From contig NZ_CP082161.1 in the NCBI RefSeq assembly GCF_023101665.1, positions 1,550,001 to 1,614,000 on the forward strand: a DNA stretch of 64,000 nt, given 5' to 3'. The notes below the pieces were generated by a model that was not told where the DNA came from, made no database searches, and was given only the letters and a program-made list of their open reading frames with translations. Of this stretch, positions 1 to 64,000 are shown one piece after another. This stretch comes from Bradyrhizobium sp. 195. GTDB taxonomy: Bacteria > Pseudomonadota > Alphaproteobacteria > Rhizobiales > Xanthobacteraceae. How positions within the stretch are numbered: position 1 is the stretch's first letter; each line of letters begins with the position of its first letter. The position numbers and the translations under genes are program-made.

Positions 1-2
1 GC

Positions 3-756
3 GCGCCTGATGCCCGCGCGGCGCGGGCTCGCAAGCGCCGCATTAATCGTGGAGCACTGCCGCAGCATTTGCCGAGGATCGAGGTCGTCGTCGATGTCGA
101 CGACAGGACATGCCCCTGTTGCAAAGGCGAACTGCATCGGATCGGCGAGGATAGAAGCGAGCGGCTGGACATGGTGCCGGCGCAGTTCCGGGTGCTCGTC
201 ATCCGGCGGCCCAAATACGCCTGCCGATCGTGCGAAGACGGTGTCGTGCAGGCGCCTGCTCCGGCCCGGCTGATCGAGGGCGGATTGCCGACCGAGGCCA
301 CTATCGCCCAAGTGCTGGTATCCAAATATGCCGATCATCTGCCGCTGTACCGGCAGGCCCAGATTTACGCCCGCCAGGGCATCGATCTCGATCGTTCGAC
401 GTTGGCGGACTGGGTCGGCCATGCCGCCTGGCACCTGCGTCCGCTGCACGAGCGTCTGCTCGGCAAGCTCAGGCAGAGATCAAAACTGTTTGCCGACGAG
501 ACGACGATGCCGGTGCTCGATCCCGGCCGCGGCCGCACCAAGACCGGCCAGCTCTGGGCCTATGCCGCTGACGACCGGCCATGGGGCGGCGCCGATCCAC
601 CGGGCGTCGTCTATGTCTATGCACCCGACCGCAAGGCCGAGCGGCCGATCGCTCATCTCGACGGCTTCAAGGGGATCCTGCAGGTCGACGGCTATGCCGG
701 CTACCGCAAGCTCGCCGAGCGCGGCGACGTCCAGCTGGCGTTCTGCTGGGCGCACA
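3..756 (+). pseudogene. tnpC: IS66 transposase TnpC, 5' part (interrupted)
   Basis: The frame is open from the window edge, so the N-terminus is missing. It encodes the IS66 zinc-binding segment (CPCC and CRSC pairs) and the first two acidic residues of the DDE site (FADETT and LQVDGYAGY). The reading frame is lost directly after FCWAH, where the second IS66 inserted. The remainder of the protein resumes at 3363. It is a clean insertional knockout and not a decayed gene. Confidence 0.85.
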
Positions 757-834
757 GTATTCCTCCGTTGAGGGCCGCCTTGTTTGACGGACGCGAACGC
801 TGCAGGTCCTAGGGGTAATCCTAGGAGAAGCGCT

Positions 835-1236
835 ATGACGATTTCGAGGGCGGAGGTGATCACATCGGTCGAGCGGCGGCGCCGGTGGTCGCAGGATGAG
901 AAGGAACAGCTTGTTGCAGCATCGCTCGAGCCCGGAGCCAGTGTTTCCGAGGTGGCTCGCATGGCTGGCCTTCATGTAAGCCAGCTGTTCAGGTGGCGCA
1001 AAGAGCTTTGCAAGCACGGTGAAGCGAGTATAGCGCCGTTCGTGCCGGTCGAGATTGGGCCGTCTGTGCCGCCGCGGGAGGTGGCCGAAGCGCCGCTGAC
1101 GACGACGGCGGCGCGTCGACGGAAGAGCCTGGGCATTATCGAGATAGATCTTGGTAGCGGGCACCGCATCCGGGTCGATGGCGACGTTGATGGAGGCGCA
1201 CTACGTCGCGTCCTCGATGCTTTGGTACGCCGATGA
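835..1236 (+). CDS. tnpA: IS66 accessory protein TnpA
   Basis: The product is a 133-residue helix-turn-helix protein of the IS66 TnpA (IS3-orfA-like) type: the N-terminal half holds [14 protein letters not shown] followed by [20 protein letters not shown], and the C-terminal half is a small basic domain. The start at 835 is chosen over an upstream in-frame ATG because AGGAGAAGCGCT precedes it. Its stop overlaps the tnpB start (ATGA). It is required for IS66 transposition together with TnpB and TnpC. Confidence 0.85.
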
Positions 1237-1579
1237 TCCCGGTTCCGACGGGCGCACGAGTGTGGCTTGCGACAGGCTACACGGACATGCGCCGAGGCTT
1301 TCCGTCGCTGGCACTCCAGGTCCAGGAGGTGCTGCGCAAGGACCCGCTCAGCGGTCATCTGTTTGTCTTCCGCGGTCGCCGAAGCGATCTTGTGAAGGTG
1401 ATCTGGCACGATGGCCAGGGAGCATGCCTGTTCACCAAAAGACTGGAGAGAGGGCGGTTCATCTGGCCTTCGGTTGCGGGCGATGCAGTGACGATCTCGC
1501 GGCGCAGATGAGTTACCTGTTGTCCGGGATCGATTGGCGCAACCCTCAAGAAACCCAGCGTCCGGCGCGGGTCGGATAG
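1233..1579 (+). pseudogene. tnpB: IS66 TnpB, frameshifted
   Basis: The first 88 codons match the IS66 Orf2 family (MIPVP..., [36 protein letters not shown]). One base appears to be lost near 1495 (TCGCGGCGCAG where TCGCCGGCGCAG is expected), which gives a premature stop at 1511. The normal C-terminus, ending in SYLLSGIDWRNPQ, continues in the next frame to 1579. TnpB is essential in this family, so the inner IS66 is probably immobile unless the shift is a sequencing error. Confidence 0.8.
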
Positions 1580-1624
1580 CCGTTTTGGGTTTGAATCTGC
1601 TGCTTGATCTGATTCAATAGCTTC

Positions 1625-3277
1625 ATGATATCGAAGCCGGACGACCTTCCATCGGATCTTGTCAGTGCCCTGGCAGCGCTGCAGGCCGAGCGTGAGGCCC
1701 GGCTGCGAGCCGAGGCGGTGGCTGCCAGTGCGCGGGCGGAGCTGTCGGACAACGAGGCGCTGATCGCGCATCTCGAGCTGCGGATCGAGAAGCTCAAACG
1801 CGAACTGTACGGGCCGCGCTCCGAGCGCACGGCACGGCTGCTCGAGCAGCTGGAGTTGGAGCTCGAAGAACTCGTCACCACGGCGAGCGAGGATGAGCTT
1901 GCCGCGCAGGCCGCAGCGGCGAAGACGCAGAACGTCCGCCCCTTCATGCGCAAGCGGCCGGTACGCAAGCCATGGCCGGATGACATCGAACGCGAGCGCG
2001 TCGTCATTGAGGCTCCAACGAGCTGTGCCTGCTGCGGTGGATCGCGGCTGGCGAAGATCGGTGAAGATGTGACCAAGACGCTGGAGGAGATCCCGCGCCG
2101 CTTCAAGCTGATCGAGACCGTGCGCGAGAAGTTCACCTGTCGCGATTGCGAGAAGATCAGCCAGCCGCCCGCGCCGTTCCATGCCACACCGCGCGGCTTC
2201 ATCGGCCCACAATTGCTAGCGACGATCCTGTTCGACAAGTTTGGCATGCATATCCCGCTCAACCGCCAGAGTGCACGCTTCAAGGCCGAGGGGATCGACC
2301 TGCCGTTGTCGACGCTGGCCGACCAGGTCGGCCACGGGACCTTCGCTGTCATGCCGCTCTTCTACTTGATCGAACGCCATGTACTGGCTGCCGAGCGCCT
2401 GCATGGCGACGACACCACCATCCGTATCCTGGCGAAGGGCAAGTGCAAGACCGGGCGGATCTGGACATATGTGCGGGATGACCGGCCCTTCGCCGGGCGT
2501 GCGCCGCCGGCGGCGGTCTATTACGCCTCGAGCGACCGTCGAGGCGAGCACCCCCAGAAGCATCTGGCCGCCTTCGCCGGCATCCTGCAAGCCGATTGCT
2601 ACAACGGCTTCGAGCCGCTGTTCGACCCGCAAAAGAAAGCGATGCCGATCACACCGGCGTTTTGCCTGGCCCATGCGCGGCGGGGCTTCTTCGAGCTGGC
2701 TGACATCGAGAAAAATGCCCGGGAAGGTAAGAAGGGCAAACCGGTCTCTCCGATCGCGCTGGAGGCGGTCAGACGCCTCGATGCGTTGTTCGAGATCGAG
2801 CGCGCCATCAACGGCTGCGGCGCCGACGAGCGGCGCGCCATGCGCCAGGAAAAGAGCAAGCCGCTGCTCGAGGACATGCACGCCTGGTTGCTGCGTGTGC
2901 GCGAAACCCTCTCGCGCTCCTCCGAGGTCCTGAAGCCCATGAATTACATGCTCAGGCGCTGGGCCGACTTTGCCCGCTTCCTCGACGATGGCAGGATCTG
3001 CTTGACCAACAATTGTGCTGAGCGCGCATTGAGAGGCATCGCCTTGGGAAGGCGCAACTGGACCTTCGCCGGCAGCCAGCGTGGCGCCGACCGTGCCGCC
3101 ATCATGCTGACGATGATCACGACCTGTCGCCTCAACGACGTCGATCCCAAGGCCTGGCTCGCCGATATCGTCGCCCGTATCGCCGATCTTCCCGCGTCGC
3201 GTCTGCACGAACTGCTGCCCTGGAAATGGAAGCTCCCGCGCCAAGCCGACGAACCCAACGATCAGCAAGCTGCCTAA
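1625..3277 (+). CDS. tnpC: IS66 transposase TnpC
   Basis: This is a full-length 550-residue DDE transposase. Residues 1-110 form a charged coiled-coil region. Next come the zinc-binding segment (CACC, CRDC) and the catalytic domain with HGDDTT, LQADCYNGF and NNCAERALRGIALG holding the three acidic residues. It is related to, but clearly different from, the host IS66 transposase that it interrupts, so the nested elements are two different IS66 types and not a duplication. Confidence 0.92.
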   Translation: MISKPDDLPSDLVSALAALQAEREARLRAEAVAASARAELSDNEALIAHLELRIEKLKRELYGPRSERTARLLEQLELELEELVTTASEDELAAQAAAAKTQNVRPFMRKRPVRKPWPDDIERERVVIEAPTSCACCGGSRLAKIGEDVTKTLEEIPRRFKLIETVREKFTCRDCEKISQPPAPFHATPRGFIGPQLLATILFDKFGMHIPLNRQSARFKAEGIDLPLSTLADQVGHGTFAVMPLFYLIERHVLAAERLHGDDTTIRILAKGKCKTGRIWTYVRDDRPFAGRAPPAAVYYASSDRRGEHPQKHLAAFAGILQADCYNGFEPLFDPQKKAMPITPAFCLAHARRGFFELADIEKNAREGKKGKPVSPIALEAVRRLDALFEIERAINGCGADERRAMRQEKSKPLLEDMHAWLLRVRETLSRSSEVLKPMNYMLRRWADFARFLDDGRICLTNNCAERALRGIALGRRNWTFAGSQRGADRAAIMLTMITTCRLNDVDPKAWLADIVARIADLPASRLHELLPWKWKLPRQADEPNDQQAA

Positions 3278-3362
3278 CCTTCACGCAGCGCCATCATAGC
3301 CGACCCGGCCCCCGCGCGCATGTGTCAATCGGGCGGCCTTCGTCGCATGCGTACGGCGCACA

Positions 3363-3928
3363 TGCGGCGCAACTTCTATGAACTTGCCACCCCTGGCCCG
3401 GCGCCCATTGCGAGCGAGGCGCTCAAGCGCATTGCCGAGTTTTACGCCATCGAGAAGGACATCCGTGGTCGCAGCGCCGAGGAGCGGCGTCTCATCCGGC
3501 AGCAGAAAAGCCAGCCACTCGCCAACGCATTCGAGCAGTGGCTGCGCGCAAAACTCGGTCTGATCAGCCAGAAGGGCAAGCTTGCGGAGGCTATCCGCTA
3601 TGCTCTCTCGCGCTGGGAGGGACTGACGCGCTTCATCGATGATGGCCGTATCGAGCTCGACAACAATGCCTTCGAACGCTCGATCCGTCCGATCGCGCTC
3701 AATCGGAAAAATGCGCTGTTCGCGGGCTCCGACGGTGGCGCCGAGCATTGGGCCGCTATCTCGTCTCTGATCGAAACGTGCAAGCTGAACGACGTCGACC
3801 CACTCGCTTACCTCACCGACGTCCTCACCAGGATCGTCAACAGCCATCCGAACAGCGAGATCGACCAGTTGCTTCCCTGGCCTACCACCGTCAAGACTTC
3901 AAAGCCGTGGCCTGAAAACGACGCTTAC
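3363..3928 (+). pseudogene. tnpC: IS66 transposase TnpC, 3' part (interrupted)
   Basis: This is the continuation of the gene at 3-756. It opens with MRRNFYELATPG, contains DDGRIELDNNAFERSIRP with the third catalytic acid, and reaches the element end at 3928. The open frame then runs past the IS boundary into the RpiR remnant and stops at 4036, so the native C-terminus may have been altered. Confidence 0.82.
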
Positions 3929-4325
3929 GTTTGTGCGACAAAATGCAGGCCCTCAAGCTCACTCACAGGCGCAGCGAAGCTATCGGTACCCCCGATTGCG
4001 CCGCCTGCTCCGCGAGCCGATGTACCACTCGATTGAAGGACGCAAAGGTTACCGCCACAAACGCATGCCGGGCAAGAGGTCCTCCAGAACACTTTCAGGT
4101 GCTCCTCCCGGGCTATCTAACAGGATCATGTTTGGCCGCGCCTTTCGCAAGGCATATGCCAATGTATAAGCTGGAGTAAATGTAGTCCTCCTGCCACAAA
4201 CAAATACCTTTCGCGCATTTGCCAGATGACCGACTGCTTCGGTCAGCTTTTCCTCAGAGAGATGCGCACGAACTCGTCTTACAACATCGAGTTCCGCCGG
4301 AATCCGAGAAAGCTCTTCAATCCAT
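3929..4325 (-). pseudogene. RpiR-family regulator, truncated third copy
   Basis: On the minus strand this stretch matches the central and C-terminal coding part of the RpiR genes at 46379-47350 and 58278-59249 over about 390 bases, for example AAGGCGCGGCCAAAC and the SIS-domain segment around it. It carries a 16-base deletion and several substitutions. The C-terminal end is cut by the outer IS66 and the N-terminal part is absent beyond about 4325. It is older than the other two copies, which are nearly identical to each other. Confidence 0.8.
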
Positions 4326-4571
4326 TAATGAGCTTTCATCCCATGATGCTGCGCTAACGAGCAGCTCATGGGATTTAGGCTGCGAGTCATACTCAACGTC
4401 GATAAAGCTCGATCTGCATCTATCCGGTGGGCCTCGCGATCGGTAGCTCGCGTTATCAGCAAGATTTGTAACTGGTTGTATACTGACAGTTAACAGGGCG
4501 TGCAATTTATTTGGTCTCTCCATCTTGTGGCGGTGATCGGAATGCCGTTCGGATCCACGCATGCCGCCAAG

Positions 4572-5345
4572 TCAACCCGACCCAAGATAATCCATTCGTC
4601 CGCCGTCTACGACCAGCATCTGAGCTGTCAGCCAGCCTGCCTCAGGAGCTGCCAAGAAAGCTACGGCATTCGCAACATCATCGGGCTCCCCAATCCGCCC
4701 TAAGATGGTCCGCTCGCGGACGTGCTTCTCAATCGAATCCCATGGTTGGCCGTGAATTCGTCCTCGCGTCATGTCTGTGCGGATGAAGCCTGGCGCAACG
4801 GCGTTTACGGTAATACCATGGCTCCCCAACTCCATAGCGAACCGCCGAGTCAGAATCAGCGCCTCTGCTTTAGTAGCAGCATAGAACGCGTTTCCGGCGA
4901 GCGTTGACCCAATCGCGGCGACTGATGTTATATTAATAATCCGGCCATATCGACCTGCACGCATGCTCGCCATTACGGCGCGAGTTGTGTGAACAATGCC
5001 GTCTGCATTGACTCGACGCATGGAGTCAAACTTGTTGCAGTCAACGGTGTCGAGCGTCGCCTGATACAGCACACCGGCGTTGTTTACGAGGATCGTAACC
5101 GGACCGAGCTCCGTCTCCGTCTGCTCGATCGTCGCCTGAACCGATGCAACATCTGTCACGTCCGCGCACACGACCATCACCCGACCACCAGAAGCCCTAA
5201 TCTCCGTCGCAACGTATTCCGCCGCGTCGGCACGCTCTGTATAGGTTACACACACGGCAGCTCCCCGGCTAGCCAGCAAGAGCGCGATTGCTCGTCCGAT
5301 ACCCCTGGAACCGCCTGTGACCACAGCCACTTGATTTGCCCACAT
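4572..5345 (-). CDS. SDR-family NAD(P)-dependent oxidoreductase (FabG-like)
   Basis: This 257-residue classical short-chain dehydrogenase is complete. The Rossmann glycine motif TGGSRGIG is at residues 10-17, NNAG at 88-91, the catalytic Ser near 141, and YxxxK as Tyr155/Lys159. The family reduces 3-oxo groups or oxidises secondary alcohols in the cytosol; the substrate cannot be read from the sequence. TAGGA lies 8 bases before the ATG. It shares its strand with the hydrolase at 6267 but is about 0.9 kb away from it. With the nearby oxoamine synthase it could act as the ketone reductase of the same pathway (inference). Confidence 0.9.
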   Translation of the reverse strand: MWANQVAVVTGGSRGIGRAIALLLASRGAAVCVTYTERADAAEYVATEIRASGGRVMVVCADVTDVASVQATIEQTETELGPVTILVNNAGVLYQATLDTVDCNKFDSMRRVNADGIVHTTRAVMASMRAGRYGRIINITSVAAIGSTLAGNAFYAATKAEALILTRRFAMELGSHGITVNAVAPGFIRTDMTRGRIHGQPWDSIEKHVRERTILGRIGEPDDVANAVAFLAAPEAGWLTAQMLVVDGGRMDYLGSG

Positions 5346-6266
5346 TGTATATATCCTATAATCGTAATGTGCCTCGGTGGAGCGCCAAAGTAAGCGGATT
5401 CCATCAGAAATGAGCCCGGCCTATTTATGCGGCAAGCTCGGCCTCAGACCGGCAATCATGATGGAGTGCCGAAGCGACTTGGCAGGCCTGCGCGCCGGCA
5501 CCTGGGTCCTCGAGGCACCAGCGTCGAACGAGCGGTTTACGGGCGCTAAAGCAACTCATCATGTTGTGTCCCCAATCAAGCCGACCGACATCAAGGCTCC
5601 CTGTGGTAACAGCTTGTGCAATTGAGCTTCGAGGCGACGAGCCTCCGGCGCAGCCGCCAATGGCAGTTAGCCAGCGATTGTTTGGAATGGCGATTGTGCT
5701 CAACGTGCGGGAGCCCCGAGGCGGCAGTTCATGAATGCGTTTGGGTCCGCGCGACCCTGCAGGCGCAGTCACGTTGGCGAGTATAGCCCAGGCGCCGTAT
5801 CGTCCTCCGCGGCTGTGGCGTGAGAGTGTAGATTTCAGCCGGTCGTCGACCGAGCATTTAGCGCACGGAGATCGGTATCGCGCGACGGAGTTCTGTGGAC
5901 GAATGTCCGCATTATCGATCACGAGGCCGATTAAGCTATTCTCGATAAAGGCCTTCGTCGCTCGCTCGAAAAAGCACATCCCCACGAGGAGGAGCTGAAT
6001 TGGCGTTGATCTTTGCGCCAGCCTCGGCATGGTCCTGGTGCGGGTCATAGCGTCTGCGCTATCAATCGTTAGGCACATTGCTAACTCAATGATCCTCGAA
6101 CCGCCTCGCCGATCAACCCACATCGACCAGCACGAATGAGAAAGAACCGCACCCTCATGCGCGGCTAACTTTAGTGATGGGGCGCTCCGGCAATTAGGGA
6201 TGTCGGCCTGCTCATTTGGGCTCTCGGTCGCGCCGGCCGCGCGCAGGTGGATCATCTGGTGCCTGA
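5346..6266. other. Non-coding or decayed stretch between SDR and hydrolase
   Basis: No convincing gene was found. A 276-codon open frame on the minus strand (5425-6255) has a composition and sequence unlike any family I know. A short piece in another minus frame, ending LLPQGALMSVGLIGDTT near 5575, looks protein-like, so this may be the remains of a gene from an unknown family. Confidence 0.4.
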
Positions 6267-7256
6267 CTACGTGGCTATCTCGTCGCCGGCAAAGAATCGG
6301 CGAGGGTTGTCCTCCAAGATCGAGTCAATGTCCGCCTGGCTCACACCCCGCGCGCGCAGCATCGGAATGAAGTCGGTGAACATGTAGCTGTAGGCCTGGT
6401 AGAGCCCTTGCGACTTCAGGTATTCAACTTTTGCTGTATACTCCGGGGTAGCATGGAAGCTGAACTTGCCGAGTCTGGCGCAGAAGCGGTCCATACTCAT
6501 CATGAGCTGCGCGCGAAAGCCATCGCGCACGAGCTTCACCAAGTTGTCTGCGCGTATCTCGTCCGTCCGATAGTAGAACATCCCGATTTGATCGAAACCT
6601 ATATAAGAGCCAGCGTCTACAATGCGGCGATGGTAAGCCGGATCATCATTGCAGCAACTATGGCCGATGAGACAGTGACGGGCAGCAATGCCGGCTTCGG
6701 CGAACAGCTGCTGTTGTTCCGGTCCCTGACAGCCCATTGTGGTGTGGGTAATGATCGGCACGCCAGTCGCTTTTTGTGCGATGCAAGCGGCTGAGACGAA
6801 TCTCATTTCTTGTTCTGCGATCGTGGGCGCGCCCGTTGAGACCTTGATTGCGCCTGCCTTCACACCAGTGTCTCCGATCCCATTAGTGATCTCGCTGACG
6901 TAAAGCTCGGCTATTTCATCAACGCTACGTGCGCGCCAATAGCTTGGAAGCCCCATTTTCTCATAGTAAAAACCAGTTGTGCAGACGATTTGCATGCCGG
7001 ATTGTTCGGAGATCTCCTTCATCAATGTGACGTCGCGGCCTAGTTCAATGGGACACGGGTCGACCAAGGTGCGCACGCCGTGCTCGGAGCGCAATTTCAA
7101 CAGCCGCAGGACCGCGTCTTTAGTAAATTCCGCGCAGTCGAATTTGGCGAGCGGATCGAATGCGGCGCCGGGAAAGGCAATGAAAAGATGCTCATGCATC
7201 AGAGTTCGACCTAGGCGCTCCGCGGGGATCGGCCCTGTCACCGTCTGCACCATCAT
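6267..7256 (-). CDS. Phosphotriesterase-family metal hydrolase
   Basis: The 329-residue protein has the full metal-ligand set of the amidohydrolase-superfamily phosphotriesterase family: HEH at 21-23, the bridging lysine in GAIKVST (Lys138), His171, His199 in IGHS, and Asp256 in SMDRFC. The C-terminus NPRRFF is also typical. Members hydrolyse phosphotriesters or lactones, including acyl-homoserine lactones; which applies here is unknown. The start at 7256 is preferred over an upstream ATG at 7295 because AGGAGAAG precedes it. It is divergent from the oxoamine synthase at 8047, with a dyad-rich spacer between. Confidence 0.88.
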   Translation of the reverse strand: MMVQTVTGPIPAERLGRTLMHEHLFIAFPGAAFDPLAKFDCAEFTKDAVLRLLKLRSEHGVRTLVDPCPIELGRDVTLMKEISEQSGMQIVCTTGFYYEKMGLPSYWRARSVDEIAELYVSEITNGIGDTGVKAGAIKVSTGAPTIAEQEMRFVSAACIAQKATGVPIITHTTMGCQGPEQQQLFAEAGIAARHCLIGHSCCNDDPAYHRRIVDAGSYIGFDQIGMFYYRTDEIRADNLVKLVRDGFRAQLMMSMDRFCARLGKFSFHATPEYTAKVEYLKSQGLYQAYSYMFTDFIPMLRARGVSQADIDSILEDNPRRFFAGDEIAT

Positions 7257-7478
7257 GTATCGCTTCTCCTCGCGCCTTGTTGAACTGAGTTGCATCGCTC
7301 AGGCAGCGTTGCCCATTGTTGGAACAGTGGGAAGTAGGTGGCTACTGCCGCCTAGAAGCAATCGACAATTGTTGTGATCGGCCCGGGCCGCTCGCGCATC
7401 TCAGAGAGTCATACGATTGAGATTCGTCACTCGTTCTGCAAGCACTAATCGTGAGCGTGTCAGACGATTAATGTATCT

Positions 7479-7502
7479 GCAACTACAATCTTTTGTAGTT
7501 GC
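7479..7502. promoter_or_regulatory. Perfect 10-bp inverted repeat in the divergent spacer
   Basis: GCAACTACAA and TTGTAGTTGC form a perfect dyad around the loop TCTT. It lies about 220 bases upstream of the hydrolase start and about 550 upstream of the synthase. There is no T-run on either side long enough for a clear terminator, so an operator is as likely as a hairpin in RNA. Confidence 0.5.
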
Positions 7503-7595
7503 GCGCTCATGCGCGGCGTCGCGACAGCTATCCATTCTACGATTGTTGTTGCGACCCGCTCTACAAAGCGGATTTGTGTGCCCGCTGCCGATCTG

Positions 7596-7617
7596 ACGTA
7601 GCTTAACGTTGCTACGT
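7596..7617. promoter_or_regulatory. Second dyad in the divergent spacer
   Basis: ACGTAGC and GCTACGT are perfect 7-bp arms around TTAACGTT. A smaller dyad, CCGCT-CTACAA-AGCGG, lies about 40 bases upstream. Their position between two divergent genes suggests regulator binding sites; no regulator gene is adjacent. Confidence 0.4.
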
Positions 7618-8046
7618 CTGTGATCGTGTTTTGGCGGACGTTTCGCTGACCGATGCAAAAGTTCAGTAATATTTGCTTTTGTGGTGCGGCGCCTTCCAGC
7701 GCCGCTCTCCAGGTGCAACCTAGGGACAGGGGCGATGAGCGAGCACGGACGATGCATGGTGGGACGCGTGTGTCTGAGTCCTCTCGTCAAGCGCAAGGGA
7801 ATCGTTCTCGTAATTCTTTTGCCAAGCTCGTCCGGCGGGCAAGTTAGATGTCGAGGACTAGCAACTCGTGTAGTTTTCTATCCCGCCTGTTCAATCTGGT
7901 AGCTGTCAAGGCGCCCTTGCCCATGACTATTGTGTTTCAGCTAAAGCACCATGCAGAGCCGGCAGCTTTGTAGATGCGCATCTATGCACTCGCACAGCCC
8001 TTTGCGGACGCTACGCATGTCAGGCCCAAACCAAAGTGGACAACAG

Positions 8047-9306
8047 ATGAAGCACCGCGTCTCCGACTATCGTGCCGGAAACTTTCGCAATACTCACTAC
8101 GTTATTGATCGGAGCCGGGCTTATTTCGATGCGGCCTACGAGGCTGATCTCATGGGTATACAGGGACGCTCTACGATCCGGCGCGTCTTTGCTCTTGGTA
8201 CAGGACCACTTGATGATCGACCGCAGATAGTAGATTTTGTGCGGTGCTCCTATCTGGGTCTCGACAATCATCCGACAGTTGTCGCGGGCGCCATCGACGC
8301 CATCGAAGCGCATCATTCGCTACACTGGTCATGTGCGCGCACTCGCCTTAATTTTGATCTTCTGGTAGAGCTTGAGGAGACCCTATCGGAGTTGTTCGGC
8401 GCTCGCGTGCTGGCATTTTCAACTGTTATGCTGGCCAATTTAAGCGCAATGCCACTCCTCGCTTCCGGCCAATTAACGTCGGGGACGAAGCCTGTCGTCG
8501 TGTACGATCGCTTAGCCCACATATCGCTTGCCTATCACAAGCCCGTGGTCGCTGACGAAACCCAGGTGAAAACGATCGCCCACAACGACATCAACGCGCT
8601 CGAGGAACTGTGCCGTGAATATCCAGCCGTTGCCTATGTATGCGATGGCGTCTACTCCATGGGAGGCAATGCACCTGTCCAAGATTTGCGCCGGCTCCAG
8701 GAGCGCTATGGACTGTTTCTTTATATCGACGATGCTCACGGCATCTCATTGTTTGGAGACCAGGGACAAGGATTTGCTCGCTCTCACTTTCCTCAGGAGC
8801 TCGGTGAGCGTACGATCATAGCAGCCTCCCTGGGGAAGGGATTCGGTGCTTCTGGCGGAATGTTGATGCTTGGAACTAAGCACCAGGAGGCTCTGTTTCG
8901 CCGGTATGGCATTGCCTACGCGTTCTCCGCCGCGCCAAATCTGGCGGCTGTCGGGGCGGCGCTTGGCTCTTGTAAAATCCATCGCTCCGCAGAACTGAAC
9001 GAACGGCAAACACGGTTAGCGAGACGAATAGAAATGTTTGACGATCTTATCCCGACTGTTGAGCGAGGCAATTCGCTTCCGATCAGAATGATCACAACTG
9101 GATCGGAGGCGAAAGCCATCGAAGTTGCCAAAGAGGTTCTCAATGCTGGATTCTATACCTCGGTGACATTCTTCCCGACAGTGGCGCAAGGAAAGGCAGG
9201 GATTCGAGTATGCATTACGGCCGATCATGACGTTCGCGACATAGAGCAGCTGTGCGACTGCATCTTGCGAATGCAGCCGTCACAAGAAACGACAAACCGA
9301 GCTTAA
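8047..9306 (+). CDS. PLP-dependent alpha-oxoamine synthase (BioF/KBL/CqsA-like)
   Basis: The product (419 residues from this start) is a fold-type-I PLP enzyme of the alpha-oxoamine synthase family, which condenses an amino acid with an acyl-CoA. The PLP-binding IDDAHG is at 227-232 and the Schiff-base lysine is Lys264 in SLGKGFGASGG. The segment RLAHISL followed by CDGVYSMGGNAPV resembles the autoinducer synthase CqsA as well as BioF. No other biotin gene is near, so a role in making an amino- or hydroxyketone is more likely than biotin synthesis (inference). The start is uncertain: in-frame ATGs also occur at 7951 and 8017; GGA lies 6 bases before 8047. Confidence 0.85.
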   Translation: MKHRVSDYRAGNFRNTHYVIDRSRAYFDAAYEADLMGIQGRSTIRRVFALGTGPLDDRPQIVDFVRCSYLGLDNHPTVVAGAIDAIEAHHSLHWSCARTRLNFDLLVELEETLSELFGARVLAFSTVMLANLSAMPLLASGQLTSGTKPVVVYDRLAHISLAYHKPVVADETQVKTIAHNDINALEELCREYPAVAYVCDGVYSMGGNAPVQDLRRLQERYGLFLYIDDAHGISLFGDQGQGFARSHFPQELGERTIIAASLGKGFGASGGMLMLGTKHQEALFRRYGIAYAFSAAPNLAAVGAALGSCKIHRSAELNERQTRLARRIEMFDDLIPTVERGNSLPIRMITTGSEAKAIEVAKEVLNAGFYTSVTFFPTVAQGKAGIRVCITADHDVRDIEQLCDCILRMQPSQETTNRA

Positions 9307-9925
9307 CGCCTGCGCGCCGGGCCCGATTGACCGGGAATGCTAGTTTCGAATCTTGGAAAGACATCGATTCAAACGCCTTCTTGAGCCAACCGCCTTGGCA
9401 GGTTAGCGTTGGTCGTTAATGATTGGCGCATCAACAAGTAAGTCACGTACGACGATTCGGATCTTTACTATCTACCGATTCATACCGCTGGTTCGTGGCA
9501 AAAACGATGTTGACTCTGCTCCATTGCATTGCCTCCGCATGGGATCCGCTAGCCCAAGTCTGGATAAGCATTCGTTGTGGCATCTGGAACGATCAGCATG
9601 TTGTCAGCAATATGCAAGCCGTTTGCGGAATCTGGCACAAGCCAAGCGCTACGAGTGTTACGAGCGAGATCAGTAAATTCCGCAGGGAAATGATCCTGCC
9701 GACCGTGTCGGATGTCTGGCACATGAGTGCCAAAGTAAACATTGATACCGGCGAGCGGTGTACGCCGCTGATATCAAAAGGGGTCAATCGTGAGTGGCTA
9801 AAAGTAAACGCACGGTTGCTGGTCCCGTACGATCCTAAAGCTCGCGGCCGCTGCAGAGCCGCCGGCAGAAAGCGCCAAGCTGACCCAGGTTTTGTCGCGC
9901 CCTGAGCCTTGCAATTGGAGTGCGG
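9307..9925. other. Intergenic, no gene seen
   Basis: Open frames here have no recognisable content and no good ribosome binding site. The stretch separates the oxoamine synthase from a sigma-54 promoter. I looked for NifA sites (TGT-N10-ACA) and found only a near miss, TGT-N10-ACG near 9574. Confidence 0.5.
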
Positions 9926-9942
9926 CTGGCACGCGCGTTGCT
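9926..9942 (+). promoter_or_regulatory. Sigma-54 (RpoN) -24/-12 promoter
   Basis: CTGGCACGCGCGTTGCT matches the full RpoN consensus YTGGCACG-N4-TTGCW, with GG at 9928-9929 and GC at 9940-9941. Transcription would start near 9953 and run to the right through the dead hydrolase genes towards the acyl-CoA ligase at 12014. In rhizobia such promoters are usually driven by NifA in the nodule, but no perfect NifA upstream site was found. Confidence 0.65.
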
Positions 9943-10389
9943 GGATGTCTATGGCGAAGCTGCCAGTAACTGAAGGCAAACCGAGGTGGCAATGATAGGA
10001 ACAGATAACGGTTTTGGAGAGGACCGCGCCTGCAATTCTGGGTACGGTTCGCAGATTGCGGATGCGATCTTATCGAGAGTTGTATGCGTTGCACAGCAGG
10101 TGGTCAGTCATGGAGACGTTGTGCCTCAACCTTGCGGCAACGTACCTGCTCCGAGCGATGAACGGAATCAGATTAATGTACTGTTAGCGTCGTGGTACGG
10201 CGCATTTCAACGCCTATCAAGACTTCTCCGGTGCTCTCGCCAAGCCGCCATCGCTCAGAAGAAAGCGCGCCGCAGTATGTCGTGCAAGCACGCAAAAGTG
10301 CAGCGTTTGAATGGTCGTAGCATTTTGGGGCCTTCCAACCGCGTCCGTCGTCGGCAACGTGCAAAGGGGCACGATCCCGCCACGTGCCA

Positions 10390-10623
10390 ATACATGCCGC
10401 AACCCGGCTACTCGTATCGCAGCTTGTGGTGGGTAGCCCACAACGCGCTGGACGTCTTCGAACCGCGTGGCATTCACGGTCAGCGCGTGTATGTCGCACC
10501 GAAGGCAGAGATGATTGTGCGCGCCTTGCGTCTCATCCGGTCGCATCGGCCGTTCACGGCGACCGAATCACGTTGCCGCAGATGCAGACGTTGGGACGGC
10601 TGCTCCGCGATAGCCAGCAATGA
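10390..10623 (+). pseudogene. Serine hydrolase (beta-lactamase/NylB type), C-terminal remnant
   Basis: GYSYRSLWWVAHN followed by RGIHGQRVYVAPKAEMIV is the C-terminal core of class-C-beta-lactamase-like serine hydrolases such as 6-aminohexanoate-dimer hydrolase. A frameshift near 10520 moves the last 35 residues (RLASHPVAS...TLPQMQTLGRLL) to another frame, ending at 10623. The N-terminal two thirds, including the catalytic SxxK, cannot be found. It lies just downstream of the sigma-54 promoter. Confidence 0.7.
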
Positions 10624-10974
10624 GCGAGCACCAGTTCGCGCCCGCTCCCGCACGAAAGCCCTGGCAGTTCTCTGGCGCGCTCAGGAGGAGACTTCTATCA
10701 CAATTCAACAGCTTGTGCCAACTCCGGCGCAACGGCAGAGAGCTTTGGTTGAGGAAGACTGGTCTCGGGAGAAACCTATGGGAAGACAATTGGACGCGAA
10801 CGAATCTCACTCAGTTGTGCAGGCTGACTGTTACGATACGGTTGGTCGATCGCGACGAACGTTGCGGATGGCTTCGCGATGATAGCGGCTGGCGATCTGA
10901 TTGTGACACGGCCTCAACCAAGGGCCAGCATCAGGGCTTCGATGCCATGGTCAAGATTCTACGAGACGCTGACG

Positions 10975-11897
10975 TCACCTTTGGCAATATCTTCCGCGCC
11001 CAAGCGATCGATCGCGGTGCGCGGCGATATCGATGCGCTAACGATCCAGGAGGGACGCGTCGATCTTTCCTGCCGCTCGCAGATCAATGGTGTCGTGCAT
11101 GCCTGTGGTCACGACATGCATAGCTCTATCGCGCTCGGCACTGCGCTTCCCTTGCACCGGCTGCGTCACAATTTCGTTGGCAAGGGGCGGATATTCTTTC
11201 AGTCGGGTGAGGAGGCAGAGCTGGTCGGGGGGCGCACGTTGCACGACGAGCATCTGCTGGACGGTTTCGACCGGGCAGTCGGTTTCCACATCAGTGTTGA
11301 AGTTCCCACTCGCATATTGGGAGCCCAAGAGGGCGTGGTAACCAAATCCGCCGACCGGTTCAATCTCACTATCACCGGCAAGATGGCGCATGGTCCGTCG
11401 CCGCATAGCGGCATTGACGCGATCGCCGTCGCGCCCCCCTTCGTCAACGACGTGCAGAAGGTGGTTTCCCGCGAAATGCCCGTCCACGACGGCGCAATCA
11501 CCACAATCGGCGCGATCCATGGCGAGGAGGCGACCAACATCATCTACCCGTCGGTCGTGAAGAAGGGGACCATCAGGATCAGCAGCTCCGAAAGAGGGGC
11601 GCTGCTCTCTCAACGCGCCCGCGAGGCAGCCGAGGGGGGCGCGGTAACGCACCGCGGCGCCCCCGAATGCATCATTTCGCAGGGGGCCCCGCGGTGGTCA
11701 ACGATATCGAAATGGTCAGCCGCTTTCGGAAGCTCGTCCACGAGACGGCTGGTCGCGATGCATTCCTCAACGACCGGAGACAGTCGGCAGGCAGCGATGA
11801 CTTTGGCTTTACGCCGAGTGCGTGCCATCCATCTATTTTCTGGTTTGGTAGTCGCGCGCCAGGCAACTTATCGTATGTGCACACGCCGAATTTCTGA
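10975..11897 (+). pseudogene. M20-family amidohydrolase (hippurate hydrolase-like), frameshifted
   Basis: The middle part is well preserved: VRGDIDAL, then INGVVHACGHDMH with metal-binding residues, QSGEEAE, and the dimerisation domain (KMAHGPSPHSGIDAI). The protein normally starts about 80 residues earlier, and that part is unreadable. Near 11650 the frame is lost; the C-terminus (SAGSDDFGF ... GNLSYVHTPNF) continues in another frame to 11897. The family cleaves N-acyl amino acids. It probably formed one unit with the acyl-CoA ligase downstream. Confidence 0.8.
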
Positions 11898-12013
11898 GCC
11901 TCCGACGATCTCATTATCCCACGAGCTCGCCGTCAGATATATCCTCGATCTGCCAATATCCTAAGATTAGCAGCTTGCTGGCCAGTACCTAAATCCGTTC
12001 GAAAGGAAGACAA

Positions 12014-13645
12014 GTGTTCCAAAGCACGATGATGGACGTGCCACTCTCGCTTAATCATCTGCTGGAGCGCGCGGGCAAGATTTTTGCAGCTAACGAAATT
12101 GTCTCGCGGCTGCCTGACAAGAGCCTTCGCCGGCACACCTACCGTGAGTTCTATCGGCGCACACGCTCGCTCGCGTCTGCGCTACAGCGGCTTGGTCTTA
12201 AGAAAGGTGACCGCGTTGCCACGCTGTGCTGGAATCATCATGCTCACCTGGAGTGCTATTTCGGTATCCCTGCGGCAGGCGGTGTGGTGCACACCCTGAA
12301 TTTGCGACTGACGCCCGACGAGATCGGCTGGATTGCCGGAAACGCAGGCGACCGCTTCCTGATCGTCGACGATATCCTCTTGCCCTTATACAAGCAGTTC
12401 GCGCATTTGCACCAATTTGAGCGTGTGATCGTCTTCCCGTTTTCTGGAGGGCGCGTTCCGCCGGACACAAAAGACTACGAAAGTTTGCTGAATTACGCGG
12501 ATCCCGATGCTTTCGAATATGAAGCGCACGAGGAAACCGACCCAGTTGCAATGTGCTACACGTCCGGTACGACCGGCCGTCCTAAAGGCGTTGTTTACTC
12601 TCACCGTTCGACAATCCTGCACATGCTCGTCGGAAGCCTCGCGGAGTTTTGGGCGCTGCGTAGCACCGACGTCCTGCTGCCCATCACGCCGATGTTCCAC
12701 GTAAACGCCTGGGGCGTTCCCTACGGCGCGGTGAACCTGGGTGCGAAGCTCGTGTTCCCCGGACCGTACCTGCATTCCGGCGACCTCCTCGACCTGATGC
12801 AAATGGAACCGCCGACGTTGGCCTTCGGTGTGCCGACAATTTGGATGACTTTGTTGCAGACTTTCGAGGCGTCGCGGGCTGAGGGCTCGCCCGACCGCGG
12901 CCGATGGAAGTTGCCGAAATCGCTGCGTGCCGTGACTGGCGGCGCATCGGTGCCCGAGTCTTTGATTCGGGCTCTCGATAGGCATGGCGTGTGGATTGAG
13001 CAGGGATGGGGCATGACCGAAACGTCTCCTCTCTGCACCAGATCATACCACCGGGCTGAACTGCGCGATGCGGGCAATCAGGAGAAGTACCGTCGCGCTG
13101 CAATGGCCGGCGTAGCCGTACCGTTGGTGGAGCTGCGGCTGTGCGGCGATGAAGGTGAGCAGCCATGGGACGGCAAGAGCGTAGGCGAGATTCAGGTGCG
13201 CGGGCCCTTCATTTCGGGCTCCTATCATAATACGCCCGTTGCGCGCGACACGTTCACCGAGGATGGCTGGCTACGTACCGGAGACGTTGGCTCAATCGAT
13301 CCGCTTGGCTTCGTGCGTATCACCGACCGAACAAAGGACCTCATCAAATCCGGCGGCGAGTGGATCAGCTCGGCCGATCTTGAGAACGCGTTGATGGAGC
13401 ATCCCGCAGTCGCCGAAGCAGCGGTCATCGCGATTCCCAACGAGAAATGGGGCGAGAGACCGCTCGCTTGCATCGTACTCAAAATCGATAAGCAGGCGAA
13501 CACAAATGAGCTCAGCGAGCATTTATTGGCGTGCAGTTTTGCAAAATGGCAGTTGCCCGATCGCTACGAGTTCATCGACGCAGTACCACGAGCGTCGACC
13601 GGCAAGTTTTGGAAAGCGAAGCTACGGGAGCAATTTCCGCAGTAA
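12014..13645 (+). CDS. Acyl-CoA ligase (AMP-forming, medium/long chain type)
   Basis: This intact 543-residue member of the ANL superfamily activates a carboxylic acid as acyl-AMP and then acyl-CoA. The P-loop TSGTTGRPKG is at 183-192, GWGMTETSP is the A5 motif, WLRTGDVG and DRTKDLIKSGGEWIS are the hinge motifs, and Lys531 in STGKFWK is the catalytic lysine. The GTG start is supported by AAGGAAG seven bases upstream; an ATG at 12029 is possible. It is the only intact gene downstream of the sigma-54 promoter. Together with the oxoamine synthase it could supply the acyl-CoA substrate (inference). Confidence 0.9.
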   Translation: MFQSTMMDVPLSLNHLLERAGKIFAANEIVSRLPDKSLRRHTYREFYRRTRSLASALQRLGLKKGDRVATLCWNHHAHLECYFGIPAAGGVVHTLNLRLTPDEIGWIAGNAGDRFLIVDDILLPLYKQFAHLHQFERVIVFPFSGGRVPPDTKDYESLLNYADPDAFEYEAHEETDPVAMCYTSGTTGRPKGVVYSHRSTILHMLVGSLAEFWALRSTDVLLPITPMFHVNAWGVPYGAVNLGAKLVFPGPYLHSGDLLDLMQMEPPTLAFGVPTIWMTLLQTFEASRAEGSPDRGRWKLPKSLRAVTGGASVPESLIRALDRHGVWIEQGWGMTETSPLCTRSYHRAELRDAGNQEKYRRAAMAGVAVPLVELRLCGDEGEQPWDGKSVGEIQVRGPFISGSYHNTPVARDTFTEDGWLRTGDVGSIDPLGFVRITDRTKDLIKSGGEWISSADLENALMEHPAVAEAAVIAIPNEKWGERPLACIVLKIDKQANTNELSEHLLACSFAKWQLPDRYEFIDAVPRASTGKFWKAKLREQFPQ

Positions 13646-13774
13646 GACTTCCGCCGCTGACCGGCGCGCCCTCGCCGCTGTGGCCCATGAAGTTGGCGAC
13701 AAAGCCTCGGCCTGCGGCCGGGATCAGCATGCATGCCCATGAGATATCGGTCGACCCCGGCTGACGGTATTAGC

Positions 13775-14260
13775 CTTCGCCAACGCATGAGGGCGATTGC
13801 CCAGGGACGCTGCCCCTTCGACTAACGGCAGCTGCATGTTCTGGGAGCTGATCAACCAGAAAAAGCTCTTCCGGCCCTATCGGAAAGAGAAGCTGACGGA
13901 ACGCCGCGGGGGTGGCCGCAATCGCCGATCGGGACTAGGGCGCCGATGCCGGATCTGATGACGCCGAACGACCGATGGTCGCTCGACTTTGCGCGGGATC
14001 AACTGATGGCGGCCGCCGTCTCCGCATCCTGACGTTCGTCGGTGATTGTAACGGCGGTGCTTGGTGCTGGTTGCCCGCACGCCGGCGTCCGCGTGGCGCA
14101 GGAACTGGACCGGCTGATAATCGAGCGGGGCAAGCCCAAGATGGTGGTCAGCGACAACGGTAGCGAACTCACCAGCAACGCCATTCTCGCATGGACCGAC
14201 CAGAGCCGTGTCGGATGGCACTACATCGCGCTAGGCAAACCGATGCAGACGCCGAGAGCT
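13775..14260 (+). pseudogene. IS3-family transposase OrfB, decayed fragment
   Basis: The fragment is homologous to the IS3 remnant at 53.7-54.3 kb: LRQRMRAIAQ near 13785, then the DDE segment with ELDRLIIERGKPKMVVSDNGSE near 14110 and TDQSRVGWHYIALGKPMQ near 14200. The frame changes several times and the HTH part, the start and the last third are missing. Confidence 0.75.
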
Positions 14261-14479
14261 TCATCTATAGATGGCCCCTCCGGCGCAAGCGATTTCGACA
14301 GTATTTTGGAGATCGGTCGGGTGCATCCATGTATACGGCTCGTATTGCGGCCGATATCATGGCCGCGGGCCCTGACGGTGATCGCGGTTCGCCCTTCGGG
14401 CTCGCTTGATCCCAGCTCTGCCGGTTTCCATCGTGCTGTCATTTGCCCTCAGCCTAAAGTTGCCTACCTGCTTTGCAGT

Positions 14480-14758
14480 TTACCCCGCAGCCTTAGGCCG
14501 GTAGAACTCACCGGTCATCATCATCGCCAAAATGACCCGAGCAAACTTGTTGGCAACGGCGATTGCAACGATCGTGGGGCGACGTCGCTCAAGTAGTGCT
14601 TTGATCCAGACCGCTCCAACTCGTGATAGCGCCTTTGGGTAGCGGATGATGTTGCAGGCCCCAATAACCAGCAAGTGCCTGAGATGGGCGTCTCTTTGCT
14701 TCCTTATACGGCCAAGGCCCCTCCGGCGGAGTTCTGCCTTGGCGTTAGTCCAAGCCAA
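14480..14758 (-). pseudogene. IS110-family (IS1111 type) transposase, C-terminal remnant
   Basis: The minus-strand frame reads GLGRIRKQRDAHLRHLLVIGA, then ALANK-like VAVANKFARVILAMM, which is the C-terminal transposase_20 region of IS1111-type DEDD transposases. Everything before the GLGRI motif is missing or out of frame. It differs from the intact IS110 at 17803-19038. Confidence 0.75.
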
Positions 14759-15395
14759 GTCCTACGCATGCCACGTGAATTCGCGAGCGTCATCAATTGT
14801 CGTCTATTCATTCTCTCGGATCTGCTGGAGAGAGAACCGAAGGCTTCCCGACGGCTGCAGGGCACGTTTCTCGCTTCAGCCAAGGCGAAAGCGATCTGCC
14901 TTCCCTAGAATTGGTAGCGGGACTCACTTCGTGTTTGCCGTAGAATTCGCCGTTGAGATCGACGACCGGTTCGCGAGCAAAGCGCCATAATTGGTGACCG
15001 CGATCTGCAACTATCGTGGCAGATGACTAGAACCTGAGAGGTTCTACTCCCGCCATTCATGAATCCCGATCTAAGAACGGAGCTGCAGATGACAAGCACC
15101 GATAGATAGTCCCATTTATCCAGCGCTCACAATTTTCACGACAACTAGTATGTCGCTGCACCGATGCGGTTCGTACCTGGAGGCGCCAAGCAAGCTGGGC
15201 TGAGAACCCGGATGGCAATGCCCCGTTTGCGCGTCGAACGTACGGTACAGCCGAGCTACCTATCTCAGCCGAAACAGCGATGGTCTCGCAGCAATAGTAG
15301 GCGATCGGTCCACCGGTGCTGTGCAGCGAGCCGTTTCATGAATCGATGCGGAGATCTCCAGATGATGAAGCATGCAAACTCATGGACTCATGGTC
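14759..15395. other. Intergenic, no gene seen
   Basis: No protein family or RNA gene was recognised in this 640-base stretch. Short open frames have no conserved content. Confidence 0.5.
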
Positions 15396-15650
15396 ATGAA
15401 ACCTAAATATCCTCCCGAAAGCTCTGCCGGGTCGACCGTCTTTGTTGGCAAAGATCATTCTGGAAACTGGGTCGTTCGCGAACAGAATGGTATTTTTGGT
15501 GGCATGTTCGCGAGCCGCGCGCAAGCGCTCAAATATGCATTATGCGAAAATGGCCAACATCCAGAAGCTATCCTCGAGATATCTCGCGAGATCGAACTGG
15601 TTATTCCACACAGTCCGCATAAGGCGCGGGTTGATAAATCGACCAATTGA
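15396..15650 (+). CDS. Small hypothetical protein, 84 aa
   Basis: MKPKYPPESS is followed by VFVGKDHSGNWVVREQNGIFGGMFASRAQALKYAL and an acidic tail. The compact strand-strand-helix layout (WVV, FASRAQALKYAL, PEAILEISREIEL) and the lack of frameshifts in a region of debris suggest a real small protein. Small proteins of this kind are, from memory, seen on rhizobial symbiosis islands, but I cannot name a family. An in-frame ATG at 15372 is an alternative start; neither has a strong Shine-Dalgarno sequence. Confidence 0.55.
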   Translation: MKPKYPPESSAGSTVFVGKDHSGNWVVREQNGIFGGMFASRAQALKYALCENGQHPEAILEISREIELVIPHSPHKARVDKSTN

Positions 15651-15939
15651 GGGACGGTTAAGTTGGCTTTGCTGCAGCCCCGCAAAACAGATCTCTCCTA
15701 TTTAGCATGTAGATTGGTTGTACGACGATCACGAGAAGCGACGCATGGAGTTCGGTCTTGCGCCAAGAGGACGAGAACCGGCTAGGACTTCGTCGACGGC
15801 AGTTGCCGCGCGGGTTCACCCATTGCGATATCCGGCGAGGAATGCCAGGCGAAATGGAAAAGTGCCCCCGAGGAATGGCCCCTCGCGAAACTGTCAGGAG
15901 GGTGGTTTAGGTCACCACCGGGGAGTTGAACAAGGGCCA

Positions 15940-17158
15940 GCATATCGCTCCACGTCGAGGTGACGCCAACCGCGACCGATACGATGCGGGCCATTCTGGC
16001 GCACTTGGGATCATGGCATGGGTGTTCCGCTCTTCCATGGCGCCATAGACCTTGGCGTAGGCGTAGCCCGCGTCGGATGACGCCGCGCTTGTCGTCCACG
16101 GCGACGGCGTGCTGCTTATAAGCCGGCTCGAGCCGGCGATTACGACCGTTCGTCGCGGCGACGCGCTCGAAGGAGCGCAGGATGATGGTCGCTCACCACT
16201 ACAGCCCGCCCAGAACGACATCCTGAAGTGCCCCAGAGGCAAGGTCCTGCGGCCGCAGCGCGTTTCACCAGGCACGGGCGCTTCTTCTACTCGAAAGCCA
16301 AGGACTGCGGCCGTTGCTCGATGGCGAACCTCTGCCTGTCTGCCGGTCGTCGGAACAAGTGAAGAACCAGTTAGAGCCGAACGCCGATAGCGGTTGCCGA
16401 TCAGGCGGCGGCGAGAGGGCGATGATCGTTGTCGCCCGCTGGGCGGCAAAGCCGATCATCTCGCGTAACAGATCGGCATCAGGGGTCTTCTCCACGAGCC
16501 ACTGGAGAGATCGTGCACATCGACGCCTCCCTGATCCGCGCCAATGTATTCTGGGAGAGTCTGGCGGTGAGGCACGTCGCGGCCGTGGCGGTCAGGAACG
16601 CCTGGACGCGCATGTTCTGAAGATCGCGTCGGATTGCGCGCGCGAGTCCATGCCAAGTCTTTGCCTCGGTCGAGCAGGTGGACCGGACGGCTGAGAGGAC
16701 CGGCACAGCGGTGACCACGGTCACCGCCGACGCTTTCGGTACGACGTGGCGATCTTCGCCACGAGGCAGGCTTGAACGGTTCGTTCGAAGATGCGGCGGA
16801 AACGATCAGCGCCCCAACGCTGGCGTATGCGGGTTAGGGAAGAATGGTCAGGCAGAACCTCGTGAAGGTCGTAGCCGATGAACCAGCGGATCGCGATGTT
16901 GACCTGAGCCTCCCGCAAGAGGCGCCGATCGTGAACGACGCCCAGGAGAAACTCAGCCAGCATCAGCCGAAGCGCGGCCTCCGGATCAATCCCCGGCCGG
17001 CCGTTGCCGTTGCAGTAGAGGCCCGCTACTTCGCCCCGAAGCCAAGAGAGATCCAACACCCGATCGACCTTGGCGAGGATATGATCGTCGGGGACAAGCT
17101 GGCGTAACGAGCCGGTGATGAACAGTTCGAGCTGCCCGCGTTCCTTGCATCCCAGCAT
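15940..17158. mobile_element. Scrambled IS1182-family element with internal inversion
   Basis: Pieces of one transposase lie on both strands. Minus strand: the N-terminal domain (16721-17158), RRLEPAYKQHAV (near 16130) and DAGYAYAKVYGAMEERNTHA (near 16050). Plus strand: IVHIDASLIRANVFWESLAVRHV (16510-16590) and KCPRGKVLRPQ plus AKDCGRCSMANLCLSAGRRN (16225-16360). In intact relatives all of these are colinear, so at least the segment from about 16200 to 16735 is inverted and reordered. Confidence 0.7.
16721..17158 (-). pseudogene. IS1182-family transposase, N-terminal part
   Basis: The 145-codon frame carries the conserved N-terminus (LRQLVPDDHILAKVDRVLDLSWL, GRPGIDPEAALRLMLAEFLLG, IRWFIGYDL, LPDHSSLTRIRQRWG). 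It breaks after ACLVAKIAT; the next expected motif, VHIDASLIRA, is found on the opposite strand at 16510, which marks an inversion breakpoint near 16735. Confidence 0.8.
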
Positions 17159-17221
17159 CGCCGTCGTTCCTATCGCGACTCACCTTCACATGGAGTGAAT
17201 CAGCGCTGTTGGGTTCTTCAA

Positions 17222-17485
17222 TAGCTCCCGCGTCCACTTCATGCGCAACGCGCTGGCGCATGCCGGCAAGAGCGGCCGCCGCGTCGTCTCCGCCTTCATC
17301 GCCACTGCGTTTGCCCAGGACGATGCCGAGGCCGCGCGGACGCAATGGCGCAAGGTCGCCGATCAGCTCCGCCCCAAGCTGCCGAAGCTGGCCGGCTTCC
17401 TCGATGAGGCCGAGACCGACGTGCTCGCCTACATGACCTTCCCGCCGCAGCATCGGACCAAGCTGCACTCCACGGATGAGATGGA
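17222..17485 (+). pseudogene. IS256-family transposase, left fragment
   Basis: FMRNALAHAGKSGRRVVSAF and TDVLAYMTFPPQHRTKLHST are central parts of a mutator-type (IS256) transposase. The coding sequence stops at the IS110 insertion near 17480 and resumes at 19277. The N-terminal half is missing. Confidence 0.82.
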
Positions 17486-19276
17486 CAAGCAATTTTTTTC
17501 ATGACCGTGATGACGATTGCAGAAATCGCGTACGTCCATTCTTTTGTTCGGCTGCGCCGCGGGCCATTCGTCCGTCCCGGCCATCGATCTCGCAGCCGCC
17601 GCGCGCAGGGGCGGTCAAGGCTGGCCGCGTTTGCGGCCACCGCAAGGCTTGGCCTTGACCGGCCCGAGCACGGCGGCATGCTGGCGTGGAACGGGACTGC
17701 ATTCCTGGCTGGCACTTGCCGTCAGGCGGGATTATCCTTGGCGGGCGCGGGCGACCTCGTGGCGAAGCGTGGCGCATGGGCTGCAAGCGCCACCAGGCTG
17801 CCCTATTTTGCCTTGCCGAGCTGAGGCGCCCGCGCGCCGGTTTTTGGCCGCCGTGGTTTCCATTGCGTCACCAAGCGCTCGTAGCTTTGCTCCGCCTGTG
17901 CAGCAATCAACATCTCGCGGTCGCGCAATGCCTTGATGTTGTAGGCATACGCTGGCCCACGCCGGCTGCCTTTCTGTTGCGGATGTCCGGCTTGAAGCTG
18001 CATCGCGCGGGTCTTGATGGCGACCAGTGCCGGGCGCGTCCACAGGTAATCCTCGCCCTTCGTCAACAAATGCCAGCAAAGCACGGTGAGCTTCCGGGCC
18101 ACGGCCACCGCGGCGATCTGATGGCCGCGCCGGGCGCGGATGCGCACGAAAAATGCATGCAGCGGACCGGGCGCCTTGGCCGCTGCCCAGGCCGCCTCGA
18201 CCAGCATGGCGCGCGCGTGACTACGGCCGATCTTGCTGATGCGGCCGTGATGGGCGGCGCCCAGTCCGGACTGCCGCACCCGCGGGTTCAGCCCAAAATA
18301 GCTCACCAGCTTCTGCGGGCTGTTGAACCGGCTGATGTCGCCGATCGCCGCCATGATGCCGGCAGCGACCGCCAAGTTGACGCCGGTGATCGTCATCAAT
18401 CTGTTGACCGCGGAATCGTCGATGGCGTCCTGCGCGATCTCGCGGTCGAGCAGGGCCAGATCTTCCGCCAGCCGGTCAAGCTCGCGGACGTGCCGATCGA
18501 TCGCCGCGCGCTCATCGTCCGGCAACGGTTGGGCCGCCAACCACGCCCGGCCGCGGCCGTTGAAAAGATCGGCATGCGGGCACTTCGGGATCAGGTGCGC
18601 GTGCAGGATCGAATGCACCTCGTTCTTGAGCCGCGTGCGATGCCGCACAACCTGGTAGCGCCGCGCCACCAGCCGACGCTTGCGTTCCGTCTCCGCGTCA
18701 GGCGTCCAGATCTGCGGCAGGTACCCAGCCGCCTGCAGACTGGCGAGCGTGCCGGCATCGATCTTGTCGGTCTTGACGTGAGCCTGGGCGATCGCCTTCA
18801 CCTGCAGCGGATTGGCGATAATCACCCGTGCCACGAACGGTGCCAGAACCCGCGATACCGCCATGCTGTTGGCGGTCGCTTCGACCACCACCTCATCACT
18901 GGCCAGCAGGGTCTTGCCAAATCCCTCCAACGCAGTCCGCGTCATATCAATGCGGCCCGCATGTCGAAGCCTGCCATCCTCCCAAACCACCACCTCCCCG
19001 AAAGTTCGGTGGACGTCCATGCCAATCACCCGTCGCATTCGCACCTCCTGCCAATCAGACCACATGACGGGAGCTGCGGGCGACACGACAACTACGGATT
19101 CGCGCTCCCAGCGCAACCGGGCGAGTCGCAGAGGCGGCCAGCTACTAACTCGAGCTCTCGGCTCATCGTATGCATCGGCCTGCCCGCACATCGTGCTCCC
19201 GGTGCCTCTGTCCCGATGTCGCACCATACGCCACGACGCAGAACACCGCAGCGGAACGTTGGCACCGAGAAATCTC
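17486..19276 (-). mobile_element. IS110-family element inserted in IS256
   Basis: Boundaries are approximate and deduced from where the IS256 reading frame stops and resumes; IS110 elements lack clear terminal inverted repeats. The element holds one transposase gene and about 300 bases of non-coding DNA downstream of it. Confidence 0.7.
17803..19038 (-). CDS. IS110-family transposase
   Basis: This is a complete 411-residue DEDD-type transposase. The N-terminal RuvC-like domain begins RRVIGMDVHRTF and includes VVVEATANS and the KTDKIDA motif; the C-terminal domain has MTITGVNLAVAAGIMAAIGDI, SYFGLNPRVRQSG and GRISKIGRSHARAMLVEAAW. The start at 19038 has a perfect AGGAGGT four bases upstream, and longer in-frame extensions are IS256 or spacer sequence. 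It appears functional. Confidence 0.92.
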   Translation of the reverse strand: MRRVIGMDVHRTFGEVVVWEDGRLRHAGRIDMTRTALEGFGKTLLASDEVVVEATANSMAVSRVLAPFVARVIIANPLQVKAIAQAHVKTDKIDAGTLASLQAAGYLPQIWTPDAETERKRRLVARRYQVVRHRTRLKNEVHSILHAHLIPKCPHADLFNGRGRAWLAAQPLPDDERAAIDRHVRELDRLAEDLALLDREIAQDAIDDSAVNRLMTITGVNLAVAAGIMAAIGDISRFNSPQKLVSYFGLNPRVRQSGLGAAHHGRISKIGRSHARAMLVEAAWAAAKAPGPLHAFFVRIRARRGHQIAAVAVARKLTVLCWHLLTKGEDYLWTRPALVAIKTRAMQLQAGHPQQKGSRRGPAYAYNIKALRDREMLIAAQAEQSYERLVTQWKPRRPKTGARAPQLGKAK

Positions 19277-19501
19277 ATACCGGTTACCAACCCGATCGAG
19301 CGCCTCAACGGCGAGATCAAGCGACGGACCGAGGTGGTCGGCATCTTCCCCAACGAAGATGCCATCGTTCGCCTCATCGGTGCGATCCTGCTCGAGCAAA
19401 ACGATGAGTGGGCCGTCCAGCGTTCCCGCTACATGACGCTGGAAACCATCGCACCCTTGAGCGATAATCCAACCGTCAGCCTTCCGGCTATTGCCAGCTG
19501 A
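19277..19501 (+). pseudogene. IS256-family transposase, right fragment
   Basis: NPIERLNGEIKRRTEVVGIFPNE to the C-terminus SLPAIAS continues the transposase from 17485. The catalytic Glu lies in the ERLNGEIKRR helix. Together the two pieces show that IS110 entered between the HST and NPIERLN codons. Confidence 0.85.
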
Positions 19502-20374
19502 CCGGCCCGGCTCTTGCCGGCGACCGCGGTGACCCGCCGCCAGCTACACCACGCTAGGGGACACGATCCCATGCCCCGAAGCCTGACGAGCTTTCGGCAA
19601 TACTCCGGCTCACGAGCTGCGGTGAGTAGCAAACGGATCGCCCCGGGAGCTCGGGATTAACCGCAAGACACCTAAAAGACTACATTGTGGCGGGCGGCTG
19701 GACGCCCTCGCCGCGGCAAAAAAAAGCCCTCGCTGCCCGGGAGACTTGCCTCAAGGAGCGTCTGGCGGCACCTGACCTGAAGTTTCATGCAGCGGCGGTT
19801 AGAGCCTCGGAGTGTGCAGCGAGACCGGATTGAGGACCCGATAGGATTGCGTGAATGTTGTATGTCCGGTCTGGCCACCTCCGGCAAGGCGCCTATCTGT
19901 TTTCATCGGATGGTATACAATTGGCAGCGAATTGCAGCGCCGCCACTCCAAGCACACTAAAAAGGACGAGCGCAATTGAGAAGCCGATGTCGGTGATCCA
20001 AACGTGCTTGCGACAGGTTTCGAGAGCTGACTTGCCGAACGTCACGTCGTGGGCCGGTGCCGATCTTTCTAAAGTCTACAAGTCCAAAGTATTATTCGTA
20101 CGTCCTCGTTCGGAAACTTAAGGAAGTTACGTCTCATTAACCGCAGTCCTGAAACCGCAGTCCTGAACTTATAATTCGTACGATTCGCGACATTGCTGAT
20201 GCCGTATGGCGCTGGCGGCAAGGTCACTCGTTATACTCAGGTCCGTTGTTCGCGAATCTCGTGTTCTTCGCCGAACAGCTCAGCGTGCTGATTATGTAGC
20301 TGATGCGGGTTCCGGAAGGCACGCGATTGTCCGCCACTTGGGCAGCAAGCATAGACCCTCGTCCGCGAGGAGCG
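19502..20374. other. Intergenic between IS256 and the XRE gene
   Basis: The first 60 bases or so probably hold the IS256 right end (GGGGACACGATCC near 19557). The remainder shows no gene family. Confidence 0.45.
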
Positions 20375-20656
20375 CTATTTCTTTTTGCGATGCTGGCGCG
20401 CGGGCTTGCGACCCTTACGCAAGGTCTTTGGAGGCGTCGCACCTTTGGGTGGTTGGATGAAAAATTCAGACACATGAACGGCAAGCGTTGCAGCGATACG
20501 GTCGAGGATATCAACGGTCGGGTTTTCCGATTGCTGCTCAATACCGCCCATATAGGAACGGTCAATCCGGGCATCATACGCCAAGCGCTCTTGCGGAATA
20601 CCGCGATCTACGCGGATCCGGCGCACATTCCAGGCGACAAGCGCACGAGCTTTCAT
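20375..20656 (-). CDS. XRE-family transcriptional regulator
   Basis: The 93-residue protein has one Cro/C1 helix-turn-helix domain (residues 7-65: VRRIRVDRGIPQERLAYDARIDRSYMGGIE and NPTVDILDRIAATL) and a basic tail rich in Lys and Arg. It is a DNA-binding regulator. It lies 0.45 kb from, and divergent to, a DUF2285 gene and the FseA-like gene, an arrangement that recalls qseC-qseM of Mesorhizobium ICEs; whether it is a true QseC equivalent cannot be decided, because XRE proteins of this type are common. Confidence 0.85.
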   Translation of the reverse strand: MKARALVAWNVRRIRVDRGIPQERLAYDARIDRSYMGGIEQQSENPTVDILDRIAATLAVHVSEFFIQPPKGATPPKTLRKGRKPARQHRKKK

Positions 20657-21112
20657 GCGCCAAAACAGCCATTCTGACGTCGATCAAACCACTGGCTATA
20701 GCCGTATGAGTGCGGTAAGTCTGTTCAGATTGCTGATCGCAGACACCAAGCGCAAGCTAAATGAAACAGCCTGTATTTGATCGAGATACCGCTACGTCGC
20801 GCCGACTGATCCAGTGTTGATGAGTTATGGCGGGCGGCATCCGATGTGGACTTCTTGAGTCGGGTCGACGGCGCTGCACGCTGCAGGGCAGTAGTTCTGA
20901 CAATCGCGCTTCTGAGCGCAACGAATTGCGATCAGCATTCTGGCCTTGTCGGAGCGGCGAAATAGAAGGACGGGAAACCGCTCCCAGCCATCAATTGACT
21001 ACGGTAAGGCATGTTCCTGCAGACAGCGACAATCCGTTCTCTACGAAGAGGCTCTGAATACCGCTACCCTCGCTTAAATCGACGCTTCTCAATCTGGTAG
21101 GACTTTCAGGCA
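20657..21112. other. Divergent spacer upstream of the DUF2285 gene
   Basis: No gene is seen in these 456 bases. It is the place to expect operators of the XRE protein, but no clear dyad was found by eye. Confidence 0.4.
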
Positions 21113-21391
21113 GTGCCGTCCGATCCCAAGATCGCAGATTCCGCGCCTAACGCGCCCCAGCTCACGCCGTATGACGAGCAACATGCCGTCACCTATATGC
21201 GTCTCCTGGATGCCGAAGCCGATAATGCTGATTGGCGCGAAGTTGCGCGCATGGTGCTTGGTATTGATCCTACCCTGGATCCGGATCGCGCCCGCCGTAC
21301 TTTTGAAAGTCATCTGGCTCGCGCCAAATGGGCGGCGCGTCACGGCTTTCGGCATCTCCTGCAGCGCGGTTGGCCGAACAGCGAGGAATGA
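21113..21391 (+). CDS. DUF2285 protein, QseM-like antiactivator candidate
   Basis: The 92-residue product is a single DUF2285-type domain: YMRLLDAEADNADWREVARMVLGIDP, then DRARRTFESHLARAKWAARHGFRHLL. In Mesorhizobium loti ICEMlSym the small DUF2285 protein QseM binds and blocks the activators TraR and FseA, keeping the ICE integrated. This gene sits 170 bases before an FseA-like gene, which supports the same job here (inference). The GTG start at 21113 has AGG close by; no ATG start would retain the domain's first helix. Confidence 0.75.
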   Translation: MPSDPKIADSAPNAPQLTPYDEQHAVTYMRLLDAEADNADWREVARMVLGIDPTLDPDRARRTFESHLARAKWAARHGFRHLLQRGWPNSEE

Positions 21392-21560
21392 ATGTGTTTG
21401 ATGCGGACGTCACTTCTGTTGATGTCCGATCGCAAAATTAGATCGTCCCATCGCGTAACTGCATTTAACAGCGAATATCTGCGTTTGTGCAACCATAAAC
21501 CGTCACATTTGTCGGGCTGCAGTTGCATGTGCGTCAAAGAACATAGGGGAAAGTGGTACG

Positions 21561-22347
21561 ATGCCAGGTGCTGACTGGAAATCAGAGGAAGCCTATCCTG
21601 ACGCCAAGAAAGCAGAAGCTGCGGACATAGCCTGGGAATGGCTGCGCCGCAATTGCGAGTACCAAAGAGACTATATGGCCCTGGCGGCCAACGAACGATC
21701 CAGCGCGATGGCGGACCACTTTCGACGGCGATGGGGGCTGTCTTTTCGCAGCTGATCCGCAAAAGACGTCTGACCAACAAGCCATTTTCTGGGCGCCTGA
21801 AGTGCTGTCGACCGTGCTGTCCGTGCGCGCGGCTGTCCGCTCAGCGGCGTCCAAACGGTACAACCTGGATTTCAGCAAACTAGCGGATAGCGAGCTTCGT
21901 TGCGCGCCGGATGGATGGCATGCCATCGTGGCGCTCGGAGGCGCGAAGCATCGCCTTTGGCTAGCAGAACTGCCACCGGGAGGCTCATCGGTTGCTGTCG
22001 ACCTGCCGCTCGATCGCAATTTCGAGGTTGGTATGCGGGCAGCTCATCGATTTTGGCTGGCGCTCGAACGGCGGCCCATCGGACCATCCCCTCTGACGCT
22101 GCCGTTCTTGACGCGTCATCGGCTCATCCTCGCCTTGCGTGCAGTCGATGGATCCCTGGAAGGAAACAGCTATCGCGAAATCGCGCAAGGCCTATTCGGC
22201 AGGCATCGTATTCCCGATCGCGGCTGGAAAACAGACCATCTCCGCAGCCGGACCATTCGCCTGGTCCGGGCGGGGCTGCGTCTCATGCGAGGCGGCTATC
22301 GCGCGTTGCTCCGTCGCAACCGCAAAGACAAGGGCGAGGGGTCCTGA
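21561..22347 (+). CDS. fseA: FseA-like excision activator made by +1 ribosomal frameshift
   Basis: Two overlapping frames encode one protein. The first (21561-21755) is 64 residues with a DUF6499-type N-terminus (DWKSEEAYPDAKKA ... AWEWLRRNCEYQRDY) ending in RRWGLSF, then RS and a stop. The second is in the +1 frame from 21745, reading ADPQKTSDQQAIFWAPEVL and then a DUF2285 C-terminus (LEGNSYREIAQGLFG, IRLVRAGLRLMRGGYRALLRR). The overlap holds TCT-TTT-C at 21741-21747, where tRNA-Phe can move from UUU to UUC. In M. loti the msi172/msi171 pair is fused by exactly such a programmed +1 shift to give FseA, the activator of rdfS and ICE excision. The second frame has no good start of its own before residue 1 of the domain. 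Confidence 0.78.
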
Positions 22348-22576
22348 GCTTTTGGTTGATGGTACGGCCCCTGATATCTCACAAGACGATTGTAGTCGGC
22401 CGGTTTGAGGGCGGAAAGGGTTCTGGCGGGGCGCGGTTAGCGTTTTGGACTGCGGGTTGGCCGCGGTACTCGCCTAAAAATGAGCATCGCCGTCGATCGG
22501 GAACGGTCCGCACGTGCAAATGGACGCTAGCACTATTCGAAGCATCGATCGAACTTCTGCTAACACCGATACGCGG

Positions 22577-23485
22577 TTAGGCGGCTTCCGGAGTTGCGGC
22601 CTTTTTACAGAGCCGACCGACCCATCGGCAAAAGGCACGAGCGATCTCGGGGTTGTCACTTCGGTCCACCGCATAGGCCCGATACTGCATGCCGCTTGAA
22701 GTGCGCGATCCTGGTATCACATGGAGCGCCCCTGTCCGCATGAGATCGCTGACAATAATTTCAGGCACCACCAGCAGGCATTTTCCGGTCATCACGGCCG
22801 GCAAAGCAAGGTAATTATGATCGTATCGCGCCCCCGACTTGATGTCCTTTGCGGAAAGGTTCATGGCCCTAAGCCATGTTGGCAGTATGTCGGGCCGCGA
22901 TGTGATGTTCAGAATTGGCATCGAACGGACAGTTGAGAGCGTTTTTCCCATGACGTAATTTGGAGAACCTACGCATACGAGCGTCTCATTGTAGATCGCC
23001 CAATCGTCGGCCGGTTCAGCGATACAAAGATCGCGAGTGAGCAAGATGTCGAAATTGTCGGAAGATCTCGGCGGAGACAATGAACTGATCACGTCGACGA
23101 CTACGCCGCCCATCTCGGCAGAGAACGCCTGGAGATTCGGAATCAGAAAGGAGTACGCGAAGGTGGAAAGAGACGTGTGGACCACGATTCGATTAGCATC
23201 CGCTCGGCTCCTACGCCGCATCCTCTTCGCGGTGAAACACACTGTGTCAAGCGGTTCGGCAACGGCGTTCGCGAAGAGCCTTCCGAATTCTGTCAATTCG
23301 CTCCGTCGGCCTCGCCGTTGAACAAGATCCGTGCCAAAGTAGTCTTGTAACACAGACAAATAACGGCTGGCCGAGCTCTGTGTCATCCCCAATGTGCTCG
23401 CTGCACGCGTGACGCTACCCTCACGCGCAATGGTCACAAACACCCGGATAGCATTGAGGGGCACTTCATCGTGTTCGGCAGTCAT
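22577..23485 (-). CDS. LysR-family transcriptional regulator
   Basis: This 302-residue LysR protein is intact. The winged helix-turn-helix spans residues 9-67 (LNAIRVFVTIAREGSVTRAASTLGMTQSSASRYLSVLQ), followed by a linker helix and a type-2 periplasmic-binding effector domain (about 92-295). The start at 23485 is favoured by CCGGAG just upstream; an ATG at 23536 is in frame. It has no intact gene beside it, so its target is unknown; the divergent side is an IS remnant, which may have replaced the original target. Confidence 0.9.
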   Translation of the reverse strand: MTAEHDEVPLNAIRVFVTIAREGSVTRAASTLGMTQSSASRYLSVLQDYFGTDLVQRRGRRSELTEFGRLFANAVAEPLDTVCFTAKRMRRRSRADANRIVVHTSLSTFAYSFLIPNLQAFSAEMGGVVVDVISSLSPPRSSDNFDILLTRDLCIAEPADDWAIYNETLVCVGSPNYVMGKTLSTVRSMPILNITSRPDILPTWLRAMNLSAKDIKSGARYDHNYLALPAVMTGKCLLVVPEIIVSDLMRTGALHVIPGSRTSSGMQYRAYAVDRSDNPEIARAFCRWVGRLCKKAATPEAA

Positions 23486-23853
23486 TTTCTGCTCCGGTAG
23501 CTCCTGGAATGTCCGCTGATTGTCACGGCGGGCCATTGCCGGAATAAATGCTCCATCACATTATTCGATGTGTATATCCGGATCGCTGCTTATAAACGAT
23601 ATCTCACGCACAAAATCCGCCTTCTCGGTATGGTTCGTGCGGTCTGCCCGCAACTACGATTGCTGTCGACGGTTCTTTAAGAGGTGATCTCCAGGCGTCG
23701 GCAAGGCGGCTAACCGTTGATCCCAGTCGACATCGAGGGTCGTCTAGACGACAGGCTCGCAGTCTTAAGAGCGTTTAGAATTGCGCCCTAGAAGCCTGTC
23801 TGAGTAATCTGATTTTTCTCGACGAAGCACAAGCATCGTGATTCAAACGATGG
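23486..23853. other. Upstream region of the LysR gene
   Basis: No gene is seen. The stretch probably contains the lysR promoter and operator; nothing specific was identified. Confidence 0.4.
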
Positions 23854-24362
23854 ATGAGCAAGACATTTCGTCCGTGGGACGTTGATCAGGTTTGGCTGCC
23901 GCCGCCGTCGATCCAGGATTTTGGTGCCTTCAGGGCACGTGGCGCACTTTGTCCGTGATACGGTTCGCACCGGTTTGGACCTGTCGGCGATCATGGATGT
24001 CTACGACGAGGAGCGCGGCTTTCCGCCCTATCATCCTGGCATGATGGTGGCGCTGCTGCTTTATGCGTACAGCCAAGGGGTTTACTCGTCGCGCAAGATC
24101 GCGCGGGCTGCGAGGAGCGACTGGATTTTGCGGCGGTAACGGGGAAGCAACCTCCAGACTTCCGCACGATCAGCGAGTTCCGCAAACGCCATCTGGCAGC
24201 GTTATCGGGCCTGTTCCGGCAGGTCTTGAAGCTGTGCCGGGAGGCCGGCCTTGTGAAGCTTCGCCATGTGGCGCTCGACGGCACCAAGATCAAGGCCAAT
24301 GCCGGGATCAACAAAGCGATGAGCTATGGCCGGATGAAAGAGGCCGAGCCGAGGCTTGCGCC
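23854..24362 (+). pseudogene. IS1182-family transposase, truncated and frameshifted
   Basis: MSKTFRPWDVDQVWLPPPS starts the gene at 23854; one extra G near 23919 shifts the frame into VPSGHVAHFVRDTVRTGLDL, GFPPYHPGMMVALLLYAYSQGVYSS. A second shift near 24113 moves to ISEFRKRHLAALSGLF, VKLRHVALDGTKIKANAGINKAMSYGRM. The sequence ends abruptly at about 24362, where it abuts the PEP mutase remnant. It is not the same IS as at 16-17 kb. Confidence 0.82.
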
Positions 24363-24980
24363 GTCGGCGATGATCCGACGGAAGGTCTCCTGCATGGCGG
24401 TTGCAGCAGCACGGATGCCGTAATTGCCATAGATCATCATGCAAATATTGCCCAACGTTTTGACCCGCTTGGAGTCGAGGTCAGGGTGGGCGTTCGGCAC
24501 GATCACCAGCGGCACCGCTCCGGTCCAGGCGCGCGAAAAGCTTTCGATCTCGGAAGGATTCGCCCTCTTCGAATGGATCAGGATCATGTCCGCGCCAGCC
24601 TCCTTATAAGCGTGCGCCCGATGCAGGGCCTCCGCTTCGCCGAGGTTGGCAATCAAGGCTTCGTTGCGGGCGATGACGAGGAAATCCGGGTCCGATCTGG
24701 CCTTGATGGCGGCCTCGATCTTCCCCTCGAACTCTTCAACTCGCAATAGGTGCTGACGGCCGTCGGCAACAAGGCTCGTTACTTTTGGAAAAGTCTTGTC
24801 CTCGATCACAACGGCGCTGGCGCCGGCCCGCTCATATTCCGTGATAGCGTGAATGACGTTAATCGCATTGCCAAAGCCCGTATCAATGTCCGCGACGATC
24901 GGCAGCCTCGTGCGTCCGGCGATCGCCCGCAGCATGTCGAGATGCTGTGTCATTGAGATGAGGCTCATGTCCGGCAGCGC
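24363..24980 (-). pseudogene. PEP mutase / isocitrate lyase family, truncated at both ends
   Basis: The minus strand encodes LPDMSLISMTQHLDMLRAIA, VADIDTGFGNAINVIHAITEYERAG, VIEDKTFPK, and GADMILIHSK, the core of phosphoenolpyruvate mutase, the enzyme that forms the C-P bond of phosphonates. The N-terminal 40 or so residues are replaced by aminotransferase sequence and the C-terminus is cut by the IS1182 fragment. The region reads in one open frame with the upstream gene (24324-25667), but that results from a frameshift in the aminotransferase and is not a designed fusion. Confidence 0.8.
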
Positions 24981-26058
24981 CGGGCACGACAGCCACGGCG
25001 AAAGCGTCGAGCAAATACCGTCTGTTTCGATCAGCTTCGCGTCCGGCGTGCGCTTGCCGATAACCCCGTTGCAAGAGGGGAAAACATAAAAGGCACCGTC
25101 CGGCACACGGCAAGCAAGCCCCTTGGCCTGGTTCAGCTTGGCGACGATAAGGTCGCGGCGCTCCAAAAACGCGCGCACGAACTCTTTGATATGGTCCCGC
25201 CTCCCTGACAGCGCCTCGAGCGCGGCATGTTGAGAAATCGAGCTGGTGTGTGAAGAGGTCTGGCCCTGGATGAGGTTCATGGCCTTGATTAGCGCCAGAG
25301 GTCCGGCACCATACCCGACGCGCCAACCGGTCATCGCGTCAGCTTTGGACTCGCCGTTGACTGTTAAGGTGCGCTCAAAGAGATCCGGCGCGACTGCGGC
25401 CATTGTTGCGAAGTCGGGGTCGTAGGTGAGCTTTTCATAGATGTCGTCGGATAGCACATGCACATGGGTACGCTCGTGCAACACCGCAGCGAGCGCGAGC
25501 AAATCACCTCGGCTGTAGACTGCGCCGGTCGGATTGCACGGCGAATTCAACATCAACCATTTGGTGCGCGGCGTGATCGCCTTCTCCAGCGCCCGGGGCC
25601 GGAGCTTAAAGCCATCGAGTTCGCTGCAGGCGACGAGCACCGGCTTGCCGCCAGCCAGCGCCACCATGTCGGGATAGGAGGACCCAGCATGGCGTTGGGA
25701 TCACAACCTCGTCGCCCGGATCGAGGCTAGCGAATAGTGCGTTGAAAACGACCTGCTTGGCGCCGCAGCCCACCGTGATCTGGTCAATACCGTAATCGAG
25801 GCCATGATCGCGACGGAGGCTCTCGCCGATCGCTGCCCGCAGTGGCTTGATTCCGGCGACCGCCGTGTATCTCGTCTTCCCGTCGCGGATGGCTCGGATG
25901 CCAGCTTCACAGATAGCGGACGGCGTGTCGAAATCCGGCTCACCCTGGCTGAGCGTAATCACGTCGGCGCCCTGATCGTGCAGCTCGGCGGCGCGAGCTG
26001 TCATGACCTTGGTTTGAGAGGGACGGACGAGTTTGAGCCGTTCTGAAACGAGAGACAA
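24970..26058 (-). pseudogene. Aspartate aminotransferase-type enzyme, frameshifted and truncated
   Basis: Reading starts at 26058 (SLVSERLKLVRPSQTKVMTARAAEL, GADVITLSQGEPDFDTP, YTAVAGIKPLR). An extra C near 25685 breaks the frame after PTPCW; it resumes as YPDMVALAGG with MLNSPCNPTGAVYS, LSDDIYEKLTYD and the PLP site SKADAMTGWRVGYG. A second shift near 25015 leaves YLLDAFAVAVVPGAA in another frame, where PEP mutase sequence takes over at a GCGCTGCCGG microhomology. The family transfers amino groups between aspartate/aromatic acids and 2-oxoacids. Confidence 0.82.
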
Positions 26059-26467
26059 GACACAATATCCTTCGAGTTCGAATGAGCGGTTTCGTGGCGA
26101 TCTATCCGAACGAGAACGACCAAACTAACCGGGTGATCGCGGCATTGGATAAAATAATCGAAGATTACGATAACTGTATCGCTTCTTCGTGCGGCTCTGT
26201 TGGGCCGTTCGCAGTGCGTTGCGTCTTCGCTCTCCCTCTTCATCAGCCTGCGTTAGAAGTGCCAACTATCGCATCTTCGCAAGCTTACATCGACTTATTC
26301 GATTAGTGTCATCCTGCCGTAGCAGTTCAGGTTTTTAAGGTCGCACACAATCGCGAATATGCCTGATGACACAAGCGACCAATTTCGGTGGCCCGCCAAT
26401 GTCAGTGCCGATCTAAGAATTCGCGGGCGTGGCATTCGTATGAATGGAAGTGGAACCGGAGGCGGTG
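26059..26467. other. Spacer between divergent pseudogene units
   Basis: This 409-base stretch has no gene. It probably held the promoters of the aminotransferase (left) and the ABC transporter operon (right). Confidence 0.45.
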
Positions 26468-28048
26468 ATGACCCATATCGATCTGACGCGACGGCAAGCC
26501 ATCGCAGGCGCGGTTGCCGCAAGCGTGTTGGCCAGCACAGGCGCCGGTGCTGCGGAGGGTGAGCCTAAGACGTTGACGCGTCGCCGCCTCAAGGTCGGCA
26601 TGTCCGGATTTCCGCGATCCTTCGACCCGGTCATCGCGACCGATACTGCCATTCGCCGGATCATGCCGCAGCTTTTCGATACGCTGATCACCTTCGACCA
26701 TGCCCATGATATGCCGCTACGGCCCGGCTTAGCCGAGCGTTGGGAGCGGATCAATGCGCAGTCACTGCGGCTGTTCTTGCGCAAGGGAGTGGCTTTCCAT
26801 GACGGAACGCCTTTGACGGCCGAAGATGTCGCCTTTAGTCTTGGTCCTGACCACCTGCTGGGACCTGGACGCAGCGGAAAGTCCGAGGCGCTTCAGTTGC
26901 TTGATCGGCTCGAGAAAGTCGAAATCGTCGATCCTTACACCGTCATTGTGCATGCCAAGGGCGGCGACGCGCTCCTCGAGCAGCGCCTGGCTGCTTGGGG
27001 ATCGGAGATCGTCAGTCAGCGCGCCTTCGTGGCGGCGGGCTCGTAGGAGCGCTGGACCACAGCCCCTGTCGGAAGCGGTCCTTACAAGCTCGTCGACCAC
27101 AAGCTCGATCTTCGCGTCTCGTTGACCGCCCACGATGCCTATTGGGGCGGTCGGCCGCCGTTCGATGGCATCGACTACCGCATCATTCCCGAGCTTTCCG
27201 CCCGCGTGAACGGCCTGCTCGCCAGCGAGCTCGACATCGCCACTGACATTCCGCCGGACCAGTTCGCGACCATCCAGAAGCGTGCTGATCTCGAGATCGT
27301 GGGTGGTGCAGTGCAGAATATCCGCTCGCTCGTCTTCGATCAGACCGATGCCATCTTGAAGGATGCGGGTGTTCGCCGCGCCATGAGCCTTGCGCTCGAT
27401 CGCAAGCTGATCGTGCAGAGCTTGTGGGAAGACCGGCTCCCGATTCCGAACGGCTACCAGCTGCCGAGCTACGGCGAAGGCTACATCCACGAATTTCCCT
27501 CGCTTGCCTATGATCCCGGCAAAGCCAAGGAGCTGTTGGCCGAAGCGGGCTACAGGGGAGAGCAGATCGCCTATCGTCTGCTCAACAATTACTACCCCAA
27601 TCAGGTCTCTGGTGCGCAGATTATGATCGAGATGTGGCGTGCGGTTGGCCTGAACGTCAAGATCCAGATGATGGAAAACTTCGCGCAAATTCAACGCCAG
27701 CCGGTGCGTGCCATCTTTGATACGTCGAATACGGCGCTCTTTTTGGATCATCTCGGCCATCCCTGGCGTGAATTCGGTCCGAGCGGCACCCTGCCAAAGT
27801 CGATCGGAGTCTGGAGGAACGAGGAATACTTCGCGCTCGGCGCCAAGCTCCAGGACATCGTCCAGGCCGAACAGCGCCGGCCGATCATCCGTCGTATGCT
27901 CGAGATCATCAACTAGATCGATCCGCCTTGCGTGATTCTGCACGTCTCGGGCCAGTTCTATGGCAAGCGCCGCGATGTGCCATGGCTGCCGGGACTGACG
28001 CTCGACCTCAATTTCGGCCCCTTCAACAGAGCTCTGATCCGGACCTGA
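26468..28048 (+). pseudogene. Oligopeptide-type ABC transporter substrate-binding protein with two in-frame TAG stops
   Basis: The start at 26468 follows GGAGGCGGTG and encodes a signal peptide with a twin-arginine-like TRRQAIAGAVAASVLAS. The SBP_bac_5 fold is readable throughout in a single frame (LKVGMSGFPRSFDPVIATD, GVAFHDGTPLTAEDVAFSL, GSGPYKLVDHK, VRRAMSLALDRK) but is stopped by TAG at 27044-27046 and TAG at 27914-27916; the true end is a TGA at 28046. A protein of about 526 residues would bind peptides or similar ligands in the periplasm. It heads a five-gene dpp/opp-like operon, most of which is also mutated. Confidence 0.85.
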
Positions 28049-28640
28049 TCGCGATGATGCACACCTTGAATCGACCATTGTCCGACAGCAATCCGCCCTT
28101 GGAGCTAGCCCTCGGGCAGAGTGTCTTGGCGATGACCTGGTTTGACGACATTCTTGCCGCTGGAGATCTTGCGATCCTGTTCAAGGTCTCGCAGCCGATT
28201 CGAGGGGACGGCCGCGTTGCCTGGGAGGCGCGGACGCTGCGCCGAATTCATCAAAGCGTGGCTCAGAACCGCGCCGACGATCTGATAGCGCGCCGGCAAG
28301 TAGCGGAGCGCCTTGAGATCGGATGCGAGCTCAAGGCTGCTGCAAGTGTCCAGCCCATGTTCGAAAGCTGCGCGAACATCGGCCATTCCGAGGCGCATGG
28401 TACGATCTCCTTTGGGGAGCATTCGTGCTCTTTTGCCGGCCTTGTCGATACCAGCAATTCCAGGCGCGCCCGCACACCTGTCGCACAATTGCGCTGGCTA
28501 AGCACGCTTGCCGCCGATCGCCGAAGGTCGGCGGAGTTGCCATTCGAGGATGCCGCATCGTTGCTCTCTTGCCGTGGCAAGGGCTTCGTTCAAATCGAGC
28601 TGATGCGGCCCCTATGATGCGGGAAGGGCAGGGATCTCGC
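28049..28640. other. Unassigned 0.6 kb inside the ABC operon
   Basis: Open frames exist on both strands but none shows a known family. In related operons the ATPase follows the binding protein directly or after a small enzyme gene, so this may be the wreck of such a gene. Confidence 0.35.
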
Positions 28641-29628
28641 ATGGAGGCGCTTCTTCAGATCGCAGGTTTGGGTGTCGCGTTCGACGGTGTGCCGACGCTG
28701 CGCGGGTTCGATCTCACTCTCAGGCGTGGCGAATCGCTGGGCATGGTCGGCGAAAGCGGTTGCGGCAAATCCGTGACATGGCTTGCAGCGCTCGGTCTGT
28801 TGACACGGCGTGCTAACATAACGGGCAGCGTACGCCTGGCCGGAGAGGAGCTGCTCCATGCGCCAGCCTCTCGCCTCGACAACGTGCGCGGCGGGCAGAT
28901 CGCCATCATCTTCCAGGGCCCGGCGAGTGCGCTTAATCCTGTGCACACGGTGGGCAATCAGATCATCGAGGCCTTGCGGCTTCATCGCGGCATGGACCGC
29001 CGCACGGCGCTTGCCGAGGCGCGACGTCTGCTCGATCAGGTCGGTATACCCGATGCCGCGCGCCGGCTTGGCGCCTATCCGCACCAATTATCCGGTGGGC
29101 AGAACCAGCGCGTTATGATCGCACATGGCCCTTGCGGGGCAACCCGACATCTTGATCGCTGATGAACCTACCACCGCCTTGGATGTCACTATTCAAGCGC
29201 AGATCCTTGAGCTTCTGCGGCAGATCCAACGCGAGACAGGTATGGCGTTGGTCCTGATCTCGCATGATCTCGGCATCGTCAGTGAGATCTGTGAACGCGT
29301 ACTAGTCCTTTACGGGGGGCACATCGTCGAAGAATTGCCCACCGACCGTCTCTTCGACCAACCTGATCATCCATATACGAGAGGTCTTCTTGCCGCTCTT
29401 CCAAGTCTGGATGCGCCGCGGCAACGCCTCTTCCCCATTCCGGGGGTCGTGCCAAACGCAGCCGAGTTTCCGCCAGGCTGTCCTTTCGCTCCTCGTTGCG
29501 ATCGGCGGATCGGACGCTGCAGTGAATGGGCGATTGAGCTCGCCTCGCTGGATGGCGACATCAGACACAGGGCTGCCTGCTTGCATGTCACGAGCGAGGT
29601 GCCCACGGGCGAGGTCGTGGCTGCATGA
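28641..29628 (+). pseudogene. ABC transporter ATPase (DppD/OppD type), frameshifted
   Basis: Walker A is GESGCGKS, the Q-loop lies in IIFQGPASALNP, and the signature is LSGGQNQRVMIA. One extra C at about 29123 breaks the frame; it resumes as MALAGQPDILIADEPTTALDVT with Walker B and the H-loop ISHDLG, followed by the oligo_HPY tail (CPFAPRCDRRIGRC). The downstream ATPase starts inside its stop codon (ATGA at 29625). Without the repair of one base the protein lacks Walker B. Confidence 0.85.
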
Positions 29629-30622
29629 CAACGACTGCTCCGCCGATCCTCCAAGCCGATGGGCTTGTCCGTCGATATCGCTTGCCAAAGGGCCCTTTCC
29701 AGCGTCCAGCGATGGTCCACGCGGTGAATGGGCTCTCGCTGCAGCTGGCTCAGGGCGAAACGCTCGGACTGGTTGGCGAATCCGGCTGTGGTAAGTCCAC
29801 GACGGGCCGGCTCCTGATCGGCCTGGACCGACCAGATGCCGGCTCTGTGACTTTCGGCGGAGAAGCTTTGCCTGCTATCGGCGATATTCGATGGCGCCGG
29901 CTCAGGATGCGAATCTAAATGGTATTTCAGGATCCGCTAGCTGCGCTCGATCCCCGCCTGACGATCGGCGCGCAGATAGCCGAGCCGCTCGAAATTCATC
30001 GGCTTGGCAGCAAGTCGGAACGAAAGGGGCGGGTCAATGCGCTTCTCGCGGATGTGGGGCTTAGGGCCGATCACCTCAGGCGCTTTCCGCACGAGCTTTC
30101 AGGCGGTCAGCGCCAGCGTGCTGTCCTGGCCCGAGCGCTTGCGACCGATCCAGATCTCATTGTCTGCGACGAGCCAGTATCGGCGCTCGACGTCTCGATC
30201 CAGGCGCAAGTGATCAATCTTCTGCAGGATCTGCAGGCGCGGTGGCGCATGGCGATGATCTTCATCAGCCATGATTTGCGAGTAGTCCGGCTGATCAGCG
30301 ATCGGATTGCTGTGATGTATCTCGGCGCCATCGTCGAGGAAGGCGCCTTTGAGGCGGTTCTTCTGGATCCTTTGCATCCCTATTCGCGGGCGCTCGTTTC
30401 CGCGGTGACAGGCCGGGGAGACATCGGTCTCGCACGATCCTGCAAGGAGATCCGCCCGATCCGGCTGCGCGACCGGGCGGCTGCGCATTCCATCCTCGCT
30501 GTCCGGTAGCGCCTCCCCTTTGCGCGCGGTTCGCCCCAGAGCTCACATCCGCTCCCGACGGGCGCCGCGTCGCCTGCCATCTGATCGGCGACCATGGTGC
30601 CGTATTCGAGAAGGAGGCATGA
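29625..30622 (+). pseudogene. ABC transporter ATPase (DppF/OppF type), nonsense and frameshift
   Basis: Walker A GESGCGKST is followed by RRLRMRI and a TAA at 29916-29918, where relatives have Gln (RIQMVFQDP), so CAA to TAA is likely. Reading goes on with [41 protein letters not shown] and ISHDLRVV. Near 30430 a frameshift moves the C-terminal [10 protein letters not shown] and RRVACHLIGDHG to another frame that ends at the TGA at 30620-30622, overlapping the permease start. Confidence 0.85.
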
Positions 30623-31551
30623 TGGCTCGCTTGATCGTGGTTCGCTCGGCGCGCGCGTTGCTGACCATCGGAATTGTGGTCACATTCGCATTCGCGGTGC
30701 TGCGCGCCGCTGGCGATCCCGCCCGTGCGTTACTTTCGCCGGAAACCCCGGCGGAAGCGGTCGAGGCCTTCCGAAAGGCCTGGGGGCTCGATGGGCCGCT
30801 CTGGGTGCAATACCTCAGATACCTCTTTGCGGTCGGTCATGGTGATCTCGGCCAATCGATGCGTGACGGGCGTTCCGCGATCACCGTCGTGGCCGAGCGC
30901 CCCGTCACGCTGATGCTGACTGCGCCGGCACTGACCCTCAATCTGTTGGTCGGCATTCCGGCTGGCATCTACGCGGCTCTCAAACGAGATAGCATCGCGG
31001 ATCGATTGGTGATGATGGTAGCGGTCGTGGGCTTCACCGTGCCATCTTTCGTGCTCGGCCTCGTGTTCGTATTGGCTTTCGCAGTCGAGCTCTCTTGGTT
31101 CCCCTCGGGCGGTGCAGGCACTTGGCAGCATTTGATGCTGCCCGTCATCACGCTCGGTCTGGGTGGTGCGGCCGTTTTGGCCCGCTTCAGCCGCAGCGCT
31201 ATGCTCGAGGTACTTGGGCAGCCCTATATCCGTGCCGCCAGCGCCAAGGGTGTGCCTTGGGCGAGAGTCGTCACCGGCCACGCTCTGCCCAACGGCGCGA
31301 TAACGGTGCTGACCATCGTCGGCTTCATGGTTGGCAATCTCATCGCGGGAACGGTGCTCGTCGAAAGCGTTTTTTCATGGCCAGGCATTGGCAGTCTGCT
31401 GGTCGTCTCGGTTGCGAGCCGTGATTTGGCTGTCGTCCAGTGCATCCTGCTCATTGTGGCCGCCGCCATGATTACCACCAATGTCACCATCGATCTGCTC
31501 TATGGCGTGCTCGATCCACGTATGCGCGAGTTGCGCTCTGGGAGGCAATAA
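30622..31551 (+). CDS. ABC transporter permease (DppB/OppB type)
   Basis: This 309-residue inner-membrane permease is intact, with about six hydrophobic segments, the family feature DLGQSMRDGRSA after the first loop, and the EAA region (AASAKGVPWARVVTGHALPNG). The ATG at 30622 is used because AAGGAGG lies four bases upstream and the preceding ATPase ends on it. It is the only undamaged member of its five-gene operon, so it cannot form a working transporter with its neighbours as they stand. Confidence 0.88.
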   Translation: MARLIVVRSARALLTIGIVVTFAFAVLRAAGDPARALLSPETPAEAVEAFRKAWGLDGPLWVQYLRYLFAVGHGDLGQSMRDGRSAITVVAERPVTLMLTAPALTLNLLVGIPAGIYAALKRDSIADRLVMMVAVVGFTVPSFVLGLVFVLAFAVELSWFPSGGAGTWQHLMLPVITLGLGGAAVLARFSRSAMLEVLGQPYIRAASAKGVPWARVVTGHALPNGAITVLTIVGFMVGNLIAGTVLVESVFSWPGIGSLLVVSVASRDLAVVQCILLIVAAAMITTNVTIDLLYGVLDPRMRELRSGRQ

Positions 31552-32428
31552 TTGTCGAGCATTTCCGCAGACCGAATTCTGCCGACTTCGAGGATGCGCA
31601 GTCTGGGGTGGTGGCGTGACCGCGGGGTCGCAATTGCGGTTGCCTGGCTCGCCCTCATGCTTCTTGTCGCAATCTTCGCTGATCGCCTCGCCTCTTATGA
31701 CTATGCAGCCCTCGACCTTCATCATCGCCTCGCTGCACCTCTTGGTCTCGGCGGAACCATCGCGAATCCCTTCGGTTCGGACGAACTCGGCCGGGACGTG
31801 CTGGCGCGCCTGATTATATCCATCCGCATCAGCTTACTTATTGCTTTCGGAGCGACGTTGATCGGCGTCGTCCTTGGCACTACGCTTGGAGTTTTGGCCG
31901 CTCACTTCCGAGGCTGGGTAGAGCAGGTCATCCTCGGTTGTGTTGATTTCCAGGCGAGCATGCCGATTCTCGTTTTGGCACTCGCGGTGCTTGCTTTCTT
32001 CGGCAACTCTCTGCTCCTCTTCGTGGGGCTCATTGGTCTGCACGGATGGGAACGCTACGCGCGTGTCACCCGTGCGCTTGCTATGAGTTCCAACGAGCAA
32101 GCCTATGTGATCGCCGTACGCCAGCTTGGCGCAAGGCCATCGCGCGTCTACCTGCGCCACGTCATGCCGAACATCGCCTCCACCGTGATCGTCACCATGA
32201 CGCTCGCGTTTCCGGACGTCATTTTGCTCGAGAGCGGCCTTAGCTTTCTTGGACTTGGAGTGCAGCCGCCGCTGACCTCGCTTGGCAATATGGTCGGTTA
32301 CGGCCGTGACTATCTGACCCGTGCTCCCTGGATCCTTGCTCCCTTCGCTGGTCATCTCACTCACCACTTTGTCGATTTCGCTCGTCGGCGATTGGCTGCG
32401 CGATCGGATCGACAAGACATTATCATGA
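31552..32428 (+). pseudogene. ABC transporter permease (DppC/OppC type), late frameshift
   Basis: The TTG start directly follows the dppB-type stop and has GGGAGG six bases upstream. DELGRDVLARLI, the hydrophobic segments and the EAA loop (AVRQLGARPSRVYLRHVMPNIA) are normal. Near 32353 the frame is lost after LAPFAG; the expected last helix and tail, VISLTTLSISLVGDWLRDRIDKTLS, lie in another frame ending at 32428. In the unshifted frame the protein runs on to 32520 with unrelated residues. Loss of only the last helix could leave partial function. Confidence 0.8.
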
Positions 32429-32529
32429 GCCTTCCAGAACCCTGCTTTCGATCCCTCTGCCCCGCAACATCCTGCCTTTCGACCGGCTGCAGCGATCTCG
32501 CGGCGGCCGCGTTCGAATAGCGCCATCCA

Positions 32530-32816
32530 TGTATCGAACGCATAATGCAAGACTCGAGTGCTTGTTCAATCTGCAGGTTGATGACCGTCTGCGCCGCGCG
32601 ATCTGCTACTGTCGGCACGCCTAGAATGCGTTGTCCGCCGTTCTTCTTGGGAATGGGGACAGCCCGAACGGCAGGTGGAAAGTAGCCGCCAGAAGACATT
32701 CGATTCCAGACCTTGTAAAGGTTGCCCTTCAAGTCCTTCTCAAAAGCTTCGAACGATACCTTATCCACGACGGCCGCGCCCGCATTGTCTTTGACCGGTT
32801 TGTAGGCCTTCATCAC
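32530..32816 (-). pseudogene. ltrA: Group II intron reverse transcriptase/maturase, N-terminal fragment
   Basis: KDNAGAAVVDKVSFEAFEKDLKGNLYKVWNRM, YFPPAVRAVPIPKKNGGQRILGVPTVADRAAQTVI is the RT0-RT1 region of bacterial group II intron proteins. The normal GVDGQS motif is degenerate, the first residues are missing, and homology stops near 32535, at the IS- or recombination-made junction with the dppC-type gene. No intron RNA domains were identified. Confidence 0.8.
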
Positions 32817-33239
32817 TGTCTGCTTGTCGATATCGTGCTGATTACGTTTGATTACGCTCTCGTGTCGTAGACCAGACCTGTCGCTACGTGAATCGTAGGG
32901 GCGGTCCGGACCGGCGCTTCAAGAACAACCGGGAGCTACCGATCTGCGTATATGGTGAGATCGATCTTCGCTCGTCCAACGGAGTGAATGAGCGGATCCA
33001 GTGCTCGCGCGTTGAAGCAGCCGAGAGATTTGTCGCCTCCCTCGCTGCAATGTCTGCTTGAGAATGCGATCCCGATAAGCGCCTTGCGCGGCGCTCCAAT
33101 GCGCAGCGCTGATCGTGCGTCGGACAGGAAACGGCCTCAGCGGTGCCGGGAGATATACTGAGGCCGTGTCGATGCTTCTCGCGCAAGCCACAAACTGATT
33201 CAGAAAAGCCAAAGCTTGGCAGGTTCCTCAGGGCAAGTC

Positions 33240-33443
33240 GATCAGCCGACGCGCCAGATTTTCGGCGCTCACCGTCGCCCGAACGATCAGCCATCAGCTC
33301 GGAGCGCACCCGAACGCCTTCGCCGAGATTGGTGTAGCCTGCCTTCTCGACCGCACTGATGTGAACGAAGACGTCAGCTCCCCGTCTTCTAGCTGGATGA
33401 AGCCGTATCCTGTGGCCGCGTTGAACCACTTCACAGCCCCCAT
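33240..33443 (-). pseudogene. Cold-shock protein (CspA family), frameshifted
   Basis: The start MGAVKWFNAATGYGFIQLEDG carries the RNP1-like KWFN...GYGFI motif. After a one-base loss near 33384 the frame changes to GADVFVHISAVEKAGYTNLGEGVRV with the RNP2 motif. CspA-type proteins are about 70-residue single-strand RNA/DNA-binding OB-fold chaperones. The C-terminal tail beyond SGASADR is also altered. Confidence 0.8.
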
Positions 33444-33529
33444 CGCCAATGCATTATCTCCAAACTGAAGTACCGCAATCTGATCGAAGAGCTTCCCAAC
33501 CATAAGGACTTCCACCCAATAGGTAGCTC

Positions 33530-33946
33530 TCACGCTGAGCGCCCCTCACGCGTCCATAATCTTTTACGCCGAGGACGGTTCCTGCGGCCGGTCGGTCGTG
33601 GCGGCGCGGCCTGCAATGGCTGTCGCTCATCGCCAGCCGGCTCCTCGGCCTGTGCCTCGGGCTGGCCTTGCGCTACAGATCGATCGAGCTTCTCAAGGGC
33701 CTCCAGTACCTTCCGTCCCTCCTCAGTGATGGTCCAGTATCCCAGCTCCCGATCGATGAGCTTTTGTCGGAAGATGTCGAGATTCGGCTCGCGGCTCGCG
33801 ATGCGCTTCATGCGCGCCGGCCACTCGGGCCCGCTGGTGTAAAAGATGACCAAGTGCTGTTTGACGACTTCAAGACTGGCTCGGCCGCCCGGCTGCCCGG
33901 CAAGTATCTTCAGTATGGACAGTTGAAAGCTCACATGCGCCCGCAA
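33530..33946 (-). CDS. Hypothetical winged-helix-like protein
   Basis: The first 85 residues look like a winged helix domain (VSFQLSILKILAGQPGGRASLEVVKQHLVIFYTSG, then a strand pair ending GYWTITEEGRKVLEALE), as in small uncharacterised proteins of Bradyrhizobium. The last 45 residues are basic and disordered (RPTGRRNRPRRKR). The frame is intact among pseudogenes. The function is unknown; DNA binding is a fair guess. It ends 87 bases before the cold-shock pseudogene. Confidence 0.6.
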   Translation of the reverse strand: MRAHVSFQLSILKILAGQPGGRASLEVVKQHLVIFYTSGPEWPARMKRIASREPNLDIFRQKLIDRELGYWTITEEGRKVLEALEKLDRSVAQGQPEAQAEEPAGDERQPLQAAPPRPTGRRNRPRRKRLWTREGRSA

Positions 33947-35077
33947 AGAGTCATTGAAAACCCGACGATACCGGCGCTGGCCACGGCCGGGTAGCGCACA
34001 TCAGCGCTTTCCACGGAAACATTTCGGATAAGGCTAACGAGGGAGCAGAGTACCGCATTCATATGTAGTCTTCGGACCCGCCACCTCATGTGCCCGCGCA
34101 GCTCGGATCGTGCTGCTTGTCTGGGCCGAGCCGCTCGCCGCACACAAGACTGCGGATCGGGACACGACTCTGTGTTCTTGTTAGATTCTCATGAACGGTC
34201 GACCCCCAAGCTGGCGCATGCCGTCACCCAAACAGATGGAAAAAAGCGCTGCACCCGCCCAGCGGAATGTGTCCCGTGTGAACGAAGTGGACAAGCCTGC
34301 GCAAGGCCAAAGAAGGGGAAGTCAGCATCGACGTCTATGGCTTCCTGACTTGTGCCCTTAATGCCGAGAGCACTTCATTTTTCTAAGTGCCAAGACTGGG
34401 ATCGAGGCCACGCAGCTCATCAATGTGATTGCATATCGATATCTGTGATCCAGTCGAGCAAACGAGTCAATCCCACTAGATCTTCCTAACCGATGAAATC
34501 GCGAGTCGCCATGTGGTCGCATCGCCGCCCTCTCGGGCGTGAGCGTGCGATGTCGTTGTCTTATTTGCGACGTGCTGTCGATCCTGCGACAGGTCGGCTT
34601 GGATGAGCAAGCATTACTAAAGCTGTCGCAGTTGGCATGAGCTTTGAAGAGTGAGATCCCGATTGCTCAGACGTGCAGGGATGGCTTAGGGGATGACAAG
34701 TCTTCAGTTCATGGCGTGGATCGGGTCCAAGTTCGGGCCCTCCAACCTTTGGCATCAACCCAATGGCTTGCGCATGAATCGCCTCCGCGATCAAGCTCGC
34801 TCGATCGCGATGCGCGCCGTCCCGACTGCGCGGATGATTGGCCAATTCTGGCGCGGCATTTGCAATCTCTCCTTCGCGCTTATCGCATGCGAAAAGCGGG
34901 CTGCGCTGGTCGAAGCCCAGCGTCCAAGCCGTGGTCCGTTTTTGCGTCTAAACGTGCCGTCGCACGAGGCTGCCCGCGAGCAGCATCGGAGGCTGACCGT
35001 GAATTCACGTCGGAACGTAATACTCCCGTGAAAGAAGCGGTATTTCGTTCGCCGACGCAAACGGGCGGCATGATGAT
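33947..35077. other. 1.1 kb without a recognisable gene
   Basis: Short open frames on both strands show no family motifs. The last 150 bases should hold the promoter of the MATE gene; nothing specific was seen. Confidence 0.45.
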
Positions 35078-36486
35078 ATGGACAAGATAGCCAAGACAAA
35101 GCCGGCATTAATCTCGCGACCAGAAGGGACGAGACGGGCGGCTATCCGTCGCTTCTCTATCGAGCTCAATGAAACCGCGAAGTTCGCGTTGCCAATGGTG
35201 CTGACGCAGGTTGCGCAGGTTGCGATGATGACGACTGATCTTGCCTTCATCGGGCGTATCAGCGCTGAGGCGCTCGCCGCGGCAGCGCTGGCAGGCCGGC
35301 TCTATCTCATTAGCGTCACATTCGGCGTGGGACTACTAAGTGCCATCGCGCCTTTGGCGGCGCGGGCGCTCGGGGAAAATAATCTAGGCGCGGTACAGCG
35401 CTCGCTGCGCATGGGCCTATGGGTGGCCCTGATCCTGTCATTCCCGATCACTGCTGTGGCGCTGCGAGCAGAGCAAATACTGCTTGCCTTGGGCCAGACC
35501 CCAGATGTGGCGCAGCTTGCCCAGCAATACCTCTTCGGATTAGCCTTCGGCACGGCTCCGGCACTAGCGTTTTTGGCTATCCGCAGTTTCATGGGTGGGG
35601 TCAATCGGCCACAGCCAGTCTTCTGGATTACGCTAACAGCCATCCCCCTCAATGCGTTGTTGGTCTATATTCTGGCCTATGGGAAGCTTGGGCTGCCCCG
35701 GTTGGAGCTGTTCGGGGCAGGCCTTGCGACCACGCTGGTCAACTGCGGCATGTTTTTGGCGGGCTTGTGGTTCGCTGCACTGCGCTGGCCGTTCCGTGAG
35801 TACCATGTGCTTGCGGATCTCTGGCGTTTCGATTGGCGCGCAATGCGGCAGCTCATCGCAATTGGGACGCCGATCTCCATCTCTTCATCGATCGAGTCGG
35901 GACTATTTGGAGCCACGTCGCTCCTTGCGGGCTTGATCAGCAACAGCTGGCCGCTCACCAGATTGTTGTTCAGATTTCCTTGACCCTGTTTATGATTTAT
36001 CTCGGCATTGGGACGGCCGCTGCCGTGCGCGTTGGCCATGCCGCCGGCCGCGACGACCGTGCAGGCGTCAAGCGGGCCAATCTGGCGGCGATGTTGCTTG
36101 GTATGGTCATAGCTACAACGCTAACGCTTACGTTGATCACCGTGCGTTTTGAGATCGTGGAGCTGTTTCTGGGCAGAGCGACCCGCGATTCCGAGGCAAC
36201 GATCAGCCTCGCTGCAAAGCTCCTCATGGTCGGCGCAACCCTCTTTATGACTGACGCCGCCCAGTGCATTGCGGCAGGCGGCCTGCGCGGGCTGAAGGAC
36301 ACGCGGGTGCCGCTGCTGTTTTCGGCTATTGCTTGGTGGCTGATCGGCTTTTCCCTCAGCTATTGGCTCAGTCTGAAGATCGGTTTGGGCGCCGTCGGTA
36401 TATGGATTGGCTTGTCGACCGGAGACACAATCTATGCGGCGATCCTCGTCCTGCGGTTCCGCCACTTAGCAAGTCGTCCTCTCTGA
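35078..36486 (+). pseudogene. MATE-family efflux transporter, one frameshift
   Basis: The protein of about 470 residues is a NorM/DinF-type multidrug and toxin extrusion antiporter with twelve hydrophobic segments. It reads normally from ELNETAKFALPMVLTQVAQVAMMTTDLAFIG to LLAGLIS near 35940, then the frame changes; QQLAAHQIVVQISLTLFMIYLGIGTAAAVRVG continues in the other frame to a normal C-terminus at 36486. All membrane segments remain readable, so a single base change or a sequencing error separates it from an intact gene. Confidence 0.85.
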
Positions 36487-36779
36487 TGCGCGCGCATCAT
36501 TGATTCCAAGCGGCGACGATACGCCGGGATGCTTGCCCGCGCGGTTGTGACCGGGGCGAACGCAAGTCGGACTGAAAATTGAAGGTTCCGTGTCACGGCG
36601 CGACTGCAGGGATAACATAACAAGAGATAGTAACTCGACTAGCATCGTATTTTTCGATCATTTCATTTCAAAAAACGATGGCCAAAGTGGTTAGCTCGTT
36701 TCATTGCGAGTAGGAATCCTCAAGGCGTCCCCGGCGATTTGCAGGCTTTCCAACTTGTCACTCCTGGCGGAATGGCTCA

Positions 36780-37330
36780 ACGGGTCCCTCCCTTCGAGAG
36801 CAACGCCGGCCCGAGCGGCCCAGCGGCGCGCACCAGGCGCCGATGCGATCACGCTTAGTCAGGGCATATCTTTCGACACCCCGACCGGTGTCTGCGACCG
36901 CCACAGCTGTGAGATTCCTGCCAAGCACACGAGATGCATCGCATTCGCCGGAATCAAGCCGCCACGCGAAAACGATCCGCGGGCAGCATCAGCCACGGTT
37001 CCTGGCTCAATCGCGACGTGGACCAGATCAGGATCGGCTAGGGCGCCGAGCAGTTCTCTTGGACGCGGTATTTGCCACCCTTCCTTGCGAGGCCATGCTA
37101 TCGACGGCTTGCTGGACATCCTACCTGACGTCCTCGCCGGAGTTGGGCGGTCCTCGGGGCCTGTGATGAATTCCGTGGCTTCGCGCTGCGCCCGCAGAGG
37201 TGCATCAGGCGATCATGATCAGACCAAACCACTGACGCCGCAGCCTCCGTCCAAGACAAGCCGGGCCGATCTACGGCTCAGGAGAGCTGCTGGCGCTCGC
37301 ACGCCGCTAATCCCGGCTCGGGACCGGCCG
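36780..37330 (+). pseudogene. Second aspartate-aminotransferase remnant, heavily decayed
   Basis: Fragments such as GADAITLSQGISFDTPTGVCD, AFAGIKPPR and, in another frame, GPIYGSGELLALAR correspond to GADVITLSQGEPDFDTPSAICE, AVAGIKPLR and GAVYSRGDLLALA of the pseudogene at 24970-26058. No frame runs through. It lies next to the hydrolase at 37493, as the first copy lies next to PEP mutase. Confidence 0.7.
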
Positions 37331-37492
37331 TCGCGCTGGCCGGGCTTTGGTCAGCGTGGCTGGGAGCGCCATACCCGCATTGCGCTCGCGCTAGCGATCA
37401 GCCTCGGCTCCAAGTCGATGGCGCTGGGCTGCGCCAGCCAAGTCCTGGTCGCTCCCGGTCCGCTACGTTCCAGCTAGGCGAAAGCTTTACGC

Positions 37493-38995
37493 ATGTTCGA
37501 CCGACCGAACCGGAATCGGGTTCTCATCGTGCTGTTCGATGGGCTTCGACCCGATCTCGTCAAACCGTCATTGACACCGAATCTGGTCAGGCTTCAGCGC
37601 CGCGGTGCGGTGCTGGCCCGGCAGCGCACCGTCTATCCCAGTGAAACACGAATAGCGCTCACGAGCCTCGTCACGGGCACGACGCCGGATCGCCACGGCA
37701 TCGTTGGGAATCAATATCTCGACAGGCAGTCGCCGATACCGCGCTCTGTCGACACGAGCGACGCGCGCCTGATCGAGCACCTTGATGCCGCGAGCGACGG
37801 CCATCTACTCGGTGTGCCGTCACTTGGTGAGATCCTCGCGGCGAACGGCAGGACCTTCTCAGTCCTCGCTTCCAACTCGGCGGGGGCAACGCGCCTGCTG
37901 AACCATAAAGCTCGAAAGTTCAGACAAGTGACGCTCTCCGGCCACTTCCCTTGCATCGCGACCTCCGCCGAGATGCTCAGACAGGTGGAAACCCTGCTGG
38001 GGCCGACGCCTGCGCCGCCGCCCCCCGGCGACCCAGATCTTGCCTCTCAAGCCTTTCTGACCTCAGCGTTCCTCAACGTAATCTGGCCTCAAATTCGGCC
38101 CGACGTCGCAATCCTCTCCTTCGGCGAGCCCGATATTTCCTCTCACGATTGTGGGACTGGCGCGCCAAAGACGCTGGAAGCGATCAGCTTTGTCGATCGG
38201 CAGTTGGGCCGCGTGCTCGATTGGTGGGACGCTGAGGGCGTCTCCCTTGGCGTGCACCTGATTGCCGCCTCCGATCATGGACACGTGACGGTGCATGCGC
38301 GGGCCGATCTATTTGAGACGCTCGAGGCTGCTGGGCTGCGCTGCGGTCCCGCACCAGCGGCCGGGATCGATGCCATCGTCATACCTGGCCAGGTCGGAGC
38401 AATTTACCTCGCCGAGCCATCGGACGCCGTTATCCGCCGCACAGTAGGATCGATGATCGAGCGGCCCTGGTGTGGTCCGGTGTTTACCGCGGGTGGCGCG
38501 GACGATGGCATTGCACCGGGCAGCTTTGCCCGCCATTTGGTGTTCGCCGACCATGCCCGATCGGCGGACATCCTGTTTTCGTTCCGGTCGGATGACGATC
38601 TCGATCCATTTGGTCTTATCGGCCGCAGTTGGAGTGCGGATGGGCCGATCGGCTTCGGAGTGCACGGCGGGTTGCATGCCAAGGAGATGTCGTCGGTCGG
38701 CATTTTGGCGGGACCGCCGATCAAAAACGGCTTCGTCTCGCAAGTTCCCTCAGGCATCTGCGATATTGCGCCGACAGTGCTCGGTCTTCTGGGCCTTTCG
38801 CGACCGGCAACGATGACCGGTCGTGCGCTCGCAGAGGTCTTTATCGATGATGGACAGGACCTGCCTCGTACGATTGAAAAGTTATACGAGACCAGCAGCG
38901 GCGCATACCGGCAGCACCTTCGTCGTGTGCAGGTCGGTGAGGCAGTCTATCTCGATTTTGCTGGCGTCGTGTGGGCGTCCCAACAACTGACATAA
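37493..38995 (+). CDS. Alkaline-phosphatase-superfamily phosphodiesterase/pyrophosphatase
   Basis: This intact 500-residue enzyme has the metal ligands and nucleophile of the type I phosphodiesterase/nucleotide pyrophosphatase branch: FDGLRPD (Asp16), the candidate nucleophile Thr52 in YPSETR, LVTGTTPDRHGI, a DISSHDCGTG segment, SDHGH and HGGLH. The branch includes phosphonoacetate hydrolase, which is tempting given the PEP mutase remnant at 24.4 kb, but nucleotide or phospholipid phosphodiesters are equally possible. No signal peptide is seen, so it should be cytosolic. No clear Shine-Dalgarno sequence precedes the ATG. Confidence 0.85.
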   Translation: MFDRPNRNRVLIVLFDGLRPDLVKPSLTPNLVRLQRRGAVLARQRTVYPSETRIALTSLVTGTTPDRHGIVGNQYLDRQSPIPRSVDTSDARLIEHLDAASDGHLLGVPSLGEILAANGRTFSVLASNSAGATRLLNHKARKFRQVTLSGHFPCIATSAEMLRQVETLLGPTPAPPPPGDPDLASQAFLTSAFLNVIWPQIRPDVAILSFGEPDISSHDCGTGAPKTLEAISFVDRQLGRVLDWWDAEGVSLGVHLIAASDHGHVTVHARADLFETLEAAGLRCGPAPAAGIDAIVIPGQVGAIYLAEPSDAVIRRTVGSMIERPWCGPVFTAGGADDGIAPGSFARHLVFADHARSADILFSFRSDDDLDPFGLIGRSWSADGPIGFGVHGGLHAKEMSSVGILAGPPIKNGFVSQVPSGICDIAPTVLGLLGLSRPATMTGRALAEVFIDDGQDLPRTIEKLYETSSGAYRQHLRRVQVGEAVYLDFAGVVWASQQLT

Positions 38996-39687
38996 CTCAA
39001 GCTCGATCTGCACCCCGCAAGGGCCGGTCTGCTGTCATCAATGGTGGAATTCGTCGAAAAATTCGATGGAGCGCCAAATTTAAGCGCGGCTCGAGTCATT
39101 GCATCAATTCAAGCACTCATGTTTGCTACCATGTACGAACAGTACACAGATGTGTCTGGCGTCCAGGTTTACTGATCGCGAGAGCGTCTTCATAAACCTC
39201 CCCCGCAATGCCAAAACTCCTTCGGCCCTGAAGACCAACGAAGTACGGGAGTCGCGCCACGACACGTCGTTCAACGAGGGAAGCATCGGTTGAATATGCA
39301 CGAGCGCGTACTTTTGGACCGCCTGCGATCGATGTGTCGGCGTGTCATCCAAAGGGAGGTGGACTTGTTGGTCGCTGACATTAAGAAGAAGGAAGAGTCA
39401 GCAGCTAGCGCAGCAACTTAACAGAAGCCCTCGCCAACGAGCCCGCTACGGGAGATTTCACCGGAGTTAAGATCGTAAATCCGATGCGCGAAGCACGTCG
39501 TGAGCGGCTTACGGTCCATCGGCCCGCGGCTCACTGACGACCTCGTCGATTTTGTCTGAGCTCCTTGCTTCGTGTTTGATTGTTCCTATCGCTCCGGCGA
39601 AGCTTTCAATTACCCACATCTTCGGGCGGGCTTGCCCAATCTGAATCGGGCGTGATTCTGTCCATGACGCCGAATCACTGGGGCGTT
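38996..39687. other. Intergenic, no gene family seen
   Basis: A 40-codon open frame (39297-39419, start MHERVLLDRLRSMC, charged, ending KKKEESAASAAT) has a codon pattern that could be a small protein, but there is no further support. Nothing else was recognised. Confidence 0.35.
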
Positions 39688-40850
39688 ATGAATGAATGTT
39701 GGATCGAAGCCCGGCCCGGCCGGCCGGCAAGATGCCGCGTCGGCTGCGGCGAGTCTTCCGGATAAACGTCTGCAGCGTCGTTTACGGCGGTTGCTGGAGC
39801 AGCTTTCCGCCGCGCCGGGTAAGCCGGTTCCAGCGGCCTTTGGCGAATTGGGCTGCGACGAAGGCGGCCTATCGATTTTTCGACAATCCGCGCGTCACCG
39901 AACACGGCGTGATGGCGGGACATTTCGCTGCGACTGCAGCGCGTTTCAAAGCCAGCGAAGGGCCTGTCCTGATCCTTCAGGACACGCCCGAGTTCATCTA
40001 CAGTCGCGAGTCGCCCTGCAAGATCGGGTACACGAAGACCATCAACGCTGGCCGCTATAAAGCCGGACAACCCACCACCCACACCTCGTGCGGTGTGTTG
40101 ATGCATTCGAGTCTGGTCGTCACCACAAGCGGGACTCCGCTCGGCCTGTCGGCGGTGAAGTTCTGGACCCGCAGCAAATTCAAAGGGGCGGCCGCGCTCA
40201 GACGGCTCGTGAACCAAACGCGCGTGCCGATCGAGACCAAGGAAAGCTATCGCTGGCTCGAGAATCTGCGCCAGTCCATCGCGCTTATGGGCTCACCCGA
40301 GCGTTGCGTGCACGTGGGCGACCGGGAAAGCGATATCTACGAACTGTTTTGCCTGGCGCCGGATCTCGGGACGCGGGTTCTTGTGCGGGTTCAGACCAAT
40401 CGGCTGGCCGAGCCACCACCGAAAGCCGCGCCGACGGATGCGGCCCATCGTGTCTTCGCCCCACTCGCCACGGTCCCTGGTCTGGTCGCCACCAGGTCGC
40501 GATGGCGAAGATGGCGAAACTGCTTGCTTGCAGATCAAGTTCGCCTCGGTGAAAACATTGCCGCCTGTCGGCGAGCAAAAGCGCGACGCGCCGCAAATCC
40601 TCGTCTACATTCATGCCCTGGAGGTCGACCCACTTTCGGATCGCGATCCGATCGACTGGAAGCTGGTGACCAATCTGCCTATCGACGATCTCGCAGCCGC
40701 CGTCGAAAAGCTCGACTGGTACGCATTGCGCTGGAAGGTCGAGGTGTTCCACAGGTCATGAAATCTGGTTGCCGCGCCGAGGACGCGAGATTGCAGACTG
40801 CCGAGCGGCTGGTGAAGCTGCTCGCCCTCATCACTGTCGTCAGCTGGATT
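39688..40850 (+). pseudogene. IS4-family (Tn5-like) transposase, multiple frameshifts
   Basis: The transposase starts MNECWIEA at 39688 and passes through at least four frames. Readable motifs: WAATKAAYRFFDNPRVTEHGVM, LILQDTPEF (first Asp), CVHVGDRESDIYELF (second Asp), and YALRWKVEVFH (the YREK-type region), followed by SGCRAEDARLQTAERLVKLLAL. The 3' end joins the next transposase remnant at about 40850. It cannot encode a working enzyme. Confidence 0.82.
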
Positions 40851-41993
40851 GCAATGCCGCAGCAGGATGGGCGACTGGCCGGGTGTCCGCGAGGGCCGCG
40901 AGGCGTTCCTGCGCGCCGCGGATGTCGCGCAACAACGCGACCGGGTCGAGAGCGGTATAGAGTTCTTGGAGATGGTGTCGAACCGCGTCGGACGCGCCGG
41001 CGTCGGCAGCCAAGCGCTGGTGTGGCGTTGCCGGCGCGCTGTATGTCTTGTGCACACGGGCGCCGTCGTGCTGCTTGGCTATCAATTTGAACGAGGGTTG
41101 GAAGAAGTTCACGAACAGCCGCGCCGATTGATAGAGTTCAGCCAGCAGCTTGGCGGCTTCCAGGCCCTCGAACCGACGATAGCCGACCATCCTGCGCACG
41201 ACGGCGCCGTTCTTCTGCTCGACGAACCCCTGCTCGTACTTCCGGTAGGGCCGGCACGCGTGAAGACCGATGTTGGCCGCATCGCAGTAGACTTTCAGCA
41301 TTTCGTTCATGTCGTTGTCCGTATCGAGGCCGAGCAGCGCGAAGGGTAATTGTTTGCGCAATTCCGTCAGCACCGTGCTCAGCAGCGTCTGTTCGCGCAC
41401 GATCAATGGAGCGCACCCGTCCAGCCAGTCGCGATGTCGGTGAGCACGAGGGTCTGGATGAAGCTGCCGCCGCGCTGAAGGTCCGCTGTGCGCTACGAGG
41501 TCCGCTTCGACAAAACCCGGCGCCGGATCGTTCCAATCTGCCGGCGTCCGTATTGGAATACTGCGACGCAACGAGTGCGTCGCGTGCCGTCGGCGTTTGC
41601 GACTAACACTTCCCGGACCCGCGCCAATGCACGGTCGATCGTCGCAGCGCTCATTGCCGAAATGTCGCGGATCTCGAGGGCAAGGCCGAGATGGCCGTGC
41701 CGTTCCATCGCCTCAATCAGCGCAGGCATTAACGCCTTCAGCCGCTTCCCGCAGATCCGGTCTGACGCCTCCCAAAGGAGCACGAGCGCGTTGTGTTCTG
41801 CCTCATTATAGACCCTGCGTCGCGCCCGCCGGCCTGGGCGTGCGTCTTCCTGACCTCGAAGCAGCCGCATCGCATGCTTGCGATGGAATCCGGTGATGTC
41901 GACGAATCCGTCCAATATCCGCGCTTTCTTCGCGCGATCCGACGTCCGATAGCGCGCGCCTGCTGCCGCCGTCAGTTCCTTCGGCGTCGCCAT
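40850..41993 (-). pseudogene. Integrase-core (DDE) transposase, IS481/ISNCY-like, frameshifted
   Basis: The start MATPKELTAAAGARYRTSD at 41993 leads to an HTH region (FVDITGFHRKHAMRLLRGQ). Shifts near 41520 and 41440 precede the rve domain: ADLVAHSGPS (first Asp), LLGLDTDND (second), and YRKYEQGFVEQKNGAVVRRMVGYRRFEG (Glu). C-terminal residues run to about 40850. The family assignment below DDE/rve level is uncertain. Confidence 0.72.
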
Positions 41994-42300
41994 GCTTAGC
42001 CACCCCATCTTCGCCCCCGCTCGTTTCCGATCCAAGGGAGCAATTTGCGTGAGGCAAACGGCTCAGCATCGGGTAACAATTAAGCCGAGGCAATGTGACC
42101 GCTAGATCCTATTGTCGATTCCTGGTTGCAACGCGGGCGTGGTCTACACCCGGAACGAGCTGTCGCAAGCATCTCCGCATCGCCAATGGTGTCCCCGCCG
42201 TCAAGCCGGGCACCCGACGCATGATCAACGTCAGCTTACATGTCACCGCCACGACAGAGAGCTTCCAGTTCCGTGGTCGGAACTGGCGCTCATCTCAGCG
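41994..42300. other. Spacer downstream of nodU
   Basis: nodI and nodJ usually follow nodU, but no trace of either could be read in these 307 bases. The operon has evidently been cut by the neighbouring IS. Confidence 0.45.
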
Positions 42301-44031
42301 TCAAAACGCAGTCGGTCGACCATCGCTGATTTGCGGCGTTTTCGTCCACAGCATGCCGTCGCACCATATATGTTCAATGCGCCCCCACTGACAGGCGCTA
42401 GCGGCGTCCGGGAAAAACCCACGTCCATGGAGGTTGGCGCTCGTATTGCAGAGCAGGGGAACGCCCGTGAGCTTTTCATATTCGACGAGAAGCTCGGCGA
42501 CTTTGTGCTGCGAGGTTCTGGGAACGGTCTGTAATCGTGCAGATCCATCGAGATGCACAACGGCCGGGATTTTCTCTTGCCATCCCAGTCGTGTCTGGTG
42601 ATCGAATAGCATGTAAGGATCCGGTGTTCCAGGGTTAAAAATATGTGGCGCTCGGTCCTCTAGACATATCGGTGCCACTGGTCGAAAGGGTTCGCGAAGT
42701 TTGATCTCATTGAGATGATCCTTCATTCTCGACGAAGTCGCGGCTGCAAGAATGCTTCTGCTACCCAATGCCCGTGGTCCCAGTTCGGCGCGGCCGGCAA
42801 GGAAGACCACGGGTTTGTTGCTGGCGAGAATGGCCGCAAGTTCGCGCATGCTGCACGACGCGGCCTGCCAACCGGGTGGCACGTCGCTAGGTTGCACGGC
42901 TGGACCGCCGTAGACCGACCATTCCAGCGGCACGAAGCCGCTGTTGGCCGCCAGTGCGGAGCAAGCGGCACCGATTGCGGAGCCACTGTCATTCGGGAAG
43001 GGTGGCACCCAGACAGCATCGAACAGACCTGTGGCACGCAGAGCACTGTTCCATTTGATGTTCAGACCGCAGCCGCCAGCTACGCACAGATTGCGCGCTT
43101 CCGAAAGATGCGAATGCCGCTGCAAGGCAATCGCCGTTTGCCTGACAAGCAGACGTTCGAGGAAACAATGAAACGATGCAAGCACATCCTCGGGTGCTTT
43201 GGCCTTCAGGCGGAGCGCGCTTGCATCGAAGAAGTCATGCAAAGTCCCAAGGGAGGACTGGGCCCTGTACCGACTGGCAAGCTCTGTGCCAGCCGCAAGG
43301 TGCTTTTTGTAGAGTTCTTGAAAAACCGTGACAATGTTTTCATCAACATAGCCAAGCGCGATGTAGGCCATCAATTTCCCTGCCACACCTAAATCCAGCG
43401 TGGTGCCACCACCCGGGTCGCGCTTGACGGCACGATCCACATCCGAGTTGGTGCAGCTCGCCTGCTTATACGGTCCGAAGTGATGACCCGCGACGGCATA
43501 AGCATGACCATTGATCGGAAACAGGCATTCGAGGAATTGGGCTTTACGGCGTTCTACGTAGTAGAAACGTGGGAAGGTACCGCCGTCCCACACCAGGCAG
43601 AACGCGGGCTGTCCGGCCTTGGCAAAGGGACTCGTGCAGTATGCAGAGGCGACATGACCCGTGATGTGTGAATAGCTTCGATACGGGAAGCACCTGCCAT
43701 CGAGTAGCAACCCAGAGCCGTCGCGCGAAGTGAGGAGGCCTCGATCAGGTTCAATGTATGGCGCCCCCTTGAGAGTGATGGGCGCCACACCACTGAGGAT
43801 CTGGAACTGGGACTCTACTTCGCCCCGCCAGCCATCGATGACGAACTGATCAATATCCTGCGGATCCCGACCGTGCCTCTCTAAGGCGACAACAACACTA
43901 TCGAGATTGTTGATGGTCTGATACCGCGGATTGTTATCCCGCTTCTCCTGCTCGAAACAGAAGACGAGCCGGCGATCCTCGACAAGAGCGATTGCTCCGT
44001 CATGCGTCAGTTTCATGCCGCAGATCCGCAT
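42301..44031 (-). CDS. nodU: Nodulation protein NodU, carbamoyltransferase
   Basis: This 576-residue protein of the NodU/CmcH (TobZ-like) family transfers a carbamoyl group to the non-reducing end of lipochitooligosaccharide Nod factors. It begins MRICGMKLTHDGAIALVEDRR and contains HITGHVASAYCTSPF, VAGHHFGPYKQ, CVAGGCGLNIKWNS, PPFPNDSGSAIGAAC, RAELGPRALGSRSI and PLLCNTSANLHGRGFF, all expected. The start at 44031 has GGAGG four bases upstream; the frame continues upstream into a nodS remnant. About 13 extra residues (near VDRAVKRDPGGGTTL) precede DLGVAGKLMAY compared with the NodU I remember. The gene looks intact though its operon is gone. Confidence 0.92.
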   Translation of the reverse strand: MRICGMKLTHDGAIALVEDRRLVFCFEQEKRDNNPRYQTINNLDSVVVALERHGRDPQDIDQFVIDGWRGEVESQFQILSGVAPITLKGAPYIEPDRGLLTSRDGSGLLLDGRCFPYRSYSHITGHVASAYCTSPFAKAGQPAFCLVWDGGTFPRFYYVERRKAQFLECLFPINGHAYAVAGHHFGPYKQASCTNSDVDRAVKRDPGGGTTLDLGVAGKLMAYIALGYVDENIVTVFQELYKKHLAAGTELASRYRAQSSLGTLHDFFDASALRLKAKAPEDVLASFHCFLERLLVRQTAIALQRHSHLSEARNLCVAGGCGLNIKWNSALRATGLFDAVWVPPFPNDSGSAIGAACSALAANSGFVPLEWSVYGGPAVQPSDVPPGWQAASCSMRELAAILASNKPVVFLAGRAELGPRALGSRSILAAATSSRMKDHLNEIKLREPFRPVAPICLEDRAPHIFNPGTPDPYMLFDHQTRLGWQEKIPAVVHLDGSARLQTVPRTSQHKVAELLVEYEKLTGVPLLCNTSANLHGRGFFPDAASACQWGRIEHIWCDGMLWTKTPQISDGRPTAF

Positions 44032-44034
44032 ACT

Positions 44035-44253
44035 ACCTCCATTTTTAGCACCAGAAACTCGATCCATCCGAAAATCGCTCCGATTCCGAAAGCAGGGGAG
44101 CAAGCAGTCTTCGTTGACCCATTCCCGCTTGCACTGCACGCACTCTGCCTTGATCAACGTTTCGTTCAGCATGTCGATGTGCGTTTCGCCATCAACGGCA
44201 TGGCCGCAGCGCCGGGAAGGGATATCGCGAGCGGATGCGACCGCCAGATGCCC
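44035..44253 (-). pseudogene. nodS: NodS methyltransferase, C-terminal remnant
   Basis: On the minus strand, in frame with nodU, SKPGGHLAVASARDIPSRRCGH is followed by DGETHIDMLNETL and NEDCLLPCFRN. This matches the C-terminal third of NodS, the S-adenosylmethionine-dependent N-methyltransferase of Nod factor synthesis (compare the SARDxxxRRxGH, E-T and EDCLLxxFRN pattern). A TGA lies directly upstream, so the remnant has no N-terminus. There is no stop before the nodU start, so upstream translation would give a NodS'-NodU fusion. Confidence 0.75.
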
Positions 44254-44338
44254 GCCTGGCTTAGATCAATGCATGTTTCGCGCCAGTGTGAACCAGAGGA
44301 AGCGCCCAATGGCTTTCGGCGGAATGTCGTGTTCGCAA

Positions 44339-44587
44339 TCAGCTTGGCGGATTCCTGACGTCGGGTGCGTTTGGGTCCGGACAGAACCGAGCCCACGCCA
44401 CCATCTGATGAACCGATGGCGGGCTGACGCGGAAGTATTCCCGCATGTCGGTCTCGGCCGGGGGGACGCCGCTCACGATCACCGAAATGCGCAGACGGCA
44501 GTGTAACTGCGTGTACAGGTGGATATAGGCCAGATATTGGCCCTGCTTTGCGGTGAAGGTTTTTCCCGAGCGACTCACGCCGGCCAT
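44339..44587 (-). CDS. Small LexA-type winged-helix protein
   Basis: FTAKQGQYLAYIHLYTQLHCR, then PPAETDMREYFRVSPPSVHQMV, is the LexA-like DNA-binding domain found as stand-alone small proteins on many alphaproteobacterial IS-rich islands. Compared with the usual form, a stretch (LRISVIVSGV) is inserted before PPAE, and residues after HQMV differ from the expected recognition helix (LTLERAGLI), which suggests a shifted C-terminus. It could be a pseudogene. It lies just upstream of the nodS remnant. Confidence 0.55.
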   Translation of the reverse strand: MAGVSRSGKTFTAKQGQYLAYIHLYTQLHCRLRISVIVSGVPPAETDMREYFRVSPPSVHQMVAWARFCPDPNAPDVRNPPS

Positions 44588-44636
44588 CCGATTCAGCTGG
44601 TGATCCGTGCCTCAAGACGTGCAGGCACGGATGAAT

Positions 44637-45020
44637 GTACGCTGTCGGGTCGAATTGAGCCAAAGCGAGCGCGCAGAACTCATGCGCCTCATGAGCGGCG
44701 GCAAGCAGGCGGCCCAGGGGGTCGCAGTCGCCAGCGAGGCCTGCTCGCCCGCCAGTACTACGAGGCCTTCCGGCGGTGCAGCCCGCGGATCGCGCCCGCA
44801 AGCTCAAGCGAGCCCAGATCCTGCTGGCCGCCGACGCCGGCGCAGCGACGAGGACATCGCTGCAAGTGTCGGGGTTGGCGCCTCGACGGTCTACCGAGCC
44901 AAGCGGCTGTTTGTCGAAGGCAACCTGGAGCGAGCGCTGAGCGAAGAACTCACCGGAGGAGGAAGCCGTGCTGGTCGCGACCGCCGGCTCGAGCCCGCCT
45001 GCAGGGCGCGCGCGTTGGAT
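44637..45020 (+). pseudogene. IS630-family transposase, N-terminal remnant
   Basis: CRVELSQSERAELMRLMSGGKQAA, KLKRAQILLAADAGA and SDEDIAASVGVGASTVYRAKRLFVEGNLERALSEE are the N-terminal HTH part of an IS630 transposase, spread over several frames with an extra partly repeated segment (GGKQAA ... AARKLKRAQ). Homology stops near 45020, where an IS481-type gene begins on the other strand. Confidence 0.75.
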
Positions 45021-45707
45021 GTAAAAGTGGCGACTTGACGTGGATGCCATGCGCCTCGAAGAACGACACGACACGGTCGTTCAACAGCTCGGCTGCCGTG
45101 ATCGGCGTCTTGCGGTCATACGGCTTGGCGAACGCCACTTGCTGTAGGTGTCGATCAAGGTCTGCTGACAATGCGCCCGCCCCCCTGTATTTGCCGACAT
45201 AGAAGGTGTCCTGCGCGCCACGGTAGCCGGGGCACTCGCCCTCGAACTCGCCATGTGCCTCCTTCTCGGACTTGGCCTTTTCCAACGCGACGAGCGGGGC
45301 TTCGGGTCAACACCAGGCCGTCCTGGGCCATCTTGGCCTCCAGCGCCTTCAGCCGTTTCTTGACGTTGGCGAGGTCATGACGCAGCCATACCGCCCGCAT
45401 GCCGAACGTTGAGATCGACAGGCCCCGGCTCCTGAGTTCACCCGCACCTGGCCCCAGGCCGGCTCCTCGATCGCCAGCTCGACGACCGCCGCCTCGAGCT
45501 CGGGCGCAACACGGTTTTCTTAGGATCAGTTCTTGCGGCTGATCTCAACATCGCCAGCTCGCCGCCTTTGTCGTACAGCTCGTTGAATCGGTAGAAGCTG
45601 TCGCGGCTATAGCCCATCATCCGGCAGGCCTGGCTGACGTTGCCGATCTGCTTGGCCAGTGCCAACATGCCGACCTTTGCGCGAATGACCTTCTGCTCTT
45701 GCGTCAT
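45010..45707 (-). pseudogene. IS481-like transposase, frameshifted and truncated
   Basis: Start MTQEQKVIRAKVGMLALAKQIGNVSQACRMMGYSRDSFYRF (HTH) at 45707; after breaks near 45520 and 45440 come MRAVWLRHDLANVKKRLKALE, HGEFEGECPGYRGAQDTFYVGK and VAFAKPYDRKTPITAAELLNDRVV (part of the rve domain). It ends near VSFFEAHGI, before the last catalytic residues. Confidence 0.78.
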
Positions 45708-45834
45708 GGTGGCGTCTCCTCTGCAAGACGCTCCGAGATGCGCGGGAGCGCCCATTCGGGTGAGCGCTCCTGCTTGCCCGCAGCTCCATTCCCCGTCAGA
45801 TCAAGCCATGCTGTAAGATTAAGTCGAAACTTCT

Positions 45835-46300
45835 ATAACCTCACGCATGCATTGCGGATGCGCACCTCGCCGGCCGCGACCGTCACCGCCACGCGCTCGC
45901 CGATCAGCCGCCATGGCACCGAGTAACTGTTCGTGTCGATCTCGACGGCGCAATCGTTACCGACGACGCGGGGCAATTCGCGCAACGATCCGAACGACGG
46001 CCCGCCGAGCAGCTTCAATCGGTGCGCCTCGTCACGCTCAAAGCGGACGATCGTCGCCTCGCCGGTCGTGCCGTGGATACGCACGTTCGCCACCTCACGC
46101 TTCCACTCGGCGAGATGCGCCTCGAATGCCTCCCAGCTCGAAGGAATGCCCCGCTATCGCGTACTCCTTCACGCAGCCGACGCCATTCTCCGTCTTACCC
46201 TTTGTGCGCGCCCGATACGGCACACAGACGCGAGGACGGAAGCCCCAATGCTTCGCGAACGCGATCAGCTTGTCATTAAACTGAACCGGCCGGCTCACCA
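45835..46300 (-). pseudogene. istA: IS21-family IstA transposase, C-terminal remnant
   Basis: FNDKLIAFAKHWGFRPRVCVPYRARTKGKTENGV (end of the rve domain with the catalytic Glu in KGKTE), then, after a shift near 46110, VANVRIHGTTGEATIVRF and CAVEIDTNSYSVPWRLIGERV. No istB partner is present. Confidence 0.8.
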
Positions 46301-46378
46301 GATCATTTGATCCAGAGAGGTCAAAATTCAACCTGCTGCAGCGGACGGGCAAATGGCAGAAGTTCTCTGCGGAATGAC

Positions 46379-47350
46379 CTAACTTTTTTTTCGTTTATCT
46401 TTTGCCGTCGGCTTTCGCAAAACCGCGGGCGCCGGACGCCGGCGCTTGATAAGTTTTCCAGAGAGGAGATATTCGCCAGATGCGTGCAAGAACCGCTCGT
46501 TTTCGCGAATCCTGGTTTGCGCAGGCTCACCTAGACGGCCGATTGCTAAGGCGGCGAGAAGATTGGCTATGGCAGTGGCCCCGAATGTGGACTCTGGAAA
46601 TGATTGCCCAGAAGTTTGCGCGACAAAATGCAGACCTTCAAGCTCGCTCACAGGCGCAGCGAAGCTATCGGTAATTGAGATTATGTGCCCCCCCGATTGC
46701 GCGGCCTTCTCAGCGAGGCGATGAACTACCCGATTGAAGGGTGCAAAAGTTACCGCCACAAACGCATCGCCGGGCAAGAGGTCCTCTAGAAGACTTTCGG
46801 GTGCTCCTCCCGGGCTGTCTAACAGGATCACGTTTGGCCGCGCCTTTCGTAAGGCATATGCCAATGTGTAAGCTGGAGTGAATGTAGTCCTTCTGCCACA
46901 AACAAATATCTTTGGCGCATTCGCCAGAAGACCGACTGCTTCGGTGACCTTCTCCTTGGACAGATGCGCACGAGCTCGCCTTACAACATCGAGCTCCGCT
47001 GCGAAAAACGATTCGATGATGTCATTCAATCGGGCGCCTTCGCCCATTTTATGGATTAACGATCTTGCGGCTTGTTCGTTGCGGGTTGTGGACAGGCGAT
47101 CCCTCTGCTGACGATCGCGCATCGTGTCGATGAAACGCTGCCGCAGGTCGCCGTAGCCGGGCAATCCCATGCGCTGGGCCAGCCGGACGAGGCTCACGGG
47201 CGGTACGTTTGCCCGCCGAGCCATCTCCCGCATCGAGTGGAAGGCCACTTCATCCGGATTGTTGATGAGATAATGAGCCGCCTCGACGGCCTGACCGGAC
47301 AAATCGACGCAAATTTCCTTGATTTCCTCAATCAGATCCACTGAACCCAC
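46379..47350 (-). CDS. RpiR/MurR-family transcriptional regulator, copy 2
   Basis: This regulator has an N-terminal HTH_6 domain (AFHSMREMARRANVPPVSLVRLAQRMGLPGYGDLRQRF) and a C-terminal SIS sugar-isomerase-like effector domain (APKIFVCGRRTTFTPAYTLAYALRKA ... ISITDSFAAPV). It typically senses a phosphosugar or other small metabolite. The GTG start at 47350 is chosen because AGGAG lies seven bases upstream; an ATG at 47392 without a binding site is the alternative. It is about 96% identical to the gene at 58278, in opposite orientation, and is the duplicate member: only a shred of the adjacent FAH gene came with it. Confidence 0.9.
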   Translation of the reverse strand: MGSVDLIEEIKEICVDLSGQAVEAAHYLINNPDEVAFHSMREMARRANVPPVSLVRLAQRMGLPGYGDLRQRFIDTMRDRQQRDRLSTTRNEQAARSLIHKMGEGARLNDIIESFFAAELDVVRRARAHLSKEKVTEAVGLLANAPKIFVCGRRTTFTPAYTLAYALRKARPNVILLDSPGGAPESLLEDLLPGDAFVAVTFAPFNRVVHRLAEKAAQSGGHIISITDSFAAPVSELEGLHFVAQTSGQSFPESTFGATAIANLLAALAIGRLGEPAQTRIRENERFLHASGEYLLSGKLIKRRRPAPAVLRKPTAKDKRKKS

Positions 47351-47440
47351 GCGGCATCTCCTATCGCGCCAATCCAACTGACCGGCAGACATACTCTAGC
47401 GATGCGTTTGGCATATGGCCATCCGTCTCCTGTCATACTG
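46379..47440 (-). repeat. Inverted long repeat, left copy (rpiR plus leader)
   Basis: The sequence matches 58185-59250 in reverse orientation over roughly 1.06 kb, including about 90 bases upstream of the regulator (GGAGACGGATGGCCATAT and TAGAGTATG are shared). Weaker homology extends into the FAH remnant. The copies are about 10.8 kb apart. Confidence 0.88.
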
Positions 47441-47528
47441 CGGTGGAGGCAGCGGGAGAGCAGCGGCCCCGGAATCATTAGCTTGGCTGTGAAACGCAAT
47501 TAATCCTTTAGTTTTGACGTCTGCATCT

Positions 47529-47680
47529 TCATTCAAGCGAGACGTCCGAATTGCCAAAAGGATCGACCTGCTTAAGCCGGTTTCGCAACTCGCCCAGAAC
47601 GGTCGCGCATACGACAACCTCGTCCCGCTCGACCAACAGGATGGGCGCAAGCCCGGTCCTGCGCACTATCAAGCGAACCA
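47529..47680 (-). pseudogene. FAH-family hydrolase, C-terminal remnant
   Basis: LLVERDEVVVCATVLGELRNRLKQVDPFGNSDVSLE and a stop match the last residues of the hydrolase at 57182-58090 (FLVEGDELIVRATGLGELRNRLKRVDLLGDSDVSLE), with the regulator following in the same order. The remnant shows that the duplicated block included the end of this gene. Confidence 0.85.
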
Positions 47681-48399
47681 ACCAGCTTAAGAACGTCAAT
47701 ACGGTGCTAGCCCGCGGCTAGAATTCGCGGCAAGGCGGAGCAGGGGGCGTAGGTAAGTCGGCCGACGATAGCATGTGACCCCAATCTTCTCGCTGCATTC
47801 ATAGCGGAGCGGCGCGGTTTGTACCATGCTAGAACTGGCCTACCGCTGTATCGTTTAGTCGTTACCTTGCGCAAACTCACGACCGTTCATTCGATTTGGA
47901 TCTCTCGGTGGATCGGCCTCTACCCGCTCACTATGTCGCACGCGCTTCTTCGCTGCGGCGATGGCGCGTCGTACCAGTCACTTTCGATTGAAGAAACTCG
48001 CGCTTGCCATGAGCGTGTATTTCGCGCCACCTACCGATGCTGGTGGTTGAGTTAGAGCTGAGAGCGTGTAACGATATTGTATGCTATGAGACCCATCAAA
48101 CTTCGCATTTGGGAAGTCGCTTGCAGTGAGTTTGATAGCCCAATTCAAGGAGGGCTAATCGCCTAAACGCGCTGACTAGAAACGATTGGACGCATTCAGA
48201 TGTCGCTCGTTAACAGTTCGTCTTTCATCGTCTCTCAGGCGCGGCGCTCGGCGCCTCGCTTCTAAGCCGCTCTGGATGTCGTCTTTTTATTAGACCATTT
48301 CGTATGCTCAGATGGCTGCTTGCGAGGCCGATGCTGCTCGTTTTGCTCGTGCCATTGGAAGACGTTAAAGGAATCTTACTGCGATCGAGGAGGTGCGGC
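47681..48399. other. Upstream region of the monooxygenase gene
   Basis: No gene was recognised. The 3' part should carry the promoter of the monooxygenase; I saw no match to the TTGACA-N17-GTTCAT box found upstream of the two catabolic units at 55.6 and 59.3 kb. Confidence 0.45.
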
Positions 48400-49797
48400 A
48401 TGCGGTACGACGAAATGACACTCGGAGTGATGGTTCTTCAAGCGGGATGCCATGAAGCTGCATGGCGCGATCCGCGCGTGCCAGCGAATGGCGGAATTGA
48501 TATCGACTATTTTGCAAATCTCGCAGCCCTTGCGGAAACTGCTGCATTTCACTTCATATTCTGCGCCGATAGTCCGAGCGTAACAGATGAGGCTCACGCC
48601 ACCATAGCTCGCAGAAGTCGACACGACGGATTCGAGCCAATGACCCTACTGTCAGCACTATCATCGCGAACAAAAAATATCGGCCTTGTTGCGACGGCGA
48701 CCACGACGTACAATCAGCCATATCATATTGCGCGAATGCTCGCCTCGCTCGACCGGCTTTCGCGGGGGCGCGCTGCTTGGAATATTGTCACCTCGGGTTA
48801 CAAGTTCGAAGCGGCAAACTTTGGCGAAAAGGAATTGCCAAATCATAGCACACGCTATGCTCGAGCGAGAGAATTTGTCGAAGTAGTCAAGGGTCTTTGG
48901 GACTCCTGGGAGGATGATGCTTTCATTCGCGATAAGCAAAGCGGGGTCTTTGTCGATACGAACAAGCTGCATACGCTCGACCACCAAGGCCCGTGCTTTT
49001 CAGTAAGAGGTCCACTGAACACTGCAAGACCGCCGCAAGGATATCCCGTGTTGGTTCAAGCTGGTGCGTCCGACATCGGAATGGCATTCGCTGCAGAAAT
49101 TGGAGAGGTCATTTTCACCGCGGAGCCTTGTTGCGAGAACGGAAAGAGGTACTACACGGCTCTCAAGGAGAAAGCGCACACATTTGGGCGAGAAGACAAT
49201 CAGGTATTAGTTATGCCCGGTCTTGTCCCGATCGTCGGGCGGACCAAGCAGGAAGCGTCGGATAAGCTTGAAAGGCTTCATTCCCTTATGCATATCGACG
49301 TTCTAACCGGAGTCGCTGAGCGATGGTTAGGTTTCGTCAAGGACCTGCGTTCGGTCGACCTTGATTCGCTCGTGCCCGACATGCTGCCGCAATCGAATTT
49401 ATTCCAAAGTCGACAGAAGCTACTCCTGGAACTAGCCGCTCGCCGAAAATATACTTGGAGACAGCTGATAGGCTATATATCTGACAGTTCAGGACATTTG
49501 ATGGTTGTTGGGACGCCCGACGAAATTGCTCAAGCTATGGTGGACACATTTGACGAACGTGCAGCCGATGGTTTCAATTTGTGTCTGGCGACGCTTCCCG
49601 ATGGCCTCAAGGATTTCATTGAGCTTGTTGTCCCGGAATTGCGGCGACGAGGAAAATTCAGATCCAAATACTCGGGACAGACTCTAAGAGAGAATCTCGG
49701 TCTCAAGCGACCACTCAATTCGTTCACACAATCGTGTGTGGGTGGGTCTACCAGCGCATCCGATAGCAACAAAGCGGGGCTTCTCTCGCGCGATTGA
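48400..49797 (+). CDS. LLM-class flavin monooxygenase (NtaA/SnaA/DszA family)
   Basis: This 465-residue FMNH2-dependent monooxygenase belongs to the bacterial-luciferase fold, NtaA/SnaA/DszA branch, which hydroxylates or cleaves C-N or C-S bonds using reduced flavin from a separate reductase. Motifs: HFIFCADSPSV, the TATTTYNQPYHIARMLASLDRLSRGRAAWNIVTS core, HQGPCFSVRGPLN, and PVLVQAGASDIGMAFAAEIGEVIF. The start at 48400 has AGGAGGTGCGGC before it. The last 25 residues (after LRENLGL) have no counterpart known to me. It may serve the same substrate pathway as the oxidase/hydrolase/hydantoinase genes, but no reductase gene is present. Confidence 0.88.
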   Translation: MRYDEMTLGVMVLQAGCHEAAWRDPRVPANGGIDIDYFANLAALAETAAFHFIFCADSPSVTDEAHATIARRSRHDGFEPMTLLSALSSRTKNIGLVATATTTYNQPYHIARMLASLDRLSRGRAAWNIVTSGYKFEAANFGEKELPNHSTRYARAREFVEVVKGLWDSWEDDAFIRDKQSGVFVDTNKLHTLDHQGPCFSVRGPLNTARPPQGYPVLVQAGASDIGMAFAAEIGEVIFTAEPCCENGKRYYTALKEKAHTFGREDNQVLVMPGLVPIVGRTKQEASDKLERLHSLMHIDVLTGVAERWLGFVKDLRSVDLDSLVPDMLPQSNLFQSRQKLLLELAARRKYTWRQLIGYISDSSGHLMVVGTPDEIAQAMVDTFDERAADGFNLCLATLPDGLKDFIELVVPELRRRGKFRSKYSGQTLRENLGLKRPLNSFTQSCVGGSTSASDSNKAGLLSRD

Positions 49798-49851
49798 GCT
49801 GATCTGTGCGCGGGCTACGCTTAGGGAGAGGGCCGTTGATAGATCTCCTAG

Positions 49852-50694
49852 GTCGTGTGGACTCTTGGGATTCTCAAATCGGATTGAATGTGATTCAAGG
49901 CTTTCTTTTAGGAGGAAGCCTTGGGTGTCATGGAACGGCTCGTCCTGAGCGATGCGCAATGGAATCGTATCTCCGGCTTGATCATCGGTCGGCCGGACCA
50001 GCGTGGCTCGACGGGCCGCGACAACCGCATGTTCGTCGAGGGCGTTTTATGGATCGTGCGGACCGGTTCGCCGTGGCGTGATCTGCCCGAAGCGTTCGGC
50101 GAGTGGAACAGCGCGTTTCGGCGCTTCAGCCGGTGGAGCGCAAAGGGGGTTTGGCTGCGCATGTTCGAAGCGCTCGCAGATGATCCGGACTTTGAGTACT
50201 TGATCGTTGACTCCACCATCGTCCGCGCCCACCAGCACGCCAGCGGCGCAAAAGGGGGACTCAAAATCAGGCCATCGGACGTTCGCGCGGCGGCCTGACG
50301 ACAAAAATCCATATGGCTGTCCGCGGCTTGGGTTGCCCGGTCCGTTTCTTCCTAACAGTGGGGCAAGCCGGTGATGCGCCTCAGGCCCAGCCGCTCATCG
50401 AGGGGCTTCCAGCCGAGGTCGTAATGGGCGATGCAGCCTACGATTCCGATGCGCTGCGATCTTCCATCGCCGCAAAGGGCGCTCAAGCCGTCATTCCGAA
50501 CAACCCCTCGCGGGCAATCAAATATCCGCTCAACAAACCACTCTATGCCGAGCGTCACCTGATCGAATGCTGCTTCTCGAAACTCAAGCGGTTCCGGCGT
50601 GTCGCGACCCGTTACGAAAAGACCGCACGAAATTACTTTGCCATCGTAACTATCGCCGCAACCCTGCTCTGGTTAAGGTAATTGTCCACACGAC
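49852..50694 (+). mobile_element. IS5-family (IS427 group) element
   Basis: Terminal inverted repeats GTCGTGTGGAC...GTCCACACGAC bound an 843-bp element flanked by CTAG at 49848-49851 and 50695-50698. Its transposase is encoded in two frames. The ends look complete, so it may be active. Confidence 0.88.
49921..50681 (+). CDS. IS5-family transposase, two frames joined by -1 frameshift
   Basis: The first frame (49921-50298) holds the N-terminal DUF4096-type domain (LSDAQWNRISGLIIGR, GVLWIVRTGSPWRDLPEAFG) and the first Asp (LIVDSTIVRAHQHASGAK). The second frame, -1 relative to the first, carries IGRSRGGLTTKIH, GDAAYDSDALR (second Asp) and HLIECCFSKLKRFRRVATRYEK (Glu) to 50681. An A-rich site (CAAAAGGGGG and TCAAAAT at 50249-50267) lies in the overlap. 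In the IS427 group such a shift is programmed, so this is annotated as a functional gene. Confidence 0.82.
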
Positions 50695-50741
50695 CTAGCC
50701 CCCTTCGGCTAGGAGCCCGATAAGGGGATCCAAGCGAGCTA

Positions 50742-51856
50742 GTACCCACTTTTCTTGGATCGTGAGTCGTGATTCAAGATATGAATGATCCCGAAGCAAG
50801 AGAAGTCCACCTTTCGCGGAAAGATCGCAAGGTACTTGAGGCGTGTTGTCGATCGCCGCTGACGTTGCAGCGCGATTTGAAGCGAGCGCGGATCGTTCTG
50901 TTGGCGGCGGATGGACGCAGCACCTGCTCGATCGCCAAAGAAGTCGGGGTCCAGCCTCGGATGGTCAGCCTTTGGCGGCACCGCTATTCCGATCATGGCC
51001 TTGAAGGGCTGCAAGACAAGCCGCGGCCCGGCAAGCAGCCGATCTATACGAAGGTCACCGACAAGCGGATTCTGAAGCTGCTGGATAAGCCGGCCCCGCA
51101 ACGGTTTGCGCGCTGGACCGGCCCTCTGCTGGCCGAGGCGCTCGGCGATGTTGACGTCCAATATGTTTGGCGGTTCCTGCGCAGCCACAAGATTGACCTC
51201 GCGGCTCGCAAGTCTTGGTGCGAGAGCAACGACCCGAACTTTACGGCCAAAGCCGCCGATGTTGTCGGCCTCTACGTCGCCCCGCCCGCGAAGGCCATTG
51301 TGCTATGCGTGGACGAGAAGCCCTCGATCCAAGCCTTGGAGCGAGCGCAGGGTTGCCTGAAGTTGCCCAATGGCCGCGCCTTGACGCCAGAGCCACGATT
51401 ACAAGCGACATGGCACGACAACACTGTTTGCGGCGCTTGAAGTCGCCACCGGAAAGATCAACGCGACGCATTCAAAACGCCGTCGCCGCGTCGAGTTTCT
51501 CGACTTCATGAACAGTGTCGCCGCGGCCTTTCGGGGCCGAAAGCTTCACGTCATCCTCGACAACCTCAACACCCACAAGAAGAACGAGCCCTGGCTCAAG
51601 GCCCACCCCAACGTGCAATTTCACTTCACGCCGACAAGCGCGTCCTCGCTCAATCAGGTCGAGGTCTGGTTCTCGATGTTGCAGGGGCAGTCACTTAGCG
51701 GCACCTCCTTCACAAACATCAACCAGCTTCAGGAACACATCGATGCCTACGTCAACGCCTACAACGACAAAGCCGAGCCCTTTGGCTGGACCAAGAAAAA
51801 GGTCCGTCAACGCCGTTTCAAAGGCCGCCGTATCACTCAGCTCTGATTCCGAGTAC
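50742..51856 (+). mobile_element. IS630-family element
   Basis: The element is bounded by GTAC at both ends and TA on both sides (50740-50741 and 51857-51858), as expected for IS630, which duplicates TA. The terminal repeats are weak beyond the first few bases. It is directly followed by an IS701-type element sharing the CTAG junction. Confidence 0.72.
50781..51846 (+). pseudogene. IS630-family transposase, one frameshift
   Basis: The N-terminal HTH (DLKRARIVLLAADGRSTCSIAKEVGVQPRMVSLWRHRY), the first Asp (AIVLCVDEKPSIQALER), the second Asp (LHVILDNLNTHKKN) and the Glu (NQVEVWFS) are all readable. One G seems to be missing near 51395 (TTGACGCCAGAGCC, where relatives read TGQSHDYKRHGT), so the enzyme is split after GRALT. 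A single-base error would explain it. Confidence 0.82.
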
Positions 51857-51859
51857 TAG

Positions 51860-53293
51860 CATTACAGTTGTCTTTTTGATTTGAAGTGAGCGCGCTGAGC
51901 GGCAGCCTGGTGAGCTCTGCGCCAGAATGACCATGCAATGACATGCGCGGGTTGGATCCGCTTTCGAGCAAGCCTGGTGGCGATGCGGCGGATTTCCTGG
52001 AGTGACCAACGGATCAGCGGCGGCGTGGGTGTGCTTTGGCTTTTGCCGCGGGGCGGCGTTTGGTTTTTTTGGGCGGTGGCGGATTGGCGCGATGGCGGAT
52101 CGCCGCCATCATGGCGAAGGCGAGCATCACCAGGGACACGTGGCGATGCCAGCCATGCCAGGACCTGCTCTCGTTGTGATCGAGCCCGAACTCGTTTTTC
52201 GCGGTTTCAAAGCTGTCCTCGATCGCCCATCGATGGCCTTCGACCGCGACCAGCATTTCAATTGATGTTCCCGCTGGGCACCAGGTGGTGAAGAAGGCGA
52301 GATCGCCATCGGCGATATGGCGACGGATCAGCAGACCGCGCGTCCATAAACCATCATTTGCGCTGTTGAACTGCTCGACCTCGAGATCGGCCAGTTCGAG
52401 ATAACACCAGTCATGCAGCCGCGGTCCTTTGATTCCGGCTCCCGCCGACAAGCGCTTCCAGTCGGACGGGCGCCGCGTCCGGGCGATGTCTTCGGCCTTG
52501 CCGGCGACCGGCGGTCGCTTGCCCCAGGATCGGAAGACATGAGAGCTGCTGACCCCGAGCACATAGCCTTTGCCTGCCCGCCGTAGCTGCTGTTCGATAT
52601 CGCCAACACCGTAGACGGTGTCACCGGCAACCCACTTGAATGGTACAGACGCGGCTATCGCACGTGCGATCATTCTCGTCGCAAGCTTTGGTTTGGTCGC
52701 AAAGCCGACATCGGCAGGCACGTATGCGTCTTCCAGACGATCTGGATCGTCGGTCCATTCCTTCGGAAGATACAACGCGCGATCGATGAACGCATGACCA
52801 TGACGCGAAACGTAGGTAGCGAAGACGCCGATCTGGCAGTTCGTGATCTTCCCTGCCGAACCAGTGTATTGCCGCGCCACTCCGCACGAGGCCTTACCCT
52901 GCTTGAGAAAGCCGGTCTCGTCGATCACCAGCACCGCATCGTCATCCGCCAAGTGCTCGATGACATAGTCCCGGACGACGTCGCGCAGGGCCTCAGCGTC
53001 CCAATCCCCGCGACCCAGGATCGCCTGCTGCCGCCATGGGCCGGGATCGCCAGCCGCCTCCGCGCCCATCCAACCGGTCTTGCGCTGCTCATCTCCGAGC
53101 AGACCTTCCAGGAACAGGCCTGCATTCGTCGCCACACGCTCTTGCGTGAACAACGGACGTATCCGCTGCTTGACCTCTCGAAGCGACGCCGCCCACAACG
53201 CAAGCGTCTCCTCAACCGACGCGGCCCGCGTCCACGACATTCGAATCATGGTTACCCATGGATTCAGAAGCCCGCAAAAAAGGCAATGTAATG
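51860..53293 (-). mobile_element. IS701-family element
   Basis: Imperfect inverted repeats CATTACAGTTGTCTTTTTG (left) and CATTACATTGCCTTTTTTG (right, reversed) end at CTAG on both sides (51856-51859 and 53294-53297). The left CTAG overlaps the last base and TA flank of the IS630 element, so it is a back-to-back insertion. Confidence 0.82.
52014..53249 (-). CDS. IS701-family transposase
   Basis: The 411-residue DDE_5 transposase is complete: DDAVLVIDETGFLKQGKASCGVARQYTGSAGK (first Asp and the VARQY motif), FKWVAGDTVYGV (second Asp), and EGHRWAIEDSFETAKNEFGLDHNESRSWHGWHRH (Glu). The C-terminus is basic. Two close start codons are possible (53249 and 53240). Confidence 0.9.
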   Translation of the reverse strand: MIRMSWTRAASVEETLALWAASLREVKQRIRPLFTQERVATNAGLFLEGLLGDEQRKTGWMGAEAAGDPGPWRQQAILGRGDWDAEALRDVVRDYVIEHLADDDAVLVIDETGFLKQGKASCGVARQYTGSAGKITNCQIGVFATYVSRHGHAFIDRALYLPKEWTDDPDRLEDAYVPADVGFATKPKLATRMIARAIAASVPFKWVAGDTVYGVGDIEQQLRRAGKGYVLGVSSSHVFRSWGKRPPVAGKAEDIARTRRPSDWKRLSAGAGIKGPRLHDWCYLELADLEVEQFNSANDGLWTRGLLIRRHIADGDLAFFTTWCPAGTSIEMLVAVEGHRWAIEDSFETAKNEFGLDHNESRSWHGWHRHVSLVMLAFAMMAAIRHRANPPPPKKTKRRPAAKAKAHPRRR

Positions 53294-53373
53294 CTAGGGC
53301 GAGAACAGGTGACCTTGCCCCGCGGGTTTAATCCAGTTTGAAGTTCGTTCTGGCCCACGACAAGGACCAGAGC

Positions 53374-53640
53374 ATGAAGCGCAGCCGCTTTTCGGAAGAG
53401 CAGATCAACGGGATCTTGAAGGAGCATGAGGCCGGCGTGTCGGTCGCCGATCTGTGCCGCAAGCATGGCGTCAGCGACGCCAGCATCTCCAAATGGAAGG
53501 CCAAGTTCGGCGGGCTGGAGGTCTCGGAGGCCAAGCGGCTGAAGACGCTGGAGGATGAGAACACGCGGCTGAAACGGTTGCTGGCCGACGCCATGCTGGA
53601 CAACGCCGCCTTGAAGGACCTCGTGGGAAGGAAATGGTGA
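53374..53640 (+). CDS. IS3-family transposase OrfA
   Basis: MKRSRFSEEQINGILKEHEAGVSVADLCRKHGVSDASISKWKAKF is the HTH_8 domain, and SEAKRLKTLEDENTRLKRLLADAMLDNAALKDLV the leucine-zipper-like part. The gene is complete at 88 residues. The following orfB is broken, so the element cannot move by itself. Confidence 0.85.
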   Translation: MKRSRFSEEQINGILKEHEAGVSVADLCRKHGVSDASISKWKAKFGGLEVSEAKRLKTLEDENTRLKRLLADAMLDNAALKDLVGRKW

Positions 53641-54290
53641 CGCCCGCGGCCAAGCGGAAAGCTGTCGCCCATCTCCGAGACGCCTTCGGGGATGAGCAAA
53701 CGGCGGGCGTGTAAAGCCATCGGCTGCTGTCGCATGACCATGAGATACCAGACGACCCGGGCGGACGATGCCGGCCTTCGCCGACGGATGAGGGTGATCG
53801 CCCAGGAGCGCCGCCGCTTTGGCTATCGGCGCCTCCACGTTCTGCTCAAGCGGGAGGGCTATGTGATCAACCACAAGAAGCTGTTCCGGCTCTACCAGGA
53901 AGAGAAGCTTGCGGTGCGTCGTCGTGGCGGCCGCAAGCGGGCGATCGGGACCCGGGCGCCGATGACGATGCCGACGGCGCCGACCGACAGCTGGTCACTC
54001 GACTTCGTATCGGATCAGCTCACCGATGGTCGCCGCTTCCTATCCTCACACCGTGGTCGACGACTGCACCCGCGAGTGCCTGGCGCTGGTGGCCGACACC
54101 TCGCTCTCGGGCACCCGGGTGGCGCGGGAGCTGGACCGGCTGATGATTGGGCGCGGCAAGCCGAAGATGGTGGTCAGCGACAACGGCAGCGAGCTCACCA
54201 GCAACGCCACCCTGACATGGGCAGATCAGAGCCGCGTGGCATGGCACTACATCGCGCCGGGCAAGCCCATGCAGAATGCCTTCTGGGCGC
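53637..54290 (+). pseudogene. IS3-family transposase OrfB, frameshifted and truncated
   Basis: TPAAKRKAVAHLRDAFG starts it in the -1 frame; after a shift, RMRVIAQERRRFGYRRLHVLLKREGYVINHKKLFRLYQEE and WSLDFVSDQLTDGRRF (first Asp) follow; after another shift near 54035 come VDDCTRECLALVADTS and SDNGSELTSNA. It ends at KPMQNAF near 54287, before the catalytic Glu, where IS630 sequence starts. The copy at 13.8 kb stops at nearly the same codon. Confidence 0.82.
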
Positions 54291-54725
54291 CGCGCCGGCG
54301 CAGACTTCACGCCAAGGTTCCTCACGGCCGCTGGAAGACCATGGACCCTCCTGGCCGCCCTGCGCCATGACCGGATCGATGCGCCAAGGTTTATCGAGGG
54401 GCCGTTCGATGGCGGGAGCTTTCGCACCTATGTCGAGAAGATTCTTCTGCCCATCCTTCGATTGGACAAGCTCGGCAGCCACAGGAGCAAAGCAGTTCGC
54501 CAGCTCATCCGTTCAGTCGGCGCCAAACTCCTCTTCCTGCCGAAAATACTCGCCCGACTTGAACCCGATCGAACAGGTTTCGCCAAGCTCAAGCACCTGC
54601 TCCGCAAAGCTGCCGCACGAACCGTGTCTGCGCCGCAATCGGCCATGCACTCGATGCCTTCACCTCCGAGGAGTGCGCCAACCACCTCAAAAATCAGGCT
54701 ATCGAATTTAATGCCAGCACGCTCT
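54291..54725 (+). pseudogene. IS630-family transposase, C-terminal remnant
   Basis: TLLAALRHDRIDAPRFIEGPFDGGSFRTYVEKILLP, LGSHRSKAVRQLIRSVGAKL and, in other frames, SPDLNPIEQ and KLKHLLRKAAART are the C-terminal half of a second type of IS630 transposase. The segment is in direct contact with the IS3 fragment before it and the trbI remnant after it. Confidence 0.78.
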
Positions 54726-54734
54726 AGAGCGCCA

Positions 54735-55034
54735 ACCCGGCGCCGACACCGGCGGTTATGCCGGGCTTGAGGACGAGATCGACCACTGGGCGTGCTGTTC
54801 AAGCCTGCGCTCGATTCGACCATGCTCAGCGTCGGAGCCGAGGCGGGCACGAGCCAGAACGAGAACAACCTCGTTCAAGCAATCCGCAGCAGCGCGTCCA
54901 ACATCATCAGCCAGACTGGCCAGCAGATCGTGCAACGCCAGCTTAACATTCAGTGGATGCTGACCAACCGGCCGGGTTTCCCGGTCCGCGTAATAGTCAC
55001 GCGCGATTTGGTGCTGGCTACCCGAACACGGTGA
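54735..55034 (+). pseudogene. trbI: Conjugal transfer protein TrbI, C-terminal remnant
   Basis: QPGADTGGYAGLEDEIDH, then after a shift MLSVGAEAG and NENNLVQAIRSSASNIISQTGQQIVQRQLNIQWMLTNRPGFPVRVIVTRDLVL is the C-terminal VirB10/TrbI domain of the Trb-type mating-pair system. The stop overlaps the start of the next gene (GTGA), as in intact trb operons. Only the 3' end of the trb cluster has survived here, evidence that the region once belonged to a conjugative element. Confidence 0.85.
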
Positions 55035-55342
55035 CAAAACTCAAGCTTGGGCCGCTCGAAGACGACAAGCCGGTCAAGCTCACCGTCGAGTTGCCGGCGG
55101 CGGTCTTCTGGGATCTCAAAAGCTATGCCGATACTCTGACGCGGAACGGTGGCGCGACGCCGGTCGAGCCCGCCAGACTGGTCGCGCCGATGATCGAGCG
55201 CTTCATGGCACCCGACCCTGCCTTTGCCAAAGCCCGACGAAATGCTGCACAGTCCGATCCGGGGCGGCCGAGGTCCGGAAGCGCTCGCGAAGCAGGTCGA
55301 GGTGAACGCAGCGCTGGATTGCAGTTGTCCTGCCGCCAATAG
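55031..55342 (+). CDS. DUF2274 protein following trbI
   Basis: TKLKLGPLEDDKPVKLTVELPAAVFWDLKSYADTLTR, then VEPARLVAPMIERFMAPDPAFAKARR, is the DUF2274 family, usually encoded directly after trbI in ICEs and plasmids of alphaproteobacteria. It starts at a GTG that overlaps the trbI stop. The last 30 residues (after KARRNAAQ) are unlike the family and may result from truncation. Its function is unknown; with the transfer genes gone it is probably a relic. Confidence 0.75.
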   Translation: MTKLKLGPLEDDKPVKLTVELPAAVFWDLKSYADTLTRNGGATPVEPARLVAPMIERFMAPDPAFAKARRNAAQSDPGRPRSGSAREAGRGERSAGLQLSCRQ

Positions 55343-55698
55343 GCGCGGAAGCTCAGTCGCGTCGGTCCCTCGGCATCATGCATCGCGATAGGTGACTCCC
55401 CGATAGGTGGCGCCAGTCGCGCCTTCCAACGATTTCTTAATCCTCGGTTCCACACCTCCATTCACCTCCGCCAGCCCCAGTGGACCGGAGATCACCTGTG
55501 CACGCCTTTTCTTCCAAATATGGGTGTCTAATCGGCTGCAGTAATCGACGCAGCAGCGCCGATGCAACACCATGGTTCAGCGTCGCAATTAACCGCCAAC
55601 CATGTCAAGTAAAAATGGAACGAGTGAGCCTGTTGACAAAATGTAGAACCAAATGGTTCATAAGCTCATGCCGCAACGACTGGAGAATGCTTAAGGCC
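55343..55698 (+). other. Leader region of the FAD-oxidase unit
   Basis: There is no gene before the promoter box at 55633-55661. The open frame of the oxidase extends upstream to 55480, but the promoter lies inside that extension, so it is not used as coding sequence. Confidence 0.5.
55633..55661 (+). promoter_or_regulatory. Promoter/operator box P1 of the oxidase-hydrolase unit
   Basis: TTGACA (55633-55638), 17 bases, then GTTCAT (55656-55661). The spacer contains the perfect dyad GAACCA-AA-TGGTTC (55646-55659). The same layout, TTGACA-N17-GTTCAT with a central dyad and a following GCTCAT, occurs at 59333 before the aminotransferase gene. It is a candidate binding site for the RpiR regulator. 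Confidence 0.55.
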
Positions 55699-57168
55699 AT
55701 GTCCGACATAAGCGAGATGCGTCAACGGCTGGTTTCGGCCGCAACTCAGATTACCGGAATTAAGGGAATTCTTGCGTCGCCTTCCCAGACGGCTAGCTAC
55801 TTCATCGATTGGCGCCGCCGTTACAGGGGCGAAGCGTTGGCCGTAGCCTTGCCTACAACTGTGGAGCAGGTTTCGGAACTAGTTAAGTTGTGTTGCAGTC
55901 TCGGGATAGCAATAGTTCCACAGGCGGGAAATACCGGAATGACCGGAGGCGCTGTCCCCCTCGACGATCGTCCTTCAATGATCCTCAACGTTTCAAAACT
56001 GAACCGGGTTAGAGAGATAGACGATCTAAACAATTCGGTCATCGTTGAAGCCGGATGCATATTGGCGACTCTTCGAGAGACTTTAGAGCGGGCTGGCAAG
56101 CTGTTTCCAATGCTGCTTGGTAGTGTCGGTAGTTGTCAAGTTGGCGGCCTGGTTTCGACAAACGCTGGTGGCATAAATGTCTTGCGCTACGGAAATATGC
56201 GAGACCTCGTGTTGGGTTTGGAGGTAGTCTTGCCGGACGGCCAAATCTGGAATGGTCTGAAGGTTCTACGGAAAGACAATTCAGGATACGATCTCAAGCA
56301 GCTCTTCATTGGAGCGGAGGGAACGTTGGGGATCGTAACTGCCGCAGCGCTTAAGCTCTTTCCGCAGCCGACGAATAGCGGAACGGCGATGGTGTCACTG
56401 CCAAGCATACAGGCGGCGGTCGACCTTCTGAGGGTTTTTGCGCATGGCGCAGGAGGCAAGGTCGAGGCGTTCGAAATCATGTCCAAGGGACAGCTCGAGA
56501 ATGTTCTCGCGCACCACGAAGAGTCGTCGCCGATGCCGCTTTCCTCGCCATGGTATGTCCTGATCGAGCTTGCCGACAGCAGCATTAGTTGGAATCCAAA
56601 CGAGCTATTTGAGCAAGTTCTAGCTGGGGCGGTCGAGCGAGGGTTGGTTCGTGACGCTGTGATTGCCTCAGATTCCAAAAAAGCCGAGCGTCTATGGAGG
56701 CTGAGGCATTCGATCTCTGAAGCGAACATGCGAAAGGGCTTCTCTGTCGCCAACGACACGTCCGTTCCCATTTCGAAGATATCGGTCTTTATCGAACAAG
56801 TGGACGAGCGGCTCAAGCAGGAATTCAAAGCCGCCGACGTATACTATGCCGGTCATGTGGGGGACGGGAATATCCACGTCATTATTGTGTTCGATAGAGG
56901 GTTCTATGACTCTGACGAGAAACGGGAAGCGGCGGCTGCACGCGCCAACTTCATTGTTCATGAAGCAAGTGTTGACCTGGACGGCAGCATCAGCGCCGAA
57001 CACGGGGTTGGACTGATGCACATCGAGGAGCTCGAGCACTTTAAAAGCGATGTTGACCTACAAATGATGGCTCAGATTAAGAGAGCTTTCGATCCTGGTA
57101 ACATCATGAATCCCGGGAAGGTGCTGGGCACGCACCGTATTGATGCGGCTGCAAACGTGACCCTCTGA
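55699..57168 (+). CDS. FAD-linked oxidase / D-2-hydroxyacid dehydrogenase (GlcD family)
   Basis: This 489-residue flavoprotein of the vanillyl-alcohol-oxidase fold oxidises D-2-hydroxyacids such as D-lactate, glycolate or D-2-hydroxyglutarate to 2-oxoacids. The N-terminal FAD_binding_4 domain has IVPQAGNTGMTGGAVP and VGGLVSTNAGGINVLRYGNMRDLVLGLEVVLPDG; the C-terminal domain has YYAGHVGDGNIHVII and ISAEHGVGLMH, with a last segment KRAFDPGNIMNPGKVL. The start at 55699 has AAGG just before it; ATG at 55687 is an alternative. It is followed after 13 bases by the FAH-family gene, so the two are cotranscribed. Confidence 0.9.
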   Translation: MSDISEMRQRLVSAATQITGIKGILASPSQTASYFIDWRRRYRGEALAVALPTTVEQVSELVKLCCSLGIAIVPQAGNTGMTGGAVPLDDRPSMILNVSKLNRVREIDDLNNSVIVEAGCILATLRETLERAGKLFPMLLGSVGSCQVGGLVSTNAGGINVLRYGNMRDLVLGLEVVLPDGQIWNGLKVLRKDNSGYDLKQLFIGAEGTLGIVTAAALKLFPQPTNSGTAMVSLPSIQAAVDLLRVFAHGAGGKVEAFEIMSKGQLENVLAHHEESSPMPLSSPWYVLIELADSSISWNPNELFEQVLAGAVERGLVRDAVIASDSKKAERLWRLRHSISEANMRKGFSVANDTSVPISKISVFIEQVDERLKQEFKAADVYYAGHVGDGNIHVIIVFDRGFYDSDEKREAAAARANFIVHEASVDLDGSISAEHGVGLMHIEELEHFKSDVDLQMMAQIKRAFDPGNIMNPGKVLGTHRIDAAANVTL

Positions 57169-57181
57169 AAGAGATCAGCAG

Positions 57182-58090
57182 ATGAAGCTTGTGTGTGTAG
57201 TTCATCGCGATGCAGCGCGCATCGCAGTGGTATCGGGCGAAACAGCCATCCTGCTGCCGAAAGAATTTGGCGATCTCTTGCCAATCGTAGAAGGTGGGCC
57301 CGAAGCGCTGGTCGAAATAGAACGACTGGTCGGCGAGAAGGAAGCTGAGCACGTGCCACTCGCGGATCTGCCCCTCCTTCCTCCCATTCGGCGCTTTCGC
57401 CGTGATATCCTTTGCACGGGATGGAACTATCTGGATCACTTTAACGAAGGCAAAGAGAAGCGCGCCAGCCAGGAGATCAAAGAGCTGCCGAAGACGCCAA
57501 CTTTCTTCACGAAGGGTCCCGATACCGTTATCGGACCGCGCGATCCCATCGCATTCGACCCGAGAATCTCGACGAAATGGGACTACGAAGCAGAATTGGC
57601 CGTGGTCATCGGAAAGGCCGGCCGCAGCATCCCCGAGCGCGAGGCTGCGGCCCACATCTTCGGCTATTGCCTGGCAAATGATGTTTCGCAGCGGGACTTG
57701 CAGCGCCGGCACGGCGGACAGTGGCTCAAGGGCAAGAGCATCGATGGGACAATGCCAATCGGCCCATACCTCGTGACCCCTGACGAAGTGGATCTCGGTA
57801 CAGTGAGACTTCAATGCCTGTTGAATGGAGAAGTTCGCCAGGACGCTCTGGTTTCCCAGATGGCTTTTCCGCTGGAAAAGCTGATTGCGGAGCTCTCATT
57901 CGGGATGACATTGAGGCCTGGAGACGTACTGCTAACGGGCACACCAAGCGGCGTAGGCTTTGCTCGCACTCCGCCAATCTTCCTGGTCGAAGGTGACGAG
58001 CTTATCGTACGCGCGACAGGTTTGGGGGAGCTGAGAAACCGGCTTAAGCGTGTCGATCTTCTTGGCGATTCGGACGTCTCTCTTGAATGA
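57182..58090 (+). CDS. Fumarylacetoacetate hydrolase family protein
   Basis: The intact 302-residue enzyme has a short N-terminal domain and the FAH/MhpD catalytic barrel: CTGWNYLDHFNEG, FTKGPDTVIGP, KWDYEAELAVVIGK (metal-binding Glu residues), GYCLANDVSQRDLQ, and LLTGTPSGVGF. The family hydrolyses or decarboxylates 3-oxo or 2-oxo diacids and their hydrates, using Mg2+. With an oxidase that makes 2-oxoacids in front of it, it probably acts on the oxidised product. A C-terminal fragment of a second copy is at 47529-47680. Confidence 0.9.
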   Translation: MKLVCVVHRDAARIAVVSGETAILLPKEFGDLLPIVEGGPEALVEIERLVGEKEAEHVPLADLPLLPPIRRFRRDILCTGWNYLDHFNEGKEKRASQEIKELPKTPTFFTKGPDTVIGPRDPIAFDPRISTKWDYEAELAVVIGKAGRSIPEREAAAHIFGYCLANDVSQRDLQRRHGGQWLKGKSIDGTMPIGPYLVTPDEVDLGTVRLQCLLNGEVRQDALVSQMAFPLEKLIAELSFGMTLRPGDVLLTGTPSGVGFARTPPIFLVEGDELIVRATGLGELRNRLKRVDLLGDSDVSLE

Positions 58091-58184
58091 GCGGGGCCGT
58101 TAGCTTGCAGAGGTGATTGCGCCAAACAGCCAAACTGATGATCCCGGCGTAACTGCCTTACGCTGAAGAGTGTTCCGCGCGTCT

Positions 58185-59250
58185 ACGTGGTGTGACAAGA
58201 GACGGATGGCCATATCCGAAAGGCATCGCTAGAGTATGCCTCCCGGTCAGTTGGATTGGCGGGATAGGAGATGCCGCGTGGGTTCAGTGGATCTGATTGA
58301 GGAAATCAAGGAAATTTGCGTCGATTTGTCCGGTCAGGCCGTCGAGGCGGCTCATTATCTCATCAACAATCCGGATGAAGCGGCCTTCCACTCGATGCGG
58401 GAGATGGCTCGGCGGGCAAACGTACCGCCCGTGAGCCTCGTCCGGCTGGCCCAGCGCATGGGATTGCCCGGCTACGGCGACCTGCGGCAGCGTTTCATCG
58501 ACACGATGCGCGATCGTCAGCAGAGGGATCGCCTGTCCACAACCCGCAACGAACAAGCCGCAAGATCGTTAATCCATAAAATGGGCGAAGGCGCCCGATT
58601 GAATGACATCATCGAATCGTTTTTCGCAGCGGAGCTCGATGTTGTAAGGCGAGCTCGTGCGCATCTGTCCGAGGAGAAGGTCACCGAAGCAGTCGGTCTT
58701 CTGGCGAATGCGCCAAAGATATTTGTTTGTGGCAGAAGGACTACATTCACTCCAGCTTACACATTGGCATATGCCTTACGAAAGGCGCGGCCAAACGTGA
58801 TCCTGTTAGACAGCCCGGGAGGAGCACCCGAAAGTCTTCTAGAGGACCTCTTGCCCGGCGATGCGTTTGTGGCGGTAACTTTTGCACCCTTCAATCGGGT
58901 AGTTCATCGCCTCGCTGAGAAGGCCGCGCAATCGGGGGGGCACATAATCTCAATTACCGATAGCTTCGCTGCGCCTGTGAGCGAGCTTGAAGGTCTGCAT
59001 TTTGTCGCGCAAACGTCCGGACAGGCATTTCCAGAGTCGAACCTCGGGGCAATTGCCATAGCCAATCTTCTCGCCGCCTTAGCAATCGGCCGTCTAGGTG
59101 AGCCTGCGCAAACCAGGATTCGCGAAAACGAGCGGTTCTTGCACGCATCTGGCGAATATCTCCTCTCTGGAAAACTTATCAAGCGCCGGCGTCCGGCGCC
59201 CGCGGTTTTGCGAAAACCGGCGGCAAAATATCAACGGAAAAAGCGTTAGC
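58185..59250 (+). repeat. Inverted long repeat, right copy (rpiR plus leader)
   Basis: This is the partner of 46379-47440 in opposite orientation. The protein-level difference is about a dozen residues of 337. The repeat covers the whole regulator and about 90 bases of its leader. Confidence 0.88.
58278..59249 (+). CDS. RpiR/MurR-family transcriptional regulator, copy 1
   Basis: The domain structure is as in the copy at 46379-47350: HTH_6, then a SIS domain. This copy is in what seems to be the original setting, between the FAH-family gene and the aminotransferase gene, all on one strand, so it is the likely regulator of this catabolic unit. Residues that differ from copy 2 cluster near the SIS C-terminus (QAFPESNLGAIAI against QSFPESTFGATAI) and the basic tail. 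The GTG start has AGGAG seven bases upstream. Confidence 0.92.
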   Translation: MGSVDLIEEIKEICVDLSGQAVEAAHYLINNPDEAAFHSMREMARRANVPPVSLVRLAQRMGLPGYGDLRQRFIDTMRDRQQRDRLSTTRNEQAARSLIHKMGEGARLNDIIESFFAAELDVVRRARAHLSEEKVTEAVGLLANAPKIFVCGRRTTFTPAYTLAYALRKARPNVILLDSPGGAPESLLEDLLPGDAFVAVTFAPFNRVVHRLAEKAAQSGGHIISITDSFAAPVSELEGLHFVAQTSGQAFPESNLGAIAIANLLAALAIGRLGEPAQTRIRENERFLHASGEYLLSGKLIKRRRPAPAVLRKPAAKYQRKKR

Positions 59251-59332
59251 CCAACCCGCGGATCACTTCGAGCGGTGGGGCTTCGGCGCTGCAGTAGGTC
59301 GATTTTTGTTGCTTGTGGATCAGATGATCCAC

Positions 59333-59361
59333 TTGACATAAACATGGATCATGTTGTTCAT
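59333..59361 (+). promoter_or_regulatory. Promoter/operator box P2 of the aminotransferase-hydantoinase unit
   Basis: TTGACA (59333-59338), 17 bases, then GTTCAT (59356-59361). The spacer holds the perfect dyad AACATG-GAT-CATGTT (59341-59355). GCTCAT follows two bases later, as at P1. The shared design suggests that one regulator controls both transcription units. Confidence 0.55.
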
Positions 59362-59390
59362 TGGCTCATCTGATTTTCCGGAGAGTGCGA

Positions 59391-60767
59391 ATGACGGGTC
59401 CAGGTCGAGGAGTTGGCGCAGGGGTGCTTGCGTCTCAAGCACAGTCGCGGTCTGCCGCCGCCTATTTACGCGAAGCCAGGGTCGTGCCGGGCGGATCAAT
59501 GCGCGCCGCTCAATGGTTCAAGCCGCACCCTCCCTATGCTGCGCGTGGTGAGGGATGCTGGGTCTTTGACATAGACGGGCGGCGAATACTCGATTGTGCT
59601 AACAACTTCTTTTCGCTTATTCACGGTCATGCGTTTCCCCCGATCCTTGATGCGGTGCGCCGCGCGATGGCCGGAGGTACGGCATTCGGGTTGCCGACTG
59701 AGGGCGAGATCTTGCTTGCCGAGGCGCTGGCTGCTCGCAATCCAAGGATGGGGCAGACGCGCTTCTGTAACTCCGGAACAGAGGCAGTGCTTGCTGCACT
59801 AAAGGGGGCGCGCGCCATCACTGGAAGAGAGAGGGTCGCAAAATTCGAGGGTTGCTATCACGGCGCCTACGACTGGATGGAGGTCAGTCTCGACCCGACG
59901 CCAGCCAACTGGAATGATGAGAACGGCAATCCCGCTTCGGTGCGGTCTAGTGTGGGGGCGCCAGAGTCGGTTCTGCGCGAAACGGTCGTGTTGCCCTACG
60001 ATGACCCTCAGCGTTGCGCCGACATTCTTCGCCGCGAGGGGCGATCTCTGGCCGCAATCGTTTTCGATCCTCTCGCCTCTCGGGCGGGAACGGTGCCAAT
60101 GTCGAGAGAGACGACGGCTGTTTTGCGCGAGGCCTGTCAGCGTGATGGAATTTTGCTGATCGCGGACGAGGTCATCAGCTTCCGTCTTTCATTCGATGGA
60201 GCGTCCCGATCTTTCGGCCTTGAACCGGATCTGACCGCGACCGCAAAGATCATTGGCGGAGGTTTGCCTATCGGAGCCGTCTCTGGATCTGCCGATCGAA
60301 TGTCGGTCTTCAATCACGCCGAGGGCAAACCGAAAGTCTCGATGGGGGGCACATTCAGTGGCAATCCGCTGAGCATGGCGGCGGGGCTCGCATCTCTTAC
60401 GCACTACTCGCAGTCAGCTATCAAGCGGCTGAACGGATTGGGCGATCGACTCCGCAGTAAGGTAGGAGACGGCTTCTCTGCAACTGGTGTCGAGGCCACC
60501 CTTACGGGAATGGGGTCGCTTTTCAGGCTTCATTTGGGGGCCACTAATGTCACCGGCTACAGGACGGCCTATGCCAACCCAGAGAAAGCTCAACTCGTTC
60601 GCCGGATACAGTTTGCGATGCTGGATCAAGGCATCTTGCTCACCCCGAACTGCTCCGGCGCGCTATCGACCCCTATGACGGAGGCTGAGATCTCCCTTAT
60701 CGCGGACAAGTTGGTCGCTGTCGTTGCCAAGGAAGTGGCGGGGCATGAAAGCGTCGCTGGAAGCTGA
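59391..60767 (+). CDS. Class-III aminotransferase, glutamate-1-semialdehyde mutase-like
   Basis: This 458-residue PLP enzyme resembles GSA 2,1-aminomutase and related omega-aminotransferases: VPGGSMRAAQWFKPHPPY at the N-terminus, RFCNSGTEAVLAALKGARA for cofactor phosphate, CYHGAYDW, LLIADEVISFR with the PLP-binding Asp, and Lys286 in TATAKIIGGGLPIGAVSG. A housekeeping hemL would not be placed in a hydantoinase cluster, so a catabolic aminotransferase or aminomutase is more likely. GGAGAG precedes the ATG by five bases. It is the first gene behind box P2. Confidence 0.9.
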   Translation: MTGPGRGVGAGVLASQAQSRSAAAYLREARVVPGGSMRAAQWFKPHPPYAARGEGCWVFDIDGRRILDCANNFFSLIHGHAFPPILDAVRRAMAGGTAFGLPTEGEILLAEALAARNPRMGQTRFCNSGTEAVLAALKGARAITGRERVAKFEGCYHGAYDWMEVSLDPTPANWNDENGNPASVRSSVGAPESVLRETVVLPYDDPQRCADILRREGRSLAAIVFDPLASRAGTVPMSRETTAVLREACQRDGILLIADEVISFRLSFDGASRSFGLEPDLTATAKIIGGGLPIGAVSGSADRMSVFNHAEGKPKVSMGGTFSGNPLSMAAGLASLTHYSQSAIKRLNGLGDRLRSKVGDGFSATGVEATLTGMGSLFRLHLGATNVTGYRTAYANPEKAQLVRRIQFAMLDQGILLTPNCSGALSTPMTEAEISLIADKLVAVVAKEVAGHESVAGS

Positions 60768-60842
60768 TCGGCGGCCGCAAGCGCAAATGCAACACTTTGG
60801 CGGCCAAGGCTAGAATCGGGATTGCTTTATGGAACCCACTCA

Positions 60843-62921
60843 ATGTTAGTTGCGCCTTTTCGAGTTGGAGTTGATGTTGGTGGCACCTTTACCGATCTTG
60901 TTCTCGTTGACGCTCGAGGGAGGGTAGAGGCATTCAAGTCGCCATCAGTTCCCACAAATCCCACGGAGGGGGTCCTCGCGACAGTTGAGCTGGCTGCTCG
61001 ATCTCTGAATAGTAGCGTTAAGGCCTTTCTCGCAAACACAGGCTTGTTCGTTCATGGCTCAACCGTTGCCACGAACACGCTTCTGGAAAAGAAAGGAGCG
61101 AAGGTCGGATTGTTGGTGACCGATGGTTTTCGTGACTCTTTGGAGATCCGTCGGTCAATCCGAGAAGACGTTTGGGATCACCGTCGGCCGTTTCCGCAAG
61201 TCCTCGTTCCTCGATATCTTCGGCTGCCGGTCACTGAGCGGATAGAGGCTGATGGTACGGTCCGGATTCCATTTGATCCCGCATCCGTCGCGGCAGCTGC
61301 GCGCGTCTTTGCGGAGGAAGGGGTAGAGGCGGTCGCGATTTGCTTTCTGCATGCCTATGTAAATCCCGCACATGAGCGGGCCGCGAAGGCCGAACTGCAG
61401 AAGCTCCTTCCCGAAGTATGGGTGACCGCATCGTCGGAGATCGCTCCAATAATCGGGGAGTACGAAAGAACCTCGACGACCGTCGTCAATGCATACGTGG
61501 CCCCGCGGGTTGTTCCTTATCTAAAACGCTTGGCCGAGCGACTGACTGCATTGGGGCTGGCGCGCAAGCTGCTGATGATCCAGTCGAACGGCGGTGCAAT
61601 CTCAGTCGACGAGATTGGCCATGCGCCAGTAAATCTGGTCTTGTCAGGTCCTGCAGCCGGCGTTGGGTCGCTTAGGTTCTTCGGAAAGGATGCTGATTCG
61701 GACCATTTGATCTCAATAGAGGTCGGCGGCACAAGCTGTGATGTCACCCTGATGCAGCGCGGTGAGGTCAGTATGACCGACCAGATCGTGCTGGACGGCT
61801 ACCATCTGAATATTCCCGCGGTCGACATTCACACGGTCGGCGCGGGAGGCGGGACCATCGCCTCGGTAGACGGCGCCGGCCTTCTGAAAGCTGGGCCAGA
61901 AGGTGCTGGTTCGATGCCAGGCCCCGCCTGCTACAGCCGCGGCGGTGAACGTCCAACGGTGACGGATGCCCAGCTGGTGTTGGGTCGACTTAAGCCCGGT
62001 CCGTACGCCGGGGGCGCCATTACGTTGGATCTTGACAAGGCGAAGAAGTCGATTGAAATCCATATCGCTCAGCCTTTGAAGCTAAGCGTGGAAGACGCCG
62101 CCGCCGGCATCCTCCAGCTGGTTGAACGCAACATCCTTCACGCGGTGGAACGTTCTTCTCTCGAGAAGGGCTACAATCCGAGGAGTTTTACGCTTGTGGC
62201 GGCCGGTGGCGCGGGGCCTCTGCATGGCTCAGCGGCAGCTCGACTGCTTGGTAGTTCAAGCTTGTACGTGCCGCGTCTTGCGGGCGTGTTCTGCGCCTTC
62301 GGCATGTGCAATTCGGATCTTCGCCATGACCATCTGCGAAGTTGGCTGCAGGACCTTGACAGCAAGACCGCTTCGTCACGAGACGCGCTTGAGCACGGGT
62401 TCCAACAGATTGAGGCGGCGGCCGGCGAAATCCTGACACGGGAAGGCTTCAAGGGGACTCGCGCAGTTCTCCGGCGTGGCTACGATCTGCGCTACTTCGG
62501 CCAACAATGGACAGTTGCTATTGAATGTCCTTCGACCGATCCGGCAATCGTTCGCGCCAACTTTGAGACCGCTTATGAGCGTCTATTTGGATACGTGCAG
62601 GCCGGTGGGGCAATTGAGATCGTAAACCTGCGCGTTGCGGCGATTGGCAGGCTGGATCCGCTCGAGATCACTGGCGCTCGCCCAGCTGCTGAAGATCCGG
62701 TGCCGCAGTCCCGACGGCACGTGTGGATCGATAGAGAGACTGGATTTGCCACTATCCCTGTCTATGACGGCACAATCCTTACGCCGCGTCAGCGACTGGT
62801 TGGCCCTGCGGTGATCGAGGAGGCCACCACCACGATCTTCGTCGGCCCAGGCGATCGGGTCACGATGACTGAAGCGGGTAATTATCACGTGTCCATCGCT
62901 CACGCCGGCGCTCGAGCATAA
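60843..62921 (+). CDS. hyuA: Hydantoinase/5-oxoprolinase subunit A
   Basis: The 692-residue ATP-dependent subunit starts RVGVDVGGTFTDLVLVD (phosphate-binding motif of the ASKHA fold), followed by HGSTVATNTLLEKKGAKVGLLVTDGFRD, ISIEVGGTSCDVTLM, DIHTVGAGGGTIASVD and VAAGGAGPLHGSAAA. With HyuB it opens a cyclic amide such as a hydantoin or 5-oxoproline with use of ATP. The ATG at 60843 begins just before the conserved N-terminus; a TTG at 60822 is in frame. It lies 75 bases behind the aminotransferase, in the same unit. Confidence 0.92.
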   Translation: MLVAPFRVGVDVGGTFTDLVLVDARGRVEAFKSPSVPTNPTEGVLATVELAARSLNSSVKAFLANTGLFVHGSTVATNTLLEKKGAKVGLLVTDGFRDSLEIRRSIREDVWDHRRPFPQVLVPRYLRLPVTERIEADGTVRIPFDPASVAAAARVFAEEGVEAVAICFLHAYVNPAHERAAKAELQKLLPEVWVTASSEIAPIIGEYERTSTTVVNAYVAPRVVPYLKRLAERLTALGLARKLLMIQSNGGAISVDEIGHAPVNLVLSGPAAGVGSLRFFGKDADSDHLISIEVGGTSCDVTLMQRGEVSMTDQIVLDGYHLNIPAVDIHTVGAGGGTIASVDGAGLLKAGPEGAGSMPGPACYSRGGERPTVTDAQLVLGRLKPGPYAGGAITLDLDKAKKSIEIHIAQPLKLSVEDAAAGILQLVERNILHAVERSSLEKGYNPRSFTLVAAGGAGPLHGSAAARLLGSSSLYVPRLAGVFCAFGMCNSDLRHDHLRSWLQDLDSKTASSRDALEHGFQQIEAAAGEILTREGFKGTRAVLRRGYDLRYFGQQWTVAIECPSTDPAIVRANFETAYERLFGYVQAGGAIEIVNLRVAAIGRLDPLEITGARPAAEDPVPQSRRHVWIDRETGFATIPVYDGTILTPRQRLVGPAVIEEATTTIFVGPGDRVTMTEAGNYHVSIAHAGARA

Positions 62922-62942
62922 GGCGATGAAGGAGCAAGGGCT

Positions 62943-63029
62943 GTGACTGGCGAGGTTGTGGCCGGCGGACCGAATGGCGAGCTGAATGTAGATGCAGATG
63001 GGCTCGTCCGCCAGTTGGCGCAAGAATGA
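62943..63029 (+). CDS. Possible 28-residue ORF between hyuA and hyuB
   Basis: A GTG preceded by GGAG-N9 opens a frame VTGEVVAGGPNGELNVDADG to LVRQLAQE and TGA, 11 bases before hyuB. The spacing and binding site are good, but the peptide has no known relative and may be chance. Confidence 0.3.
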   Translation: MTGEVVAGGPNGELNVDADGLVRQLAQE

Positions 63030-63040
63030 TAGGTGAAACC

Positions 63041-64000
63041 ATGAGCACTGCGGCGACTAACGATCCTGTTCTGTTGGCCATTCTGCAGAAGCAGCTTGAC
63101 CACATCAGTGTGCAGATGGGCGCAATTATGACCCGCACGGCGCGCAGCCCCATTTTTAGCCAGAGCCACGACTTTTCTTGCTTCATAAGCAATGCAACGG
63201 GAGAGACGGTCGCGCAGGCAGACGGACTGCCGGTTCACTCCGGCGGCGGCGGTTTCGCCGTTCGCGCCGTTCTTAGGGATTTTGCGGACCAGATCGAGGA
63301 TGGCGACGTCTTCATACTCAGCGATCCGTATGTTGCCGGCGGCAACCATCTGCCCGATTGGACTCTCATCCGTCCGGCATTTTTCGGTGGCGAGTTGGTA
63401 GGATTCTGCAGCAACCGTGCTCATCAATCCGATATTGGAGGCGGCGCTGCTGGGACCTACAATTCGGCTGCTACCGAGATTTTTCACGAGGGAATTCGGC
63501 TGCCTGTTCTCAAACTTATAGAACGAGGCAAGCGTCGAGACGACCTCTGGAGAATGCTGCTGTTGAATTCTCGTTGCCCGGATCTGATGGAGGGTGATCT
63601 CGGAGCGATGCTGGGTTCCACGCGCGTCGGCGCCCATCGGATGGCCGAGATCGTCGGTCAGCTCGGTGTCGAGACGGGAACGTCATATCTGACGTCTCTT
63701 CTGGATTATGGAGAACGGAGAATGCGCCAAGCGATCTTGGCGCTTCCGAACGGCACCTGGGAAGGTTTCGACGTTAGCGACACGGACTGCTTCGAAAGCG
63801 TCGATGTTGAGACGCGAGTGAAGGTGACCATCGCAGGCGACCGTATCGCGTTCGATTTCACCGGCACTTCGCCGCAAATCAAAGGATTCAAGAACAGCGG
63901 CATCGCCAACACGCACTCGTCCGTCTACTGCGCTCTTTCCTCATTCTTGGATCCCGATATTCCACATAATGAAGGTGTCTATCGTTGCGTAAAAATCATT
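63041..64000 (+). CDS. hyuB: Hydantoinase/5-oxoprolinase subunit B (partial)
   Basis: The frame is open from the ATG at 63041 to the window end (320 codons seen; about 570 expected). It contains ILQKQLDHISVQMGAIMTRTARSPIFSQSHDFSC, QADGLPVHSGGGGFAVRAVL, DVFILSDPYVAGGNHLPDWTLIRP, GFCSNRAHQSDIGG and the segment VTIAGDRIAFDFTGTSPQIKGFKNSG, all diagnostic of HyuB. GGTGAAACC precedes the start. It is the partner of the subunit encoded just before it. Confidence 0.92.
   Translation, partial: MSTAATNDPVLLAILQKQLDHISVQMGAIMTRTARSPIFSQSHDFSCFISNATGETVAQADGLPVHSGGGGFAVRAVLRDFADQIEDGDVFILSDPYVAGGNHLPDWTLIRPAFFGGELVGFCSNRAHQSDIGGGAAGTYNSAATEIFHEGIRLPVLKLIERGKRRDDLWRMLLLNSRCPDLMEGDLGAMLGSTRVGAHRMAEIVGQLGVETGTSYLTSLLDYGERRMRQAILALPNGTWEGFDVSDTDCFESVDVETRVKVTIAGDRIAFDFTGTSPQIKGFKNSGIANTHSSVYCALSSFLDPDIPHNEGVYRCVKII

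Follow-up and report, generated by a model that had tools for sequence, protein, structure and literature searches.

The window analysed here is a stretch of 64,000 nucleotides (G000:C1:1550001-1614000) of the 9.14-Mb genome of Bradyrhizobium sp. 195. It contains a group of regulatory genes. An XRE-type helix-turn-helix gene (20375..20656, minus strand; PF01381, E = 1.6e-5), in a QseC-like position, is divergent from a gene with a GTG start coding for a QseM-like lone DUF2285 protein of 92 aa (21113..21391, plus strand; PF10074, E = 1e-7). Next comes an fseA gene in two parts. The first (21561..21755, plus strand) encodes a DUF6499 domain (PF20109, E = 3.5e-19) in the zero frame and stops at a TGA at 21753-21755. 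The second (21748..22347, plus strand) carries, in the +1 frame, the middle and DUF2285 (RovC_DNA-bd) domains (PF10074, E = 5.6e-31). An intact gene for a LysR-type regulator of 319 aa is convergent with fseA (22577..23536, minus strand; PF00126, E = 1.1e-18) and aligns to a relative in one uninterrupted piece of 301 residues. Beyond it lie broken aminotransferase and phosphonopyruvate-hydrolase-like genes (24360..26058, minus strand), the usual neighbours of this LysR gene, which are matched in more than one frame and lack their ends. ABC transporter genes of the oligopeptide type (26444-32520, plus strand), which are broken at least in part, are divergent from the broken aminotransferase gene. 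Transposase genes of the IS110 type (17803-19377, minus strand) and of the IS66 type (1625-4036, plus strand) are located on one side of the group. Finally, a carbamoyltransferase gene is found at 42301-44172 (minus strand; PF02543 and PF16861); we take its product to be NodU-like, which suggests that the window belongs to a symbiosis region.

If TCT-T at 21741-21744 is taken as one step, the two fseA frames give a single fused protein of 261 residues. Thirteen two-domain homologues predicted as uninterrupted, found among the 120 listed out of 846 related proteins, align to it with the junction free of gaps (47-55% identity, 96-97% query coverage), and all 13 have the motif W-G-x-x-F-x-A-D-P there. 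Together with the PF20109 and PF10074 matches, the gap-free fusion bears out the proposal of the first-pass annotation that the two frames are two halves of one FseA-type activator. Indeed, the gene has the hallmarks of this type, with DUF6499 joined to DUF2285 (matches above cut-off) and a +1 site at the WGL-x-F junction. The frameshift region reads TGG-GGG-CTG-TCT-TTT-C (21732..21747, plus strand), with the slippery TTT at 21744-21746 and the skipped base at 21747. The same annotation had placed the join at TCT-TTT-C (21741-21747), which holds, and had called it the sole open path between the frames, which does not: the +1 frame is open from 21631 up to the zero-frame stop at 21753-21755, with two in-frame TTT-C, at 21720 and 21744. 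Because of this long open frame, it is the comparison with homologues that fixes the shift point, and not the stops alone. An AlphaFold2 model of the fused protein had a pLDDT of 51, too poor for structural comparison.

The arrangement recurs in the genus. A DUF2285 match with E <= 1e-10 was present in 158 of 242 Bradyrhizobium genomes, among the matches listed. From these, 80 stretches were fetched, 50 around matches with at least 65% identity and 30 around matches with at most 61%, a selection in which partial copies may be missed; loci of the window's own genome and two named loci were added. As stretches were picked by identity band from the matches listed, the proportions of the classes given below are those of the sample and not frequencies in the genus. 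There were 91 DUF6499 matches including that of the window, and all except one (L014, set aside) had a DUF2285 partner nearby. Among the resulting 90 pairs, 87, the window included, have TGG-GGN-NNN-NNN-TTT-Y, with the second domain continuing one base further. The three others, left out before site counts, are L131 and L031, which are the same broken gene, and L015, where TGT replaces TTT. L030, which duplicates L122, and the truncated L063_3310 (231 aa) were further left out before the tree, the codon counts and the counts over 37 loci. Two of the exceptional copies belong to the same genome as the window and are distant FseA-like genes: L015 (G000:C1:7713243-7714008), with TGT in place of the slip codon, and L014 (G000:C1:7680873-7685366), whose halves are about 4 kb apart with transposase-like frames, judged by eye, between them.

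Since uninterrupted fseA homologues exist, one might think of an ordinary fseA gene split by a sequencing or assembly error. However, the same +1 layout recurs in 87 of 90 pairs across many assemblies and the slip codon is invariant, and we rejected this explanation, whose probability is close to nil. Uninterrupted homologues without a shared slippery site, the pattern that the first-pass annotation had set against its own proposal, are not what the Bradyrhizobium loci read here offer; uninterrupted ones exist elsewhere, in line with published data. The conserved sequence is nevertheless not the one that had been put forward for an alignment. Neither TCT nor TTTTC is kept across the sampled loci, and both were discarded as conserved core in favour of the wider pattern. 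The codon preceding TTT varies (TCG 31, TCT 22, ACG 13, TGC 13, others 7; n = 86). TTT is followed by C in 58 of 86 distinct sequences and by T in 28, never by A or G. That the skipped base is always C or T, though it is non-coding in FseA, fits a re-pairing of tRNA-Phe from UUU to UUY. Hence, the re-pairing suggested earlier agrees with the data, while UUC as its general target does not, the next base being T in 28 of 86.

Codon usage singles out the same site. Its Phe codon is TTT in 85 of 85 sequences (rows lacking the site having been left out), as compared with 198 of 639 for the other Phe codons of the same genes, and the upstream Phe codon, at 21720 in the window, is TTT in just 7 of the 78 sequences that have Phe there. 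The Gly codon of the site is GGG in 57 of 85 cases vs. 208 of 1434 elsewhere in the same genes, a bias matching the UGGGGG stretch noted for FseA genes (PMC10359603). The zero frame ends three codons past the site in 77 of 86 sequences. This near stop is lost in nine (L062, L063, L066, L067, L107, L132, L135, L137, and L138), and in eight of these the zero frame continues for more than 100 nt, so that a longer unshifted product is expected. The site was also found in five LysR-class loci read later (L172-L175 and L182), and TGGGGN-N6-TTT-C occurs in four of five plasmid records (M. ciceri, M. japonicum, P. versutus, and B. guangxiense; it is absent from p172). The programmed +1 shift that had been invoked for the Mesorhizobium gene (msi172/msi171) is confirmed by the publication, where about 61% of 4709 FseA homologues are stated to require a +1 shift (PMC10359603). 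Thus, a frameshifted FseA is in itself ordinary for its family and an already published trait.

The genetic setting of the gene is of two main kinds. A locus was counted as belonging to an integrative and conjugative element (ICE) if it held at least 3 of 7 tested ICE genes, and a LysR gene as present if it scored more than 100 bits within 6 kb. According to these thresholds, 39 of 87 loci have the convergent LysR gene, 28 have ICE genes, none has both and 20 have neither; several of the last hold a weaker or more distant LysR match. An rdfS-type match is present in 28/28 ICE loci. The sequence upstream of rdfS contains the inverted repeat GGGGTRYCGAAAA-N11/12-TCTTCGGCATCCC. In 27 of 28 ICE loci, its right arm is positioned 86-88 nt ahead of the start codon (23 boxes found by pattern and 4 by a matrix built from those; L094 has no identifiable start). 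The inner hexamers of the repeat are 15-16 bp apart, as in the published FseA box (PMC10359603). No such box was found in the fetched stretches of the 59 non-ICE rows (54 stretches) or in the 64-kb window, and a local FseA box was therefore rejected. A search up to 6 kb from the window fseA also gave no rdfS match, so that the ICE excision module, rdfS with its adjoining box, is lacking at this place.

A QseM-like match occurs in 37/37 LysR-class loci and an XRE match upstream in 30/37. The QseM-like protein of the window is a lone DUF2285 protein devoid of DUF6499 and is acidic, with a pI of 5.8 vs. 11.9 for the last 91 residues of FseA; the XRE-type gene adjoins its gene in divergent orientation, as expected for qseC. 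These observations support the earlier view of the FseA-type, QseM-like and XRE genes as one cassette without adjacent transfer genes. A location outside an ICE is not new in itself, since PMC9601964 remarks it for a related module in the USDA110 symbiosis island.

In a midpoint-rooted tree of 85 FseA proteins, 53 non-ICE sequences, the window included, form a clade (support 100/99) with long branches that is placed among ICE rows and consists of 37 LysR-class and 16 "neither" rows. Four further non-ICE rows make up a separate clade (support 100/100). With two such clades, FseA seems to have parted from the transfer genes on two or more occasions. The +1 site is present in each of the 57 non-ICE rows of the tree, rows without it having been left out beforehand. 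The order xre-qseM-fseA-rdfS-repA is also found on plasmids of M. ciceri and B. guangxiense, and this gene order shared with plasmids of other rhizobia supports the ICE setting as the older one. Given the midpoint rooting and the plasmid gene order, the clade of the window is most simply derived from ICE fseA genes, as judged from sequence comparison. The four rows of the separate lineage (L102, L105, L107, and L109) keep the frameshift site and have no qseM match nearby; in L107, L109, and L102, genes resembling those of oligopeptide transporters and phosphodiesterases, judged by appearance, are close by. Another kind of location was seen for second fseA copies without a qseM match. At L134:7397-8089 (minus strand), one follows a TssA-like gene (ImpA_N, E = 3.2e-23), and in L139, L065, L068, and L140 a second, LysR-free fseA follows a gene of the same cluster. 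The TssA-like gene appears, by eye, to stand alone in one 47-kb stretch.

Does the cassette of the window still serve a purpose? It might be a drifting ICE remnant without present function, an idea suggested by the transposase genes and broken genes of the neighbourhood, by the absence of rdfS and of an FseA box nearby, and by the fact that two LysR-adjacent copies in other genomes are broken (L131/L031, without the site, and L171, where it is present). However, both fseA halves, qseM, xre and the LysR gene are all intact in the window, the slip codon is invariant among the copies that carry the site, and the 53 sequences form one long-branched clade. Moreover, the median dN/dS in this main non-ICE clade is 0.27 for the first half of fseA and 0.27 for the second, the corresponding medians for ICE rows being 0.27 and 0.22, and both halves look to be under purifying selection. 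We therefore consider a functionless remnant quite improbable. The first-pass annotation had suggested that the module possibly survived the loss of the transfer genes. The loss itself fits the tree; a decaying relic is at odds with the supported non-ICE clade, with the dN/dS of 0.27 and with the conservation of the LysR gene and of an upstream element.

This LysR gene is associated with the cassette well beyond the window. A match was found in 65/242 genomes, and it is present in 46 of 47 genomes with a non-ICE fseA vs. 19 of 195 others, as raw counts that ignore kinship. Five of the 47 genomes (G111, G018, G059, G213, and G161) were first classed by identity and then read, and in each of them the site is present and a LysR gene lies next to fseA. 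One genome (G010) has an fseA copy bearing the upstream element and no LysR match. Another (G076), in which no LysR gene and nothing more than a DUF2285 fragment was seen, was left out; including it gives 46/48. In L171 (G034:C69), a window-like cassette lies beside a 90% identical LysR gene; its fseA contains in-frame stops, and the upstream element and the slip site are present.

The upstream element, E1 (21429..21453, plus strand), is made of ATC-N9-GAT followed by CCATCG, and it is a candidate LysR-type operator of fseA. It is the sole match of its pattern in the window at up to 3 mismatches, and none was expected in 100 shuffles, the pattern being drawn from the same element. In LysR-class loci, an element resembling ATCGCAAAAnnnGATcgTTcCATCG lies 127-136 nt before the fseA start. 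At this fixed place, ATC-N9-GAT is found in 35/37 LysR-class, 12/20 "neither" and 0/28 ICE loci; when the whole 180-nt upstream stretch is considered, the counts are 37/37, 13/20 and 2/28, respectively, as compared with 825 of 7400 for stretches of 180 nt drawn at random from these loci. A second ATC-N9-GAT, E2 (23555..23569), directly upstream of the LysR gene, is a candidate autoregulatory site and occurs in 36/37 LysR-class loci. Among 15 LysR loci lacking fseA, E2 is present in 8 and not found by pattern in 7, and E1 is present in none. Our inference is that the LysR protein binds E1.

An alternative is that LysR and fseA are mere neighbours, the LysR protein serving the phosphonate genes only and E1 belonging to another regulator, such as a NodD-like LysR, the XRE protein or FseA. 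Indeed, the LysR gene adjoins a phosphonopyruvate-hydrolase-like gene in 13 of the 15 fseA-free loci, and in 11 of these 13 also an aminotransferase gene. The hydrolase-like protein of an intact relative has TIGR02321 as its best NCBIfam model, with a score of 351.5 that is below the cut-off of 374.4. In a comparable cluster, palR-palA-palB of Variovorax sp. Pal2, genes for a phosphonopyruvate hydrolase, an aminotransferase and a transporter accompany a LysR gene, and PalR is the LysR regulator controlling the phosphonoalanine genes there; the available part of the article describes no FseA cassette with it (PMC10574752). In the window, both the hydrolase gene and the aminotransferase gene are broken. 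E1 and E2 also share little outside ATC-N9-GAT, which is moreover the palindrome of the nod box, bound by NodD, itself of the LysR type (PMC5596368). A full nod box, searched for by its core, had 0 matches in the window at up to 3 mismatches and was rejected. Against mere proximity, 14 of 37 LysR-class loci keep the LysR gene and show, within 6 kb, neither a hydrolase nor an aminotransferase match (one of them, L069, ends at a contig edge), and E1 is absent from the 15 fseA-free LysR loci and from the fixed place in the 28 ICE loci. Since LysR stays without the phosphonate genes in those 14 loci, and is intact in the window where these genes are broken, it seems now to serve fseA. A regulator of phosphonate genes that merely happens to lie beside the cassette is thus a rather unlikely account, if one to be taken seriously.

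The target of FseA may be distant. A second fseA with an rdfS-type gene is found at 1.24 Mb of the same genome, and the only exact match of the FseA box pattern in this genome (C1:1240005) is at this rdfS, 332 kb from the cassette. The search for rdfS, traR and traI elsewhere in the genome, recommended by the first-pass annotation, was hence productive: besides the rdfS-type gene, the 1.26-1.27 Mb region has a weak TrbE-type match (1264960, E = 2.5e-4), an AHL synthase gene (1273412), and a LuxR-type gene (1274304), and contigs C2 and C3 carry further such genes. The putative DNA-binding helix is alike in ICE and non-ICE FseA, and at the 90% level no fixed difference distinguishes the two classes. 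When half-boxes were searched for in the same genome, 20 matches were obtained vs. 5 for the reversed control. An exact box is present in 35 of 47 genomes with the cassette and in 74 of 195 without it, and the 12 cassette genomes without one argue against rdfS as the general target. Our provisional choice of target for the window's cassette is the box at the 1.24-Mb rdfS; the cassette would then be a second input to excision. Symbiosis ICEs of Bradyrhizobium can be very large and split (PMC9239051), so that a single element may comprise both the window and the transfer region.

Comparison with known systems shows what is shared and what is particular. FseA of ICEMlSymR7A in Mesorhizobium (msi172-msi171) likewise joins DUF6499 to DUF2285 through a +1 frameshift, with WGL coded by UGGGGG ahead of the site (PMC10359603). 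The same element has QseM, a lone DUF2285 protein with negative surface charge, and QseC, the XRE-type regulator of qseM; there, fseA lies with traI2, is driven by TraR and acts on rdfS via the FseA box (PMC10359603, PMC5882170, PMC8627217). The window fseA differs in that rdfS and the box are locally absent and in that a LysR gene adjoins. In ICEAc of Azorhizobium caulinodans, rihF1-rihR form a similar FseA/QseM/XRE-type module that affects transfer, and a LysR protein of the same ICE, AhaR, senses a host flavonoid and acts on the integrase gene intC. Unlike in the window, a frameshift is absent from ICEAc according to the authors, and for the fseA-like gene neither a neighbouring LysR gene nor a LysR operator is described in the available part of their article (PMC9601964). 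A more distant member of the domain family is RovC of Yersinia (PDB 6xz5), a weak match to the fused FseA (E = 3.3e-4); in contrast to the split gene of the window, it is one uninterrupted protein, which activates a type VI secretion system (PMC10359603).

Taken together, the data lead us to favour, with a probability of roughly 0.6, an ICE-derived, frameshift-gated activator in which a LysR protein, originating from a phosphonate gene cluster, has taken the place of the quorum-sensing input. In the corresponding model, built on sequence, the xre-qseM-fseA cassette would have become separated from the conjugation genes and associated with a LysR-type regulator. With a co-inducer, possibly a phosphonate in view of its usual neighbours, the LysR protein would bind E1 and switch on fseA, thereby standing in for TraR and the acyl-homoserine lactone. 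The ribosome would pause at UGGGGN and tRNA-Phe would slip from UUU to UUY, so that only a fraction of translation would yield full FseA. QseM would bind the DUF6499 half and block FseA, and the XRE protein would control qseM.

What stands out is a lineage outside the ICE that is linked to LysR and has kept the frameshift. Its setting is new; we found no published account of the LysR-fseA pairing, of the E1 element or of the clade in the open-access literature. A wider interpretation, which we offer as tentative, is that a frameshift-gated conjugation activator was freed from its transfer genes, re-plugged into a metabolite-sensing LysR of the symbiosis region and kept in many members of the genus, where it may act as a nutrient- or host-linked second trigger for island mobilisation, or else control a new regulon under translational gating. 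Intact copies in both non-ICE lineages (53 and 4 tree rows, rows without the site having been left out) carry the frameshift, and its value may thus exceed ICE excision. If LysR drives fseA, the purpose of the +1 frameshift becomes testable. Excision or expression would then track a metabolite or plant-linked signal rather than cell density, with translational gating and antiactivation still kept, and symbiosis-island transfer in Bradyrhizobium would have, in the cassette, a candidate for a second trigger.
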